Positions 1 to 47,357 of a DNA stretch of 47,357 nt are shown one piece after another. A program made the position numbers and the translations under genes. Each line of letters starts with the position of its first letter. Positions within the stretch are counted from its first letter, which is position 1. This DNA is from a virus, in IMG/VR virus record IMGVR_UViG_3300025108_000093, positions 1 through 47,357 of that record. One strand, 5' to 3'. The notes under the pieces are model-generated. The model had not been told where the DNA came from. It saw nothing but the letters and a program-made list of their open reading frames with translations, and ran no database searches.

Positions 1-237
1 TTAAAAGTAGTTATACATAAAGATGAACAAAGCCTTAACAATGCTTACTGGAAACATACTAAAAAATATGGTAAGCAAGTATTGGGTTTTGCATTAGTAC
101 ATCCTTCAGTAGATACTTGTTATGTACATATAATGGTACCAGATAAATGGGATGATAGAGAGGCATTAGCTATTATGGGTCACGAAGTGTACCATTGTTT
201 ATTAGCTGAACACGGCCCCCCTATAGTTCCTCAATAA
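1..237 (+). CDS. HExxH metallopeptidase-like protein, 5' end missing
   Basis: The frame is open from the first base and ends at TAA 235-237, giving 78 C-terminal residues. They contain GHEVYHCLLAEHG, a zinc-peptidase HExxH motif with a third histidine six residues after the second. That spacing resembles metzincins, but the usual glycine between them is absent. It lies 13 bp before a holin-like gene, so a lysis or virion peptidase role is possible. The family cannot be named because the N-terminus is outside the window. What is seen is the motif; the peptidase activity is inferred. Confidence 0.6.
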   Translation, partial: LKVVIHKDEQSLNNAYWKHTKKYGKQVLGFALVHPSVDTCYVHIMVPDKWDDREALAIMGHEVYHCLLAEHGPPIVPQ

Positions 238-250
238 AGGAGAGAGAGTA

Positions 251-679
251 ATGATTAGTTTACTTACAAACGTAGCACCAATAATTATGGGCTTCATTAT
301 GAAGCTTATGGCTATTAAGAGTAAAGCAGCTACAGATTTACAAAAGTTACAGTTAGAGGCATTAAGTGCTAGAGCAGCTGAGGTAGATAAAGCTAGAGAA
401 GTAGCTAAATCAGAGAGTCCTTGGGCAGCACTCAATAGAAGAGTAATTATATTTGTACTACTTGGTATTATAGTATTTACACAGGTTGCTCCAGTATTCT
501 TAGACGTGCCTACTGTTATACCTACAATAATTAAAGGTACAAGTTTTTTAGGTTTTGATATTACACCAGACAAAATAGAATATATTACTGTTAATGGCAT
601 GTTAAAATTAGATGAAGTTTTTAAATGGACTACTATTATCGTAGAGTTTTATTTCGGAGCACAACTAGCAAAGGGGTAA
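251..679 (+). CDS. holin-like membrane protein
   Basis: This 142-aa protein has three hydrophobic segments, at about residues 4-20, 65-86 and 124-138. Between the first two lies a charged helix rich in Ala, Lys and Glu (about 22-55). AGGAGAGAGAG lies 5-10 bases before the ATG. The size, three-segment layout and position beside a peptidase-like gene fit a phage holin or other lysis membrane protein. The family is not identified with certainty, and a virion membrane-active protein is the alternative. Confidence 0.5.
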   Translation: MISLLTNVAPIIMGFIMKLMAIKSKAATDLQKLQLEALSARAAEVDKAREVAKSESPWAALNRRVIIFVLLGIIVFTQVAPVFLDVPTVIPTIIKGTSFLGFDITPDKIEYITVNGMLKLDEVFKWTTIIVEFYFGAQLAKG

Positions 680-682
680 AAA

Positions 683-790
683 ATGGACTATTGGACTATT
701 AAAGAAAAAGTAAAAAAATTAATTAAGTCTCATAACAAATCAAGAAAAAAACACAGGGTATTCCCCTGTAATAAAAAACCACAATCATAA
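683..790 (+). CDS. small basic peptide, 35 aa
   Basis: An ATG frame of 35 residues begins three bases after the holin-like gene. It is lysine-rich (KEKVKKLIK, SRKKHR) with one Cys. GGGG precedes it at a plausible distance. No family is recognised. It could be a real accessory lysis or DNA-binding peptide or a chance frame. Confidence 0.35.
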   Translation: MDYWTIKEKVKKLIKSHNKSRKKHRVFPCNKKPQS

Positions 791-824
791 CCACTTCTAA
801 TAAAAGACTATTCTGGGAGGCATT

Positions 825-1595
825 ATGTATAAAAGAGCGATTGTTATACCTGATCAGCACTTTCCGATACACGATGAGAAAGCAGTAAAAGTAGTATTAA
901 AGGCAATAAAATATATTGAGCCAGATATATTTATAAATTTAGGCGATGTTGGCGAGTGGGAATCAGTTTCTGCTTGGAAGTACAAAGGAAAGAAACTACC
1001 TCCTTTAGAATATCAAATGCCTTTGGTCGATGAAGAAATCAAAGCAGTTAATAAACAAATAGATAGATTCGATAAAGTATTAAAAGAAATTAATTGCACT
1101 GAAAAATATATACTTGCTGGCAATCATGATGAATGGCTAGATAGTTTTGGTGATAATCATCCATATCTAAATAAGTATAATTTTAAAGAAGCCTGTAGAT
1201 GGGAAGAAAGAGGGTATGAGTATAGAGGATATAACAATGTTTTAACTATAGGTAAACTTAGTTTTGTGCATGGGGCTTATGTGACAGTTAATCATGCTAA
1301 AAAGCATTTAGATTCTTATGGCACAAATCTTATTTATGGTCATACACATGATGTACAAAGATACTCTGGAACCAGTTTACATGATGGTGCTATATTTGCA
1401 CAATCTTTAGGGTGCTTAAAGGATATGTCATCAGAGAAGAATAAATGGTTAAGAGGGAGATTACACAATTGGAACCATTGTTTTGGTATAGTTACTTGGT
1501 TTGATGATGATACTTTTCAGCTAGAACCTATTGAAATTAGCAAAGGAAAATGTTCTGTCTGGGGAAAAATAATTAAATTAGGTAAAGGAGACTAG
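825..1595 (+). CDS. calcineurin-like metallophosphoesterase
   Basis: This 256-aa protein has the complete metallophosphoesterase signature: DQHFPIHD near residue 9, LGDVGEWES near 40, AGNHDEW near 100, a histidine in FVHGAY near 148 and GHTHD near 171. These residues bind two metal ions and hydrolyse phosphoesters in the family. GGGAGG precedes the ATG. It stands inside the late virion operon, between a holin-like gene and a tail gene, an unusual place for a nucleic-acid or nucleotide phosphoesterase. The natural substrate cannot be told from sequence. Confidence 0.85.
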   Translation: MYKRAIVIPDQHFPIHDEKAVKVVLKAIKYIEPDIFINLGDVGEWESVSAWKYKGKKLPPLEYQMPLVDEEIKAVNKQIDRFDKVLKEINCTEKYILAGNHDEWLDSFGDNHPYLNKYNFKEACRWEERGYEYRGYNNVLTIGKLSFVHGAYVTVNHAKKHLDSYGTNLIYGHTHDVQRYSGTSLHDGAIFAQSLGCLKDMSSEKNKWLRGRLHNWNHCFGIVTWFDDDTFQLEPIEISKGKCSVWGKIIKLGKGD

Positions 1596-1596
1596 T

Positions 1597-3165
1597 ATGT
1601 CGTTTAAAACAACGCCAGAAATAGATTATTCAAGTGTAGGTCTGATAACAGACATACCAACACATTCATTACCAGATGGAGCTTGGAATGATTGTTTAAA
1701 TGTAAGATGTAAGGATGGATCTGTTCATGGTGTTAATTCTTTTTCAGATAATATAGCTTTACATGGTACCGATACAGTTATATCGGGTGGTGAGGCTATG
1801 GCGGTAACACAATTCACGCCCGCAGGATACAATTATTTAGTTATAGCTTATATTGTAAAAGGTACTGATAACTTTGGTCATGTAGTAACCTACAATACAA
1901 ATACTTCTGCTTGGAATGATATTACAAACAGCACAACAAATTTAAAGTTTACTTTTGATGAAAAGTATCCTCCACAGATATTTGTTTTTAATGAATTACT
2001 TATTGTTAATCCCGCTGTTGATGCCCCACCACAATTCACTGATGCTGGTATTTCTTCTGGAAGTCTTAATATAATGCCTAACTGGCCTGTAAGTGACCCT
2101 GCTCCAGCAGGAGGAACAACGTATCCTATTGTTACTAGAAGTTTAAAGCCTTTTGGTAATAGATTAATGGCTATGAATATCTTTGAAGAGAATACTTCTT
2201 CTGCGAGTGACGATGTTAACCTACCAATTGATATATTATGGTCTTCTCATATAACAAGTATAGGGTCTTTATCTAGTACTGAGTGGACTGCTAGTACAAC
2301 TAATACAGCAGGCGATGCTTTCGCAATAGAAACTCCAGGAAAGATATTAGATGGAGGTCAACTAGGGGAGTTCTTTATAGCTTATAAATCAGATTCTGTT
2401 ATAAGGGTTGCTGAAACAGGAGATTCTTATGTTTTATCATTTGAAAGTATTTTTGAGGATGACGGTATCTATTCTTCTCGTTGTTTTGCTAATATCGGTA
2501 ATGCTCAGCATTTGGTTGTCGGCAATTACGGTGTATTTATTCACGATGGTCAATCACAAAAGACTGACGTTGCAAAAGGAATATTTCAAGATACTATATT
2601 CTCCTTAGTAAAGGCTACGGAGAAAGATAGGTCGTTCTGCTTCCAACAGACTAGAGATAAAGAAGTATGGTTTTGTTTCTCATCATCGTCTAATACAGCT
2701 AATGGTTGTGACTTAGCTTTCGTTTATGATTACAACGAAAAAAAGCTACACAAGAGAACTTTGCCAGGACTAACTGATATATACGAAACAGAACTTAATG
2801 GGGTTTTACAAATATATGCCACTAAGCCAGATGATACTAAAATACAATTGTTATCTAATACGGCTTATGAAGCAGATGGTTTCTTTGTTCATGAAGATGA
2901 TAATTTATCTGATAACGCTACTATTAAGTGGATTAATGGCATTTATCTAGATTCAGTTGATAGCGTAAAGGTTGGGTTGATTGCTACACAAAGACTTACT
3001 GATACTAAAACTTACACACTACAGACATTTAATCCTAGTACATCTCATAAGTTAGATGTAAGAACTACAGGCAGATACATGAATCTAAAAGTACAGATGA
3101 ATGGAAATACCAACCCTCAATTAGGAAAACTACAGTTTGATGTTAAGTTAGCAGGTAAACGCTAA
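1597..3165 (+). CDS. podophage tail/stabilisation-type structural protein
   Basis: This 522-aa protein has no membrane segment. It is rich in beta-strand-like stretches, Thr, Ser and aromatic residues. The N-terminal pattern (DGAWNDCLNVRCKDG, about residues 27-41) resembles large structural proteins that sit between adaptor and fibres in many podophages. AAAGGAG precedes the ATG and the gene starts one base after the phosphoesterase stop. A propeller-like fold is possible but not shown. Confidence 0.55.
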   Translation: MSFKTTPEIDYSSVGLITDIPTHSLPDGAWNDCLNVRCKDGSVHGVNSFSDNIALHGTDTVISGGEAMAVTQFTPAGYNYLVIAYIVKGTDNFGHVVTYNTNTSAWNDITNSTTNLKFTFDEKYPPQIFVFNELLIVNPAVDAPPQFTDAGISSGSLNIMPNWPVSDPAPAGGTTYPIVTRSLKPFGNRLMAMNIFEENTSSASDDVNLPIDILWSSHITSIGSLSSTEWTASTTNTAGDAFAIETPGKILDGGQLGEFFIAYKSDSVIRVAETGDSYVLSFESIFEDDGIYSSRCFANIGNAQHLVVGNYGVFIHDGQSQKTDVAKGIFQDTIFSLVKATEKDRSFCFQQTRDKEVWFCFSSSSNTANGCDLAFVYDYNEKKLHKRTLPGLTDIYETELNGVLQIYATKPDDTKIQLLSNTAYEADGFFVHEDDNLSDNATIKWINGIYLDSVDSVKVGLIATQRLTDTKTYTLQTFNPSTSHKLDVRTTGRYMNLKVQMNGNTNPQLGKLQFDVKLAGKR

Positions 3166-3174
3166 GGGGGTGTT

Positions 3175-5130
3175 ATGGCTATTATTTCAGAAACAGAACT
3201 AAGGAGAAAACTTAGAGAGTTAGGAGCAAGTGCTGCTTCTTCTCAAGCAACTGCAGTAAGAAATGGAGATACTTGGGAATATACTACAGAAGTTTTGTAT
3301 CTAGCTTATGCTAGTAGTGTTACTAATGCTAGTTCTAGTGGTGTCATAACCAATCAAAGTGATGCTATTGGATTTCAATACACTGCTTTCAGTGCTTCAG
3401 GAGTATTATTACCTTGGAGGGGTTATTCATTTTCCAAAAGTATATATTCTTCTGGGGACCCTACAGATTACATATGGGAAAATATTACGGCTTCTGGTAG
3501 TAGTACCTTGGAGCGTTATTACTCTACCTATGCTGGTTTATTAACTGATATGGGCGATCCTGATTATCCAGGAACAAGACTTGATGGTACTGATGTACCT
3601 TGGACCTCTATAGCTGTTACTAGTGCGATTCCTGACACAGCTTTCTTTGTTGCTGAAAAATATACTATAAATGGCACTAAGTCTACTTGGAATGTATATG
3701 CAGTAGCTACAGAAGAAACAGGGTTTGGATTAATACCATATACTATTACTGGTAGAAATAAACCTACACTTAATAGTACGCAATGGAACACCGATACAAT
3801 AACAGCTGTGACTGCGTATACAGGAAGATCTTATTCTGTTATCAAAGAATTAGGTTACGGTACTACTGTTGTTATTACTTATGACGATGGTAAATTGTAC
3901 GGAACATTAAAGAAAGTATCAGGAGTGGCAACATGGGCAGCAACATCGTCATTCATTGACGGAGAGTTGCTACTATCTGAAACGGTAATAGCAGATAAGA
4001 TTGCTTCTAATGCCATTACTACTGGCAAGATAAAGGTTTCTGGAACTGGTGCAGTTACCGCAGCTTATTTTGGAGCAGTAGCAGCAGCAGACGTAGCTAC
4101 GGCTATTAATAATAATACAACTACTGTTGACGGTGCTAAGATTACTACTGGTACAATTGGCACTTCCAGTTTAGCTGCTAATGCTGTTACAACAGATAAG
4201 ATAAGTGTAGATAGTGAGATACTAATCTCAAATAATGCAGGTCGTATTCGTTCTGGAGACATAGGAGCGGGAGGCACTGCAGGCACATTTCCAGCAACTT
4301 CAGCAGATATAACAGGTTCAGGATTTTTAATAGGAAATGACACTAGTAATAGTGGTACTGCTAAGTTCTTATTCGGAAATGACACTCAAGCTATTTATTG
4401 GGATGGCTCTACTCTGTCTTTACTAGGAAAGTTTATAACAGACTCGAACATTGCCTCTATTGATGGTAGCTCTGTATCCACTCAGACATTTAGAATCGGT
4501 AGTCAAGTGGCAATTTCAGACTGGAACAGTAACCATTCTGGATATTACATATACAAGACACACATAAGTAGTGCAGAAGTAGGTAGAGCCTTATACTTTA
4601 CGGTTAACGGAGATTCTAATCCAGTAATATATGTTAACGGAGCAACTCCAGGAGCTAATGATTTAATGTATCGCAATCCAGATACAGAGGCTTATACTGG
4701 TACAGATGATTTTTATTCAGACTATTCTACCTCTGATTTTTATGGCATACCTATCTCTGATTACTCATTCTCTAATCAAGGTAACTTCTTTGTTCCTCAA
4801 GCGGCTGGACCATTATGGGTAAGATTTAGTACTAACTCTAATATCACTTACCAAATATACGCCAATGGTATGAAAGAGTACCATACGGTTGAGATGTTTA
4901 CAGTTTCTAGTGGGGTATCTACGGCTGTTACATCTAAGACATTAACATTAGATAATACTTTTGAGAGTATAGAGAACATTCAATTAACAGCAAGAGCTGC
5001 TGAGGGCAATCCTTCAGCTGGTTCTACTCATTATGCTTCTAATGTGACGACAGGTTCATCATCAAGTATAAATTTTAACCAAACCACTGCAGACATCATC
5101 GAATTCGATGTTGTTGTTGTAGGATATTAA
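3175..5130 (+). CDS. tail fibre / tail tip protein
   Basis: This 651-aa protein is very rich in Ser, Thr, Gly, Ala and Asn. Residues about 265-345 carry a run of repeated segments (VIADKIASNAITTGKIKV, then SSLAANAVTTDKISV). Such repeats are typical of trimeric fibre shafts and the C-terminal part of lambda J-like tip proteins. The end (from about residue 420) looks like a beta-rich head. GGGGG lies just before the ATG. It is followed by a glycine-rich adhesin gene and a chaperone-like gene, which supports a host-recognition cluster. Confidence 0.7.
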   Translation: MAIISETELRRKLRELGASAASSQATAVRNGDTWEYTTEVLYLAYASSVTNASSSGVITNQSDAIGFQYTAFSASGVLLPWRGYSFSKSIYSSGDPTDYIWENITASGSSTLERYYSTYAGLLTDMGDPDYPGTRLDGTDVPWTSIAVTSAIPDTAFFVAEKYTINGTKSTWNVYAVATEETGFGLIPYTITGRNKPTLNSTQWNTDTITAVTAYTGRSYSVIKELGYGTTVVITYDDGKLYGTLKKVSGVATWAATSSFIDGELLLSETVIADKIASNAITTGKIKVSGTGAVTAAYFGAVAAADVATAINNNTTTVDGAKITTGTIGTSSLAANAVTTDKISVDSEILISNNAGRIRSGDIGAGGTAGTFPATSADITGSGFLIGNDTSNSGTAKFLFGNDTQAIYWDGSTLSLLGKFITDSNIASIDGSSVSTQTFRIGSQVAISDWNSNHSGYYIYKTHISSAEVGRALYFTVNGDSNPVIYVNGATPGANDLMYRNPDTEAYTGTDDFYSDYSTSDFYGIPISDYSFSNQGNFFVPQAAGPLWVRFSTNSNITYQIYANGMKEYHTVEMFTVSSGVSTAVTSKTLTLDNTFESIENIQLTARAAEGNPSAGSTHYASNVTTGSSSSINFNQTTADIIEFDVVVVGY

Positions 5131-5138
5131 GGAGACTT

Positions 5139-5792
5139 ATGGGAATTATAACAGGAACCCCAGTCAGTAGTACAACATTAACGAGAGCTGCGGCAGCAAC
5201 AAAGTTAACAAATACAGGAACCTCTAAAGCTAATTTTATCGCTGGTGTAGAGGATATTTTAGACACCCTTCTTGTTAGTTCTAGCTCTTTCTTGTATAGT
5301 AACATTGGTGCTGTTACCAACGCTTCTGTGACAGTACCTGAGGGAATAACAAAGCTAATAGTTACAGGTTCTGGTGCTGGTGGTGGGGGTGGAGCAAGCG
5401 GCTCACACGAACAGGCTGGCGAATCAGGAGGTAAAGGTGGTTCTTGTATTGAACGACTAATCACTGTAGTGGGAGGAGAAACATTAACAATCAACATTGG
5501 TAGTGGCGGAAGTTGTCCAGGCAGTTGGTGTTCTTCTGGAACATCTGGAGGTGCAACCACAATATCTGGTTCATCTTCTGGAACATTACTAACTCTAGGA
5601 GGAGGTGGTGGTGGAACCTCTAGTCCTCCAGGAGGTTCAGGATCAACAGGATCGGTAAGTGGAGGTTCTGTAGGTCGCACATCAGGCTCCTTTAGTAGCG
5701 TTTATAATGATAGTGTAGGAACAGGTGGTAGTGCTGGTAGTTACTATAATGCTGGTGCAGGGGCTGCTGGTATGCTATTTATTACGATTTAA
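5139..5792 (+). CDS. glycine-rich tail fibre adhesin
   Basis: This 217-aa protein has an N-terminal half of ordinary composition (about 1-75) and a second half made of polyglycine tracts (GAGGGGGASG, GGGGGGTS). It ends in AGMLFITI. The pattern VPEGITKLIVTG followed by Gly runs is typical of phage fibre-tip adhesins with a polyglycine-helix sandwich, as in T-even gp38-like receptors. Three cysteines lie between the Gly tracts, which is less usual. AAGGAG precedes the ATG. It is likely the receptor-binding part of the preceding fibre. Confidence 0.7.
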   Translation: MGIITGTPVSSTTLTRAAAATKLTNTGTSKANFIAGVEDILDTLLVSSSSFLYSNIGAVTNASVTVPEGITKLIVTGSGAGGGGGASGSHEQAGESGGKGGSCIERLITVVGGETLTINIGSGGSCPGSWCSSGTSGGATTISGSSSGTLLTLGGGGGGTSSPPGGSGSTGSVSGGSVGRTSGSFSSVYNDSVGTGGSAGSYYNAGAGAAGMLFITI

Positions 5793-5804
5793 CAAGGACT
5801 ATAT

Positions 5805-6149
5805 ATGAAAAATTATTACAAGGTTGTGGATGGCGTTGCTACTGAAGGAGCGTTTACAACTTATTCAGGAGTGTCTGTTGAAAGTGATTGGGTAGAATCG
5901 GGTGATAATGCTGGTATAGGTTCGACTTGGGATGGTGCCGTATGGACACCTCCAGTAAAAGATGTTTCTTTAGAACAATTACGAATAGAAAGAGATAGAC
6001 TTTTATTAGAGTCTGATTTCTCTCAGTTATCAGATGTACCTCATACTGACGATGAGAAAGTATTGTGGTTAACATATAGACAAGAACTTAGGGATTTACC
6101 AGATGGGTACGTTCCTACTCCAGAACCAGTTTATCCTACTAAACCTTAA
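5805..6149 (+). CDS. tail fibre assembly chaperone-like protein
   Basis: This 114-aa protein has a C-terminal half with the sequence RDRLLLESDFSQLSDVP followed by WLTYRQELRDLP. This closely matches the conserved block of phage tail assembly chaperone family proteins (Phage_tail_APC type) found next to fibre genes. The N-terminal half (YYKVVDGV...W) looks like a small fibre-linked domain. It follows the adhesin gene by 12 bp, which agrees with a role in fibre folding. Confidence 0.7.
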   Translation: MKNYYKVVDGVATEGAFTTYSGVSVESDWVESGDNAGIGSTWDGAVWTPPVKDVSLEQLRIERDRLLLESDFSQLSDVPHTDDEKVLWLTYRQELRDLPDGYVPTPEPVYPTKP

Positions 6150-6158
6150 ATGGAATAA

Positions 6159-6593
6159 ATGATGTATGAAATAAAACAAATAGTTGGTGAGGATATACTC
6201 ATCAGATATAACAATTTGAAACGAGAAATAAGTAGAGCTTTAAAACATAGTGATGGTGAGTGGACAGCTGTTCAAATAGTTGAGGCCGCTATTAAGGAAC
6301 CTATGATGTATCATATATGGGAAGTCTTAATGGACGGCTCTCCAGTCGCCATCGCTACTACAAGGATTATTACATATAATAACTTCACTTCGCTACACAT
6401 TATAACTTTAGGTGGAAGTGAAATATACGAGGAAATGCCTTACTTAATTACTAAGTTTGAGAAAGTAATTAAAGAGTATGAGCATATTGACTATTTAGAA
6501 TATACTGGTCGCAGGGGTTTTATCAGGCAACTTAATAAAGTTGGTTGGGAAGAAAAGTATGTGACTATGAGAAAGAACTTAAAGGAGACTTAG
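6159..6593 (+). CDS. small GNAT-like virion protein
   Basis: This 144-aa soluble protein has alternating helices and strands ending in IDYLEYTGRRGFIRQLNKVGW. Strand then R/G-rich turn then helix is the pattern of GNAT-fold proteins. Podophages often have such a protein at the head of the internal virion cluster, with T7 gp13 the comparable position. The start is ATGATG at 6159/6162 with only a weak ribosome site (TGGAA). Acetyltransferase activity is not implied. Confidence 0.45.
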   Translation: MMYEIKQIVGEDILIRYNNLKREISRALKHSDGEWTAVQIVEAAIKEPMMYHIWEVLMDGSPVAIATTRIITYNNFTSLHIITLGGSEIYEEMPYLITKFEKVIKEYEHIDYLEYTGRRGFIRQLNKVGWEEKYVTMRKNLKET

Positions 6594-7301
6594 ATGTCAA
6601 AAATTAAAATTTATGATGGTGTAGTTATTGATATGGCTACGAGTAAAATAATTAGCAAAGGCAAAGCTACTTGGGTTGATTCTAAAGATGTTGCTTATAC
6701 CAAAGGAGGAGGTTCTTCTACTTCTACTACTGGTTTTGCTCAAGAATTCAAACCTGAAGTTAAAGCTATGCTTGGAGAAGGTAAGGGTCTTTATGATTCT
6801 GGGCAATTGGGTTCAGTAGCAGGGTTTAATGCTAACCAACTTGCAGCTCAAGCAGGTGGAGTAACCTCTGCGGGAGCACAAACAGGATTGGAAAATGCAC
6901 TAGCTGCTCAAGCTAATGCAGGTGTAAATCTATCTGGTATGCGTTCTGCCGCTCAATCACAAGCACAAACGGCTCTTGGGCTGAATGCGGCTGGTGCAGG
7001 CCGTGCAGGTAGTTTAGGCGGTTCTAGACAAGCCATCAATAGTCAGTCTATAGCTAATGATTTAGCAGCTAAGTTTGGACAAATAGATCAACAAGCACAA
7101 GCACAAAACTTTGCTAATAAACAGGCTGCATTACAAGCTCAAGGAACAGGTGCGAAAACATTGGCTGGTATTGGTGCGGGACAACAGCAACAAGCACAGA
7201 ATATTGCTGACGCTCCTTACAAGGGTTTGTCTCAATATGCTTCTTTGTTTCATGGGGTGGCTGATAAGTCTACTACTACGACACAATCAGGAGGTAAGTA
7301 A
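6594..7301 (+). CDS. Ala/Gln-rich DNA ejection protein candidate
   Basis: This 235-aa protein is dominated by Ala, Gln and Gly in long predicted helices (about 60-205), with repeated AQA and QAQ patterns and no aromatic core. This composition is typical of phage ejection proteins such as T7 gp14 or P22 gp7 analogues. AAAGGAG precedes the ATG, which abuts the previous stop. The stop overlaps the next start (TAATG). Confidence 0.55.
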   Translation: MSKIKIYDGVVIDMATSKIISKGKATWVDSKDVAYTKGGGSSTSTTGFAQEFKPEVKAMLGEGKGLYDSGQLGSVAGFNANQLAAQAGGVTSAGAQTGLENALAAQANAGVNLSGMRSAAQSQAQTALGLNAAGAGRAGSLGGSRQAINSQSIANDLAAKFGQIDQQAQAQNFANKQAALQAQGTGAKTLAGIGAGQQQQAQNIADAPYKGLSQYASLFHGVADKSTTTTQSGGK

Positions 7302-8080
7302 TGAATAGTATATGGGGTCTCTCAAATCAACAACAAGCAAGAGCAGGGTTCGATGATACAGATGGTACGCCAATACACTATAGTCCTTCAGGTGAAAAGT
7401 CAGGTTCTTATTATTTTAATCAAGCTCAACAAGAATTAAATGGGCAGCCATCTTTTCATGGTAGTGATTACAATTGGAATAATCCAGGAATGGTAACAGC
7501 TGAGGAATACCAACAGCTAAGTAACTCTGATAAAGCCGATATAAGATTGCGTGCCACAGAGATGGCAATGGAAAACGATGATATGCATACCGCAGGAACT
7601 AGTTGGGATGCTCACAACAGGGTTAAAAATAACCTTAATGATTTTAACTTTAATAAAGACACATATAAATATGAGCCTTATAATGACACTACGGGATTGA
7701 CGCACAACGGCAAGCATTTAGCACCCGCAAGTGAGAGGGGAATACTTAATTCAGGGGGATTTGGTGATATTATTAGTAAGGTAGCAGGTTTAGCTGTACC
7801 TTTTAGCGGCTTTAAATTTGGTACTAATTTTCCTGACATGATTAATAATGCTATAGATAAATATACTGGTGTATCTGACTTTAATGTTGGTACCGCAATA
7901 GGTAACGCATTTACTCCACCTAGTAATGTTTGGACGACAGCACCTACAACAGTAATGGATAGTGGACTAAGTGGTGTAGGTAGTAATGACAGCCCGTCTA
8001 GTAGTGGTAACACAACCAATAACTCTGGTTCTGGTGGTGGTATTTGGAATGATAGTTGGGGTGATGGAACTGAAATTTAA
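7301..8080 (+). CDS. unknown virion-cluster protein
   Basis: This 259-aa protein is rich in Asn, Gly, Ser, Asp and Trp, with a Gly/Ser/Asn-rich C-terminal tail (about 215-259). There is one mildly hydrophobic stretch around 148-168 (GFGDIISKVAGLAVPFSGF). No family is recognised. The overlap with the upstream ejection-protein gene and the position in the late operon suggest a minor virion or ejection protein. Confidence 0.6.
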   Translation: MNSIWGLSNQQQARAGFDDTDGTPIHYSPSGEKSGSYYFNQAQQELNGQPSFHGSDYNWNNPGMVTAEEYQQLSNSDKADIRLRATEMAMENDDMHTAGTSWDAHNRVKNNLNDFNFNKDTYKYEPYNDTTGLTHNGKHLAPASERGILNSGGFGDIISKVAGLAVPFSGFKFGTNFPDMINNAIDKYTGVSDFNVGTAIGNAFTPPSNVWTTAPTTVMDSGLSGVGSNDSPSSSGNTTNNSGSGGGIWNDSWGDGTEI

Positions 8081-8095
8081 AATAGGAGATTAGTG

Positions 8096-8566
8096 ATGGG
8101 TTGGTTTGACGCTATGGATAAATATACTAAAGAACGCATAAAGGAAGATAGGATTAAAGAAATCCTAGCAAGAAAAGAAAAAAGTAGAGGACCGTTAGGA
8201 ACACAAAGTGTTTATGGTCTTGGTCCAGAATATTGGGCAAATATGTCAGAAGAAAATAGAAGAAAATTCTTTAATCCAGATATGTTAGAGTTTATGGACC
8301 CTAATGAGTATTTTCAAATTATGCCTGAAGATCATCCTAAAAGAAAAAATTGGGATAATATGAGTAGACGAGGTGGGCCATTAGCTAGTCAACCTAAGTG
8401 GACAGAAGATAAGTTTGCACCTAAAAGTTCTTGGTTATCTTGGGCAGAAAGGAGTTCGGATGCTCCCGCTATAGAAGTTCATGAGGGTCCTAATGTTAAT
8501 CGTGGTGTTAAACGAAATCCAGTACACCCTGATTTGCCTTGGTATAGAATTAAAGTAGATTTTTAG
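8096..8566 (+). CDS. unknown virion-cluster protein with GPL motif
   Basis: A GTG is available at 8093, but ATG 8096 is better spaced from AGGAG at 8084-8088; this gives 156 aa. The protein is polar, Lys/Arg-rich at the N-terminus, with Trp and Pro spread throughout. Short patches RGPLGTQS and RGGPLASQ recur within it, and RGPLGQIG occurs in the next protein. No family is recognised. Its location implies a minor virion component. Confidence 0.6.
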   Translation: MGWFDAMDKYTKERIKEDRIKEILARKEKSRGPLGTQSVYGLGPEYWANMSEENRRKFFNPDMLEFMDPNEYFQIMPEDHPKRKNWDNMSRRGGPLASQPKWTEDKFAPKSSWLSWAERSSDAPAIEVHEGPNVNRGVKRNPVHPDLPWYRIKVDF

Positions 8567-8574
8567 GAGAAAAA

Positions 8575-8958
8575 ATGAATGGTATATACAGTCCAAGAAA
8601 AATATGGGATAAAGAATATTTTACTCAAAAAATGACAGCTCCTAAAGCAGCACAAATACAAAAAGGTTTTTGGGAAAGAATGGGTCCAACAATAGCAGGT
8701 GCATTTGCTAATGCTGTTGTTCCAGGTAGTGGAGGAATAGCTCAAGCCGCTGTTAGTGGACCAGAACCTATTACAGCAGAAGCTCCAACTAATGCTGTTT
8801 CAGGAATGCAAACAAATACAGAGCCTGTTAACATAGCAGGAAATACAACAATGACACGAGGACCTTTGGGTCAAATTGGTCAATTTAATAATCAATATAA
8901 TAAACCTTTTGATAATGAAGAGTATATGAGAAGGTTCGGAGGATTTAATTATGCCTAA
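8575..8958 (+). CDS. unknown small virion-cluster protein
   Basis: This 127-aa protein has the N-terminal pattern IW, then KMTAPKAAQIQKGFWER, then an Ala/Gly-rich hydrophobic stretch (about 42-58). The C-terminal part has RGPLG. The first half is laid out like the start of the next protein, suggesting a shared N-terminal module. AGGAGAAAA precedes the ATG. It overlaps the next gene by 8 bp. Confidence 0.6.
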   Translation: MNGIYSPRKIWDKEYFTQKMTAPKAAQIQKGFWERMGPTIAGAFANAVVPGSGGIAQAAVSGPEPITAEAPTNAVSGMQTNTEPVNIAGNTTMTRGPLGQIGQFNNQYNKPFDNEEYMRRFGGFNYA

Positions 8959-9727
8959 TATATGGAGTGGAGCAAACTGGACGGAAGGAAAAATGCCAGC
9001 AGGACATGGTAATCCAGGAACACCAGAAATTAAGAAAGACTGGTGGGAAGAAGGAGCAGCTGCAGCAATAACTGCAGGAGCACCAAAACTATTTGATTAC
9101 ATTGTAAAACCTACAAAAGTAGGAACTGCTGGAGGTATGATACAAGAACGAGCAGCTCCTCCAGATCATTACGGTAGATTTACAAAAGCAAAAAACAAAG
9201 CAGTTAATTCAATGGCAGAGCAATCAAATCTATTGGAAGCAACTAGAAAAGATTTCTTACAAAGAACAATAGATTCTATTAGAAATTACCCTGAGAGTCC
9301 GTACAAAGATTCTTCTGATGAGGAAATATATAACCATATAAAAAACAATCCTGAAAGGTATTATAGCTGGTCAACAGGAGATGAAAATAAGAATCATTAT
9401 ATGAATAAATATCATACTGATCGGTTTACTAATGAAAAAGGTATGTCTTTAAATGACTTTATAGCAGAACGTAATAGATTAGATGAAAGAATTAAAAAAT
9501 CTTCTAATGCTTATAATGCGTGGAAAGATCAACCAAATGTAGGAAAGTCTATTTATAAATCAAAACTTCCTGGATTTACACCTGATTGGTTAATGCCAAA
9601 CTTACCAGAGAATTCTGTATATGCAAGAGATCTTAATAGATTAAAAGAAGAGTCTTCTACTTTTGATGACTTCAGCTGGGAAGATTTAACTAAAAAAGAG
9701 ACATGGAAAAATTGGTTGGGAATGTAG
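8951..9727 (+). CDS. unknown virion-cluster protein
   Basis: This 258-aa protein has an N-terminus (IW, KMPAGHGNPG, EIKKDWWEEGAAAAITAGA) that parallels the previous gene product. The rest is highly charged and helical (about 75-190) with an acidic/aromatic end. GTTCGGAGG just before the start serves as ribosome site inside the upstream gene. No family is recognised. It is probably a structural or ejection component. Confidence 0.6.
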   Translation: MPNIWSGANWTEGKMPAGHGNPGTPEIKKDWWEEGAAAAITAGAPKLFDYIVKPTKVGTAGGMIQERAAPPDHYGRFTKAKNKAVNSMAEQSNLLEATRKDFLQRTIDSIRNYPESPYKDSSDEEIYNHIKNNPERYYSWSTGDENKNHYMNKYHTDRFTNEKGMSLNDFIAERNRLDERIKKSSNAYNAWKDQPNVGKSIYKSKLPGFTPDWLMPNLPENSVYARDLNRLKEESSTFDDFSWEDLTKKETWKNWLGM

Positions 9728-9748
9728 TATTAAACAAGGAGAATAAAT

Positions 9749-11941
9749 ATGGCTGGATATAATCAAGGCAGTACATACACTGGTGGATATGATAACTATA
9801 AAGAATATATTGCTGAACTGATGGAAAAAGCCGCAAGAGAAAGCTCTACCTTTGATAGTGAAGTTGAAGATCCAAATAGTGAGGTAGTAAAACAAACAAC
9901 TGAAGATTCTAATGGAACAAAACTTACTATTGAAAACAAAACAAACAACCCCAAGTGGAGGGGAGAAAACAACGAACTAAAACTATCATCAGGGAAAGAA
10001 AAAGAAGCAGGAAACAATACTAATAACTCTTCTGTTTTTGATGTGGACGAAAGTGGATTTAAAAAGGTTGTCATGCCAAATGATACAGTAGTGAAATCAA
10101 GTGGTGTTGATGAATTAACATCTCCAGAAACAGATGCGTTTTGGGAGCAGGAGATTGAAGATGAGTGGGATAGTAGATGGAATACATACCGAAAGAAAAA
10201 TGGACATGTAAATCTTCTACCTACTGATGAACTATTTAAAGATATGTTAGCGGACGATAATTATTATGAAGTCCTAGAAGACGATGGATCCTCGACTTTT
10301 ATACCAAACGCAGAAGCAGACCTATCAAAATCTTGGGAAGACGACTTAGCAATACCAAAAAGTAATACAGAAACAGAAGAAGCAGTATTAACTGAACAGC
10401 AAGCTATAGATAGAAATAATTCATTAGCTTTCTTTACAGAATTAGAAAAGTTTGATACTAGAGAACAACATGCTATGTTAAGTGGTACTGTAGGTGAATG
10501 GATTAAAGAAAATCCAACTGATGCCGCATTATTAGGAATAAGTATAATTCCAGTAGGTGGTCCTATATTATCATCATCAATTATGGTCGGCGGTAAAATT
10601 ATTGGAACAGTGGCTAATGTCACTAAGAACTCTAAGTGGGGTAAAAAGATTTATGATATGCTTTTTAGGAAGGATAAGTTTTTAGAAGGAAGTAAAGAAG
10701 CTTTAAAAAGTACACAGAGGAAACTAGCCTTAGCAAGAGAAGCAAAAAGGAAAGCTAAAGAAGTTTTAAGAAGGGCAGAACAAGCTTTAAAAAACACTAA
10801 AGCAAAACCAGGTTCTAAAGCATTTCAAGATTTACAAAGAGCCGTAGAAAAAGCAAAGACTAATTTTTTAACCCATGGTAAAACCATAAAAAAATTACAG
10901 AGTAATATAAAGTCTTTTAAACCAAATAAAGTTTACTCTCCAGAAAAGATTACAGCAGGTGTTGCTTTGGGCACTCTAGGTATTAAAAGTTTATTTGATG
11001 ATGAGCCAGAAGATAAAACCAATACAAGTAAATCTTCAGAAGAATTTATAGAAGAAAATAGAAAGGATGAATTAGATTCTTTTAGTGAAGCTTTAGCTAA
11101 CTTAAGAAAAGATAAAGAAAGTTCTACTATAGCTGATGCTGTACAAAATGATTCTAATGTTGCTAAACAGGTTCTTGATAATCAAAGACGTATTCAAGAT
11201 GAATATGGTATGGAACTAGCTAAAGATTTATTTACTGTAGCTGTTGGAGCCCTATCAGGTTTTAGTCCTATGGAAATATTAGGAGCAAAAGGTGATGAAC
11301 TTATTCTTGACCAAGCCCACGATAGAGCTATGGAACTTCAAGGATTTAAAGATAGTAAAGCTATGGCAAGAGATAAAGTTAAAGCGGATGCAAAGAGGGA
11401 TAAAGAACTAAGAACAACACACCAGTCTAATAGAGATAGTACCGAATCTAAAATGATGGATATTATCAAACAAGGTGGTAAGAGTGGAGGTAATTTAGAC
11501 TCCCTATCAAGCGAAGTCTTAGGTGCTTTAATGAAAGCAGATGAACTGAAAATCGATTTTGGTGATAAGGGTGTACAAAGAGCCCTTGTAAAAGCAACTC
11601 AACAAGCTGTTGAAAAAGGTGGTTGGTTTGATAGTGAAGACGAAGAATCTGCTAGAGCAAATATTACTGGTCATTTCTTAGGTAATATGGCTATTCTTTC
11701 AACTCAAGGAGGAAGTTTAAGTAAAGACGGTTATGCTCTTAAAGATGCTCAGGCAGTTAATAATGCAGCCTATACTAATTGGCTCTTCTCCAAACATTCA
11801 AAAGCAGAAATAAAAGCTGTTTCAACAGCAAAGTTAAATGAATGGAAAGAGATTAGGAAAACTAAAGGTGAGCAATGGATATGGTATAACAACTTTACAG
11901 GATGGGCTGTACAAAATCTGAAACAAACTGGGCAAATGTAA
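9749..11941 (+). CDS. internal virion / ejection protein, 730 aa
   Basis: The first 240 residues are acidic and apparently disordered. A hydrophobic, glycine-rich stretch follows at about 256-291. A long Lys/Ala/Arg/Glu-rich helix at about 305-395 is likely a coiled coil. A second mildly hydrophobic region lies near 490-510, and the remainder is helical. AAGGAG precedes the ATG. Architecture and position before two giant genes match podophage ejection proteins that form a conduit across the envelope. No enzymatic motif is seen. Confidence 0.6.
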   Translation: MAGYNQGSTYTGGYDNYKEYIAELMEKAARESSTFDSEVEDPNSEVVKQTTEDSNGTKLTIENKTNNPKWRGENNELKLSSGKEKEAGNNTNNSSVFDVDESGFKKVVMPNDTVVKSSGVDELTSPETDAFWEQEIEDEWDSRWNTYRKKNGHVNLLPTDELFKDMLADDNYYEVLEDDGSSTFIPNAEADLSKSWEDDLAIPKSNTETEEAVLTEQQAIDRNNSLAFFTELEKFDTREQHAMLSGTVGEWIKENPTDAALLGISIIPVGGPILSSSIMVGGKIIGTVANVTKNSKWGKKIYDMLFRKDKFLEGSKEALKSTQRKLALAREAKRKAKEVLRRAEQALKNTKAKPGSKAFQDLQRAVEKAKTNFLTHGKTIKKLQSNIKSFKPNKVYSPEKITAGVALGTLGIKSLFDDEPEDKTNTSKSSEEFIEENRKDELDSFSEALANLRKDKESSTIADAVQNDSNVAKQVLDNQRRIQDEYGMELAKDLFTVAVGALSGFSPMEILGAKGDELILDQAHDRAMELQGFKDSKAMARDKVKADAKRDKELRTTHQSNRDSTESKMMDIIKQGGKSGGNLDSLSSEVLGALMKADELKIDFGDKGVQRALVKATQQAVEKGGWFDSEDEESARANITGHFLGNMAILSTQGGSLSKDGYALKDAQAVNNAAYTNWLFSKHSKAEIKAVSTAKLNEWKEIRKTKGEQWIWYNNFTGWAVQNLKQTGQM

Positions 11942-11956
11942 ACGCAGGAGGCATAC

Positions 11957-14900
11957 ATGGTTGCAAATAAAGAATGGCTCATTGACAAATACGGAACCTT
12001 TGAAATGGGTGGACGTGAGTATTACTTAGAAGATGGTGATACATGGGTAGATACAAAGTCAGGAGAAGTATACCGTGGAAAAGGGTTTGATACAGCTGAA
12101 GTATTTCACGAAGAAGGGGAAGGAACTAAACCAGGAACAGCTAGAGGTTACCAACAAGCTCAAATTATCTCTGATGTTATCCGAGACCAGGGCTTTAGTG
12201 AACAAGAAGAAGAAGGCACAGGTTTTTATGGTAGAACATTAGGTGTTCCTTACAACCCAGAAACAGAAACATCTTTAAATAGAAAGCTACACCAAGAGGG
12301 TTTAGTTGATTTAACTTCTTACACAGGTAAAGGCGATCAAGAAGCTTATTGGGCAGGCAAAATGATGAGAAGCCTTGTGGGCGATGGAGATCAGTATTGG
12401 GATAGAGCTAGAAATGAACTTGATGTTGGTAGTGCTGGTGATATTTATATACCTAAACGACAAGCTATAGATGAAGCACAGTTCGCAGAAAGTCCTTGGT
12501 TGTATAACGATGTAATGTTCAGACATCAAGGAAGAAATATAAAGAACGAGGCTAATTCAGCATTTGCTACTGGATGGGACGCAGGCTGGAATAATATTTA
12601 TGGTTCATTACATGGATTTAAAGCAGCACTAGGTGATGCTATTGGCAACGAAGAAATGTTTCAAAACGGAACTATGGGGGTAGAAGAATATGAACATAAA
12701 AACTCTTTACTTCCTACTTATGCTCAAGATGTTGGCGAGATAGAAAACATAACACAAGCAGGTAGATATATGGCTGGTATGATGGGACAAGCATTACCTT
12801 ATATAATGGGTATCGCTGGTTCAGCAGCAGCTGGTTCGTTTATTGCAGGTGCTAGTGCTCTAGGATTAACTCTTGGTGCAATACCCCCAGCATTAACATA
12901 TGCTGGTGAAGTATACGGTAGTATGGAAGGCGATATGGACGAGCGTAATGCAGCCGCAGCATTGTCTGCAGGTATAGTAATGGGTGTATTAGATAGGGTT
13001 GGTTTACATGGGTTACTTAATTCAAGTTCTATACTTAAGAAAGATGCAATGGAAAAGATAGCTATCGAACTTCAAAAAAAGAAAGGTCTTTCTGAAGCAG
13101 CAGCTAAAGCTAAAATAAAAGAAGCAACATTCCAAGTTGAAAAAGAAGTTGCAGATGCAGCTGGAGCAATAGCACATATTGAAATGAGTAAAACTTTATT
13201 GGCTAAGGAATTTGGAACCTCTTTCTTAAAAGGAGCTGGGAGTGAAGGTGTTACTGAGGGTTTACAAGAATCAACTTCTTATGCAGCATCAGTAGCTGGA
13301 TCTAAAAGAGAATGGAATGATGAGGATTATAAAAGAATTCTTGTGAATGCTATTACTGGTGGTGCTTTACTAGGTGGTACATTAGGTGGTACTTTAACAA
13401 CTGGAAAAGGGTATGGCTCATTTAAAAAAATGCAAAGACAATATTCTCAAGCATCTACAGACGTAGCTAAAAACTTCTTTGGTGATGGTAATAATATAGA
13501 ACAGTATGACGCTTGGATTAATCATTTAGAAATTGAATCAAAAGACGAATTAAGAAATACGTTTAACAGACTATTTAATACTAGCATAGAAGATGAAAAA
13601 TATGGTGAAGCAATAAGAGATTTTAAACAATGGAGAAAAGAGTCTGAAAATGGAAATTTAGCTGGACCTATGCATAAGAAGTACAGTAATATAAAGGAAG
13701 AACTTGAAAAGCTAAATAAAAAAATAATCGACCCTGAAGCAGAGATAACAAAGAGCTCTAAAGCAGATGAAGAAGAAGGGCGTAAGGCGGACAGTATAAA
13801 AGAAAAGGGTGTACTAAGAACTCTTGCTGAACTTCCTGGCAGGGCTGTACAAAAGGGCGGGGCAAGACTATTAGAAAAGTTTATGAATAGTAATGATGTA
13901 AGTGATGCAGCAAAGCATAAGCTTGCTATTATAATGGATACATTTGCTCCCTCTAACACATCTCATATGGCAGGTATGGCTGCATACAAATATAAAACAC
14001 TATTAATGCATAGCCTTTTAAACCACGCTGACATGGTCAAATCTGAGTTTATTCGTATATTTAATACTAGGAAGGCGGGTAAGGATTATAATACGAAAAT
14101 GAGAGAATTTGAAGCTTGGCAGAGAGAAACTGATGAAGGTAACACTAATGGACCTATGCATAAAAAGTATAGATATATTGAAAAAGACTTGATTACACTA
14201 CATGAAAGAATAAATAGTTCAACTAACGCCCTTTGGGCTGCACATAGTAATTTAGTAGAGGAAGTTAGAGACCCTTTAAAGGGTTATTTTTACAAATCTG
14301 CTGTGTTAAATCCAGAGGCTGTCAGAAAAAATAAAGAGTTATTTATCCAAACATTAGTTACTGGCTGGCATTCTCCTGCAGAAGGGAAAAAACCACCTGA
14401 TTTAAGAAGAATGAAGCATGAAGCAGCTGTGCAATTATGGGAGGATATTGTTAATACTCCCGAAGGATACGCCCACGATAACACTAAAGATATTGCATTT
14501 AAACATCGTAAGGCTGGTACCCTAAGAAGAACAGAGTTATATCTTAGAGATTCTCAAGTAATGAATGAGGTTTTCTTAGAGAAAGATAACTTTGAAAAGT
14601 TGAAGCTTAATATTACCTCTACCATTAACCATGATATGGATAGAAAAATGCTTGGTAAAAATGGTATAAATTTAGATAGGGCGTTAATAGACCTTAAAAA
14701 AGAAATGGGAGATACTTGGGACCCTAGAATTAATGCTTTAGTTAAAGACTCTGTTGCAGCAAGTAGGGGAGATTATAAACCAATAAGCAATAAGTTCTTG
14801 GCTAGTATTCAAGGGCACTTAACTTTCATTGGAACAATAACTCAACTTGATACATCTGTACTTGCGTCTTTACCTGAGATAGGTTTATTACTTCTTAATG

Positions 14901-16042
14901 CACCAAAGCATGGAGGAATTGTAGGAATAATTAAAAAGGCTAGTAGAGACTTAAAGAAACATTATAAAAGGTCTTTAATAGAAACAGCTCAGAATGTAAA
15001 GAGTGGTCTAGGAATAAATATGGACGAATACACCCAAAACCAATTGGATTTTTATAACTTTGGTTATGATTCAATTAAGCATGGTGTAATGGGACATATG
15101 GATATTGGACAAGAAATTGATCATATGTCTAAGTTTAAAAAGAATATGCTACAAACTTTCTTTACTTTAAACTTACTTAAACCATATACTGATAGTACTC
15201 GTGTAGCTAAATTAGCAATGGCACAAGATGCAATTGTTGATGATTTATATATTGTATCTACATATTTAGATGGCGGAAGTAACTATGCAGCTGATGCTTA
15301 TGAAAGGTTAAGGGAATTAAATGTTAACCCAACTAAACTAGCACAAGAATATAAAGATGCTATCATAATATTGAGAGCTGACCCTACAATTATAAATAGA
15401 GATGTAATGTATAATAAAATAGCTAACGATGAAAGGTTTGTTAATTTAATAGAACAGTTACAGATTGCTAGGAACTCATATGTAGATAACGTGTTAGCTA
15501 ATCCTAATGCAATAGATAGACCTTTATGGTACTCTAATCCTCATTTTAGGTTAATGACACAATACAAGGGTTTCCTATCAACTTTTACTTCTCATATTCT
15601 ACCTAGGATTTATAGGCAGGTGAGGCATGGTAATCCTGAAGCAAGATATCAGGCGGTTGCAATGGCTGCAACTATGATTATGTTTGGGTTTTTAGGACAA
15701 GACTTAAAAGATGAATGGAAATTTAAAGATGGATATAATCCATGGATAGAAGACACAGCAGAAATACAAAGAGGACTAGTGTCTTCTGGATTATTAGGAA
15801 CTCCTGGAGAGTTAGTGAATATCATTCATCCTATTTATGATTTTAATAGAGACGCTATAGACTTTGCTAATGAATTTGCAGGACCTTTTACAGGAACTCT
15901 GGCTAATTCAGCTAAGTTAATCGAAAGTGTTGTAGGTGGAGATGGAGCAAGAGCTGCTTATTATGGAAAGAAATTTACTCCTTTAGTGGGTAGATGGAAG
16001 GGCTTCAATGAAAGAGGTGGTTCAAGTGAAATTAGCTTTTAA
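11957..16042 (+). CDS. giant internal virion protein with SNase-like N-terminus
   Basis: This 1361-aa protein has the N-terminal pattern EDGDTW (25-30), R40 and GFDTAE (43-48). It resembles the calcium-binding and active-site strand order of staphylococcal-nuclease-like domains, but this is pattern-level only. Residues about 268-325 form a Gly/Ala-rich hydrophobic hairpin suited to membrane insertion. Residues about 535-595 and 696-750 are an internal duplication ending in GPMHKKY. Near 1210-1240 is another hydrophobic patch. AGGAGG precedes the ATG. It is most likely the main DNA-ejection protein, delivered with the genome into the host. Confidence 0.65.
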   Translation: MVANKEWLIDKYGTFEMGGREYYLEDGDTWVDTKSGEVYRGKGFDTAEVFHEEGEGTKPGTARGYQQAQIISDVIRDQGFSEQEEEGTGFYGRTLGVPYNPETETSLNRKLHQEGLVDLTSYTGKGDQEAYWAGKMMRSLVGDGDQYWDRARNELDVGSAGDIYIPKRQAIDEAQFAESPWLYNDVMFRHQGRNIKNEANSAFATGWDAGWNNIYGSLHGFKAALGDAIGNEEMFQNGTMGVEEYEHKNSLLPTYAQDVGEIENITQAGRYMAGMMGQALPYIMGIAGSAAAGSFIAGASALGLTLGAIPPALTYAGEVYGSMEGDMDERNAAAALSAGIVMGVLDRVGLHGLLNSSSILKKDAMEKIAIELQKKKGLSEAAAKAKIKEATFQVEKEVADAAGAIAHIEMSKTLLAKEFGTSFLKGAGSEGVTEGLQESTSYAASVAGSKREWNDEDYKRILVNAITGGALLGGTLGGTLTTGKGYGSFKKMQRQYSQASTDVAKNFFGDGNNIEQYDAWINHLEIESKDELRNTFNRLFNTSIEDEKYGEAIRDFKQWRKESENGNLAGPMHKKYSNIKEELEKLNKKIIDPEAEITKSSKADEEEGRKADSIKEKGVLRTLAELPGRAVQKGGARLLEKFMNSNDVSDAAKHKLAIIMDTFAPSNTSHMAGMAAYKYKTLLMHSLLNHADMVKSEFIRIFNTRKAGKDYNTKMREFEAWQRETDEGNTNGPMHKKYRYIEKDLITLHERINSSTNALWAAHSNLVEEVRDPLKGYFYKSAVLNPEAVRKNKELFIQTLVTGWHSPAEGKKPPDLRRMKHEAAVQLWEDIVNTPEGYAHDNTKDIAFKHRKAGTLRRTELYLRDSQVMNEVFLEKDNFEKLKLNITSTINHDMDRKMLGKNGINLDRALIDLKKEMGDTWDPRINALVKDSVAASRGDYKPISNKFLASIQGHLTFIGTITQLDTSVLASLPEIGLLLLNAPKHGGIVGIIKKASRDLKKHYKRSLIETAQNVKSGLGINMDEYTQNQLDFYNFGYDSIKHGVMGHMDIGQEIDHMSKFKKNMLQTFFTLNLLKPYTDSTRVAKLAMAQDAIVDDLYIVSTYLDGGSNYAADAYERLRELNVNPTKLAQEYKDAIIILRADPTIINRDVMYNKIANDERFVNLIEQLQIARNSYVDNVLANPNAIDRPLWYSNPHFRLMTQYKGFLSTFTSHILPRIYRQVRHGNPEARYQAVAMAATMIMFGFLGQDLKDEWKFKDGYNPWIEDTAEIQRGLVSSGLLGTPGELVNIIHPIYDFNRDAIDFANEFAGPFTGTLANSAKLIESVVGGDGARAAYYGKKFTPLVGRWKGFNERGGSSEISF

Positions 16043-16056
16043 TAAAGGAGTATTTG

Positions 16057-19000
16057 ATGGCTTATAGTAATGTTAGTACAGGAAAGTATGGCGGTAAAAA
16101 ACAAGAAGAAAGACATGTTATTAATGAAAAAAGAATCGAGGAAATAATAGCAGAAAACCAAAAGAAAAAAGCTGATGATGACGAATTTGAAGCAATATTA
16201 AGAGAGTCTGAATACACCCAGCCTATTGTTAGCCCCGAAGCTTCTGAAGGATTACAAAATGTTCTTGATAACGCTGTAAAAAACCCTAGTGTTGGTGCGG
16301 CTATGGGTGTCATTGAGGCAATACCACCAAGACCAAACACTAATCAAGGTGTTATGTCTGGTCCAAATGTAGAAACTTTGACTGATATGGATTTGGTTAA
16401 TAGGGGTGATACATCTGAGTCAGCAGCTACATCTTTAAGAGAGGCTATTAATGCTCAAGATCAAGAGGCTGCTTTAAATATAATGGGTGGAATCGAAAAT
16501 GCCAATATTGTTTTAGAAGACCACAAAGATTACTCTGCTAAAGTAATTAATCAGATGAATAATTTAACCACTGGTATGTCATCAGCATCTTACGAAGATT
16601 ACATTAATAGAGCGGCAGAAGATTTAAGAACAGACCCAAGGTCTGTTGCTGAATATATGAGCACTTGGTTGACAGATTTTAAAACTCTAGAATCTAATGG
16701 TGTACCTGAAGCTTTCTCGGATGCAGCTTTACATGCTGTGTTACATGTGCTTAAAGATAAAACTCTTGGTGTAAAAGAAGGCATTAAAGATGATAAACAG
16801 ACGGAAGAAACACGAACAGAACAAGAGAATAAAAACGCTACTGTAGCAACACATGAAGCTATTGGAGGAATAATTGAAGGTGCTTTTAAAGTTAAGAATG
16901 GAACCCCAACAACTAGGGCTATAGGTGGAGCTCTTGCTTTGAGAGCTGTGACGGATGCTTTAGGTTCTGTTACATACAAAGATAAAACAACAGAAAATGT
17001 TAACAAAATGGGGTTATTTAAAACAGAATTAGAAAGAGTAGATGATAAAGATGTCTATGTAACTAAGCTTACTGAAGCTGGTTTAAATGCAGCGGAAGAA
17101 TTATCTGAATTAGGAAACCTTGTTATACCTGGCATGAAAAGAGATGTTCATAGCAATCCACCATTAAGACAAACGGGTGCATTAGCAACAGTCTCTAAAC
17201 AACTACAAAGAAAAGAAGACCCTAATAGAAGAGCAGGAAAGGCTGAAGATACTAACAAAGGTATTCATGCTTTGAATGGTGTTAAACATAAAATAAACAA
17301 AGATTTGGCTGCTAAAATTAATGATTCATTGAGAAACCAAGAGGTTGTAGATATCTTAGAGGGCCCAAACTTTATAAATATAGAGGGTATTGAATGGAAT
17401 GGCAAAATCCATAAGAGAAGGGAGAATGGAGAAACATACAGGGTTAGATATATAGTACAGGATTATATAAATGGCCAACCTAATACTAACCCAGGAAGAA
17501 AAGTTCCAAACCCTAACTATGGTAATCCAGCTGCTGAAGACTCTAATCAACAATGGTTAGTAGAAGAATATCATGGAGACTTTGCAAAAGATTTAGCTTG
17601 GAATGAAACTTGGCAGTGGATTGCGAATCATGTTGAAGATGGTTTCTTTTACTATACACATTTTATTGGAGGAGCTAAGAGGGTTCATGTTGATCAAACA
17701 TTGGGTAACTATCAATCTAATAAATTAGCTAGGGGTTTACTTGAGGCAGCTCAAACCATTGTATATAACTTAACATCTCAGAATGACCTTGTACCTTTGC
17801 AAGCTGGAATCTTAAAAAAGTTTGGAATGAACAAAGTCAAACATGGTAGTAATAAACAAATAGCAGACCAATTTAATGGGATTGTAAGAGGTTGGAAAGC
17901 AATACAAGATGCTCACACAAATGCAGGCGGTGCTGGTATAGCACCTGAACTTGTAAGAAAAGCTGGAGAAGAAGAGGGTTGGTCTTCGATAAATGCTATA
18001 CATGAAGGTATAAAACTTTTTGAGTATATGAGAGACCCACAGAATAAACTTAAAGAATACAGGTCTGGATTTATAACAGAAATCGATGGAACTGCTAATG
18101 GTGTAGCAATTAATTCAATGTATGCTGGAGATCAAAAAACTGGTTTATATACTGGCATGTTGGGTGCAGACCCACATAACGATGTTTACACCTTAACAAC
18201 TGATATGTTTTTAGAGATAACAAATAACTATAGTGGTTCATTAGGACCAAAGTTTTCTCATATATGGCAACAGTTAGGGGCACAAAGAAAGTACGCTAAA
18301 AAACCCTTAATGACTTTTGGATACGGTGCTGGTGAAGCATCTATTAAAAACGCTTTTAAAAATGAACTATGGAGTGAAATAGAAAATAGTGCTGAGTTTA
18401 AAGGTAAATTAAAAGAGATATTAAAAGATGAAAGGTTGTTTCATAAGTTTGTCGAAGATTCTGCAGTGGCAATGCAAACAGCAATTGGTACTAATTTTCC
18501 TAATCTACAGTCGTTGTCTAAAGTTATAGCTGCTATTGTTACGAGAGCTGTAGAATTAGGCGTAGCACCTCGCACTATTACTGATAATAATGATTTTATA
18601 GAGTTTGGTTTATCTGAAAGAGTAATAGATAAATCTAAGAGTTTTAAAGGAAGCTTAAATAAAAAAGCAACCGCAAAACAAAAAAGTCGAAGCTTGTATT
18701 TCAATACATTTGAAAGGGTTAATGACCCAGCTGGAAAGACTTACAGTAAATCAGCAGAAATTGGTACTTACAAAGCATCTAAACAAGCTCCTGTTTTGGT
18801 AACCCAATCAATGGATTCCTTGGTAATGATGCGTACAATGGATAAAATGAAGAAGCGTTTTGGTAATAATTTTTATGCTGCTCAAATCTTTGACGGTGTT
18901 ATGATACCACCTAAGCATGCTAAAGCTTTTTCTGAAGCCCTACATAAAGAGTTGATTCATTTGGGAAAAAATTACAATGTTATTAATAATTTATTAGAAG

Positions 19001-19344
19001 GTATTTACAATACTGACCCAGCTAGATTTTATGATTGGGCAGTAAAGGCTGGTATGGAAAAGAAACACGAGCATAATTGGCAAGAAATTATGAGGTATGC
19101 TTTAGGTACAGAAAATACTAAAGAAGGAATGCCAGCTATTTATATTTACAATAGAATGAAAAGTGAGGCTGCTGGTAAGACTATTAAAACTCCACACTCT
19201 GTGCAAAAAATTATTAATCGTTTGAATACATTAAGAGGAGAATATGTTGCAAAGATGAATATAGAAGATATGTATCAGTATGGTTGGGACTTTCCAACTC
19301 GCCAGTCTGACCAACACGTTCAGGATTTTAAAGCATCTCGTTGA
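16057..19344 (+). CDS. candidate virion single-subunit RNA polymerase
   Basis: A TTG at 16054 precedes the ATG at 16057. The ATG fits AAAGGAG at 16044-16050 and gives 1095 aa. The second half holds the T7-family catalytic order. A DxxGR-like region is at 532-556 (FYYTHFIGGAKRV, R542, then KLARGLL). Motif A is D677 in DGTANGVAINSM. Motif B is R744-x3-K748-x7-Y756-G757 in RKYAKKPLMTFGYG. Motif C is D946 in QIFDGVMIPP, preceded by QSMDSL. The spacing R542 to D677 and D677 to D946 suits this family. The first 500 residues are helical and unknown. As the last gene of the ejection cluster it may be packaged and injected like N4 vRNAP; packaging is inferred. Confidence 0.8.
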   Translation: MAYSNVSTGKYGGKKQEERHVINEKRIEEIIAENQKKKADDDEFEAILRESEYTQPIVSPEASEGLQNVLDNAVKNPSVGAAMGVIEAIPPRPNTNQGVMSGPNVETLTDMDLVNRGDTSESAATSLREAINAQDQEAALNIMGGIENANIVLEDHKDYSAKVINQMNNLTTGMSSASYEDYINRAAEDLRTDPRSVAEYMSTWLTDFKTLESNGVPEAFSDAALHAVLHVLKDKTLGVKEGIKDDKQTEETRTEQENKNATVATHEAIGGIIEGAFKVKNGTPTTRAIGGALALRAVTDALGSVTYKDKTTENVNKMGLFKTELERVDDKDVYVTKLTEAGLNAAEELSELGNLVIPGMKRDVHSNPPLRQTGALATVSKQLQRKEDPNRRAGKAEDTNKGIHALNGVKHKINKDLAAKINDSLRNQEVVDILEGPNFINIEGIEWNGKIHKRRENGETYRVRYIVQDYINGQPNTNPGRKVPNPNYGNPAAEDSNQQWLVEEYHGDFAKDLAWNETWQWIANHVEDGFFYYTHFIGGAKRVHVDQTLGNYQSNKLARGLLEAAQTIVYNLTSQNDLVPLQAGILKKFGMNKVKHGSNKQIADQFNGIVRGWKAIQDAHTNAGGAGIAPELVRKAGEEEGWSSINAIHEGIKLFEYMRDPQNKLKEYRSGFITEIDGTANGVAINSMYAGDQKTGLYTGMLGADPHNDVYTLTTDMFLEITNNYSGSLGPKFSHIWQQLGAQRKYAKKPLMTFGYGAGEASIKNAFKNELWSEIENSAEFKGKLKEILKDERLFHKFVEDSAVAMQTAIGTNFPNLQSLSKVIAAIVTRAVELGVAPRTITDNNDFIEFGLSERVIDKSKSFKGSLNKKATAKQKSRSLYFNTFERVNDPAGKTYSKSAEIGTYKASKQAPVLVTQSMDSLVMMRTMDKMKKRFGNNFYAAQIFDGVMIPPKHAKAFSEALHKELIHLGKNYNVINNLLEGIYNTDPARFYDWAVKAGMEKKHEHNWQEIMRYALGTENTKEGMPAIYIYNRMKSEAAGKTIKTPHSVQKIINRLNTLRGEYVAKMNIEDMYQYGWDFPTRQSDQHVQDFKASR

Positions 19345-19364
19345 TAAAAGTAAAATAAAAAGTA

Positions 19365-19417
19365 AAAAAAAACCCCCTACAAGATTCCGTTAAGGCCTCT
19401 TGTAGGGGGTTTTTTTT
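19365..19417. terminator. bidirectional intrinsic terminator between convergent operons
   Basis: A perfect 12-bp stem, CCCCCTACAAGA (19373-19384) with TCTTGTAGGGGG (19398-19409), has a 13-base loop. It is flanked by an A tract on the left and a T tract on the right, so it makes a U-tailed hairpin in both directions. It lies between the end of the late plus-strand operon and the end of the minus-strand operon. Confidence 0.95.
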
Positions 19418-19691
19418 AGTATCCACGAACCTTTATAACTTGTTTTAGGTTCTTTTCTGCTTCTTTTCTAAGTTTATTTGCGATTTTATAAGCTTCTTTT
19501 TGAGCTTTATCTGGTCTCATTCCTTTTTCTATTAAGGCTTCTTTTTCGTCCTTAACATTGTTCACGCCAATAATGTCTAGCATTGCTTCGTTTATCTCTG
19601 GTTTTCCTTCTAGCTCTGGAGATAAATTAAATTCTTTAATGAATTCTGCGTCTGTTATTCCATGCTGACTCATAATATTATGATCTTTCAT
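19416..19691 (-). CDS. unknown small soluble protein, 91 aa
   Basis: This charged helical protein has a Lys/Ala/Glu-rich C-terminal half (about 48-85) that could form a coiled coil. AGGAG precedes the ATG. It is the last gene of the leftward operon and its stop abuts the terminator. No family is recognised. Confidence 0.65.
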   Translation of the reverse strand: MKDHNIMSQHGITDAEFIKEFNLSPELEGKPEINEAMLDIIGVNNVKDEKEALIEKGMRPDKAQKEAYKIANKLRKEAEKNLKQVIKVRGY

Positions 19692-19699
19692 GTTTGCTC

Positions 19700-19888
19700 C
19701 TAGTGGTTGGTTATTATAGAAGAGCCGACTTGTTTCGACTCTTCCTCTTCTTCAGATAAATAATTTAACATTGAATCTATCATGTTACTATTATCATCTA
19801 TAGTAAATACCATTTCGATAACTTCTGTTCTGTTTAGTTTACTTTCTTCGTTATCAATAATAGTAAATGTTGCTTTACATGTTTTCAT
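19700..19888 (-). CDS. unknown small protein, 62 aa
   Basis: An upstream ATG at 19951 is possible, but AAGGAG sits just before ATG 19888 (MKTCKATFTI), so the shorter form is chosen. The protein is beta-like at the start and acidic near the end (SEEEEES). No family is recognised. Confidence 0.6.
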   Translation of the reverse strand: MKTCKATFTIIDNEESKLNRTEVIEMVFTIDDNSNMIDSMLNYLSEEEEESKQVGSSIITNH

Positions 19889-19916
19889 GTTTTCTCCTTT
19901 TGTTTTTTCATTGTAA

Positions 19917-20117
19917 TCAAATAGCTTGGTACAATATTCTTTCAGGTTCATGATATTCTCTTTTTAATTGTTCACTTACAGTGTTATCATCTCTTTGCAT
20001 ACATCTTTCCATATATCCTTCAAAGACACCATCTTTTTTCATTCCTGCTGATTTAGCAATTTGCTCATAATTTCTTGCTAGTATTGTACACGCTTGAATT
20101 TTACTTGTTTCAGTCAT
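19917..20117 (-). CDS. unknown small protein, 66 aa
   Basis: This is a short helical protein with two cysteines (IQACTI, ERCMQR). AAGGAG precedes the ATG. It lies in the compact tail of the replication operon. No family is recognised. Confidence 0.6.
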   Translation of the reverse strand: MTETSKIQACTILARNYEQIAKSAGMKKDGVFEGYMERCMQRDDNTVSEQLKREYHEPERILYQAI

Positions 20118-20126
20118 TTTTTCTCC

Positions 20127-20324
20127 TTATGTTGATTGTTTTTTATTTATTATTTTTATACGGTAACCATCCTTCGATAATTGATCAATTTCATAATCAA
20201 TTTTTCCATCATGATAATTTATTAATGCAGCAGTTACCCCCTCTTGGAACTTTGTTTCTCCATGTCTCCATGTTATGTACCCGCCAACAATGGTGAGTAC
20301 TATTACAAATAGTATTTCTATCAT
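20127..20324 (-). CDS. small single-pass membrane protein, 65 aa
   Basis: The N-terminal residues 2-18 (IEILFVIVLTIVGGYIT) form one membrane segment. A soluble tail with several charged residues follows. AAAAGGAG precedes the ATG. The layout suits a small inner-membrane protein such as a lysis accessory or exclusion factor, but no family is recognised. Confidence 0.65.
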   Translation of the reverse strand: MIEILFVIVLTIVGGYITWRHGETKFQEGVTAALINYHDGKIDYEIDQLSKDGYRIKIINKKQST

Positions 20325-20335
20325 ATATTCTCCTT

Positions 20336-20503
20336 TTATTTTTTTTCTTGAAGTGCGACTCTATTAAAGCCGAGTTTTTTTAGGATTAGAAGCGTCTCTA
20401 GCCATGCCTCACATTGGGTTGTTATACCAGTGTCGTGTGACTCTCTTGAAATCTTATAACATCGTTCAATTGCTTCGTTAGTGTTTATCGTCCTGGTTGT
20501 CAA
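20336..20503 (-). CDS. small protein with TTG start, 55 aa
   Basis: The frame from TTG 20503 to TAA 20336 lies in the apparent gap between the membrane protein and the resolvase. AGGAG stands six bases before the TTG, inside the resolvase gene, so the two genes overlap in different frames. The protein is helical with two cysteines (ERCYKI, TQCEAW) and a basic C-terminus. No family is recognised. The well-placed ribosome site and the filled gap are the support. Confidence 0.55.
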   Translation of the reverse strand: MTTRTINTNEAIERCYKISRESHDTGITTQCEAWLETLLILKKLGFNRVALQEKK

Positions 20504-20891
20504 TGAATTCTCCTATGAGCTCAACAACAATATGGTCTTCTACATCCTTACCAGCCTCACCAAAATCTACTGTGTAGCCTTTGACATATTGGTAATTATC
20601 GTCTTTTATCTTTCCACCATCTACAATTGCATCCATTAAAAACTTATGAACAGGAAACCAGTAATTATCTAAGTCTTTTTTTTGGTTTCCTTTAAAGAAC
20701 AACGTGTACTCTGGACGCAACCATAAATACTCTGGTAGGCTATCAACAAAGGGCTCAATAAGCTCAGAGTAATGTTTTTTACATTTAGCTTGAGAACCCC
20801 AGTGCATTTTTTTAAATATATTTTGTGATAATTTAACTGCTTTACCTTTACGAGTGTATGTTGGATATTCTAATATAGCATTGTATTTCAT
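20478..20891 (-). CDS. RusA-like Holliday junction resolvase
   Basis: This 137-aa protein contains KKDLDNYWFPVHKFLMDAI (about residues 70-88) followed by DGGKIKDDNYQY. This matches the RusA family pattern of D-x-D-N then a lysine and a second acidic cluster, which binds metal and cuts four-way junctions. Its length is typical. The ATG overlaps the exonuclease stop as ATGA, so the two are translationally coupled. It likely resolves recombination intermediates before packaging. Confidence 0.8.
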   Translation of the reverse strand: MKYNAILEYPTYTRKGKAVKLSQNIFKKMHWGSQAKCKKHYSELIEPFVDSLPEYLWLRPEYTLFFKGNQKKDLDNYWFPVHKFLMDAIVDGGKIKDDNYQYVKGYTVDFGEAGKDVEDHIVVELIGEFIDNQDDKH

Positions 20892-21700
20892 TTTATTCTC
20901 CTAATAGACCAAGCACCAGTGTTGTTATTCTTATTTACTTGAACTTGGTTACCTTTATAGGATTTTCCATCGCATAAGTCTATTAATTGTTGTCTAAGTT
21001 GTTTTTGTTTGATTGTAGCCTTATCAACATCATCTTTTGCTTTTTTCCATGCTTTTGCAATATCAAACCATTCTTTGTCATCTCTAACAATAACATCTTT
21101 ATCTCCAGCTATAGGTTTTTCTTTGAAATATTTAGCCCAACCATTTAATATTTGTTGTTGGATCTTTTTATCTTGTTTTACTATCCTATGTAAACCAACT
21201 TTGTTTTTTCTATCATAAACCCAAAAACTACATTGGTTTTGTTTAGATAATAACATTTGTTGTTGCATTTGTAAGACATAATGCATAGGAAGTTCCTCGT
21301 CTAACTCCATGTTTGCCCATAACGGAGAGCAAGAGCCACTAAATGGCACTTTTATCTCTAAGATAGAGTTACCCTTGCCTCTTTCCATTCCGTCCAAGGA
21401 TGCCATTAATGGAAGCCCATTAATTGTATCTGTTATACAACATGGTTTGTATTTTGTGTTTGTTATGTTTTCAAATAACTTTCTTGCTTCGTCTTCTGTT
21501 TCTGAACCAATTCTCATTGCATCTGTTAGCTTAATCTTTATCTCTCCATTTTTAACTTTCCATAATTGTAATGGTGTTTTTGGAGTCCAAGGAGAAAGTT
21601 CTAACACTGCTGCAACTTCTGACGCTGTACCATGTTGGTTTCTAACTTCTAACCATTTTTTACTTCCTTGAGGAAGCTGTTTGTCTGTATATATTTTCAT
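20888..21700 (-). CDS. YqaJ-type viral exonuclease
   Basis: This 270-aa protein has the lambda-exonuclease-like fold signature. ASEVAAVLELSPW is near residues 26-38, then SETEDEARKLFE (66-77), a catalytic D103 in ASLDGM, E115-I-K117 in LEIKVP, and YVLQMQQQML. Such enzymes degrade one DNA strand for annealing recombination and work with an SSB or annealing protein; the gp2.5-like SSB in this operon is the likely partner. ATTAAAAGGAA precedes the ATG. Confidence 0.85.
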   Translation of the reverse strand: MKIYTDKQLPQGSKKWLEVRNQHGTASEVAAVLELSPWTPKTPLQLWKVKNGEIKIKLTDAMRIGSETEDEARKLFENITNTKYKPCCITDTINGLPLMASLDGMERGKGNSILEIKVPFSGSCSPLWANMELDEELPMHYVLQMQQQMLLSKQNQCSFWVYDRKNKVGLHRIVKQDKKIQQQILNGWAKYFKEKPIAGDKDVIVRDDKEWFDIAKAWKKAKDDVDKATIKQKQLRQQLIDLCDGKSYKGNQVQVNKNNNTGAWSIRRIK

Positions 21701-21839
21701 ATTATTCCTTTTATTGTTTAGTTTAATTGGCTGTTATGTATGTCGGAGACAGCCACCCCGCTAAACTGTTCTATTGGTTATGAAAAGGGTAAACATGTAA
21801 ACCCCAAAGGAGACCAATAGAAAAGGGCATACACTCCCT
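21701..21839. other. intergenic region with two inverted repeats
   Basis: No gene is seen in these 139 bases between the helicase stop and the exonuclease start. They hold GGCTGT (21729) with ACAGCC (21749), and a longer TTCTATTGGT (21769-21778) with ACCAATAGAA (21813-21822). The latter encloses GGGT and ACCC around a palindromic ACATGT. In the leftward transcript this is an RNA leader upstream of the exonuclease. Confidence 0.6.
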
Positions 21840-23378
21840 TTAATCTGTGTCTCTTTCTTTCTTTTGTAATTCTAACATATTTTTCTCTTTTCCTTTTCTA
21901 TATCTTATCTGTAAATGCTTTACATACGACTTTGTTGCTTTTGTAGGCATACTGGCTTTATATGTTTTCTTAGGAGGCCATATTCCGAATCTTTGTTTAT
22001 ATTTATATGATGCCCACGTCTCTTTGTAATCTTTGATCGCAGCCATTCCTAATAACTCTTCATAAAATACATCTCTAAAATCATCTCCATATTTCTCTTT
22101 AGCATCGGCAATCCTTGTTTTCTTGTTAACTAATCCTAATTGTGAATCTATAAAAGATATATAATCTGATTTTGATTCATGCATCTTACCACATGATGGA
22201 CATATATTTGACCCAGAGTATGTTCTAAAACAACCTTCACAAATAATAACAGATTCTTCTTTAGTTGATTGTTTTTTATCGGCTGTCTTTTTAACCATTC
22301 CTTTTGTTAAGTCCCACTCATGGTTATCGTCTATAAAACCATTTATATAAACTGCACCTGAATGGTCTATAACCATAGCATTTTCTTTGTTTTTGTACGG
22401 TCTAAGAACTCTTCCTACCATTTGAATATACAAACCTAGAGATTTAGTTGGTCTTGCCAATATACAAACTTCAGCAGACGGAGAATCAAACCCCTCTGTT
22501 AGAACCATACAATTACATATTACTGTAATCTTTCCTTCTTTAAAATCATTTAATATTTGTTCTCTTGTGTCGTTATCAGTTGACCCGTCTAGATGAGCAA
22601 CTTTAACTCCCATTGATTTGAATGATTCAGTTAGATTTTTGGAATGTTTTATTCCAGAAGCAAAAACAATTGTTTGTTTACCTTTGGCTAAATGTTTCCA
22701 TGTGGTTGCTATATCACCAACTAGTTTTGGTTGGTCCATTCTTTCTTCTAATACTTTAGAATTGAAATCCCCACCAATAATACCTATTCCTTTTAAGTCG
22801 GGAATAGCTGGCGAATAGTATATTACTTTAACCAACGAACCTTGACTTGTTAGCTTTTTGATATTTGGAGCACAAACCATATGCTCATATATAGAACCTA
22901 AACCATCACCGTTTCCTCTTACGGGAGTAGCTGTTAACCCTATAATTATTGAATTTTTGTATTTGTCTATTAGTTTTAAATATGTATTTGATAAAGACCT
23001 ATGACATTCGTCTATAAATACAATGTCTGCTCTTGGTAGAGACATTTTCTTTGAGTTTAAAGCTCTAGCTCTTAAAGTATCTACTGATGCTATTTGAACT
23101 TTCTCTAAACTATTAGACTTTATATTAGCCATAATAATCCCATGCTTTATATCAGAACTTTCTAGTTTTTCTGATGCTTGTTTTATTAACTCTCTTCTAT
23201 GGGCTAAAAATAATATCTTTAAATTATTCTTTGTAAAATAATTAACTAAAGCTGAAGCCATTACAGTCTTTCCTGAACCCGTAGCAGCTTGAAGAATAAT
23301 TCTTTTTTTACCTTCGTTTTTTGACTTGACTAATTGATTTAATACATCTTTTTGATATTGTCGTAATTCGTAGCTCAT
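21840..23378 (-). CDS. SF2 DNA helicase (UvsW/Ssl2-like)
   Basis: The frame extends to 23501, but homologous-looking sequence begins at ATG 23378 (MSYELRQYQ), giving 512 aa. Motifs are AATGSGKT (31-38, K37), DECH (123-126), LTATPVRG near 149, a conserved helicase half with FASGIKHSKN, and VGRVLRP. A Cys4 zinc ribbon (CEGCF...CPSCGK) follows the helicase core. The start has no ribosome site of its own but overlaps a 22-codon reading frame as ATGA. It probably unwinds recombination or replication forks; it is not a DnaB-type replicative helicase. Confidence 0.88.
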   Translation of the reverse strand: MSYELRQYQKDVLNQLVKSKNEGKKRIILQAATGSGKTVMASALVNYFTKNNLKILFLAHRRELIKQASEKLESSDIKHGIIMANIKSNSLEKVQIASVDTLRARALNSKKMSLPRADIVFIDECHRSLSNTYLKLIDKYKNSIIIGLTATPVRGNGDGLGSIYEHMVCAPNIKKLTSQGSLVKVIYYSPAIPDLKGIGIIGGDFNSKVLEERMDQPKLVGDIATTWKHLAKGKQTIVFASGIKHSKNLTESFKSMGVKVAHLDGSTDNDTREQILNDFKEGKITVICNCMVLTEGFDSPSAEVCILARPTKSLGLYIQMVGRVLRPYKNKENAMVIDHSGAVYINGFIDDNHEWDLTKGMVKKTADKKQSTKEESVIICEGCFRTYSGSNICPSCGKMHESKSDYISFIDSQLGLVNKKTRIADAKEKYGDDFRDVFYEELLGMAAIKDYKETWASYKYKQRFGIWPPKKTYKASMPTKATKSYVKHLQIRYRKGKEKNMLELQKKERDTD

Positions 23379-23443
23379 TTGAATGTTTTGTATAATGAAA
23401 CCCCGATAAACAATATAAAATAAACCGTTAAAAATATTTCCAT
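23375..23443 (-). CDS. 22-aa hydrophobic leader peptide coupled to helicase
   Basis: An ATG at 23443, six bases after AAAGGAG, opens a frame of 22 residues (starting MEIFLTVYFILFIGVSL) that is almost wholly hydrophobic. It stops at TGA overlapping the helicase ATG. The strong ribosome site exists only here, so translation of the helicase is likely coupled to it. The peptide itself could be a small membrane protein or only a leader. Confidence 0.55.
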   Translation of the reverse strand: MEIFLTVYFILFIGVSLYKTFK

Positions 23444-23505
23444 GTTTTTCTCCTTTTGTGTTTAGAATGCCTGTTAAGGTACAGGCAAACCATATACTCA
23501 TTTAT

Positions 23506-24051
23506 TTAAAATGGTATGTCCTCATCGCCAGCATCGGCTGTTACTTTTTCTAGGCTAACTTTTTCTTGAGGTTTTGTGTCGAATGAAGGTATAAATTCCC
23601 CTCCATCTTCATCAAACTCCACTAAGTCTAGAACTTGAACTGCTTGAAGCTCTAACGATGTATTTTGAACTCCATCTCGTGTCCAATTATGTGCTGAACA
23701 TTGGACGTTGCATATTGAACCATTACCAATCAATTCATTGAATGGGTTGCCATATGTGTCTACAACGATAACTGGCTTTTTAGGTTTACCACCTACTCCG
23801 AAAGTAGTTGATTTCTTCAATTTTACTTGACGAAGTCCATCCTCTAAAACCAAATCATGTTCGGCATCCCTCTTGAATTTTGGGAATAGTTTTGTTTCTT
23901 TATAGGCATTTGCCTGCTCGTCTGATAAAACGACTTGGATAGTCCAGTTATCAACACCTACACCTTGGAAGGGAGGCTCTGGATTATCATCACGCAATTT
24001 TGCCCATAGGACTTTTACATTCTCGAAAGAATATTTATTTATATTTGACAT
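23506..24051 (-). CDS. T7 gp2.5-like single-stranded DNA-binding protein
   Basis: This 181-aa protein resembles DUF2815-type phage SSBs. Strand-rich N-terminal sequence (YSFENVKVLWAKL, PPFQGVGVDNWTIQVVL) forms an OB-like core to about residue 145. An acidic tail ends in DAGDEDIPF, and such tails recruit partners in this class. GGAG precedes the ATG. A promoter-like element lies about 90 bases upstream. It likely acts with the exonuclease in annealing recombination and coats replication intermediates. Confidence 0.8.
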   Translation of the reverse strand: MSNINKYSFENVKVLWAKLRDDNPEPPFQGVGVDNWTIQVVLSDEQANAYKETKLFPKFKRDAEHDLVLEDGLRQVKLKKSTTFGVGGKPKKPVIVVDTYGNPFNELIGNGSICNVQCSAHNWTRDGVQNTSLELQAVQVLDLVEFDEDGGEFIPSFDTKPQEKVSLEKVTADAGDEDIPF

Positions 24052-24078
24052 TATTGTCTCCTTTTATTGTTATATTAG

Positions 24079-24090
24079 CTCTATATAGAA
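24079..24090. repeat. 12-bp shared element CTCTATATAGAA
   Basis: CTCTATATAGAA here is identical to 37354-37365. At both places it lies 50-60 bases downstream of a copy of the 20-bp promoter-like element, though its orientation relative to that element differs. It may be a second promoter class or a binding site. Confidence 0.4.
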
Positions 24091-24138
24091 CTAATTTTAT
24101 TAATAGCAAGTCTTGTTATTTTCTTGCTTTTCTTTTCC

Positions 24139-24158
24139 CTCTATAAGGGCAACATAGG
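24139..24158 (-). promoter_or_regulatory. T7-like phage promoter candidate, copy 3
   Basis: Minus-strand CCTATGTTGCCCTTATAGAG followed by GGAAA. The 20 bases are identical to 37274-37293 and 37663-37682. CCTTATAGAGGGA resembles the T7 promoter core CACTATAGGGAGA. It lies between the RNA polymerase gene and the SSB gene and points towards SSB, helicase and exonuclease. Promoter function is inferred from repetition, placement and resemblance. Confidence 0.55.
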
Positions 24159-24188
24159 ATTTCTTCATATCTACCAAGGCTTGTAGCC

Positions 24189-26624
24189 CTAACAGAAGAA
24201 ATACTTTGATATCCTTATTTCATTCAAATCCAAAAGACCTGATTCAGGCATTTGTATTTTGAATTCTTCATCGTTATCTACGAACTGTTCTTTCATATCT
24301 TTTATGATGTTACAATCGTACATATCGATAAATACCTCTTTTGTTGTTTCTAACAATTTATCTACATCATCAGCATGAACTGAAAATGAATCATGTATTG
24401 CTCCAAAAGAAGATATTCCTATATCTTTTAAATGATTTATAACTAGACACATATGACTTGCATCCATAGAATGCACATAATTTGGACTTATGCCCGACAT
24501 TATTTCATGCAGTGCTGGTTTATCTGTTGTTTCATAATAAACAAGGTCTATACGGGTTTTGTTAATTCTTACAACTGTTTTTCTTTTCTGTGTCGTCCAC
24601 TTTTCTGATTTAACTTCAAAACCACTAGGTGTTTTCCATTCAGCTGATTCATATCCTAGCTTTGTTATTCTATATTTAGTAAGCTCTTGTAAGTAATTTT
24701 TAATTGCCACTGGTCCTGAACATAGACTGTTATACGTTCCTACTAAATCTTTAGCTAATTTGTTTGCTATACTTCTTGTTATTTTGTATTTCTCTGTCAT
24801 TCCTGCATCATAGCAATCGGTATATATTATGTTAGCTATACATTTCACACCTGCATCATAAGCTTTAGTCATCGTTCCTCTTTTGCTTATTCCCTTTCGT
24901 ATTAGTTTCATAGGTATTTTAGAAAGTATTTCACCTAAATCATTTCCCACGTTCTTATTTATTATTCCTTTAGCAACTATTATATAGAAGTCTATTGGTT
25001 TTTCTTGAGGTGTAAGACCCACCATCTTTCCTGCTACTTGGTCTTTACTCATTGCAGCTAAATGTTGTGTTCCGTTTACTGAACCATCTATTGCTATTGG
25101 TATTTGTGTGTAGTAGTCTCCTTCTTCAGCTAAATACTGAACAACCTCAAAACATAACGATAAAAATACCCATGGTTTTTCCGCATTTAACCAAATCTCT
25201 TTTGTTTTTATTGGATCCATTGCTATTTCTAATAACATATCTAAGTTGTTCTCTGCCCATTTTATTCTATCTTCCAATGTCATTTTATCTACTGATATGT
25301 CGGGTATATTATCTTCTTTTAGTTCTGTTAAATAATCACCTTCTATCCAATCTAGTTCTTCTAATTCCTTTATTTTGTATGATTGGTTATAGCTGTTTGC
25401 AATATGAATTAACATAAACTTATAGCCCTTATCTGTCATTATCTTTTTCTCTGCGAACATTAAATGTCCTCTTGCTAAATCAGATGATTGATATGAAAAG
25501 TATGGGTCTCTTGCATAAACTCTTCCTCTAAAATCCAAAAAGTTAGACATATAAAACTTATAACCTAACCATCCTGGAGTTTTTGTGTCTCCATGTATTG
25601 TATTTAGAATAAATTCGTCTCTGTTTGATTTTGACCTTAACCGTAAACACTTCTGTTTTGCTAACCAATACTTGTTTTCTATTTCATAGTCCACTATTGC
25701 TTTTTCAAGCTTTCTAGTTTCTTTATCGAAATTGTTTGTATTCGTTTTAAAGAGTTTTAAATTCTTTTCAATCTTCTTTATTTCTCTCTCTATTGCTTGA
25801 ACTTTAGCACTGTTTCCTTTATGTGGTTCAAATAAGGTACCATTATTAAATAAATCAACATTTTTAAGGTGTTTGTTTTTGTTTTCTCTCTTTATATCGA
25901 GAACGCTAAACTCTTCCATTTTGCCATCTTTTGTCTCTAGGCTTATGTCGGTATTAGTTAAATGTTTTTGTAGTAATTTGGATATCTGAGCTACGTTAGG
26001 ATTAACTTCCCACTGAACTTCTTCTAATGAATTTATCGCTTTTATAAATTCAGGTGGATTTTGCTTATTTATCTTGATTGAATTTTTAACTAAAATATCT
26101 ACGCATCCTAAAACCATTCTTTCTCTAGAATTCCATTTTGGATATTTCCTTATACTTATACCTGTTCTTTCTTTTATTGGTAGTTTTATATCTTTAAATC
26201 TTTTTCCTAGCTCTAAATGGTATGGTTGGAATCTAATGTTTCTTTTTATGCCATATATTTTAATTGTTTCATATGTTATATATTCTTCTCTGTGTAAAGT
26301 AAGATAATCTTTTTTGATAAGTGACTCAATTATTAATGAACCTAATTGAGCGTTTTTATGTGTGTTTATATTGGGTATATTTAATGAACGTGATGATATT
26401 TCTCCTACTTTAATTAAAGTATTAGTTAACCAAATCATTCCTTTGTTTTTGCTAAAGGTATATGTTAAATAATTAAATGTTTCTAGAACAATTGTATATG
26501 TTCTAAAGTCATCCCTTAAGCATTTCGCATCTCTGAATAATCTTACTGCAGTTCTTTTATTGTTTTTAAAATCTGTTACTGTTTGTTCTATATCCCATAC
26601 TATTTCTTGTACTTTATATTCCAT
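24189..26624 (-). CDS. T7-like single-subunit RNA polymerase
   Basis: This 811-aa protein has the family motifs in order: DFRGRVYA (364-371), motif A D513 in AIDGSVNGTQHLAAM, motif B around K577-K581-Y589 in KGISKRGTMTKAYDAG, H718/D721 in YVHSMDASH and motif C D745 in IHDSFSV. The length is close to T7 RNAP. Motif B departs from the usual R-x3-K...YG in having K577 and D590. The start overlaps the primase end, with AGGGGG as ribosome site. It likely transcribes middle and late phage genes. Confidence 0.93.
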   Translation of the reverse strand: MEYKVQEIVWDIEQTVTDFKNNKRTAVRLFRDAKCLRDDFRTYTIVLETFNYLTYTFSKNKGMIWLTNTLIKVGEISSRSLNIPNINTHKNAQLGSLIIESLIKKDYLTLHREEYITYETIKIYGIKRNIRFQPYHLELGKRFKDIKLPIKERTGISIRKYPKWNSRERMVLGCVDILVKNSIKINKQNPPEFIKAINSLEEVQWEVNPNVAQISKLLQKHLTNTDISLETKDGKMEEFSVLDIKRENKNKHLKNVDLFNNGTLFEPHKGNSAKVQAIEREIKKIEKNLKLFKTNTNNFDKETRKLEKAIVDYEIENKYWLAKQKCLRLRSKSNRDEFILNTIHGDTKTPGWLGYKFYMSNFLDFRGRVYARDPYFSYQSSDLARGHLMFAEKKIMTDKGYKFMLIHIANSYNQSYKIKELEELDWIEGDYLTELKEDNIPDISVDKMTLEDRIKWAENNLDMLLEIAMDPIKTKEIWLNAEKPWVFLSLCFEVVQYLAEEGDYYTQIPIAIDGSVNGTQHLAAMSKDQVAGKMVGLTPQEKPIDFYIIVAKGIINKNVGNDLGEILSKIPMKLIRKGISKRGTMTKAYDAGVKCIANIIYTDCYDAGMTEKYKITRSIANKLAKDLVGTYNSLCSGPVAIKNYLQELTKYRITKLGYESAEWKTPSGFEVKSEKWTTQKRKTVVRINKTRIDLVYYETTDKPALHEIMSGISPNYVHSMDASHMCLVINHLKDIGISSFGAIHDSFSVHADDVDKLLETTKEVFIDMYDCNIIKDMKEQFVDNDEEFKIQMPESGLLDLNEIRISKYFFC

Positions 26625-27540
26625 AAGCCCCCTTTTTAGTTAGTATGTCATTTTGATCGTAACCCATTCTCTCTGGAATAAAAACCCAAGCCTCTATTCC
26701 TTTCATTTTTAATCTTTTTGCTAATTTATATCCTGCTGCTTGTCCTGTATAATTATCATCATTATCGGCATATATCCATACTGACTTTATTTTGGTAGGA
26801 GGTATAAAGTTTTCTAGACAATTTGCATTCATTGCTGCGAATGCTGGTAATCCTGAATCTTTATACGCTGCATATGCTGACTCTATCCCTTCAGCTATAC
26901 ATATTTTATCTTCAAAGTCTGTATGTAATCGAATTGCTGCTCCAGTAATCGAACCTTTTGGAGGCATTATTTTTCTTGGTGGGTCTATTTTAGCTTTTTT
27001 ACCATCTTTTGTATATGTTAAATGATAAGATACACCATTTCCTTGCCAGTCTTGTATAAGCCCAACTAAAACTTCGTACTCTCCTTGGTTCTTCATATCT
27101 TTGTAGAAGTTTACTTTTGCTTGTTTTAGACCATCTGGATATTCATCAAATCCTCTAGAGTCTAAATATTTTGTGACAGATGTCCAGCCTTCCAAGTTTT
27201 GTGCCTTTTTAGCTATTGACCTTAATGCGGGTACTGGGTCAAATTTAGGATTATCTATTAATGTGTTTTGAGTAATTCCCAATATTCCTTTTATTTGTTT
27301 TGCTGCTGTAGCAAATGAAATATCAAAATACTTTTGTACTAAATCCCATCCATCTCCGTTATTACACCCACTGCAAATATATCTTCCTTCGTTTTGATAG
27401 TCTGTAAATCTGTATCTGTCTTTTCCACCACACATTGGACATGGGCCACCTTTACCTGTTAAGTATTTTTCTGGCATACCTAATTCAGTTAATACTTTGT
27501 ACCACTTTCCTTTTACTTCATGTGTTACATCAGCTTTCAT
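26614..27540 (-). CDS. DNA primase (zinc finger plus Toprim)
   Basis: This 308-aa protein has an N-terminal zinc site C34/C37 and C56/C59 (CPMCGG...CSGC), a linker, then a Toprim half with AEGIESAYAAY (E217) and YADNDDN (D259, D261). These are the DNA-template reading and catalytic parts of phage/plasmid primases. No helicase domain follows, unlike T7 gp4. AAGGAGG precedes the ATG. It makes RNA primers and implies use of a polymerase not encoded in the window. Confidence 0.88.
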   Translation of the reverse strand: MKADVTHEVKGKWYKVLTELGMPEKYLTGKGGPCPMCGGKDRYRFTDYQNEGRYICSGCNNGDGWDLVQKYFDISFATAAKQIKGILGITQNTLIDNPKFDPVPALRSIAKKAQNLEGWTSVTKYLDSRGFDEYPDGLKQAKVNFYKDMKNQGEYEVLVGLIQDWQGNGVSYHLTYTKDGKKAKIDPPRKIMPPKGSITGAAIRLHTDFEDKICIAEGIESAYAAYKDSGLPAFAAMNANCLENFIPPTKIKSVWIYADNDDNYTGQAAGYKLAKRLKMKGIEAWVFIPERMGYDQNDILTKKGAYGI

Positions 27541-27549
27541 ATTACCTCC

Positions 27550-28179
27550 TTAATGTTTTAGATATGTTATGTTTTTAATTGATTTGTCCCAGCACATTGT
27601 ACAACCATTACATTTGCCTTCGTTTTCAAATGCTCTACATGTTGCTTTATTTGTATCTGTTGAAACTGTGGATGTGTATGTGTATGCTGGCGGTTTCCCG
27701 TTTACCATTGTTCCACTTAATCTTATTATTAAATTTGATGGTATTCTTTCTTTGTAGTTTTTAATTATATTTGATTCCTTTGTTGGCAACCAATGTTTTG
27801 TTTCAGGTGTTCTTCTTGCTACCTCTATTATCTTTTTTAAATGTTCTTTATTTTGAATATCTCCACTATCAAAATGACGGAATAGTTTTGTCTTTGTTAT
27901 CTTTTTCTTATTTTGTATTACATATACCCAAGCATTAACCCAGTTTTTGTCTCCGATTAATTTTGTTCTTTTGCTTAATGCCTTTTGTACATTTGGGAAT
28001 CTGTAATTGCCTTTTCTAGCGTAACAATCCTCGCATACAGACCCTTTTATTTTAGCTAATATAGAACCTGTTTTACAGTCAAAAGCAGATAAATTAGAAC
28101 TACATGTATCTAGTTTAAGTGGATTTGCAACACCACCTATTATTTCTTCTGCTGTTTTTAATGTTTCTATTTGTATCAT
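27550..28179 (-). CDS. GP88-like cysteine-rich protein
   Basis: ATG 28179 (MIQIETLK), preceded by AAGGAG, is preferred over an upstream start at 28215; this gives 209 aa. The protein has CEDCYARKGNYRF near residue 49 and a C-terminal cysteine cluster (CRAFENEGKCNGCTMCWD). This resembles the phage 'gene product 88' family, of unknown biochemistry but with metal- or FeS-binding-like cysteines. It sits directly upstream of the primase, so a role in phage DNA metabolism is possible. The family assignment is from memory of the pattern. Confidence 0.55.
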   Translation of the reverse strand: MIQIETLKTAEEIIGGVANPLKLDTCSSNLSAFDCKTGSILAKIKGSVCEDCYARKGNYRFPNVQKALSKRTKLIGDKNWVNAWVYVIQNKKKITKTKLFRHFDSGDIQNKEHLKKIIEVARRTPETKHWLPTKESNIIKNYKERIPSNLIIRLSGTMVNGKPPAYTYTSTVSTDTNKATCRAFENEGKCNGCTMCWDKSIKNITYLKH

Positions 28180-28208
28180 TTTATTCTCCTTTTTACAAAA
28201 ACACACAG

Positions 28209-28249
28209 GAGGCACACTTGAGCTTGCTCTTTAGCTCAAAACGTGCCTC
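28209..28249. repeat. leader hairpin, possible distant member of the CTCTTT family
   Basis: GAGGCAC (28209-28215) pairs with GTGCCTC (28243-28249). Inside, TTGAGCT pairs with AGCTCAA around a TGCTCTTT loop. It lies about 30 bases before the GP88-like start. The CTCTTT loop recalls the three related hairpins at 35857, 37190 and 38168, but the rest differs. It could equally be a terminator for the upstream HTH gene. Confidence 0.5.
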
Positions 28250-28258
28250 ACATATTGT

Positions 28259-28552
28259 TTATATTTTTAGCATTGCCAGTTTAAGCATTGCATCATTTTC
28301 TGGTCCATCCCATGATGTTTTATATGATTTCTTAACTTCCCAGCTGTATTTTGGTTTGGGTTTGTATCTGTTTTGCTTTTTCTCTATTATTGGTTTCAGT
28401 TTTGTTTTGTGGGCGAGTTCAGATATTAACACTTTGCCTCTGTTTAATCTTGATACTATTGTTGAATGATTAACATTTAACTCCTTTGCTAAATCTATTG
28501 CATTTACTTTTCTATTGTTTTCTATAGTATATATTTTTCGTTTTCTAGACAT
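28259..28552 (-). CDS. small HTH DNA-binding protein
   Basis: This 97-aa, very basic protein has NAIDLAKELNVNHSTIVSRLNRG (residues 17-39), a helix-turn-helix of AsnC/MarR-like or phage-regulator pattern, followed by a Lys/Arg-rich tail. It may regulate phage or host transcription. The SD AAAGGAT precedes the ATG. The hairpin at 28209-28249 follows its stop. Confidence 0.6.
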   Translation of the reverse strand: MSRKRKIYTIENNRKVNAIDLAKELNVNHSTIVSRLNRGKVLISELAHKTKLKPIIEKKQNRYKPKPKYSWEVKKSYKTSWDGPENDAMLKLAMLKI

Positions 28553-28556
28553 TTTG

Positions 28557-28781
28557 TTATCCTTTTTCTAATAAATATTTACTTTCATCTAATAAAACAT
28601 TACCCACTCTTTCCCAACAATATTCACTTTCTTCAACTTTGGCTATGATATCACTCCATACTTCATTAGAAATACTTTGTTCTAGCCATTCTTCAACTAA
28701 ACCTTTTTCCCACCATGCTATAAGTATTTCTTCTTCTGGGTCAAATTTTTCCATTACTTTTATTAATGTTTTTATATTCAT
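28557..28781 (-). CDS. unknown acidic protein, 74 aa
   Basis: This is an acidic helical protein with several Trp (ILIAWWEKG, EYCWERVG). AGGATT immediately precedes the ATG and a stronger GGGAGG lies further up. A distant similarity in layout (WIES..., CWRLQGW) to the product of 29590-29805 suggests they may be related small proteins. No function is recognised. Confidence 0.6.
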   Translation of the reverse strand: MNIKTLIKVMEKFDPEEEILIAWWEKGLVEEWLEQSISNEVWSDIIAKVEESEYCWERVGNVLLDESKYLLEKG

Positions 28782-28785
28782 AATC

Positions 28786-29016
28786 CTATTGTCCTCCCTC
28801 TGGTATTATTTCCATTTGGGGTTCTGAAGTCCAAAATGCACCTCCGCTGTTGCCCTCGTCATCTCCACTTGCTAATATCCAACTACCGTCTGTAAATATA
28901 ATAATTGGTGTTCTTTGCCAGTGCAGTTCAATTGCCTCTTTTTCTGACATGTATTCAATTTTATCTATTATTTTACCTTTAAATATTTTAGTTGCGTCTC
29001 CACTCCAATCTCTCAT
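28786..29016 (-). CDS. unknown protein, 76 aa
   Basis: A mixed alpha/beta small protein with central TPIIIFTDGSWILASGDDEG. AAGGAG precedes the ATG and the start overlaps the upstream stop (ATGA). No family is recognised. Confidence 0.6.
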   Translation of the reverse strand: MRDWSGDATKIFKGKIIDKIEYMSEKEAIELHWQRTPIIIFTDGSWILASGDDEGNSGGAFWTSEPQMEIIPEGGQ

Positions 29017-29195
29017 AGTTCTTTCTCCTTGTTTTCATGAATTTCAAATTTTGATGGTACATATTTACTATAGTTATTTAAAACATCTTTTTGTAGTATT
29101 TGTTCCGCCTCTTCTTTAGTTTCAGCCTCAACTTCCTCTATGGATGAGTGCCAATCTAAGAAAAAACTAAATGTTTTCTTATTTGTTTTAGTCAT
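29013..29195 (-). CDS. unknown small protein, 60 aa
   Basis: Its layout is strand, then EVEAETKEEAEQILQKDV, then a charged tail. This resembles the small phage alpha/beta proteins that carry an A-x-x-x-E-E-A helix. AAGGAG precedes the ATG. It overlaps both neighbours (8 bp upstream, ATGA downstream). Confidence 0.6.
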   Translation of the reverse strand: MTKTNKKTFSFFLDWHSSIEEVEAETKEEAEQILQKDVLNNYSKYVPSKFEIHENKEKEL

Positions 29196-29367
29196 ACGTC
29201 TCCTTTATTATGTATGTATATCTAGATTCTGAATCACATTTATGACAATAACAATCGCCATCATCATAAATTACTCCACTCCATTCATAACCATTTAATG
29301 TTTGTCTTGACCATACGTTTAAACTTATATTGGCTGATTCACAATATATGCACATATACTTTTTCAT
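29188..29367 (-). CDS. small zinc-ribbon protein, 59 aa
   Basis: ATG 29367 follows AGGAG at normal spacing and opens a 59-residue frame. It has MCIYC (residues 5-9) and CYCHKC (39-44), two cysteine pairs about 33 residues apart, as in a zinc ribbon. The stop overlaps the next gene by 8 bp. It could be a small adaptor that binds nucleic acid or a host enzyme. Confidence 0.7.
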   Translation of the reverse strand: MKKYMCIYCESANISLNVWSRQTLNGYEWSGVIYDDGDCYCHKCDSESRYTYIIKETYD

Positions 29368-29376
29368 ATTATTCTC

Positions 29377-29577
29377 CTATTCTATTTGCATCATTACTTG
29401 TTCGCATTCGTTTGGTATTGCTGTACATTCATACATTGTTGGCGAATCACCAGTTCCATATGGATCTCTAGTTTCTTCACAATATTCGCATTCTTTACAA
29501 CTTGAAAAGTCTTCAAATACTTGGTCTTGTAATTCGTGTAAATATATGTAATACGATTCTCTTGCTGTTGAACTCAT
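29377..29577 (-). CDS. cysteine-rich small protein, 66 aa
   Basis: CKECEYCEE (about 27-35) with two later cysteines suggests a metal-binding knuckle. The protein is acidic overall. AAGGAG precedes the ATG. It is adjacent to the zinc-ribbon gene, so two small Cys-rich proteins are made together. No family is recognised. Confidence 0.6.
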   Translation of the reverse strand: MSSTARESYYIYLHELQDQVFEDFSSCKECEYCEETRDPYGTGDSPTMYECTAIPNECEQVMMQIE

Positions 29578-29589
29578 TTTATTTTCTCC

Positions 29590-29805
29590 TTATCCTTTAC
29601 ATATTCCTTGATTAATTAACTCTTTTGCAACTCTACCAAACCACCCTTGTAGTCTCCAACATGTGCCTTTATTTATAAGTGTCTGCCATGCTTTAATATA
29701 ATCTTCTTCTGTGTTTGATTCTATCCAGCCTTCAGCTATACCTATAGCGTTTGCCTCAATGTATCTTTCTGTTAAAGAAAGTTTTTCTTCATTATTTATT
29801 TCCAT
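29590..29805 (-). CDS. unknown small protein, 71 aa
   Basis: This helical protein contains EANAIGIAEGWIES and TCWRLQGWFGRVAKEL. The W-x-x-Q-G-W-type turn resembles small phage proteins of unknown role. AAGGAG precedes the ATG. Confidence 0.6.
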   Translation of the reverse strand: MEINNEEKLSLTERYIEANAIGIAEGWIESNTEEDYIKAWQTLINKGTCWRLQGWFGRVAKELINQGICKG

Positions 29806-29817
29806 TTTATTTTCTCC

Positions 29818-30105
29818 TTACCATGGTTGGTCGTTTTCCCAAGATTTTTTTGCTGGTGTTACTATTTTATTTATTTCTTTCTTGTTTTCAGTACCGAATG
29901 GATATGTGTTACGGTTAGTAGGTATTACTTCTATACCTTCGTCTTTAATTGTTTTTAGTACTGTGTTATATAAAACATAGACTGCTGTATATGCACAAAA
30001 TTTATCTGTTGGTTTTAATGTTTCTATTAACATTTGTACATATTCAAACGCATCTTCTAAATTGTCTTTCTCTGCGAATAAACCGACTTTTCGTACTTTT
30101 ACCAT
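29818..30105 (-). CDS. unknown small protein, 95 aa
   Basis: ATG 30105 (MVKVRKVGLFAEK), with GGAG six bases before, is preferred to the far-upstream ATG at 30231 that overlaps another gene. The product is alpha/beta with a Lys-rich C-terminal half. No family is recognised. Confidence 0.55.
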   Translation of the reverse strand: MVKVRKVGLFAEKDNLEDAFEYVQMLIETLKPTDKFCAYTAVYVLYNTVLKTIKDEGIEVIPTNRNTYPFGTENKKEINKIVTPAKKSWENDQPW

Positions 30106-30106
30106 A

Positions 30107-30358
30107 TTATTCTCCATTTTCGTTGGCTTGCCTGAAAACACAATGTACTGTAGTGTTTTTATTATTGAAAATCCATTCAAATGACGTATCATCATGTACA
30201 ATGCTTTCAAATAATGAGAGGTCATATTCATTTATGGGTATCTCTATTGTTAGTTCTTTTGGTAATTCATGACTTTCTTCTTCTACTAAATCTTCAATCA
30301 ATTTCTTGTTCAGTAGACCTAAATGCTCCATTAAACCTTTTGTTGTTTCATCACTCAT
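30107..30358 (-). CDS. unknown acidic protein, 83 aa
   Basis: An N-terminal acidic helix is followed by a strand-rich half (LTIEIPINEYDLSLFESIV). It is compact and soluble and may be an inhibitor or adaptor. The stop is one base from the next start region. No family is recognised. Confidence 0.55.
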   Translation of the reverse strand: MSDETTKGLMEHLGLLNKKLIEDLVEEESHELPKELTIEIPINEYDLSLFESIVHDDTSFEWIFNNKNTTVHCVFRQANENGE

Positions 30359-30359
30359 T

Positions 30360-30557
30360 TTATTTTCCCCCTTTCTTTATATTATGTTCCTGCGTTACAT
30401 TTATACAATGAACTTCCGTATGTAGTATAGGCTGTGAAGTGTTTACTCTTATTTCTGCTGATTCTTTTGCCTTTGTTTTAGCCTCTTTTTCATTTTCTGC
30501 ATCAACATATACCCAAGTTCCAACTGTTACGTCAACTCCTACATGATATTCTCTCAT
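30360..30557 (-). CDS. unknown small protein, 65 aa
   Basis: The pattern YHVGVDVTVGTWVYVDAENEKEAKTKA, a strand-strand-helix with A-x-N-E-x-E-A, is common in tiny phage proteins of DpnD/PcfM-like appearance. AAGGAGAGAA precedes the ATG. The start overlaps the upstream stop as ATGA. Function is unknown. Confidence 0.6.
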   Translation of the reverse strand: MREYHVGVDVTVGTWVYVDAENEKEAKTKAKESAEIRVNTSQPILHTEVHCINVTQEHNIKKGGK

Positions 30558-30832
30558 TTTATTCTCTCCTTGTCAGTTGTTATAGATGATAAATCGTGTG
30601 TCTCATGCCATCCACCTTCTTGTCTTGTGAAATTTACATGTTCCATTGATAGAATTAATGCTATATCTTCTCTATTAAGTGTTTTTAATTCAAGTTTCCA
30701 AAGCTCATTAGCTGTTGTTTTTGCATAATCGTATAAAGCCAACTCTTTTGTTGCATAGTATTTACTAAAATATAAATTGTTATGTGAGTTTTTTATTTTT
30801 TGATGTTTGTTTGTAAGTTCATAAATTACCAT
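30554..30832 (-). CDS. unknown protein, 92 aa
   Basis: ATG 30832 (MVIYELTNKH), behind AAGGAG, is preferred over 30886. The product is mostly helical with several His and Trp near the end. No family is recognised. Confidence 0.55.
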   Translation of the reverse strand: MVIYELTNKHQKIKNSHNNLYFSKYYATKELALYDYAKTTANELWKLELKTLNREDIALILSMEHVNFTRQEGGWHETHDLSSITTDKERIK

Positions 30833-30855
30833 AGTATTTCTCCTTATTGTATTGT

Positions 30856-30993
30856 TTAATAAACTTTTATGAAGTGACAACTCCATGAATCATAGTGACA
30901 ATGTATAGGTGGTAAAAATAATACCCATACTGTTATATTTATAATTAATGACACTATGATAAATAGAATTGTTTTTTTAACTGTTAAAGCCAC
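30856..30993 (-). CDS. small membrane protein with GTG start, 45 aa
   Basis: A frame from GTG 30993 to TAA 30856 fills the gap between neighbours and overlaps the end of the upstream gene. Residues about 9-28 (ILFIIVSLIINITVWVLFLP) form a single membrane segment, followed by a short tail with two Cys and two His. AGGG just before the GTG is the only ribosome site, so the start is uncertain. Confidence 0.45.
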   Translation of the reverse strand: MALTVKKTILFIIVSLIINITVWVLFLPPIHCHYDSWSCHFIKVY

Positions 30994-31421
30994 CCTGATA
31001 TTTGACATCCGTCTTCTCTGTAAAACCAATCAATATCTAATTCAGGAAACTTTTTTCTTAATATATTTACTATTCCTTCTGGTGGTGACCAAGCAGTTTC
31101 CATTATGTAGTTTATAGTTTGTTCAGTTTCATCTATTATATCTACACTACATGCATCCCATTTGGTTCCCCAATTGTTTATACACCACATATACCAATTG
31201 TCTGCTCCGTATTTATACTTTAATTGGAATGACTTTTCTTTTTGCCAGTCAGGTTTGGCGTTTTCAGAACCAGAAACAGTTCCTTCTAACTCTTCTGGTA
31301 TTGGTTTTATTTTTCTAAAGCTAAAAATATTTTCATCATTTTCTTGAACTAAATCTTTAAATGATTTAATATCTTCTTTTGTTCCATATACTGATACTTC
31401 ATTTGTACACCAATTTGGCAT
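30984..31421 (-). CDS. Api92/DUF1281-like protein
   Basis: This 145-aa protein begins MPNWCTNEVSVYG and has NWGTKWDA near residue 85, then a strand pair ending in a WFYREDG stretch. This is the recognised pattern of Api92-like (DUF1281) phage and plasmid proteins with a ferredoxin-like fold. Their function is not established. AAGGAG precedes the ATG. Confidence 0.75.
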   Translation of the reverse strand: MPNWCTNEVSVYGTKEDIKSFKDLVQENDENIFSFRKIKPIPEELEGTVSGSENAKPDWQKEKSFQLKYKYGADNWYMWCINNWGTKWDACSVDIIDETEQTINYIMETAWSPPEGIVNILRKKFPELDIDWFYREDGCQISGWL

Positions 31422-31433
31422 AATTTTCTCCTT

Positions 31434-31682
31434 TTATTCGCTAATATCTAGCATCATGTTAATTGAATCTATTTCATTACATCCTTCGCAAACACCACCG
31501 TCTACTGGTATTAACTTTTCATCGAATACTTGACTTTTATTTGTGTAAACATCAATATTGTATCCACCGTTTGAATGATCTTCTAGGTAATAAAAATATC
31601 CGTTATTCCAAAAAGCTACTTGCCTTTCATGTTTTAAAACTATTGCATGTAGATTTTTAGTTATTGGCGACATCTTTTTCAT
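31434..31682 (-). CDS. unknown small protein, 82 aa
   Basis: ATG 31682 (MKKMSPITKN), behind a long GGAGGAGGG, is chosen over upstream ATGs. The product is strand-rich with aromatic residues and a CEGC pair near the end. It overlaps the upstream gene by 26 bp. No family is recognised. Confidence 0.55.
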   Translation of the reverse strand: MKKMSPITKNLHAIVLKHERQVAFWNNGYFYYLEDHSNGGYNIDVYTNKSQVFDEKLIPVDGGVCEGCNEIDSINMMLDISE

Positions 31683-31947
31683 TTTGCCCTCCTCCTTTGG
31701 GTAGTCTCGCATTTGAATACCATTTAGCACCCTCTACAAATCCCAGAGTTGACATTCTGTATCTTAAGGTTTCTAATTTTTGTATATCTGATAGCCACAA
31801 GTCATTGCATTCACTCATTGTATTTAGTATGTCTCGTAAATCATTGTAGCTTTTTAGTAGGTCACTATAATTATTTCCGCACATTTCTATACTTACTTTT
31901 TCATTTTTCTTGTATTTGACTTTTGTTTCTTTATTTGAATTTTTCAT
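31657..31947 (-). CDS. unknown protein, 96 aa
   Basis: The second of two adjacent ATGs (31947) is five bases from AAGGAG and is preferred; the longer frame reaches 32010. It is a basic N-terminus followed by a helical region, possibly coiled (LLKSYNDLRDILNTMSECND). No family is recognised. Confidence 0.5.
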   Translation of the reverse strand: MKNSNKETKVKYKKNEKVSIEMCGNNYSDLLKSYNDLRDILNTMSECNDLWLSDIQKLETLRYRMSTLGFVEGAKWYSNARLPKGGGQNEKDVANN

Positions 31948-32296
31948 CATATCTCCTTTGTAATGTGTTATATGTATCACTGTCTGCCTCATTGAGCAAT
32001 AACTCTGCATCTTTTAGGTCACGAATGTATGTTACTAGTTCATCTCTACCTACATCTATATCGGTGCGTCCATATATTGTTTCGATAATTTCTTCAAGGT
32101 AATTCTCTAAATTATCAACCTCATCAAGAGCTTGTTCCAACTCTCCTTGCTCTTCTTCAAGAGAATTCTTGAGTTCATCTACTTCTTCTTGTAATTCTCT
32201 TATTACCTCTCCTTTACTTTCATGACAAGAACTTAAAGCAGTGCGTAATTTATCAATTTCTGCATACATTCTTTTAAATTCATTATGTATTGTCAT
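31931..32296 (-). CDS. coiled-coil protein, 121 aa
   Basis: Residues about 28-72 are a continuous Glu/Leu-rich heptad-like helix (VIRELQEEVDELKNSLEEEQ and on), with a short domain after it. Such proteins are often dimeric scaffolds or inhibitors. The start overlaps the stop of the 40-aa gene upstream as ATGA. Confidence 0.6.
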   Translation of the reverse strand: MTIHNEFKRMYAEIDKLRTALSSCHESKGEVIRELQEEVDELKNSLEEEQGELEQALDEVDNLENYLEEIIETIYGRTDIDVGRDELVTYIRDLKDAELLLNEADSDTYNTLQRRYDEKFK

Positions 32297-32415
32297 TTTA
32301 TTACTCCTTTTATTATCTTTAATATTTTTGTTAACCAGTTAGTTTTTTGAGGTCTAGGTTTCTTTGGTTCTTCAATACCTAGACCATCTTCTGAAGTCCA
32401 TTTTGCTTTATTCAC
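32293..32415 (-). CDS. small protein with GTG start, 40 aa
   Basis: The frame runs from GTG 32415 to TGA 32293. GGAG lies seven bases before the GTG inside the upstream gene, and the stop overlaps the next ATG as ATGA. The product is Lys/Pro-rich with a basic amphipathic C-terminus (WLTKILKIIKGVIK) that could bind membrane or nucleic acid. Confidence 0.6.
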   Translation of the reverse strand: MNKAKWTSEDGLGIEEPKKPRPQKTNWLTKILKIIKGVIK

Positions 32416-32704
32416 CAAGGTACTCCATTGCCTCTTTGAGTTCCTCATACTGCTCCTGGTCTAACCAATCTACGCTGAATTGATAATTTTCCCATTGGTG
32501 AGAGAACCTTACCACATTGTCTTCATCAAAAAGTAATGTGTATCCTATGTGGTCATCAGCACATGCCTCTATAAAGTCTAACGCACATATGAAACCTTCA
32601 GTATATCCATGAAAGAAACCCATTACAAAGTTTCGTTGATTTTCTTGCCAGCTTGATGCATTTCCAATCACGCTGTAGCACATTGGTACTGTTCCCTCTT
32701 TCAT
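32408..32704 (-). CDS. unknown protein, 98 aa
   Basis: This is a compact, acidic protein with many aromatic residues (QWENYQFSVDWLDQEQY). AAGGAG precedes the ATG. It is coupled to the neighbouring short gene. No family is recognised. Confidence 0.6.
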   Translation of the reverse strand: MKEGTVPMCYSVIGNASSWQENQRNFVMGFFHGYTEGFICALDFIEACADDHIGYTLLFDEDNVVRFSHQWENYQFSVDWLDQEQYEELKEAMEYLGE

Positions 32705-32705
32705 A

Positions 32706-32957
32706 TTACTTCTCCTTATCTATTCTGTAATATTTTTGTATGAATTCAATTAATCTATTAGCGTCATGAGTTGATATAAAATCCCACTTTTTTAGTTCTT
32801 CATCCCAATCTGGTGTTGTTTCTAATACAATTCCTTTTTCTGAGCCATTTGCCCAAAAATCTATAAACCAATCTTTTGAGTCTAACACCATATGTGATAA
32901 ATCCCATAGTTCATATACATCTGCCTTTATACCTTCTGTTGATATTATTAATTTCAT
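32706..32957 (-). CDS. unknown small protein, 83 aa
   Basis: An alpha/beta protein with an N-terminal strand (MKLIISTEGIKADVYELWD) and a C-terminal helix. AAGGAG precedes the ATG and the stop is one base from the next start. No family is recognised. Confidence 0.6.
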   Translation of the reverse strand: MKLIISTEGIKADVYELWDLSHMVLDSKDWFIDFWANGSEKGIVLETTPDWDEELKKWDFISTHDANRLIEFIQKYYRIDKEK

Positions 32958-32969
32958 ATTGTTCTCCTT

Positions 32970-33308
32970 TTATATTTTTGTTATTTTATTTTCTATTTCA
33001 TTTAGTTCATTTTTTGCATTTGTTTTTAACATCTGTCTATTCAACCATTTTTTACCTCTTAACTCTGGTCTGTGTTGTTGTATTTTTCTTCCACATCTGC
33101 TAACTGATTCATGTTTAGGCATATTAGTATTCTTTGCTATATGTATTAGCAAATCCAACCCTGATTGCTCTTTAGTATCAAATTCTAAACTTTTAAGCCT
33201 ATCCAACCATACATGTGCTAATAAGGCTCTTGAATCATCTCTTAAATATGGTTTTTCTGTATATAGTCTTGTGACTAAATCTGTTATTGATAACATATCT
33301 TTTTTCAT
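32970..33308 (-). CDS. unknown basic protein, 112 aa
   Basis: A helical, basic protein with SVSRCGRKIQQHRPELRG near residues 68-85. This motif block is familiar from small phage proteins of unknown function, often near replication genes; nucleic-acid binding is possible. The SD AGGAG precedes the ATG. Confidence 0.6.
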   Translation of the reverse strand: MKKDMLSITDLVTRLYTEKPYLRDDSRALLAHVWLDRLKSLEFDTKEQSGLDLLIHIAKNTNMPKHESVSRCGRKIQQHRPELRGKKWLNRQMLKTNAKNELNEIENKITKI

Positions 33309-33317
33309 TTTGTTCTC

Positions 33318-33659
33318 CTATTCGTAGTCTTTCCATACATTGAATTCTCTTGCTGATACTGTTAATGTTTCACAATCAATTACATAAGTTCCATTATCAA
33401 TATTATCGAAGTCTAATTCTTTTACTAATCCTACTCCTAATGATAAATTTCCATCTATATAATCATGGATAACACCTATTAACCTTGCTTTTGCATATAC
33501 AATATCACCCATTCTTGATCCCATTCTTTCTCTTGCTTTTCTTAAAAAATGTTCAACTTGTCCAGCAGAACCGTTCCAATGAAGATATATCCCTACTTCA
33601 TCTTCGTTAAAACCTTCTTTAATGTTATTTCTTAAACATAATACTGCTCTATTACCCAT
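33318..33659 (-). CDS. conserved phage hypothetical protein, 113 aa
   Basis: It begins MGNRAVLCL and has VGIYLHWNGSAGQVE near residues 22-36, a pattern seen in small conserved phage proteins without known role. It is alpha/beta and soluble. AAGGAG precedes the ATG. Confidence 0.6.
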   Translation of the reverse strand: MGNRAVLCLRNNIKEGFNEDEVGIYLHWNGSAGQVEHFLRKARERMGSRMGDIVYAKARLIGVIHDYIDGNLSLGVGLVKELDFDNIDNGTYVIDCETLTVSAREFNVWKDYE

Positions 33660-33790
33660 GTTTTTCTCCTTATTAAATAATTAAAAGGGCACTTTTGTTA
33701 ATGTCTTACCCAGGACATTTCACACAACAAAGGTTCATTAACCGACAATTTCCCCTTCAACCCTTTTACGGTTGGGTTAGGTTGTGTTTA
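33660..33790. other. non-coding stretch with nested inverted repeats
   Basis: No gene is seen. AATGTC (33700) pairs with GACATT (33714). ACACAAC (33722-33728) pairs with GTTGTGT (33781-33787) and encloses AACCC (33759) with GGGTT (33774). In the leftward transcript this would form a folded leader for the 33659 gene. Confidence 0.55.
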
Positions 33791-34051
33791 CTATCTTTTT
33801 AGTTTGTTTTTGTTTAGGTTATATTCAATCTTTTCTTTAACATTTGTCCAATAATCATATACGTTTTGAAAGTCCCTTATTGCTTGTGTTTCTTCAGGAA
33901 AACCTTTGTATAATTTAGCTTGATTAGTTAGGTCTGCGTGTGATATGCAGTCTGCCAATATCTTTTGAAACCCTCCTAATCTTCTGTATTGCCAATCGTA
34001 AACAAATCTTTCACCCCTTGTTGTCTTACAGTCCTTCGTATTCGTATCCAT
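33791..34051 (-). CDS. unknown protein, 86 aa
   Basis: A basic helical protein whose start overlaps the preceding gene by 26 bp. The N-terminus is polar (DTNTKDCKTTRGERF) and the C-terminus Lys/Asn-rich. No family is recognised. Confidence 0.55.
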   Translation of the reverse strand: MDTNTKDCKTTRGERFVYDWQYRRLGGFQKILADCISHADLTNQAKLYKGFPEETQAIRDFQNVYDYWTNVKEKIEYNLNKNKLKR

Positions 34052-34364
34052 CTTTGTCCTCCTCTATTTCTTTTATTTCTTGTTTAATCAATTCATATTC
34101 ACATATTTTGTAGATATCTTTTGCATCTTCTTTGACTTTTGCAGTTTTATCTACTGCTGTTAAAAATAGAATGTCAGTTAGGTTTTGTTCCATATAACTC
34201 CGCACCTTTTGTATTTGTTCTTTACTGCATTTTTGAAGTTCTATGTCTGCTTTTATTTGGTTTTCTATTACATTACTTAATGCTCTTGGCATAATACTTC
34301 TAAATCTGCCATATGTATCGTTTACATCTTTTTGTATTTTTTCTATTAATTTTCTATTTTTCAT
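34026..34364 (-). CDS. unknown helical protein, 112 aa
   Basis: An all-helical, charged protein ending in an acidic run (EEDKDGYEYEGL). AGGAG precedes the ATG. No motif is recognised. Confidence 0.55.
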   Translation of the reverse strand: MKNRKLIEKIQKDVNDTYGRFRSIMPRALSNVIENQIKADIELQKCSKEQIQKVRSYMEQNLTDILFLTAVDKTAKVKEDAKDIYKICEYELIKQEIKEIEEDKDGYEYEGL

Positions 34365-34373
34365 TTGATTCTC

Positions 34374-34565
34374 CTAGTTTATTAGTAGTAACATTACTAT
34401 TATCCAAATTGTAGTAATGGTTATTGCATATGGTTGTTTAACATTTCTATGTGAAGGCTTTCTTCCTACTTTAAAACACCTTATGTTTAATACTATTGTT
34501 GTTAATAATAATGCGATTACAATTATTACTATGGTTGAGTGCATTGTAATATATATGTTTGACAT
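34374..34565 (-). CDS. two-pass small membrane protein, 63 aa
   Basis: ATG 34565 (MSNIYITM), behind AAGGAGG, is preferred to 34589. Two hydrophobic segments (about 8-27 and 46-62) flank a basic loop (CFKVGRKPSHRN), predicting both ends on the periplasmic side. It may act on the host envelope, for example in superinfection exclusion. Confidence 0.65.
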   Translation of the reverse strand: MSNIYITMHSTIVIIVIALLLTTIVLNIRCFKVGRKPSHRNVKQPYAITITTIWIIVMLLLIN

Positions 34566-34579
34566 TTCATTCCTCCTTA

Positions 34580-34789
34580 TTATGGACAAAATTGTAATCT
34601 AGAACGTTCTTCTTTTATATTGTCAATGTTAAAATCACCACCCTCTAAATTCCCATCGAATTCTGCTATTTCCATCGCAGTATTCTCTAGTTTTTCTTTT
34701 GAAAGTGGCACTTCGCTTGTTATTTTTAATGTTTCATATTTGTAGTAAGATTGAGAAACATCAACCTCATATGTATAAATTTCTCTCAT
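34580..34789 (-). CDS. unknown acidic protein, 69 aa
   Basis: Strand-rich first half (YTYEVDVSQSYYKYETLKIT), acidic second half. AAGGA precedes the ATG. It overlaps the previous reading frame only in the discarded long start of that gene. No family is recognised. Confidence 0.55.
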   Translation of the reverse strand: MREIYTYEVDVSQSYYKYETLKITSEVPLSKEKLENTAMEIAEFDGNLEGGDFNIDNIKEERSRLQFCP

Positions 34790-34790
34790 A

Positions 34791-35144
34791 TTATTTTTCC
34801 TTTTTAGGATTGATTACTTCATCCCAAACCCAACATCTAAATTGTGACTTGTTGTATGGAAATTGTAAATTATTTTGACATTCGTCTTGGAAATCCCATA
34901 ATAGCAATTGCATTTGTTCTACATTTTTGTTTAGCCATTCTGAAACTGCTTTCTTTATTGCTTGACTGCATTCTAATTCGTGTTTGTTTTTGATTAGTAA
35001 TTTTGGCATCTTATTTCTCCTTATTTTTGTATGAGTTTTAGTTTGTTGGTATTTATCGCTATCAGGCTCTAGACATTCTTCATATTCACCATCTAGAGCC
35101 CTTTGTTCTTGTATTTCTATGTACATATCTCCTGATTTACTCAT
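34791..35144 (-). CDS. unknown protein with internal start, 117 aa
   Basis: ATG 35144 (MSKSGDMYIEI) has AAGGAG at good spacing. Inside, AAGGAG again precedes ATG 35009 (MPKLLIKNK), in the same frame, so a 72-aa shorter product is also likely. The two parts look like separate small proteins joined without a stop. The second part has several Trp and Cys. No family is recognised. Confidence 0.5.
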   Translation of the reverse strand: MSKSGDMYIEIQEQRALDGEYEECLEPDSDKYQQTKTHTKIRRNKMPKLLIKNKHELECSQAIKKAVSEWLNKNVEQMQLLLWDFQDECQNNLQFPYNKSQFRCWVWDEVINPKKEK

Positions 35145-35271
35145 CGTAATACTCCTTATCATCCATTAGTTTTAGTTGCCATGGACTCAATATGTACGCA
35201 AGATATGTAAAAAGTGTTATAGATAAAACCACAAATATCGTTATTATTATGGTTGCTATTGCTATTTCCAT
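35137..35271 (-). CDS. small single-pass membrane protein, 44 aa
   Basis: ATG 35271 follows GGAG by seven bases. Residues 2-29 are hydrophobic (EIAIATIIITIFVVLSITLF), then an acidic tail. The stop overlaps the next start. It comes right after a strong terminator, so it is the first gene of the following transcript. No family is recognised. Confidence 0.6.
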   Translation of the reverse strand: MEIAIATIIITIFVVLSITLFTYLAYILSPWQLKLMDDKEYYDE

Positions 35272-35282
35272 TATTGTTCTCC

Positions 35283-35321
35283 AAAAAAAATGTGTGATTC
35301 ATTTATAGTCTGAATCACACA
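35283..35321 (-). terminator. intrinsic terminator after SSB gene
   Basis: On the minus strand TGTGTGATTC pairs with GAATCACACA (plus coordinates 35312-35321 and 35291-35300), a perfect 10-bp stem with an 11-base loop, followed by eight T. It lies 16 bases after the SSB stop and separates the first early genes from the long leftward block. Confidence 0.9.
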
Positions 35322-35336
35322 AAAAGACTTTATTAC

Positions 35337-35762
35337 TTAAAACGGAATTTCTTCCTCAAGTTCATCATCAAAACTTTCGTCTTTAATGAAAACAACTTTT
35401 CCATTTGGCTGTGCAGGTGGAATATCATCTTGCACTTTATTAAAGTTATCTAATTGACGAACAAATGTAGTGATAATTTCAGTAACATATCTAGTTATCT
35501 CTTCTTTATCGACATAATTTCTATGCTCTAATTTACCAGTTAAAGAAACTTGAGTTCCTTTCTTAACGTATTTCATTACGTTTTCTACATTCTTACCTCT
35601 CAATACAACTTGATGCCATTGAGTTTTAGTTTGTCTCTTACCATCTTTATCTGTCCACACATCGTCTGTAGCGATAGATAATGTTGCTTGTCTATTACCG
35701 TCTGGAAATGTATGGTCTACTGGGTCTCTGCCTAAACGACCTAAAATGTTTACTTGATTCAT
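35337..35762 (-). CDS. ssb: single-stranded DNA-binding protein (bacterial SSB type)
   Basis: This 141-aa protein begins MNQVNILGRLGRDPVDH and has TQWHQVVLRGKNVENVMKYVKKGTQV, the classic OB-fold SSB core of about 110 residues. A short tail ends in DDELEEEIPF, the acidic-IPF partner-binding end. AGGAG precedes the ATG. A hairpin of the 35857 type lies 95 bases upstream. It coats single-stranded DNA and may recruit host replication proteins. It is a different family from the SSB at 23506. Confidence 0.93.
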   Translation of the reverse strand: MNQVNILGRLGRDPVDHTFPDGNRQATLSIATDDVWTDKDGKRQTKTQWHQVVLRGKNVENVMKYVKKGTQVSLTGKLEHRNYVDKEEITRYVTEIITTFVRQLDNFNKVQDDIPPAQPNGKVVFIKDESFDDELEEEIPF

Positions 35763-36113
35763 AATAGTACTCCTATATTGTTATAATTATCTAGATACAA
35801 ACCTATGCACTAGTGTTTAAATAGTTTAATTTCATATTCAGGAACAGAACTACCAAGAACCTACAAGACCGCTCTTTGTCGGCGTAGGTTCAAAGATTCA
35901 AATTAGATGAGGTTTGTGTTATCCACTCTTATGACTAAATACTTAGAATAGTTTATCCCAAACCCCAAAACCATAAACTAAACGTTATTTAGAAAGTAGC
36001 TTTTTTCTCTTAACCAATAGCAAGTTCTACATCTTACTATTAATCCGTGGTTGTATATCGAACCACTACCCCTTTCATTTAATTTCAACGGGGCTAGATT
36101 GAAATTCATTTAT
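35763..36113. other. 350-bp non-coding leader region upstream of SSB
   Basis: No gene is seen. It holds the covariant hairpin at 35857-35891, GTGGTT with AACCAC around 36050-36070, and AATTTCAA with TTGAAATT around 36080-36105. It then runs into the 36114 repeat. It likely contains control sites or leader RNA for the SSB gene. Confidence 0.6.
35857..35891. repeat. covariant hairpin family, copy 1
   Basis: GAACCTAC (35857-35864) pairs with GTAGGTTC (35884-35891) around a 19-base loop containing CGCTCTTTGTCGGC. The loop and the left flank GAACTACCAAGAA are shared with 37190-37226, while the stem bases change on both sides. It lies 95 bases upstream of the SSB start. Confidence 0.75.
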
Positions 36114-36168
36114 AAAGCAAATGATAAAGGCTACTCTATGAGGAACGAATAGCCTTGACTTTTACTTT
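36114..36168. repeat. gene-end repeat, copy 1
   Basis: About 55 bases nearly identical to 36472-36527 and 36734-36788. It can fold: AAAGGCTA with TAGCCTT inside AAAG(T/C)AAA with TTTACTTT. It contains the TAA stop of the leftward gene 36162-36452 and forms its 3' end. Confidence 0.85.
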
Positions 36169-36452
36169 ACATACCATAAGGTACGTTTTAGTTCTTCTCG
36201 ATTACCAGTGAAGTCTGGACTGTAGTCATCAAAATGTCTATATTGGACGGCAACAAATGTACCACCAATATCTTCAATAGCAATATCGAAGAATTCAAGC
36301 AAGTCATCTTCAATACTCTTAAGCATACCAGTATTTTTAGATTGGTATGCTTTAGACCAGTCATCAATAATGAATACTTGACCATTTATTGATGAATGGT
36401 ATGAACACTCATCTTTCGGTGAATCAATAACATTTGAGCAAGTTAAGAACAT
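36162..36452 (-). CDS. unknown early protein, 96 aa
   Basis: An acidic, soluble protein (DDWSKAY, EDDLLEFFDIAIEDIGG). AGGAG precedes the ATG. It is one of four first-transcribed leftward genes that each end in the same hairpin repeat. No family is recognised; early expression suggests host takeover. Confidence 0.65.
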   Translation of the reverse strand: MFLTCSNVIDSPKDECSYHSSINGQVFIIDDWSKAYQSKNTGMLKSIEDDLLEFFDIAIEDIGGTFVAVQYRHFDDYSPDFTGNREELKRTLWYVK

Positions 36453-36471
36453 ATATTTCTCCTATATTGTT

Positions 36472-36527
36472 AAAGTAAACGATAAAGGCTACTCTATGAG
36501 GAACGAATAGCCTTGACTTTTACTTTA
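36472..36527. repeat. gene-end repeat, copy 2
   Basis: Identical to copy 3 over about 57 bases. It includes the TAA stop of gene 36525-36716 and folds as described for copy 1. It stands between that gene and the ribosome site of gene 36162-36452. Confidence 0.85.
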
Positions 36528-36716
36528 TGCTTTAACTAATTTGTAGACTTGACCGTTATTTTTATTATCATTGATAAAGCCTACTGCGTCTATGTAGCAC
36601 ATAAATAACTTTCTATCATTAATTGGATGCATAACAAACTTATCCTTTGTAGAATTGAAGATTGTATAGAATCCGTCTTTTTGCCAATTTTCGATATCAT
36701 AACCTAATGTATTCAT
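36525..36716 (-). CDS. unknown early protein, 63 aa
   Basis: A small basic/aromatic protein (ENWQKDGFYTIFNSTKDKF). GGAGG precedes the ATG. It sits between two copies of the gene-end repeat, like a cassette. No family is recognised. Confidence 0.65.
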   Translation of the reverse strand: MNTLGYDIENWQKDGFYTIFNSTKDKFVMHPINDRKLFMCYIDAVGFINDNKNNGQVYKLVKA

Positions 36717-36733
36717 AATGCACCTCCGTGCTT

Positions 36734-36788
36734 AAAGTAAACGATAAAGGCTACTCTATGAGGAACGAATAGCCTTGACTTTTACTTT
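36734..36788. repeat. gene-end repeat, copy 3
   Basis: Identical to copy 2. The repeat supplies the TAA stop of gene 36787-37059. Only 17 bases with GGAGG separate it from the next start. Confidence 0.85.
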
Positions 36789-37059
36789 AAAACTTACAAT
36801 CCCATTTCTTACCATCATGGCACCAGAATGACGCTACCTGATTTTCAATGTCTTCATATGAAACCAAAACATGAAATGTATAACAACATCTAGCCCAATC
36901 ATCTCCATAAAATGGTAGATTGGCTGTTACTTTAATTCCTTCATCAGGATTTTCTAGAGTAAACTCATAGTCCTGATTTACAAGATTAAAAGTTACACTT
37001 GAGTCAAATACATCTGGTCTAGTGTCTAGAATATGATGAAAGAATTGTTTAGTGGACAA
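36787..37059 (-). CDS. unknown early protein, 90 aa, TTG start
   Basis: The TTG at 37059 has AAGGAG four bases before it. The product is strand-rich (VTFNLVNQDYEFTL) with two Cys and a Trp-rich end. The same frame is open upstream with protein-like sequence (SDELQEQLQNAFVRSG) but lacks a normal start there, so the N-terminus is uncertain. No family is recognised. Confidence 0.6.
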   Translation of the reverse strand: MSTKQFFHHILDTRPDVFDSSVTFNLVNQDYEFTLENPDEGIKVTANLPFYGDDWARCCYTFHVLVSYEDIENQVASFWCHDGKKWDCKF

Positions 37060-37189
37060 GCCACTCCTTACAAAAGCATTTTGTAACTGCTCTTGTAGTT
37101 CGTCTGATTTATTATTTCGCGAGACGCACCTCCTATTTATTATTTAAAACATTTTTTACCTCCTATTTATTAACAAAAAGAACTACTAA

Positions 37190-37226
37190 GAAAACACAAA
37201 GAAACGCTCTTTTTCGGCGTGTTTTC
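37190..37226. repeat. covariant hairpin family, copy 2
   Basis: GAAAACAC (37190-37197) pairs with GTGTTTTC (37219-37226). The loop holds CGCTCTTTTTCGGC. Compared with copy 1, three adjacent base pairs change on both strands, so pairing is kept. It lies 131 bases upstream of the start at 37059. Confidence 0.75.
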
Positions 37227-37267
37227 AAGTTAACCCTCAAATCGCCTACAGCCTTACTCGCACTAAG

Positions 37268-37299
37268 TAAATTCCTATGTTGCCCTTATAGAGAGAATA
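37268..37299 (+). promoter_or_regulatory. T7-like phage promoter candidate, copy 1
   Basis: A 32-bp sequence identical to 37657-37688; its core 37274-37293 also occurs inverted at 24139-24158. It contains CCTTATAGAGAGA, close to the T7 CACTATAGGGAGA layout, and points rightward to the late genes. Promoter function is inferred. Confidence 0.5.
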
Positions 37300-37353
37300 T
37301 TTTTAGGGCTAAAATGAGAATGAGATGGGCACATTTTCTAGCTTATATATGCC

Positions 37354-37365
37354 CTCTATATAGAA
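37354..37365. repeat. 12-bp shared element CTCTATATAGAA
   Basis: Identical to 24079-24090. On the minus strand it reads TTCTATATAGAGGG with the following bases, itself promoter-like and pointing to the early leftward genes. Confidence 0.4.
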
Positions 37366-37373
37366 TCTATTAT

Positions 37374-37464
37374 TAACTAAATAGACTTGTGCAATCACCC
37401 ACCTATTATCTCAATAGGAAACATTAGAGGGAAAGCATAGAAGTCTATGCAGTCTATTTAGTTA
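37374..37464. ncRNA. three-way-junction structured element
   Basis: A perfect 13-bp outer stem, TAACTAAATAGAC (37374-37386) with GTCTATTTAGTTA (37452-37464), encloses two perfect hairpins: CCTATT/AATAGG (37402/37413, 5-base loop) and GCATAG/CTATGC (37435/37445, 4-base loop). The strand of any RNA is not known; it could act as DNA cruciform. Confidence 0.5.
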
Positions 37465-37530
37465 CTAATAGGTTCTAGAAGCATATCTTGTTAGGATATG
37501 ATTCCAAGATACTGCTAAGTATCTTGAAGA

Positions 37531-37552
37531 ACTCTGAGTATACTCTGAGTAT
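37531..37552. repeat. tandem 11-bp repeat
   Basis: ACTCTGAGTAT occurs twice without gap, and a degenerate third copy (ACTTTAGGTGT) follows. Short tandem repeats next to hairpins are common at replication initiator or regulator binding sites. Confidence 0.6.
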
Positions 37553-37614
37553 ACTTTAGGTGTACTCTGGGTTACAAATACACCTGATATATGTATCGGT
37601 GTCTTAAGAGAATC

Positions 37615-37658
37615 TATAGAGAGTACAGGTGGGATACTACCTGTATATTCTCTCTATA
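37615..37658. repeat. long two-part hairpin containing TATAGAGAG
   Basis: TATAGAGAG (37615-37623) pairs with CTCTCTATA (37650-37658), and TACAGGT (37624-37630) with ACCTGTA (37639-37645), leaving an 8-base loop and a 4-base bulge. The outer arm carries the same TATAGAGAG seen in the promoter-like elements. Confidence 0.7.
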
Positions 37659-37659
37659 A
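37646..37659 (-). promoter_or_regulatory. leftward TTATAGAGAGAATA element
   Basis: The minus strand reads TTATAGAGAGAATA, exactly the 14 bases at 37675-37688 on the plus strand. The two copies are back to back with 15 bases between, a layout expected for divergent promoters. The leftward side faces gene 36787-37059. Confidence 0.4.
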
Positions 37660-37688
37660 ATTCCTATGTTGCCCTTATAGAGAGAATA
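37657..37688 (+). promoter_or_regulatory. T7-like phage promoter candidate, copy 2
   Basis: Second exact copy of the 32-bp element, 389 bp from the first and in the same direction. It is the last candidate before the late genes. Transcripts from it would run antisense through gene 37907-38131 and then into Hsp20 and terminase. Confidence 0.5.
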
Positions 37689-37858
37689 AGTACTCTGAGA
37701 GCTCCAAGGATACACCTAAAAGAGCTTAAAAGAATAAACCAATACTACACCCAGGGTGTGAGAGAAGACAACACGTTGGCTTGCTCGAACCCTAGAAAGA
37801 CCATCAGGGCTTTTTAGGCAAACCGAAGACAACGCAAGTGTCTAAGGTTTGTATTAAA

Positions 37859-37908
37859 AAAGTAAATGATAAAGGCTACTCGAACAGAATAGCCTTGACT
37901 TTTACTCT
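37859..37908. repeat. gene-end repeat, copy 4 (divergent)
   Basis: It keeps the outer AAAGTAAA and the stem AAAGGCTA/TAGCCTT of copies 1-3, but has a shorter, different loop (CTCGAACAGAA) and TTTACTCT at the end. It overlaps the stop of gene 37907-38131. Conserved stem with altered loop supports selection on the fold. Confidence 0.8.
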
Positions 37909-38131
37909 AACAGAACTGACAAGTAAGATGAATATCATATTGTCTTTCAAGTTTACGTTGAACGTCTTCTAGTTCATAGTATGCTCGATGCTTATCCGAT
38001 TCAGGATAGTTATCATCATCTTGAATGAATAGTACGAGGTCAGTCCAGTATTGAAGTAATGCCTCAAGTTTTTCATTGTCTCGATGGATGTCATCAACAA
38101 TATGCTGTTGTGTTACTTTTGGGTCTTCCAT
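37907..38131 (-). CDS. unknown early protein, 74 aa
   Basis: ATG 38131 (MEDPKVTQQHI), preceded by AGGAG, is preferred over the longer frame to 38242. The product is acidic and helical with His, and ends in CQFC. It is the first leftward gene from the divergent control region, so likely the earliest made. No family is recognised. Confidence 0.65.
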   Translation of the reverse strand: MEDPKVTQQHIVDDIHRDNEKLEALLQYWTDLVLFIQDDDNYPESDKHRAYYELEDVQRKLERQYDIHLTCQFC

Positions 38132-38167
38132 GATAGTACTCCTGTTGTAGTTATAAAGAATCACATA

Positions 38168-38200
38168 GGGCACACAAGTGTTCTTTACGGCGTGTGACCC
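38168..38200. repeat. covariant hairpin family, copy 3
   Basis: GGG plus CACAC (38168-38175) pairs with GTGTG plus CCC (38192-38200), with a single A bulge. The loop has TTCTTTACGGC, matching the CTCTTTnnCGGC of copies 1 and 2. It lies 37 bases upstream of the start at 38131. Confidence 0.65.
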
Positions 38201-38301
38201 AGGCTCTACCAGTATTAAGGGGGGTCTCCAACATATTTCCACCCCATGCTTATATATGATAACCCATAAACGATAACCTTATATATTTCACAGATTCAGG
38301 A

Positions 38302-38307
38302 TATAAT
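38302..38307 (+). promoter_or_regulatory. possible host-type -10 box TATAAT
   Basis: An exact TATAAT lies in AT-rich sequence about 95 bases before the Hsp20 start. A 17-base spacing upstream gives only TTATAT as -35, so it would be a weak sigma70-type promoter. It would feed the late operon through the leader hairpin at 38348. Confidence 0.35.
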
Positions 38308-38347
38308 AAACATGGAATGCTTTTTTTACTAGGGTGTTCCAACAACC

Positions 38348-38378
38348 GAGGTTGCTCAATTAAGAGAACCTCATTTTT
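38348..38378 (+). terminator. leader hairpin with T tract upstream of Hsp20
   Basis: GAGGTT then CTC pairs with GAG then AACCTC (a bulged G, AATTAA loop), followed by ATTTTT. This looks like an intrinsic terminator or attenuator in the 5' leader, 25 bases before the Hsp20 start codon region. Confidence 0.55.
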
Positions 38379-38402
38379 AATAACTCGCTTAATAATAGGA
38401 GA

Positions 38403-38819
38403 ATGAGTATGCAAGACTTAACAATGTTTGACCCGTTTAAAAATTTAACTGTAGGATTCGATGATGTATTTGAACAACTATCTGATCTTACACGTTTTGA
38501 AGTACCAAAATATCCACCGTACAATATAAGAAAAACAGAAGGAAATAAATATCAACTTGAGATGGCATTAGCTGGTTTCAATAAAGTTGACTTAGATGTG
38601 GAAGTTAAAGACAACACTCTAAAAATTTCTGGAAATAATTCTGATGAAGAGGAAGGTGGTTTTGTTTATAAAGGTATAGCACAGAGAGCATTCACAAGAC
38701 AATGGGCTTTAGCTGATTACCTTAAAGTATTTAACGCCAAGTTCAAGGATGGAGTTCTTACCATAGATATGGAGCTAGACCAGCCTGAAAGTAAAGTAAA
38801 AAAAGTAAAGATTAAATAA
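38403..38819 (+). CDS. small heat-shock protein, Hsp20 family
   Basis: This 138-aa protein has an alpha-crystallin domain at about residues 40-130: YQLEMALAGFNKVDLDVEVK, then LKISGN, then FNAKFKDGVLTIDM. This is the diagnostic A-x-F-x-x-G-V-L-x-I block near the end. The C-terminal VKKVKIK lacks a clear IxI motif. AGGAG precedes the ATG. These chaperones hold unfolding proteins; as first gene of the late operon it may assist capsid or internal protein folding. Confidence 0.92.
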   Translation: MSMQDLTMFDPFKNLTVGFDDVFEQLSDLTRFEVPKYPPYNIRKTEGNKYQLEMALAGFNKVDLDVEVKDNTLKISGNNSDEEEGGFVYKGIAQRAFTRQWALADYLKVFNAKFKDGVLTIDMELDQPESKVKKVKIK

Positions 38820-38821
38820 GT

Positions 38822-38875
38822 ATGTTTGCTATATTACTTGCTGTAGCTTTACTTATTGTGGTGTTAATTAGATAA
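38822..38875 (+). CDS. 17-aa hydrophobic peptide
   Basis: ATG 38822 opens MFAILLAVALLIVVLIR, a single short membrane-like segment ending in Arg, two bases after the Hsp20 stop. There is no good ribosome site, so translation would rely on coupling. It may be a real tiny membrane peptide or chance. Confidence 0.3.
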   Translation: MFAILLAVALLIVVLIR

Positions 38876-38881
38876 AATAAT

Positions 38882-38908
38882 AACCCCCTTTAATCGGGGG
38901 GTTGTTTT
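38882..38908 (+). terminator. terminator-like hairpin after Hsp20
   Basis: AACCCCC (38882-38888) pairs with GGGGGTT (38897-38903) around a short loop, followed by GTTTT. It is a strong stem with a short T tract, so it may give partial termination between Hsp20 and the packaging genes. Confidence 0.7.
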
Positions 38909-38935
38909 ACATCTAAGCAATAAAGGGAGTTGTAT

Positions 38936-39112
38936 ATGTTAAATCTAGAAGAAATTTCAGATGATGAATACAAGGAAATGTATATTGCAAGTTTAATGTT
39001 GTTATCGAAAGATTCTTCATTAGAAACAGCACATGCATCTGTAATGGCATTACTAGAATATACCGAAATTGAATTTCTCCTAGAAGAGACTAAAAGCAAA
39101 TATAAAAATTAA
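38936..39112 (+). CDS. unknown small acidic protein, 58 aa
   Basis: ATG 38936, behind AAAGGGAG, is preferred to a TTG six bases earlier. The protein is helical and acidic (LEEISDDEYKEMYIASLML). It precedes the terminase genes. No family is recognised. Confidence 0.6.
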   Translation: MLNLEEISDDEYKEMYIASLMLLSKDSSLETAHASVMALLEYTEIEFLLEETKSKYKN

Positions 39113-39177
39113 ACCTATGCCTATACATAAAACTACTTGGTGGGAAATGGATGAATTTATCAACAGAGGAAAGATTG

Positions 39178-39591
39178 ATGGCAAAACAAAAATTCGGAAG
39201 GGAAAAAACAAAAGCAGAAAAAGCGGCTTTAGAGAATTTAATGGAAAAAGGAAAGGAACATAGATTTAAGCCAGGGGTGTCGGGGAATCCAAACGGCAGG
39301 CCTTTAGGTTCAAAAAACAAAATTAAAAATACAGGAGCAACTGTTGCAGAAGCATTTGCTGAATTAAATGATCGATTAATGAGCAATGGAGAGATGTTAG
39401 CAGCTATTGCAGAAAAAGCATTAAGAGAAGATACTATGACTGGTTTAAAAATTGCTTTAGAATGTGTCAAAGAGGCAAACAAATATATCGAGCCTACGAT
39501 GGATGCAAAAGAAAATAATAAAGTTAAGCCTGTAGAAGATATTAGCACAAACGAAATTAAAGAAAGATTATTTAAAATTGTTAATGGGTAA
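39178..39591 (+). CDS. terminase small subunit
   Basis: ATG 39178 (MAKQKFGRE), behind GAGGAAAG, is chosen over ATG 39151; this gives 137 aa. It has FKPGVSGNPNGRPLGSKNK near residues 29-47, the DUF5681 motif common in small terminase-like proteins, then helical sequence for DNA recognition and assembly. It lies just before the large subunit. Confidence 0.7.
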   Translation: MAKQKFGREKTKAEKAALENLMEKGKEHRFKPGVSGNPNGRPLGSKNKIKNTGATVAEAFAELNDRLMSNGEMLAAIAEKALREDTMTGLKIALECVKEANKYIEPTMDAKENNKVKPVEDISTNEIKERLFKIVNG

Positions 39592-39602
39592 GGAGGTGAT
39601 AA

Positions 39603-39689
39603 ATGCAAAAGCTGAAAAACTTGTTGAGAGATATAGTTGCATTAGTTAAAAAATTTTTAAAAGATTTAAAAGTTAGATTACTAAAATGA
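39603..39689 (+). CDS. 28-aa basic peptide coupled to large terminase
   Basis: A near-perfect ribosome site AAGGAGGTGAT precedes ATG 39603. The product is an amphipathic, Lys/Arg/Leu-rich helix (MQKLKNLLRDIVALVKKF and on). Its TGA overlaps the large-terminase ATG, which has no ribosome site of its own. It may serve mainly to drive translation of the terminase; the peptide itself looks membrane- or DNA-active. Confidence 0.6.
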   Translation: MQKLKNLLRDIVALVKKFLKDLKVRLLK

Positions 39690-41320
39690 AAAAGGATTAC
39701 GAAGCTTACGAGTTACTAGATGAACTAGAAAAAAGAAAAACTTGGAAGCGATGGAAAAGGAATCCTAGAGACTTTATCGAAGAAGCACTAAAGATCTACC
39801 CTAAAGACGCTGACAAAGGATTGATATCATTAAACATTAACAAAGCTCAAGAGGCTGTTATTACAGAATATAACAAACAAATGAGAGAAAAAGGTTATGT
39901 AAGAATGATTATATCTAAGTATCGTCAGGCGGGATTTTCAACAATCTCTAGTGCTTTGATATTCCATAGAACTCTATTTTATAAGAATACTAGAGCGGTT
40001 ATTATCTCTTTAGACAAACCCACTACTGAAAGTATTTTTAGCATGTCTAAAACCTTTTGGGAGAACTTACCCGACAATATTAAGCCAAAGCTAGGGGTGT
40101 CTAATAAAAGAGAAATGGTCTTCTCTAACAACGATTCTAAATTTAGATTATTCACTGCAGGTGCAGATAACCCAGGAAGGGGAACAACTAACACAGCATT
40201 GTTGTGTGACGAAACCGCTTTCTTTCAAAATGCCGACAAGGTAATGGCAGGTTTGTTTCAATCTGTTGCATTAACAAAAGGCAGCATAATAATTATAAAC
40301 AGCACCTCAAATGGTGCTCAAGGTGTTTATTATGATTTATGGAACAAAGCAGAAAAGGGAGATGGTAATTTCACCCCTTTGTTTGTTCCGTGGTATTTAC
40401 AAGATGAGTATAGATTAATATCTCCAGACAACTTAGAACTTACTCCAGATGAGGAAAAGCTAAAAGAAAAATGGGTTTTGGATAATGATCAAATATACTG
40501 GCGTAGGATTAAGATTGCTGAAACATCAACTGCGATGTTTAAACAAGAATATCCATTTACAGCTGAAGAATCATTTCTACAATCTGGTAGTTCAGTATTT
40601 AGCAAAGAGACTTTAGATAAATATGTCCCTTCAGATCCTGAATCAATAAGAGAATATAATGATGCTTATTCAGCATTCGATGAATCAAATGAGGGTAGCC
40701 TTTTAGTATGGCAAGCCCCTCGTAGAAAAATAAAATATTTAATTGGGGCAGACGTAGCTTTAGGTGTGAAGGCAGATTATTCAGTAGCAACTGTAATGAC
40801 GCAAGACAGAGAAGTTGTTGCAATTTATAGAAGCAATAGAACAGACCCTGTTAGGTATGGAAGGATTTTATTTTATTTAGGAAGATGGTACAATAATGCA
40901 TTAATATGTCCAGAAGCAAATTCAATCGGTGTCGCAACAGTGCAGCAATTATATGGTATGAATTATCCAAATTTATATCAACAAAAAAAGACTGCTAATA
41001 CTGTAGTTGATAGTATTAACCATTTAGGCTTTAAAACAACATCAGCAACAAGGGCACCAATTATTTCTAACTTAAGAAGAATGATTGAAGATGAGGATAT
41101 AGCAATTCCCAGTGCATTAGCTATAGAAGAACTAAGAAACTTTATCATTACGCCTCAAGGTAAATCAGAGGCATCAGTGGGACATCATGACGATATAGTT
41201 ATGAGTTTAGCGATTACTTGTGAAGCTTATAGAACACATGGAAACGCATTATCAAGTAGGGCTTTTAGTTGGGGAGAAATTAACACCCAATATCAACAAG
41301 ACGAAACAAAATGGTTGTAA
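39686..41320 (+). CDS. terL: terminase large subunit
   Basis: This 544-aa protein has Walker A-like SKYRQAGFST (77-86), Walker B ALLCDETAFF (D175, E176) and an RNase H-like nuclease with D356 in GADVALG, E410 in CPEAN, and a late HHDD near 513. It is the ATPase-nuclease motor that cuts and packages DNA through the portal. Translation is probably coupled to the 28-aa peptide. Confidence 0.95.
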   Translation: MKKDYEAYELLDELEKRKTWKRWKRNPRDFIEEALKIYPKDADKGLISLNINKAQEAVITEYNKQMREKGYVRMIISKYRQAGFSTISSALIFHRTLFYKNTRAVIISLDKPTTESIFSMSKTFWENLPDNIKPKLGVSNKREMVFSNNDSKFRLFTAGADNPGRGTTNTALLCDETAFFQNADKVMAGLFQSVALTKGSIIIINSTSNGAQGVYYDLWNKAEKGDGNFTPLFVPWYLQDEYRLISPDNLELTPDEEKLKEKWVLDNDQIYWRRIKIAETSTAMFKQEYPFTAEESFLQSGSSVFSKETLDKYVPSDPESIREYNDAYSAFDESNEGSLLVWQAPRRKIKYLIGADVALGVKADYSVATVMTQDREVVAIYRSNRTDPVRYGRILFYLGRWYNNALICPEANSIGVATVQQLYGMNYPNLYQQKKTANTVVDSINHLGFKTTSATRAPIISNLRRMIEDEDIAIPSALAIEELRNFIITPQGKSEASVGHHDDIVMSLAITCEAYRTHGNALSSRAFSWGEINTQYQQDETKWL

Positions 41321-41329
41321 AGGATATTT

Positions 41330-41812
41330 ATGGGGAATGAAAAAAAAACTCCTGGTCAAATAGGAATTTGGCACGGATTAAGTAAAGGATATGATGCTTT
41401 TAAAAAGCCAGACTATGATAGTAACCTCAATAAGGGTCAAAGATCTGAAGCAGAACAAGAAGTATGGGATGAGTATAGTAGATATAAACATTATGCAGGA
41501 GAAGCTTTAAAAAAGGGAGAAATAACTGAAGAGCAGTTTAACTATATAAAAGGAAAAGCTGGAGCCAATACAGTTATGAATCATTATGTTGATAGGAAAA
41601 AAAACCCTTTTTTACATGGATTAGCAAATAATGGTATGAACATGTATTATCAGTTCAAACAATCCTGGGATGGAGACCAGCCATGGTTAGAAGCTATTAA
41701 AGATTATTGGCAACAAGATGCTGGGGTAGAAGACACAACCCCTCTTTCCAAACCTTGGAAGGAAATAGAATATTGGAAAAATATTAATAAAAAAGGACCA
41801 CTTAGCAATTAA
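41330..41812 (+). CDS. unknown packaging-cluster protein, 160 aa
   Basis: A soluble, charged protein with many Trp, Tyr and Lys and no recognised motif. AAAGGA precedes the ATG. Its place between large terminase and portal suggests a role in packaging or the connector. No family is recognised. Confidence 0.6.
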   Translation: MGNEKKTPGQIGIWHGLSKGYDAFKKPDYDSNLNKGQRSEAEQEVWDEYSRYKHYAGEALKKGEITEEQFNYIKGKAGANTVMNHYVDRKKNPFLHGLANNGMNMYYQFKQSWDGDQPWLEAIKDYWQQDAGVEDTTPLSKPWKEIEYWKNINKKGPLSN

Positions 41813-41827
41813 TAAGCGAGCGAGCGA

Positions 41828-44062
41828 ATGAGCAAAAATACAATAGAAAAAATAGATGATGACATGTTAATTGAATCAATTGACAGGAATATTCGTAACG
41901 CCTCTGGCGGTTATACGGGTTCATCGGATGCTTCAAAAAGAAGGGAAAACTCTGTTTATGAAATGAGTTTGGAGGCCAAAGGCGATTTAAAGCCACAAGG
42001 CGTATCCAAGATTGTTTCTTCCGATTCTGCAGAAATAGCAGAAGGTTATACAGCATTACTAACAAAACTGTTACTTGATAATAATAAATTAGCACTATTT
42101 GCGCCTTATAGCAATGAAATAGCTCATATTAAAGCTTCCCAGATTGCTACAGATGTGGTTAATTACTGCTTATTCAACTCTAATTCTGATGGTTGGGTTA
42201 AACTAGAAACCTGGATTAAGAGTGCAGTAGTCTTCGGAAATAGTGCTTTAACCTGGGGCTGGGAAGAAATTTTTGATTACGAAGTTGAAGAGTATGAAAA
42301 AATACAAGAAGTTGTTTTAGATCAAATTTTAGCAGATAGAGATATAGAAATAGTTGGTGATTTACAAATTCAAGATGACGAAGATTTTGCCTTTGAAGAT
42401 AGAAATTCTATTGTTTATGAGAATGTTAGATTAAGACGAAAGATCGACAAGTCTGGAGTAAAAATAAAAAACATTCCGCCAGAATCATTCTTGATTGATA
42501 AAAATGCAGAATCAATTACTGAAGCTAGATTTGTAGGTTTAGTCACAGATATGACTCGTTCTGATATTAGAAGGAACTGGCCAGATTTTACTGGGGATTT
42601 ATCTGAACTAGGAGAAGAGTCTTCATTTAGAGATTCAGAATGGTCATTAGAAAGCTATGCTCGTAAGCAATCAGCAGGACAAGATAATTGGATAAACTCA
42701 GATGATGAAGAAGATGAGGCTAATATTTCTATTACTGTTGTCGAGTGCTGGATAAGGTCAGATCGTGATGGCGATGGCATTGCTGAATTAAAGCATGTTA
42801 TAAAAGCTGGCAATACAATTCTTGAGGAGGAGGATGCTTCATATATACCTATAGCAATTTTAAATCCAGTTGAGATTCCTCATGAATTTTACGGATTATC
42901 TTTACTAGATATGGCTCGCCCACAAACACAAGCAACAACTGCAATAATGAGGGGGTTTGTAGAGAATGTTTATTTTGGTAACTATGGTAGAACTTTAGCA
43001 GATCCAAATGTAGTAGACTTCTCAGCATTACAAAATCCTTTACCAAAACAGATTATTGCTACCAATGGTAATCCAAATGGTGCTATACAACAATTACAGC
43101 CAGAGCCAATTAGTCCAGGAACAGCTGGAATGTTAGAATTTTTAGGATTACAAAAAGAGCAATCTACTGGTCTTACTAAAACAGCAATGGGTTTAAATGA
43201 CACTCTTTATGTTTCAGGTAACTCTGAAACCAAAATGGGTAATGCTCAAAATGCTGCACAGGTTCGTGTTGAACATATAGCTAGAAGGTTTGTAGAAAGT
43301 GGAATTAAAGATTTGTGCAGGGGTGTTCTTAGAGAAATGAAGAACAATCTAAAAAATCCTATGCGTTATAAAACAGAACAGGGGTATGCGTCATTAACAA
43401 CAGAAGAGCTTCAAACAATGCCTGCAAATATGGATTTAGAAATTCAAGCTAATCTTGGCGAGAATTCAAATCAGAATACAGGATTTAAATTAAATCAGAT
43501 TGCTGAATTACTTCCTATGATGGCAGAGAATCCTGAAGCATCTCCATATATTAATCCTATGGCAGCTTTTAATTTAGCAACCGATATTGTAGCAAATATG
43601 GGATTAGACCCTACTAGATATTTAGCAGACCCAAGTGACCAAGACTCACAACAACATATTCAACAAAAACAACAAGAAGCTTCTCAAATGGCAGAACAGT
43701 CAAAACAAGTTGAACTTGAGAAAGCCAAACTTGATGCTAAAACAGCCGAGGCAAATATTAGTTTCTTAAAGGCTGAAGTAGATAATAAGAAGATTGATAA
43801 TAAAAGGCAATTATTGGAAGCCGAAGATGAGTCAAATCGTAAGTGGGCTGAAATTGCTATTAAAGCACAAGGAACTGAAGGAGCACAAATTCCTAGTAAA
43901 ATTCCTGTAAACTTTAAAGAATTATATCAAGATACAGAACAAGAAGAAAAACAAAATGCAGAAGCTCAAGAGCAAGGATCTCAAATGGCTCAAGCTGCAA
44001 TAGATAATCCAGAACAAGCAATGCAGATGGCACAACAGTCAGGATTAATAAATCAACAATAA
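41828..44062 (+). CDS. portal protein
   Basis: This 744-aa protein has a portal-type core (about 30-560) with AEGYTALLTKLLLDNNKLAL, GNSALTWGWEE and a long central region, then a Gln/Ala/Glu-rich helical C-terminus (about 595-744) likely to form a barrel or coiled coil. The length and tail resemble podophage portals. The order terminase, portal, scaffold, capsid supports it. GAGCGAG is a weak ribosome site. Confidence 0.85.
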   Translation: MSKNTIEKIDDDMLIESIDRNIRNASGGYTGSSDASKRRENSVYEMSLEAKGDLKPQGVSKIVSSDSAEIAEGYTALLTKLLLDNNKLALFAPYSNEIAHIKASQIATDVVNYCLFNSNSDGWVKLETWIKSAVVFGNSALTWGWEEIFDYEVEEYEKIQEVVLDQILADRDIEIVGDLQIQDDEDFAFEDRNSIVYENVRLRRKIDKSGVKIKNIPPESFLIDKNAESITEARFVGLVTDMTRSDIRRNWPDFTGDLSELGEESSFRDSEWSLESYARKQSAGQDNWINSDDEEDEANISITVVECWIRSDRDGDGIAELKHVIKAGNTILEEEDASYIPIAILNPVEIPHEFYGLSLLDMARPQTQATTAIMRGFVENVYFGNYGRTLADPNVVDFSALQNPLPKQIIATNGNPNGAIQQLQPEPISPGTAGMLEFLGLQKEQSTGLTKTAMGLNDTLYVSGNSETKMGNAQNAAQVRVEHIARRFVESGIKDLCRGVLREMKNNLKNPMRYKTEQGYASLTTEELQTMPANMDLEIQANLGENSNQNTGFKLNQIAELLPMMAENPEASPYINPMAAFNLATDIVANMGLDPTRYLADPSDQDSQQHIQQKQQEASQMAEQSKQVELEKAKLDAKTAEANISFLKAEVDNKKIDNKRQLLEAEDESNRKWAEIAIKAQGTEGAQIPSKIPVNFKELYQDTEQEEKQNAEAQEQGSQMAQAAIDNPEQAMQMAQQSGLINQQ

Positions 44063-44075
44063 TGATGAGAGAGAG

Positions 44076-44396
44076 ATGACACAAAAATATAAAAGACATC
44101 AGGACTATAAAAAAGGCTCTGATGGTAAACCTAAAAAAGTATCTGTTTATGATAATGCACAAAGAACCTTGACTAAAGGTTATCAATGTGATGAAATAAA
44201 AGATACCATGACAATGGTAACTGAAGATATTCTTAATGATTTGTTTAGACAATGGTTAGAAACTAAACATTTTGAAACAGAATCTAGAGAGTTTATCTAT
44301 AAGTTAGCTATTAGTCAGGGAGCAGTAATGAACAATATCGAGCGGTCAATTACTGCAAAAAATAATAAAGCTCGTGAACTTGAAGGTGATGAATGA
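44076..44396 (+). CDS. unknown protein between portal and scaffold, 106 aa
   Basis: A basic N-terminus (YKRHQDYKKGSDGKPKK) followed by a helical, acidic C-terminus. GAGAGAG precedes the ATG. The stop overlaps the next ATG. No family is recognised; it may be a head accessory protein. Confidence 0.6.
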   Translation: MTQKYKRHQDYKKGSDGKPKKVSVYDNAQRTLTKGYQCDEIKDTMTMVTEDILNDLFRQWLETKHFETESREFIYKLAISQGAVMNNIERSITAKNNKARELEGDE

Positions 44397-44566
44397 TGAG
44401 TGATGTTAATAAAAAAGCCTTAGAGAGGGTTGAATCTAGTATTCAAGCCACTATAAGCACTATGGCGTTAGGTAGAGGACTTAGTATGCAAGCAGGTGAT
44501 TTAGTTCAATTAGTTGAAGCTAAGAGATACTTGCTTAGTTTAGAAAAACCTAAAGCCAAAAAATAA
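44396..44566 (+). CDS. small helical protein, 56 aa
   Basis: The start is the second ATG of ATGATG at 44393/44396, overlapping the previous TGA. Two helices (ALERVESSIQATIST, DLVQLVEAKRYLLSL) and a Lys-rich end form a small hairpin-like protein. It sits in the head-gene cluster. No family is recognised. Confidence 0.6.
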   Translation: MSDVNKKALERVESSIQATISTMALGRGLSMQAGDLVQLVEAKRYLLSLEKPKAKK

Positions 44567-44568
44567 GA

Positions 44569-44635
44569 GGTTCTATTTAAGAACTATTTGATGAATGATT
44601 GAGAGGGTTTAGATAGACCCTCCTAAAATTAGGAG
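44569..44635 (+). promoter_or_regulatory. folded leader that can hide the scaffold ribosome site
   Basis: GTTCT/AGAAC (44570/44580) is followed by GAGGGT (44603) with ACCCTC (44617-44622). CTCCTA (44620-44625) can instead pair with the scaffold ribosome site TAGGAG (44630-44635). The last two pairings share bases, so only one can form. Confidence 0.5.
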
Positions 44636-44640
44636 ACTAT

Positions 44641-45705
44641 ATGTCAGAACAAAAAAGCGAAGCTACCCAATCGGATGAGTCGCAAGTTTCGGACTTTGAC
44701 TTTGATGCTTTAGCGGATGAAGTTTTAGGTTTAGAGCCAGAAACAGCTACCCAAGAAAGCAGCGAAGAAACAGAAGAACTCATAGACGATGATCCCATTG
44801 TTGACGAGGACGCTGAAGAAGTTGATGAAGTTGAGGGAGATAATGAAGAGGAAGAAGTAGAAAATGAGGATGAGTCTGAGGACGCTACCCAAGAAGATAC
44901 TACTGATGAATCAGAAGAAGGTGAAGAAGAAATTGATATGGATTTCACTGTACCAGTTAAGATTGATGGTGAAGAAGGTGAAGTAACTATGGAAGAGCTT
45001 ATTGCCAATTATCAAACTAAACAACATCAGTCAAAGAAAGGGGATGAACTTGCGAAACAGGCAAAAGAGTTAGATGCTTATAAAGCAGATGCTCAAATAT
45101 TTGCCCAAATTAATGCGCAACTACTACAAGACCAAGATGACAAAGACAAACGAATCTTAGCTAACCTTGAGAAAAAGGTTGACGATGCTTATGATGAGGA
45201 TGACTATGATGCTTCAAAGTTAGAAAGACAACTTAACAAAGCAACACAGGAATACAATCAACGTAGGTCTAATAGAGAAACGATGTTGGAAAGTATGGGA
45301 CAAAAAGTTAGGGAAGAACAAGTGAAACAATTTAACTCACAGGTTGAAGACTTTCACAAGGTTATACCTAACTACATTTCAGACTGGTCAGAAGATGTAG
45401 CACAAGCCAATAGAAAGTTTGCTTTAGATGAAAAACTTCCTGAACAGCTTGTTGACTATATGGTTGACCCAGCAGTTGTAGCATTTGTGGACAAATTTAG
45501 AAGATTATCTGAGACAACTTCTAAGGGGGCTGTAAAAAGAAAGAAGGCTCCAGTTAAAAGAGTTTCAGCTAAAAAGCCTGTTTCAAAATCAACTAAAAAA
45601 GCAAACAGGGTTGATTTATCTAGGCAAAAGATTGAAAAAGGCAAAGGATCAGAGAATGATAAAAAAATTCTCTTTGATAATGTTATCGATAATATGTTTG
45701 GGTAG
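44641..45705 (+). CDS. capsid scaffolding protein
   Basis: This 354-aa protein has residues 1-100 extremely acidic (runs of E and D), then a charged helical middle and a very basic C-terminus (KRKKAPVKRVSAKKPVSK). Acidic-helical-basic layout directly before the major capsid gene is typical of internal scaffolds, whose basic end binds the shell. AGGAG precedes the ATG. Confidence 0.85.
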   Translation: MSEQKSEATQSDESQVSDFDFDALADEVLGLEPETATQESSEETEELIDDDPIVDEDAEEVDEVEGDNEEEEVENEDESEDATQEDTTDESEEGEEEIDMDFTVPVKIDGEEGEVTMEELIANYQTKQHQSKKGDELAKQAKELDAYKADAQIFAQINAQLLQDQDDKDKRILANLEKKVDDAYDEDDYDASKLERQLNKATQEYNQRRSNRETMLESMGQKVREEQVKQFNSQVEDFHKVIPNYISDWSEDVAQANRKFALDEKLPEQLVDYMVDPAVVAFVDKFRRLSETTSKGAVKRKKAPVKRVSAKKPVSKSTKKANRVDLSRQKIEKGKGSENDKKILFDNVIDNMFG

Positions 45706-45735
45706 TCACCCTGTTTTAATATAAGGATAGTTAAA

Positions 45736-46752
45736 ATGGCTACAAAATTTGGTACTACTGCCATATCGGGCAGTTACTCGGCCCAGGGATCACAACGTGA
45801 GGACCTGGCAAATTGGATCTCGAATATTTCGAGAGATATGACACCATTTATGTCGTCTATCGGTAAAAGCAAAGCTTCTGCCGTAACACATGAATGGTCA
45901 ACTGATACTTTAGCTGCTGCTTCTTTGCAGGCTGCTGTTGAAGGTTCAAGCTTCGCAGAATCAGATGGTCCTGTTGTACAGAAGATTGATAACAAAACAC
46001 AAATCTTTACTAAAGGTATTCGTGTTTCTGGAACTCTTGAAGCTGTTGATAAGGCTGGACGTAAGTCTGAATTCAAATATCAGACTGAGAAGCGTGGTAA
46101 GGAAATCATGCGTGACATTGAGAAGACTTTAGTTTCTACTCAAGTTAAAGGCACGCAAGGTAGTTCAGCGTCTGGAAACATTCAAGCTTACGCTCGGAAG
46201 ATGGGTGGTTATCAGTCATATGCTGGTGTAGCAGAATCTGTTGCAACTGTAACTTCTGGCTCATTAACAGTAACGCAAGCTGCTGGTGATGGTTCTGATG
46301 TTGCATCTTCTGCAGGTACTGGTAAAGCAGCTGCACCATTTACTCTGGCAAGCATTAATGAAGTTCTTCGTGAAATTAACGGTGAAACTTCTGCGGCTCC
46401 ATCTAGAGTAATGATGTCTACAGCAAATAAAGTAAACTTCTCTAATCTAGTCAATACTTCTTCTATGAATACTCGTAGAAATATTGATGAGAAAGGTAAG
46501 TTACGCCAATCAGTTGACTTATATGAGTCAGACTTTGGTGATGTTGAGTTAGTACACAACTACTTAATGGCTGATACTGAAGTATTTGTTTATGATCCTT
46601 CATTGTTGTCAGTGTCAACTCTTCGTCCAATTCACTTCCGTGATATTAACGAAGATGGTGACTCTCTGCGTTCATACATGGTACACGAAACTACTTTGGA
46701 AGCTAAGTCTCCATCTGGTAACGGTATTATCATTGACGTTTCACTAACGTAA
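45736..46752 (+). CDS. major capsid protein, SU10 type
   Basis: This 338-aa protein begins with GSQREDLANWISNISRDMTPFMSSIGKSKA, the DUF5309/SU10-like capsid pattern. It then follows the HK97-fold course with a Gly/Ala/Ser-rich insert (about 165-198) and ends in SPSGNGIIIDVSLT. Its codon use is less AT-biased than the neighbours (more C at third positions), as expected for the most expressed gene. A terminator follows. Confidence 0.9.
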   Translation: MATKFGTTAISGSYSAQGSQREDLANWISNISRDMTPFMSSIGKSKASAVTHEWSTDTLAAASLQAAVEGSSFAESDGPVVQKIDNKTQIFTKGIRVSGTLEAVDKAGRKSEFKYQTEKRGKEIMRDIEKTLVSTQVKGTQGSSASGNIQAYARKMGGYQSYAGVAESVATVTSGSLTVTQAAGDGSDVASSAGTGKAAAPFTLASINEVLREINGETSAAPSRVMMSTANKVNFSNLVNTSSMNTRRNIDEKGKLRQSVDLYESDFGDVELVHNYLMADTEVFVYDPSLLSVSTLRPIHFRDINEDGDSLRSYMVHETTLEAKSPSGNGIIIDVSLT

Positions 46753-46760
46753 TAAGTGAT

Positions 46761-46796
46761 TAACCCCTTTCTTTTAAAGTTAGGGGTTATTTTTTA
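46761..46796 (+). terminator. intrinsic terminator after capsid gene
   Basis: TAACCCCT (46761-46768) pairs with AGGGGTTA (46782-46789), followed by TTTTTT. It lies eight bases after the capsid stop and would reduce expression of later genes relative to capsid. Confidence 0.88.
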
Positions 46797-46807
46797 AAGG
46801 ATTAATT

Positions 46808-47110
46808 ATGGATAAAAAGTATTCGTTTAAAGATTATACTGCACATGAAAAAGGAAATTCTATAAGAGTTATCCAAGATATTGAACCACATTTGGAGTGG
46901 GCTAAACACCAAAGAGAATTAAGTAGAAATAATAAATTCTCAAAAAAAGACACGGGATTTAAACCGTTTTGTAATGTACCTGATTCTATAGCATTAGATA
47001 TTATGACAAAATACGGTATAAACATTCACGACAAAAATATACAACCAGAAGAAATGAGAAAGTTCAAAAGAATTATAAAAACAGATTACCCTCATTTAAT
47101 GTATTACTAG
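46808..47110 (+). CDS. unknown head-cluster protein, 100 aa
   Basis: A small basic protein (FSKKDTGFKPFCNVPDSIAL, then GINIHDKNIQPEEMRKFKRI). AAAGGA precedes the ATG. Its place between capsid and adaptor suggests a head completion or accessory role. No family is recognised with certainty. Confidence 0.65.
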   Translation: MDKKYSFKDYTAHEKGNSIRVIQDIEPHLEWAKHQRELSRNNKFSKKDTGFKPFCNVPDSIALDIMTKYGINIHDKNIQPEEMRKFKRIIKTDYPHLMYY

Positions 47111-47119
47111 GAGATTTGC

Positions 47120-47357
47120 ATGGCCACCATTAACAATCAGGCTACATTACGCACAGCAATTGCGGACTGGCTAAACAGAACAGATTTAACTAACACCCAA
47201 ATTGATCAATTTATTGAAATGGGTGAGGCAATGGTATATGAGACATTAAGAGTTCCAACATTAGAAAGTATAGAAAGTTTTTCAATTTCTAATTCTAGTA
47301 TTACCATACCATCTGGCTATTTAGAATTGCGAGAATTAAGAAAATTAGGAGATGGAA
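47120..47357 (+). CDS. head-tail adaptor-like protein, 3' end missing
   Basis: 79 residues are visible. INNQATLRTAIADWLNRTD, then IDQFIEMGEAMVYETLRVPTLE, then a strand with IPSGYLELREL, match the N-terminus of phage connector (gp6-like) adaptors that dock under the portal. AGGAG precedes the ATG. The rest lies outside the window. Confidence 0.65.
   Translation, partial: MATINNQATLRTAIADWLNRTDLTNTQIDQFIEMGEAMVYETLRVPTLESIESFSISNSSITIPSGYLELRELRKLGDG

Follow-up and report, generated by a model that had tools for sequence, protein, structure and literature searches.

An uncultured short-tailed phage, known from a 47,357-base virus record (the window), encodes a stand-alone, virion-type single-subunit RNA polymerase (RNAP) of 1095 aa, designated P0001, at positions 16057-19344 of the + strand. 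This assignment is based on Pfam and PHROG matches, a complete lack of Cys and the position of the gene as the last of the late genes. The RNAP domain, the full set of catalytic residues, the absence of Cys and the late-operon location are shown. We consider it likely, with a probability of roughly 0.76, that P0001 is an active RNAP the size of a mini-virion RNAP (mini-vRNAP) that is packaged, ejected and used to transcribe the early genes; packaging, ejection, catalysis and early transcription are all inferred.

The P0001 gene and its genomic context

The late genes of the phage lie on the + strand and run from the terminase/portal side (39.7-47.4 kb) across the ends of the record to 19.3 kb, with the early and replication genes on the - strand from approximately 37 kb down to 19.4 kb. 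The first-pass annotation, made without database searches, had described a 1095-aa open reading frame at 16057-19344 and proposed that it encodes an additional single-subunit RNAP, placed last in the ejection-protein operon. Both claims held. The frame has an ATG at 16057 and a stop codon at 19342-19344, its start is separated by 14 nt from the end of a 1361-aa gene, and a good ribosome-binding site (AAAGGAG) is present upstream of the ATG. P0001 is the final gene of the late operon, where it adjoins two Cys-free ejection-type proteins and is convergent with the early genes. Given that three other contigs carry a near-identical gene (2-3 nt differences), it is not an assembly artefact.

The neighbouring 1361-aa protein (11957-16042, +) was identified as a large ejection or internal virion protein, having no Cys and matching PHROG 6958 (virion structural protein) at 1.2e-17. 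It is homologous to gp34 of Roseobacter phage CRP-7 (hhalign 99.8%, E 8e-29), the nearest isolate as judged by the portal (44%) and by this 1361-aa protein. An equivalence with the N-terminal (NTD) or C-terminal domain (CTD) of the N4 polymerase was rejected, as profile comparison gave no support. The preceding 730-aa protein (9749-11941, +) is a probable ejection protein on the basis of its position and lack of Cys; family searches, including PHROG, returned no match for it.

An 811-aa polymerase had also been claimed for this phage, and this was confirmed: the gene at 24189-26624 (-), in the convergent early/replication operon, encodes a clear T7-type RNAP (Pfam 1.9e-71) with 10 Cys that groups with T7-like enzymes in the tree. 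By sequence, the phage encodes two single-chain RNAPs. Within the early/replication stretch (19400-37060, -), genes for a primase, a helicase, SSBs, a RecE-like exonuclease and RusA were recognisable. Despite the two RNAPs, no DNA polymerase was found among the large ORFs of this stretch, and given that absence the record may be incomplete. Elsewhere in the window, the rightward operon begins with an Hsp20-type chaperone gene (38403-38819, +), and among the structural genes lies one for a metallophosphoesterase (825-1595, +).

A second virus species (L004) was found to encode a 1078-aa protein, P0002, that is 57% identical to P0001 and occupies the equivalent genomic position, flanked by a 1300-aa ejection-type gene and by convergent genes, one of which encodes an 811-aa T7-type RNAP. 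When further members were sought by catalytic patterns in IMG/VR and genome contigs, only these two viral species were found. The other motif B matches from the pattern search were giant Schitoviridae-type vRNAPs rather than new members, and a candidate in L057 was rejected as a tape-measure-like protein.

Polymerase domain, catalytic residues and lineage

P0001 matched the Pfam RNA_pol family (PF00940) at E=9.3e-11 with a score of 41.6 (cut-off, 22 bits) and PHROG 414 (RNA polymerase) at 1.9e-21, far beyond chance, such that membership of the polymerase family, as originally claimed, held. For P0002 the corresponding values were 2.4e-13 and 4.2e-26, and this protein additionally matched PHROG 2206, the N4-type "virion RNA polymerase", at 1.4e-10. 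A profile built from these two proteins only was then aligned by hhalign to a Schitoviridae vRNAP set of 13 cores (97.5%, E 5e-12) and to a T7-like set (98.4%, E 9e-15). Taken together with the motifs described below, these data show that P0001 carries a real single-subunit RNAP domain, in which motifs A, B and C follow one another in the expected order. The sequence outside this core resembles nothing known.

The residues assigned to the motifs by the first-pass annotation (D677; R744, K748 and Y756; D946) were all found at the positions given. Motif A, EIDGTANG (E675-G682; 18079-18102, +), contains the catalytic D677 and fits the vRNAP consensus ExDGxxxG (PMC10654107). Motif B, RKYAKKPLMTFGYGAG (18286-18333, +), contains R744, K748 and Y756 in a vRNAP-like arrangement (RxxAKxPL....YG.G). 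Motif C, IFDG (18886-18897, +), contains the catalytic D946; FDG is found at this site in most vRNAPs and HDS in T7-like enzymes. In the conserved helix preceding motif C, D920 of QSMDS (18814-18816, +) is invariant in the RNAP alignment. Upstream, R542 (17680-17682, +) was identified by alignment as the counterpart of R424 of N4 mini-vRNAP and R425 of T7 RNAP in the T/DxxGR block. A KLARGLL segment noted after R542 also held up, in that R542 and the following NYQSNKLARGLL (residues 551-562) align with the R...N[YP]Q block that T7 RNAP, the 811-aa RNAP and vRNAPs share. When 10 diverse RNAPs were aligned, among them giant vRNAP cores and the 811-aa T7-type enzymes of both viruses, the columns without variation included R542, Q553, D677, G678, N681, G682, K748, M752, T753, Y756, G759, D920 and D946. 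The catalytic set reported for N4 vRNAP (R424, D559, K670, Y678 and D951; PMC2784036) is therefore fully present in P0001 as R542, D677, K748, Y756 and D946.

One alternative is that P0001 retains a polymerase fold without catalytic activity and has taken on an ejection or structural role. In its favour are the location among ejection proteins, a degenerate T/DxxGR block (GAKR, in which the Arg is kept and the G is absent) and termini that evolve fast between P0001 and P0002 (26% identity at the N-terminus and 32% at the C-terminus). Several true vRNAPs likewise deviate from T/DxxGR (e.g., ISTNR and SNFR). Against it, all catalytic residues are kept at 57% overall identity, the regions surrounding R542 and D677 contain stretches of 25-30 residues without a difference, and we regard this alternative as very unlikely.

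Structural data did not contribute to these conclusions. AlphaFold prediction from the two sequences gave an unusable model (pLDDT 30), and prediction from an alignment already containing known RNAP cores gave a low-confidence, partly circular one (pLDDT 43); neither was good enough to judge the polymerase palm and fingers. In a Foldseek search with the latter model, RNAPs alone were recovered at E<=1e-3, with a TM of only about 0.25 and the same partly circular input. These outcomes were excluded as a test of the fold. A PDB profile search with the RNAP-containing alignment was equally non-independent, and the PDB searched with the two-sequence profile yielded no match to an RNAP chain.

The motifs had been attributed to the T7 RNAP family, and this held only in part. 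Motif A of P0001 is not followed by the QH of T7-like enzymes (DGTANGVAIN versus DG..SG.QH) and motif C reads IFDG, not the T7-like HDS, so that the signature across motifs A, B and C (ExDGxxxG; RxxAKxPL; FDG) is that of N4-type vRNAPs. Core identity is approximately 15% both to T7-like enzymes and to vRNAPs, slightly higher to the latter. In two trees the T7-like clade excluded P0001 with support of 99/96 and 100/98, and the Schitoviridae vRNAP clade also excluded it (99/97 with 22 rows, 91/82 with 29 rows). Nesting of the P0001/P0002 pair inside either clade is not favoured by the trees. The pair probably represents a deep-branching third lineage among single-subunit RNAPs, between the T7-like and Schitoviridae clades, with the reservation that branches are long and the exact position is uncertain. 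These data also bear on the possibility that P0001 is an ordinary extra T7-type RNAP placed beside the late genes by recombination. The best profile scores are indeed to T7-like families (PHROG 414; hhalign 98.4%). However, the missing QH and HDS, the placement outside the T7-like clade, the lack of Cys and a position kept in two diverged genomes all speak against this explanation, which we hold to be very unlikely.

Inferred packaging and comparison with known virion polymerases

No Cys is present among the 1095 residues of P0001 or the 1078 of P0002. The same is true of 13/13 Schitoviridae vRNAP cores checked, whereas T7-like RNAPs, including the phage's own 811-aa enzyme, have 9-14 Cys each. 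At the Cys rate of the early genes of the phage (1.71%), 18.7 Cys would be expected in P0001 and zero has a P of about 8e-9; at the rate of the other late genes (0.40%), the P is 0.012. Injected vRNAPs are known from published work to be Cys-free (PMC3715699, PMC2784036). The late proteins of the phage are mostly poor in Cys, however, so the trait marks virion or ejected proteins in general and not RNAPs specifically. In the late stretches 3175-5130 and 6594-19344 (+), every protein of >=200 aa is Cys-free. A podophage study (PMC10747016) relied solely on size, helices and the absence of Cys when it proposed vRNAPs for StenR_269 and Zobellviridae. Such evidence is insufficient to call a vRNAP, since the 730-aa and 1361-aa neighbours of P0001 are non-RNAP proteins that also hold zero Cys.

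In our preferred model, P0001 would be made late in infection and packed into the capsid alongside the ejection proteins. Ejection would then deliver it, together with the DNA, to the next cell, where P0001 would transcribe the early genes, among them that of the 811-aa T7-type RNAP, which would take over later. P0001 would thereby work as the mini-vRNAP domain of N4 gp50 does, but as a separate protein. Packaging is inferred because an RNAP made only late can serve early transcription only if carried in the particle; zero Cys, the N4- and V19-like gene position and this late-expression logic support it indirectly. The original suggestion that P0001 is packaged like N4 vRNAP at a third of its size thus remains the best-supported reading on indirect evidence only, with no virion proteomics or activity data.

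Alternatively, P0001 could be an active RNAP that is made late and used within the same cycle, for example for late genes or replication priming, without being packaged. In support, its gene closes the late operon, and no copies of the T7-like promoter candidate turned up on the late strand; the late genes may accordingly be served by another enzyme. Nonetheless, P0001 has zero Cys compared with 10 in the cytoplasmic 811-aa enzyme, its gene directly adjoins those of ejection proteins in both species, a vRNAP precedent at the equivalent position exists in N4 and V19, and transcription of its own operon would require prior expression of P0001. We consider this alternative unlikely.

The packaged-polymerase reading finds its closest parallel in N4 gp50, which shares with P0001 the single-subunit RNAP family, the catalytic set, the ExDGxxxG, RxxAKxPL and FDG motifs, zero Cys, a spacing of 135 from the Arg to motif A, and a gene position at the end of the late genes, beside those for ejection proteins and in convergent orientation to the early genes. 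The differences are also clear. N4 gp50 comprises 3500 aa, with the RNAP domain (mini-vRNAP) at residues 998-2103, and N4-type vRNAPs of reference genomes span 2,842-3,820 aa (PMC10654107). With 1095 aa, P0001 falls short of this giant size and is not fused to an NTD or CTD, the ~1000- and ~1400-aa flanking domains of gp50, of which the NTD binds lipid and the CTD restrains activity (PMC12633501). Its length is close to the 1106 aa of the mini-vRNAP produced by trypsin (PMC4496689). Furthermore, P0001 lies outside the Schitoviridae clade, and the second RNAP is one 811-aa chain here but a gp15/gp16 heterodimer in N4. T7 RNAP shares the superfamily and catalytic residues (R425, D537, K631, Y639 and D812) but has QH after motif A, HDS and 12 Cys, and is an early gene product, in contrast to the late gene P0001.

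The combination of polymerases had been thought to be without a known phage type, and this part of the claim failed in part: in Schitoviridae a vRNAP is accompanied by RNAPII, and in Alteromonas phages R22Y and PT11-V19 a shortened vRNAP (2,083 and 2,082 aa) lies next to a second RNAP (PMC11705849). These shortened vRNAPs resemble P0001 in standing at the late-operon end, in V19 convergent with early genes. In V19 (L058:29487-38741) the N-terminal neighbour of the 2082-aa protein is a separate 1000-aa gene, making this a partly split vRNAP. Unlike P0001, the R22Y/V19 RNAP is still fused to a long C-terminal part, and the V19 motifs are divergent (SDATASG, RDLSKGPTMTFIY and VHDD). What is new is an RNAP alone at mini-vRNAP size, for which the R22Y/V19 enzymes are a partial precedent; no description of a stand-alone virion-type RNAP of ~1095 aa was found in the open-access literature searched. 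Compact virion RNAPs would be overlooked, because a large survey of N4-like viruses removed all vRNAP-like proteins under 2,500 aa (PMC10654107).

In CRP-7, the equivalent position is occupied by gp33 (1235 aa, annotated hypothetical; L006:17859-21566, -), a last late gene with zero Cys. Its candidate motifs (A, D678; B, K762/R766/Y774; C, IHDA with D979) are invariant in CRP-7 and relatives L008-L016, with the K and R of motif B exchanged relative to P0001. Profile similarity of gp33 to P0001 or to any RNAP was not detected; gp33 is at most a candidate, without profile support, for an unrecognised second virion RNAP.

The reason for the >10-kb gene of the N4-like virion polymerase has been described as unclear (PMC2784036). 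If our reading is true, a natural enzyme of mini-vRNAP size would mean that fusion to an NTD and CTD is unnecessary for packaging and ejection of an RNAP. P0001 could show how little protein an ejected RNAP needs, and would offer a small natural protein for studying the passage of an enzyme through tail and envelope. A bolder reading joins several proposals into one claim: that the RNAP, channel and anchor functions reside on separate ejection proteins, that this ancient polymerase lineage branches between T7-type and N4-type enzymes, that the giant gp50 of N4 is a later fusion, and that CRP-7-type marine phages carry another, unrecognised version. As a joint claim, we lean slightly against it.

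Candidate elements in the early region

The 847-nt early leader contains two hairpins with an 8-bp stem and a 3-nt loop, compared with 0.03 expected: AGTATACT-cag-AGTATACT at 37537-37555 (-) and TTACAAAA-tgc-TTTTGTAA at 37068-37086 (-). A similar scan of N4 recovered N4-type hairpins. The threshold (8 bp/3 nt) was picked after inspection of the data, and comparison of the two hairpins revealed no shared consensus. Their role as early vRNAP promoters is a hypothesis only, a speculative lead. Host-type promoters showed no excess in the leader (14 versus 17.2 expected).

The 32-nt sequence TATTCTCTCTATAAGGGCAACATAGGAATTTA, which resembles a T7-type promoter, is repeated exactly at 37268-37299 and 37657-37688 (-) and is a candidate promoter of the 811-aa RNAP; a scan of the late strand for this candidate gave no good copy. 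Lastly, four copies of a palindromic element of ~58 nt lie between early genes (-; 36103-36170, 36470-36530, 36732-36792 and 37856-37912), each starting at the stop codon of one gene. No Rfam match was obtained for any sequence searched, these elements included. As RNA they fold at -18 to -21 kcal/mol (z -4.9 to -6.8), and variants retain pairing via G-U. We dropped them as vRNAP promoters because in the early transcript they form strong hairpins at the RNA level and their variants keep this pairing; the elements may instead be RNase III sites or attenuators.
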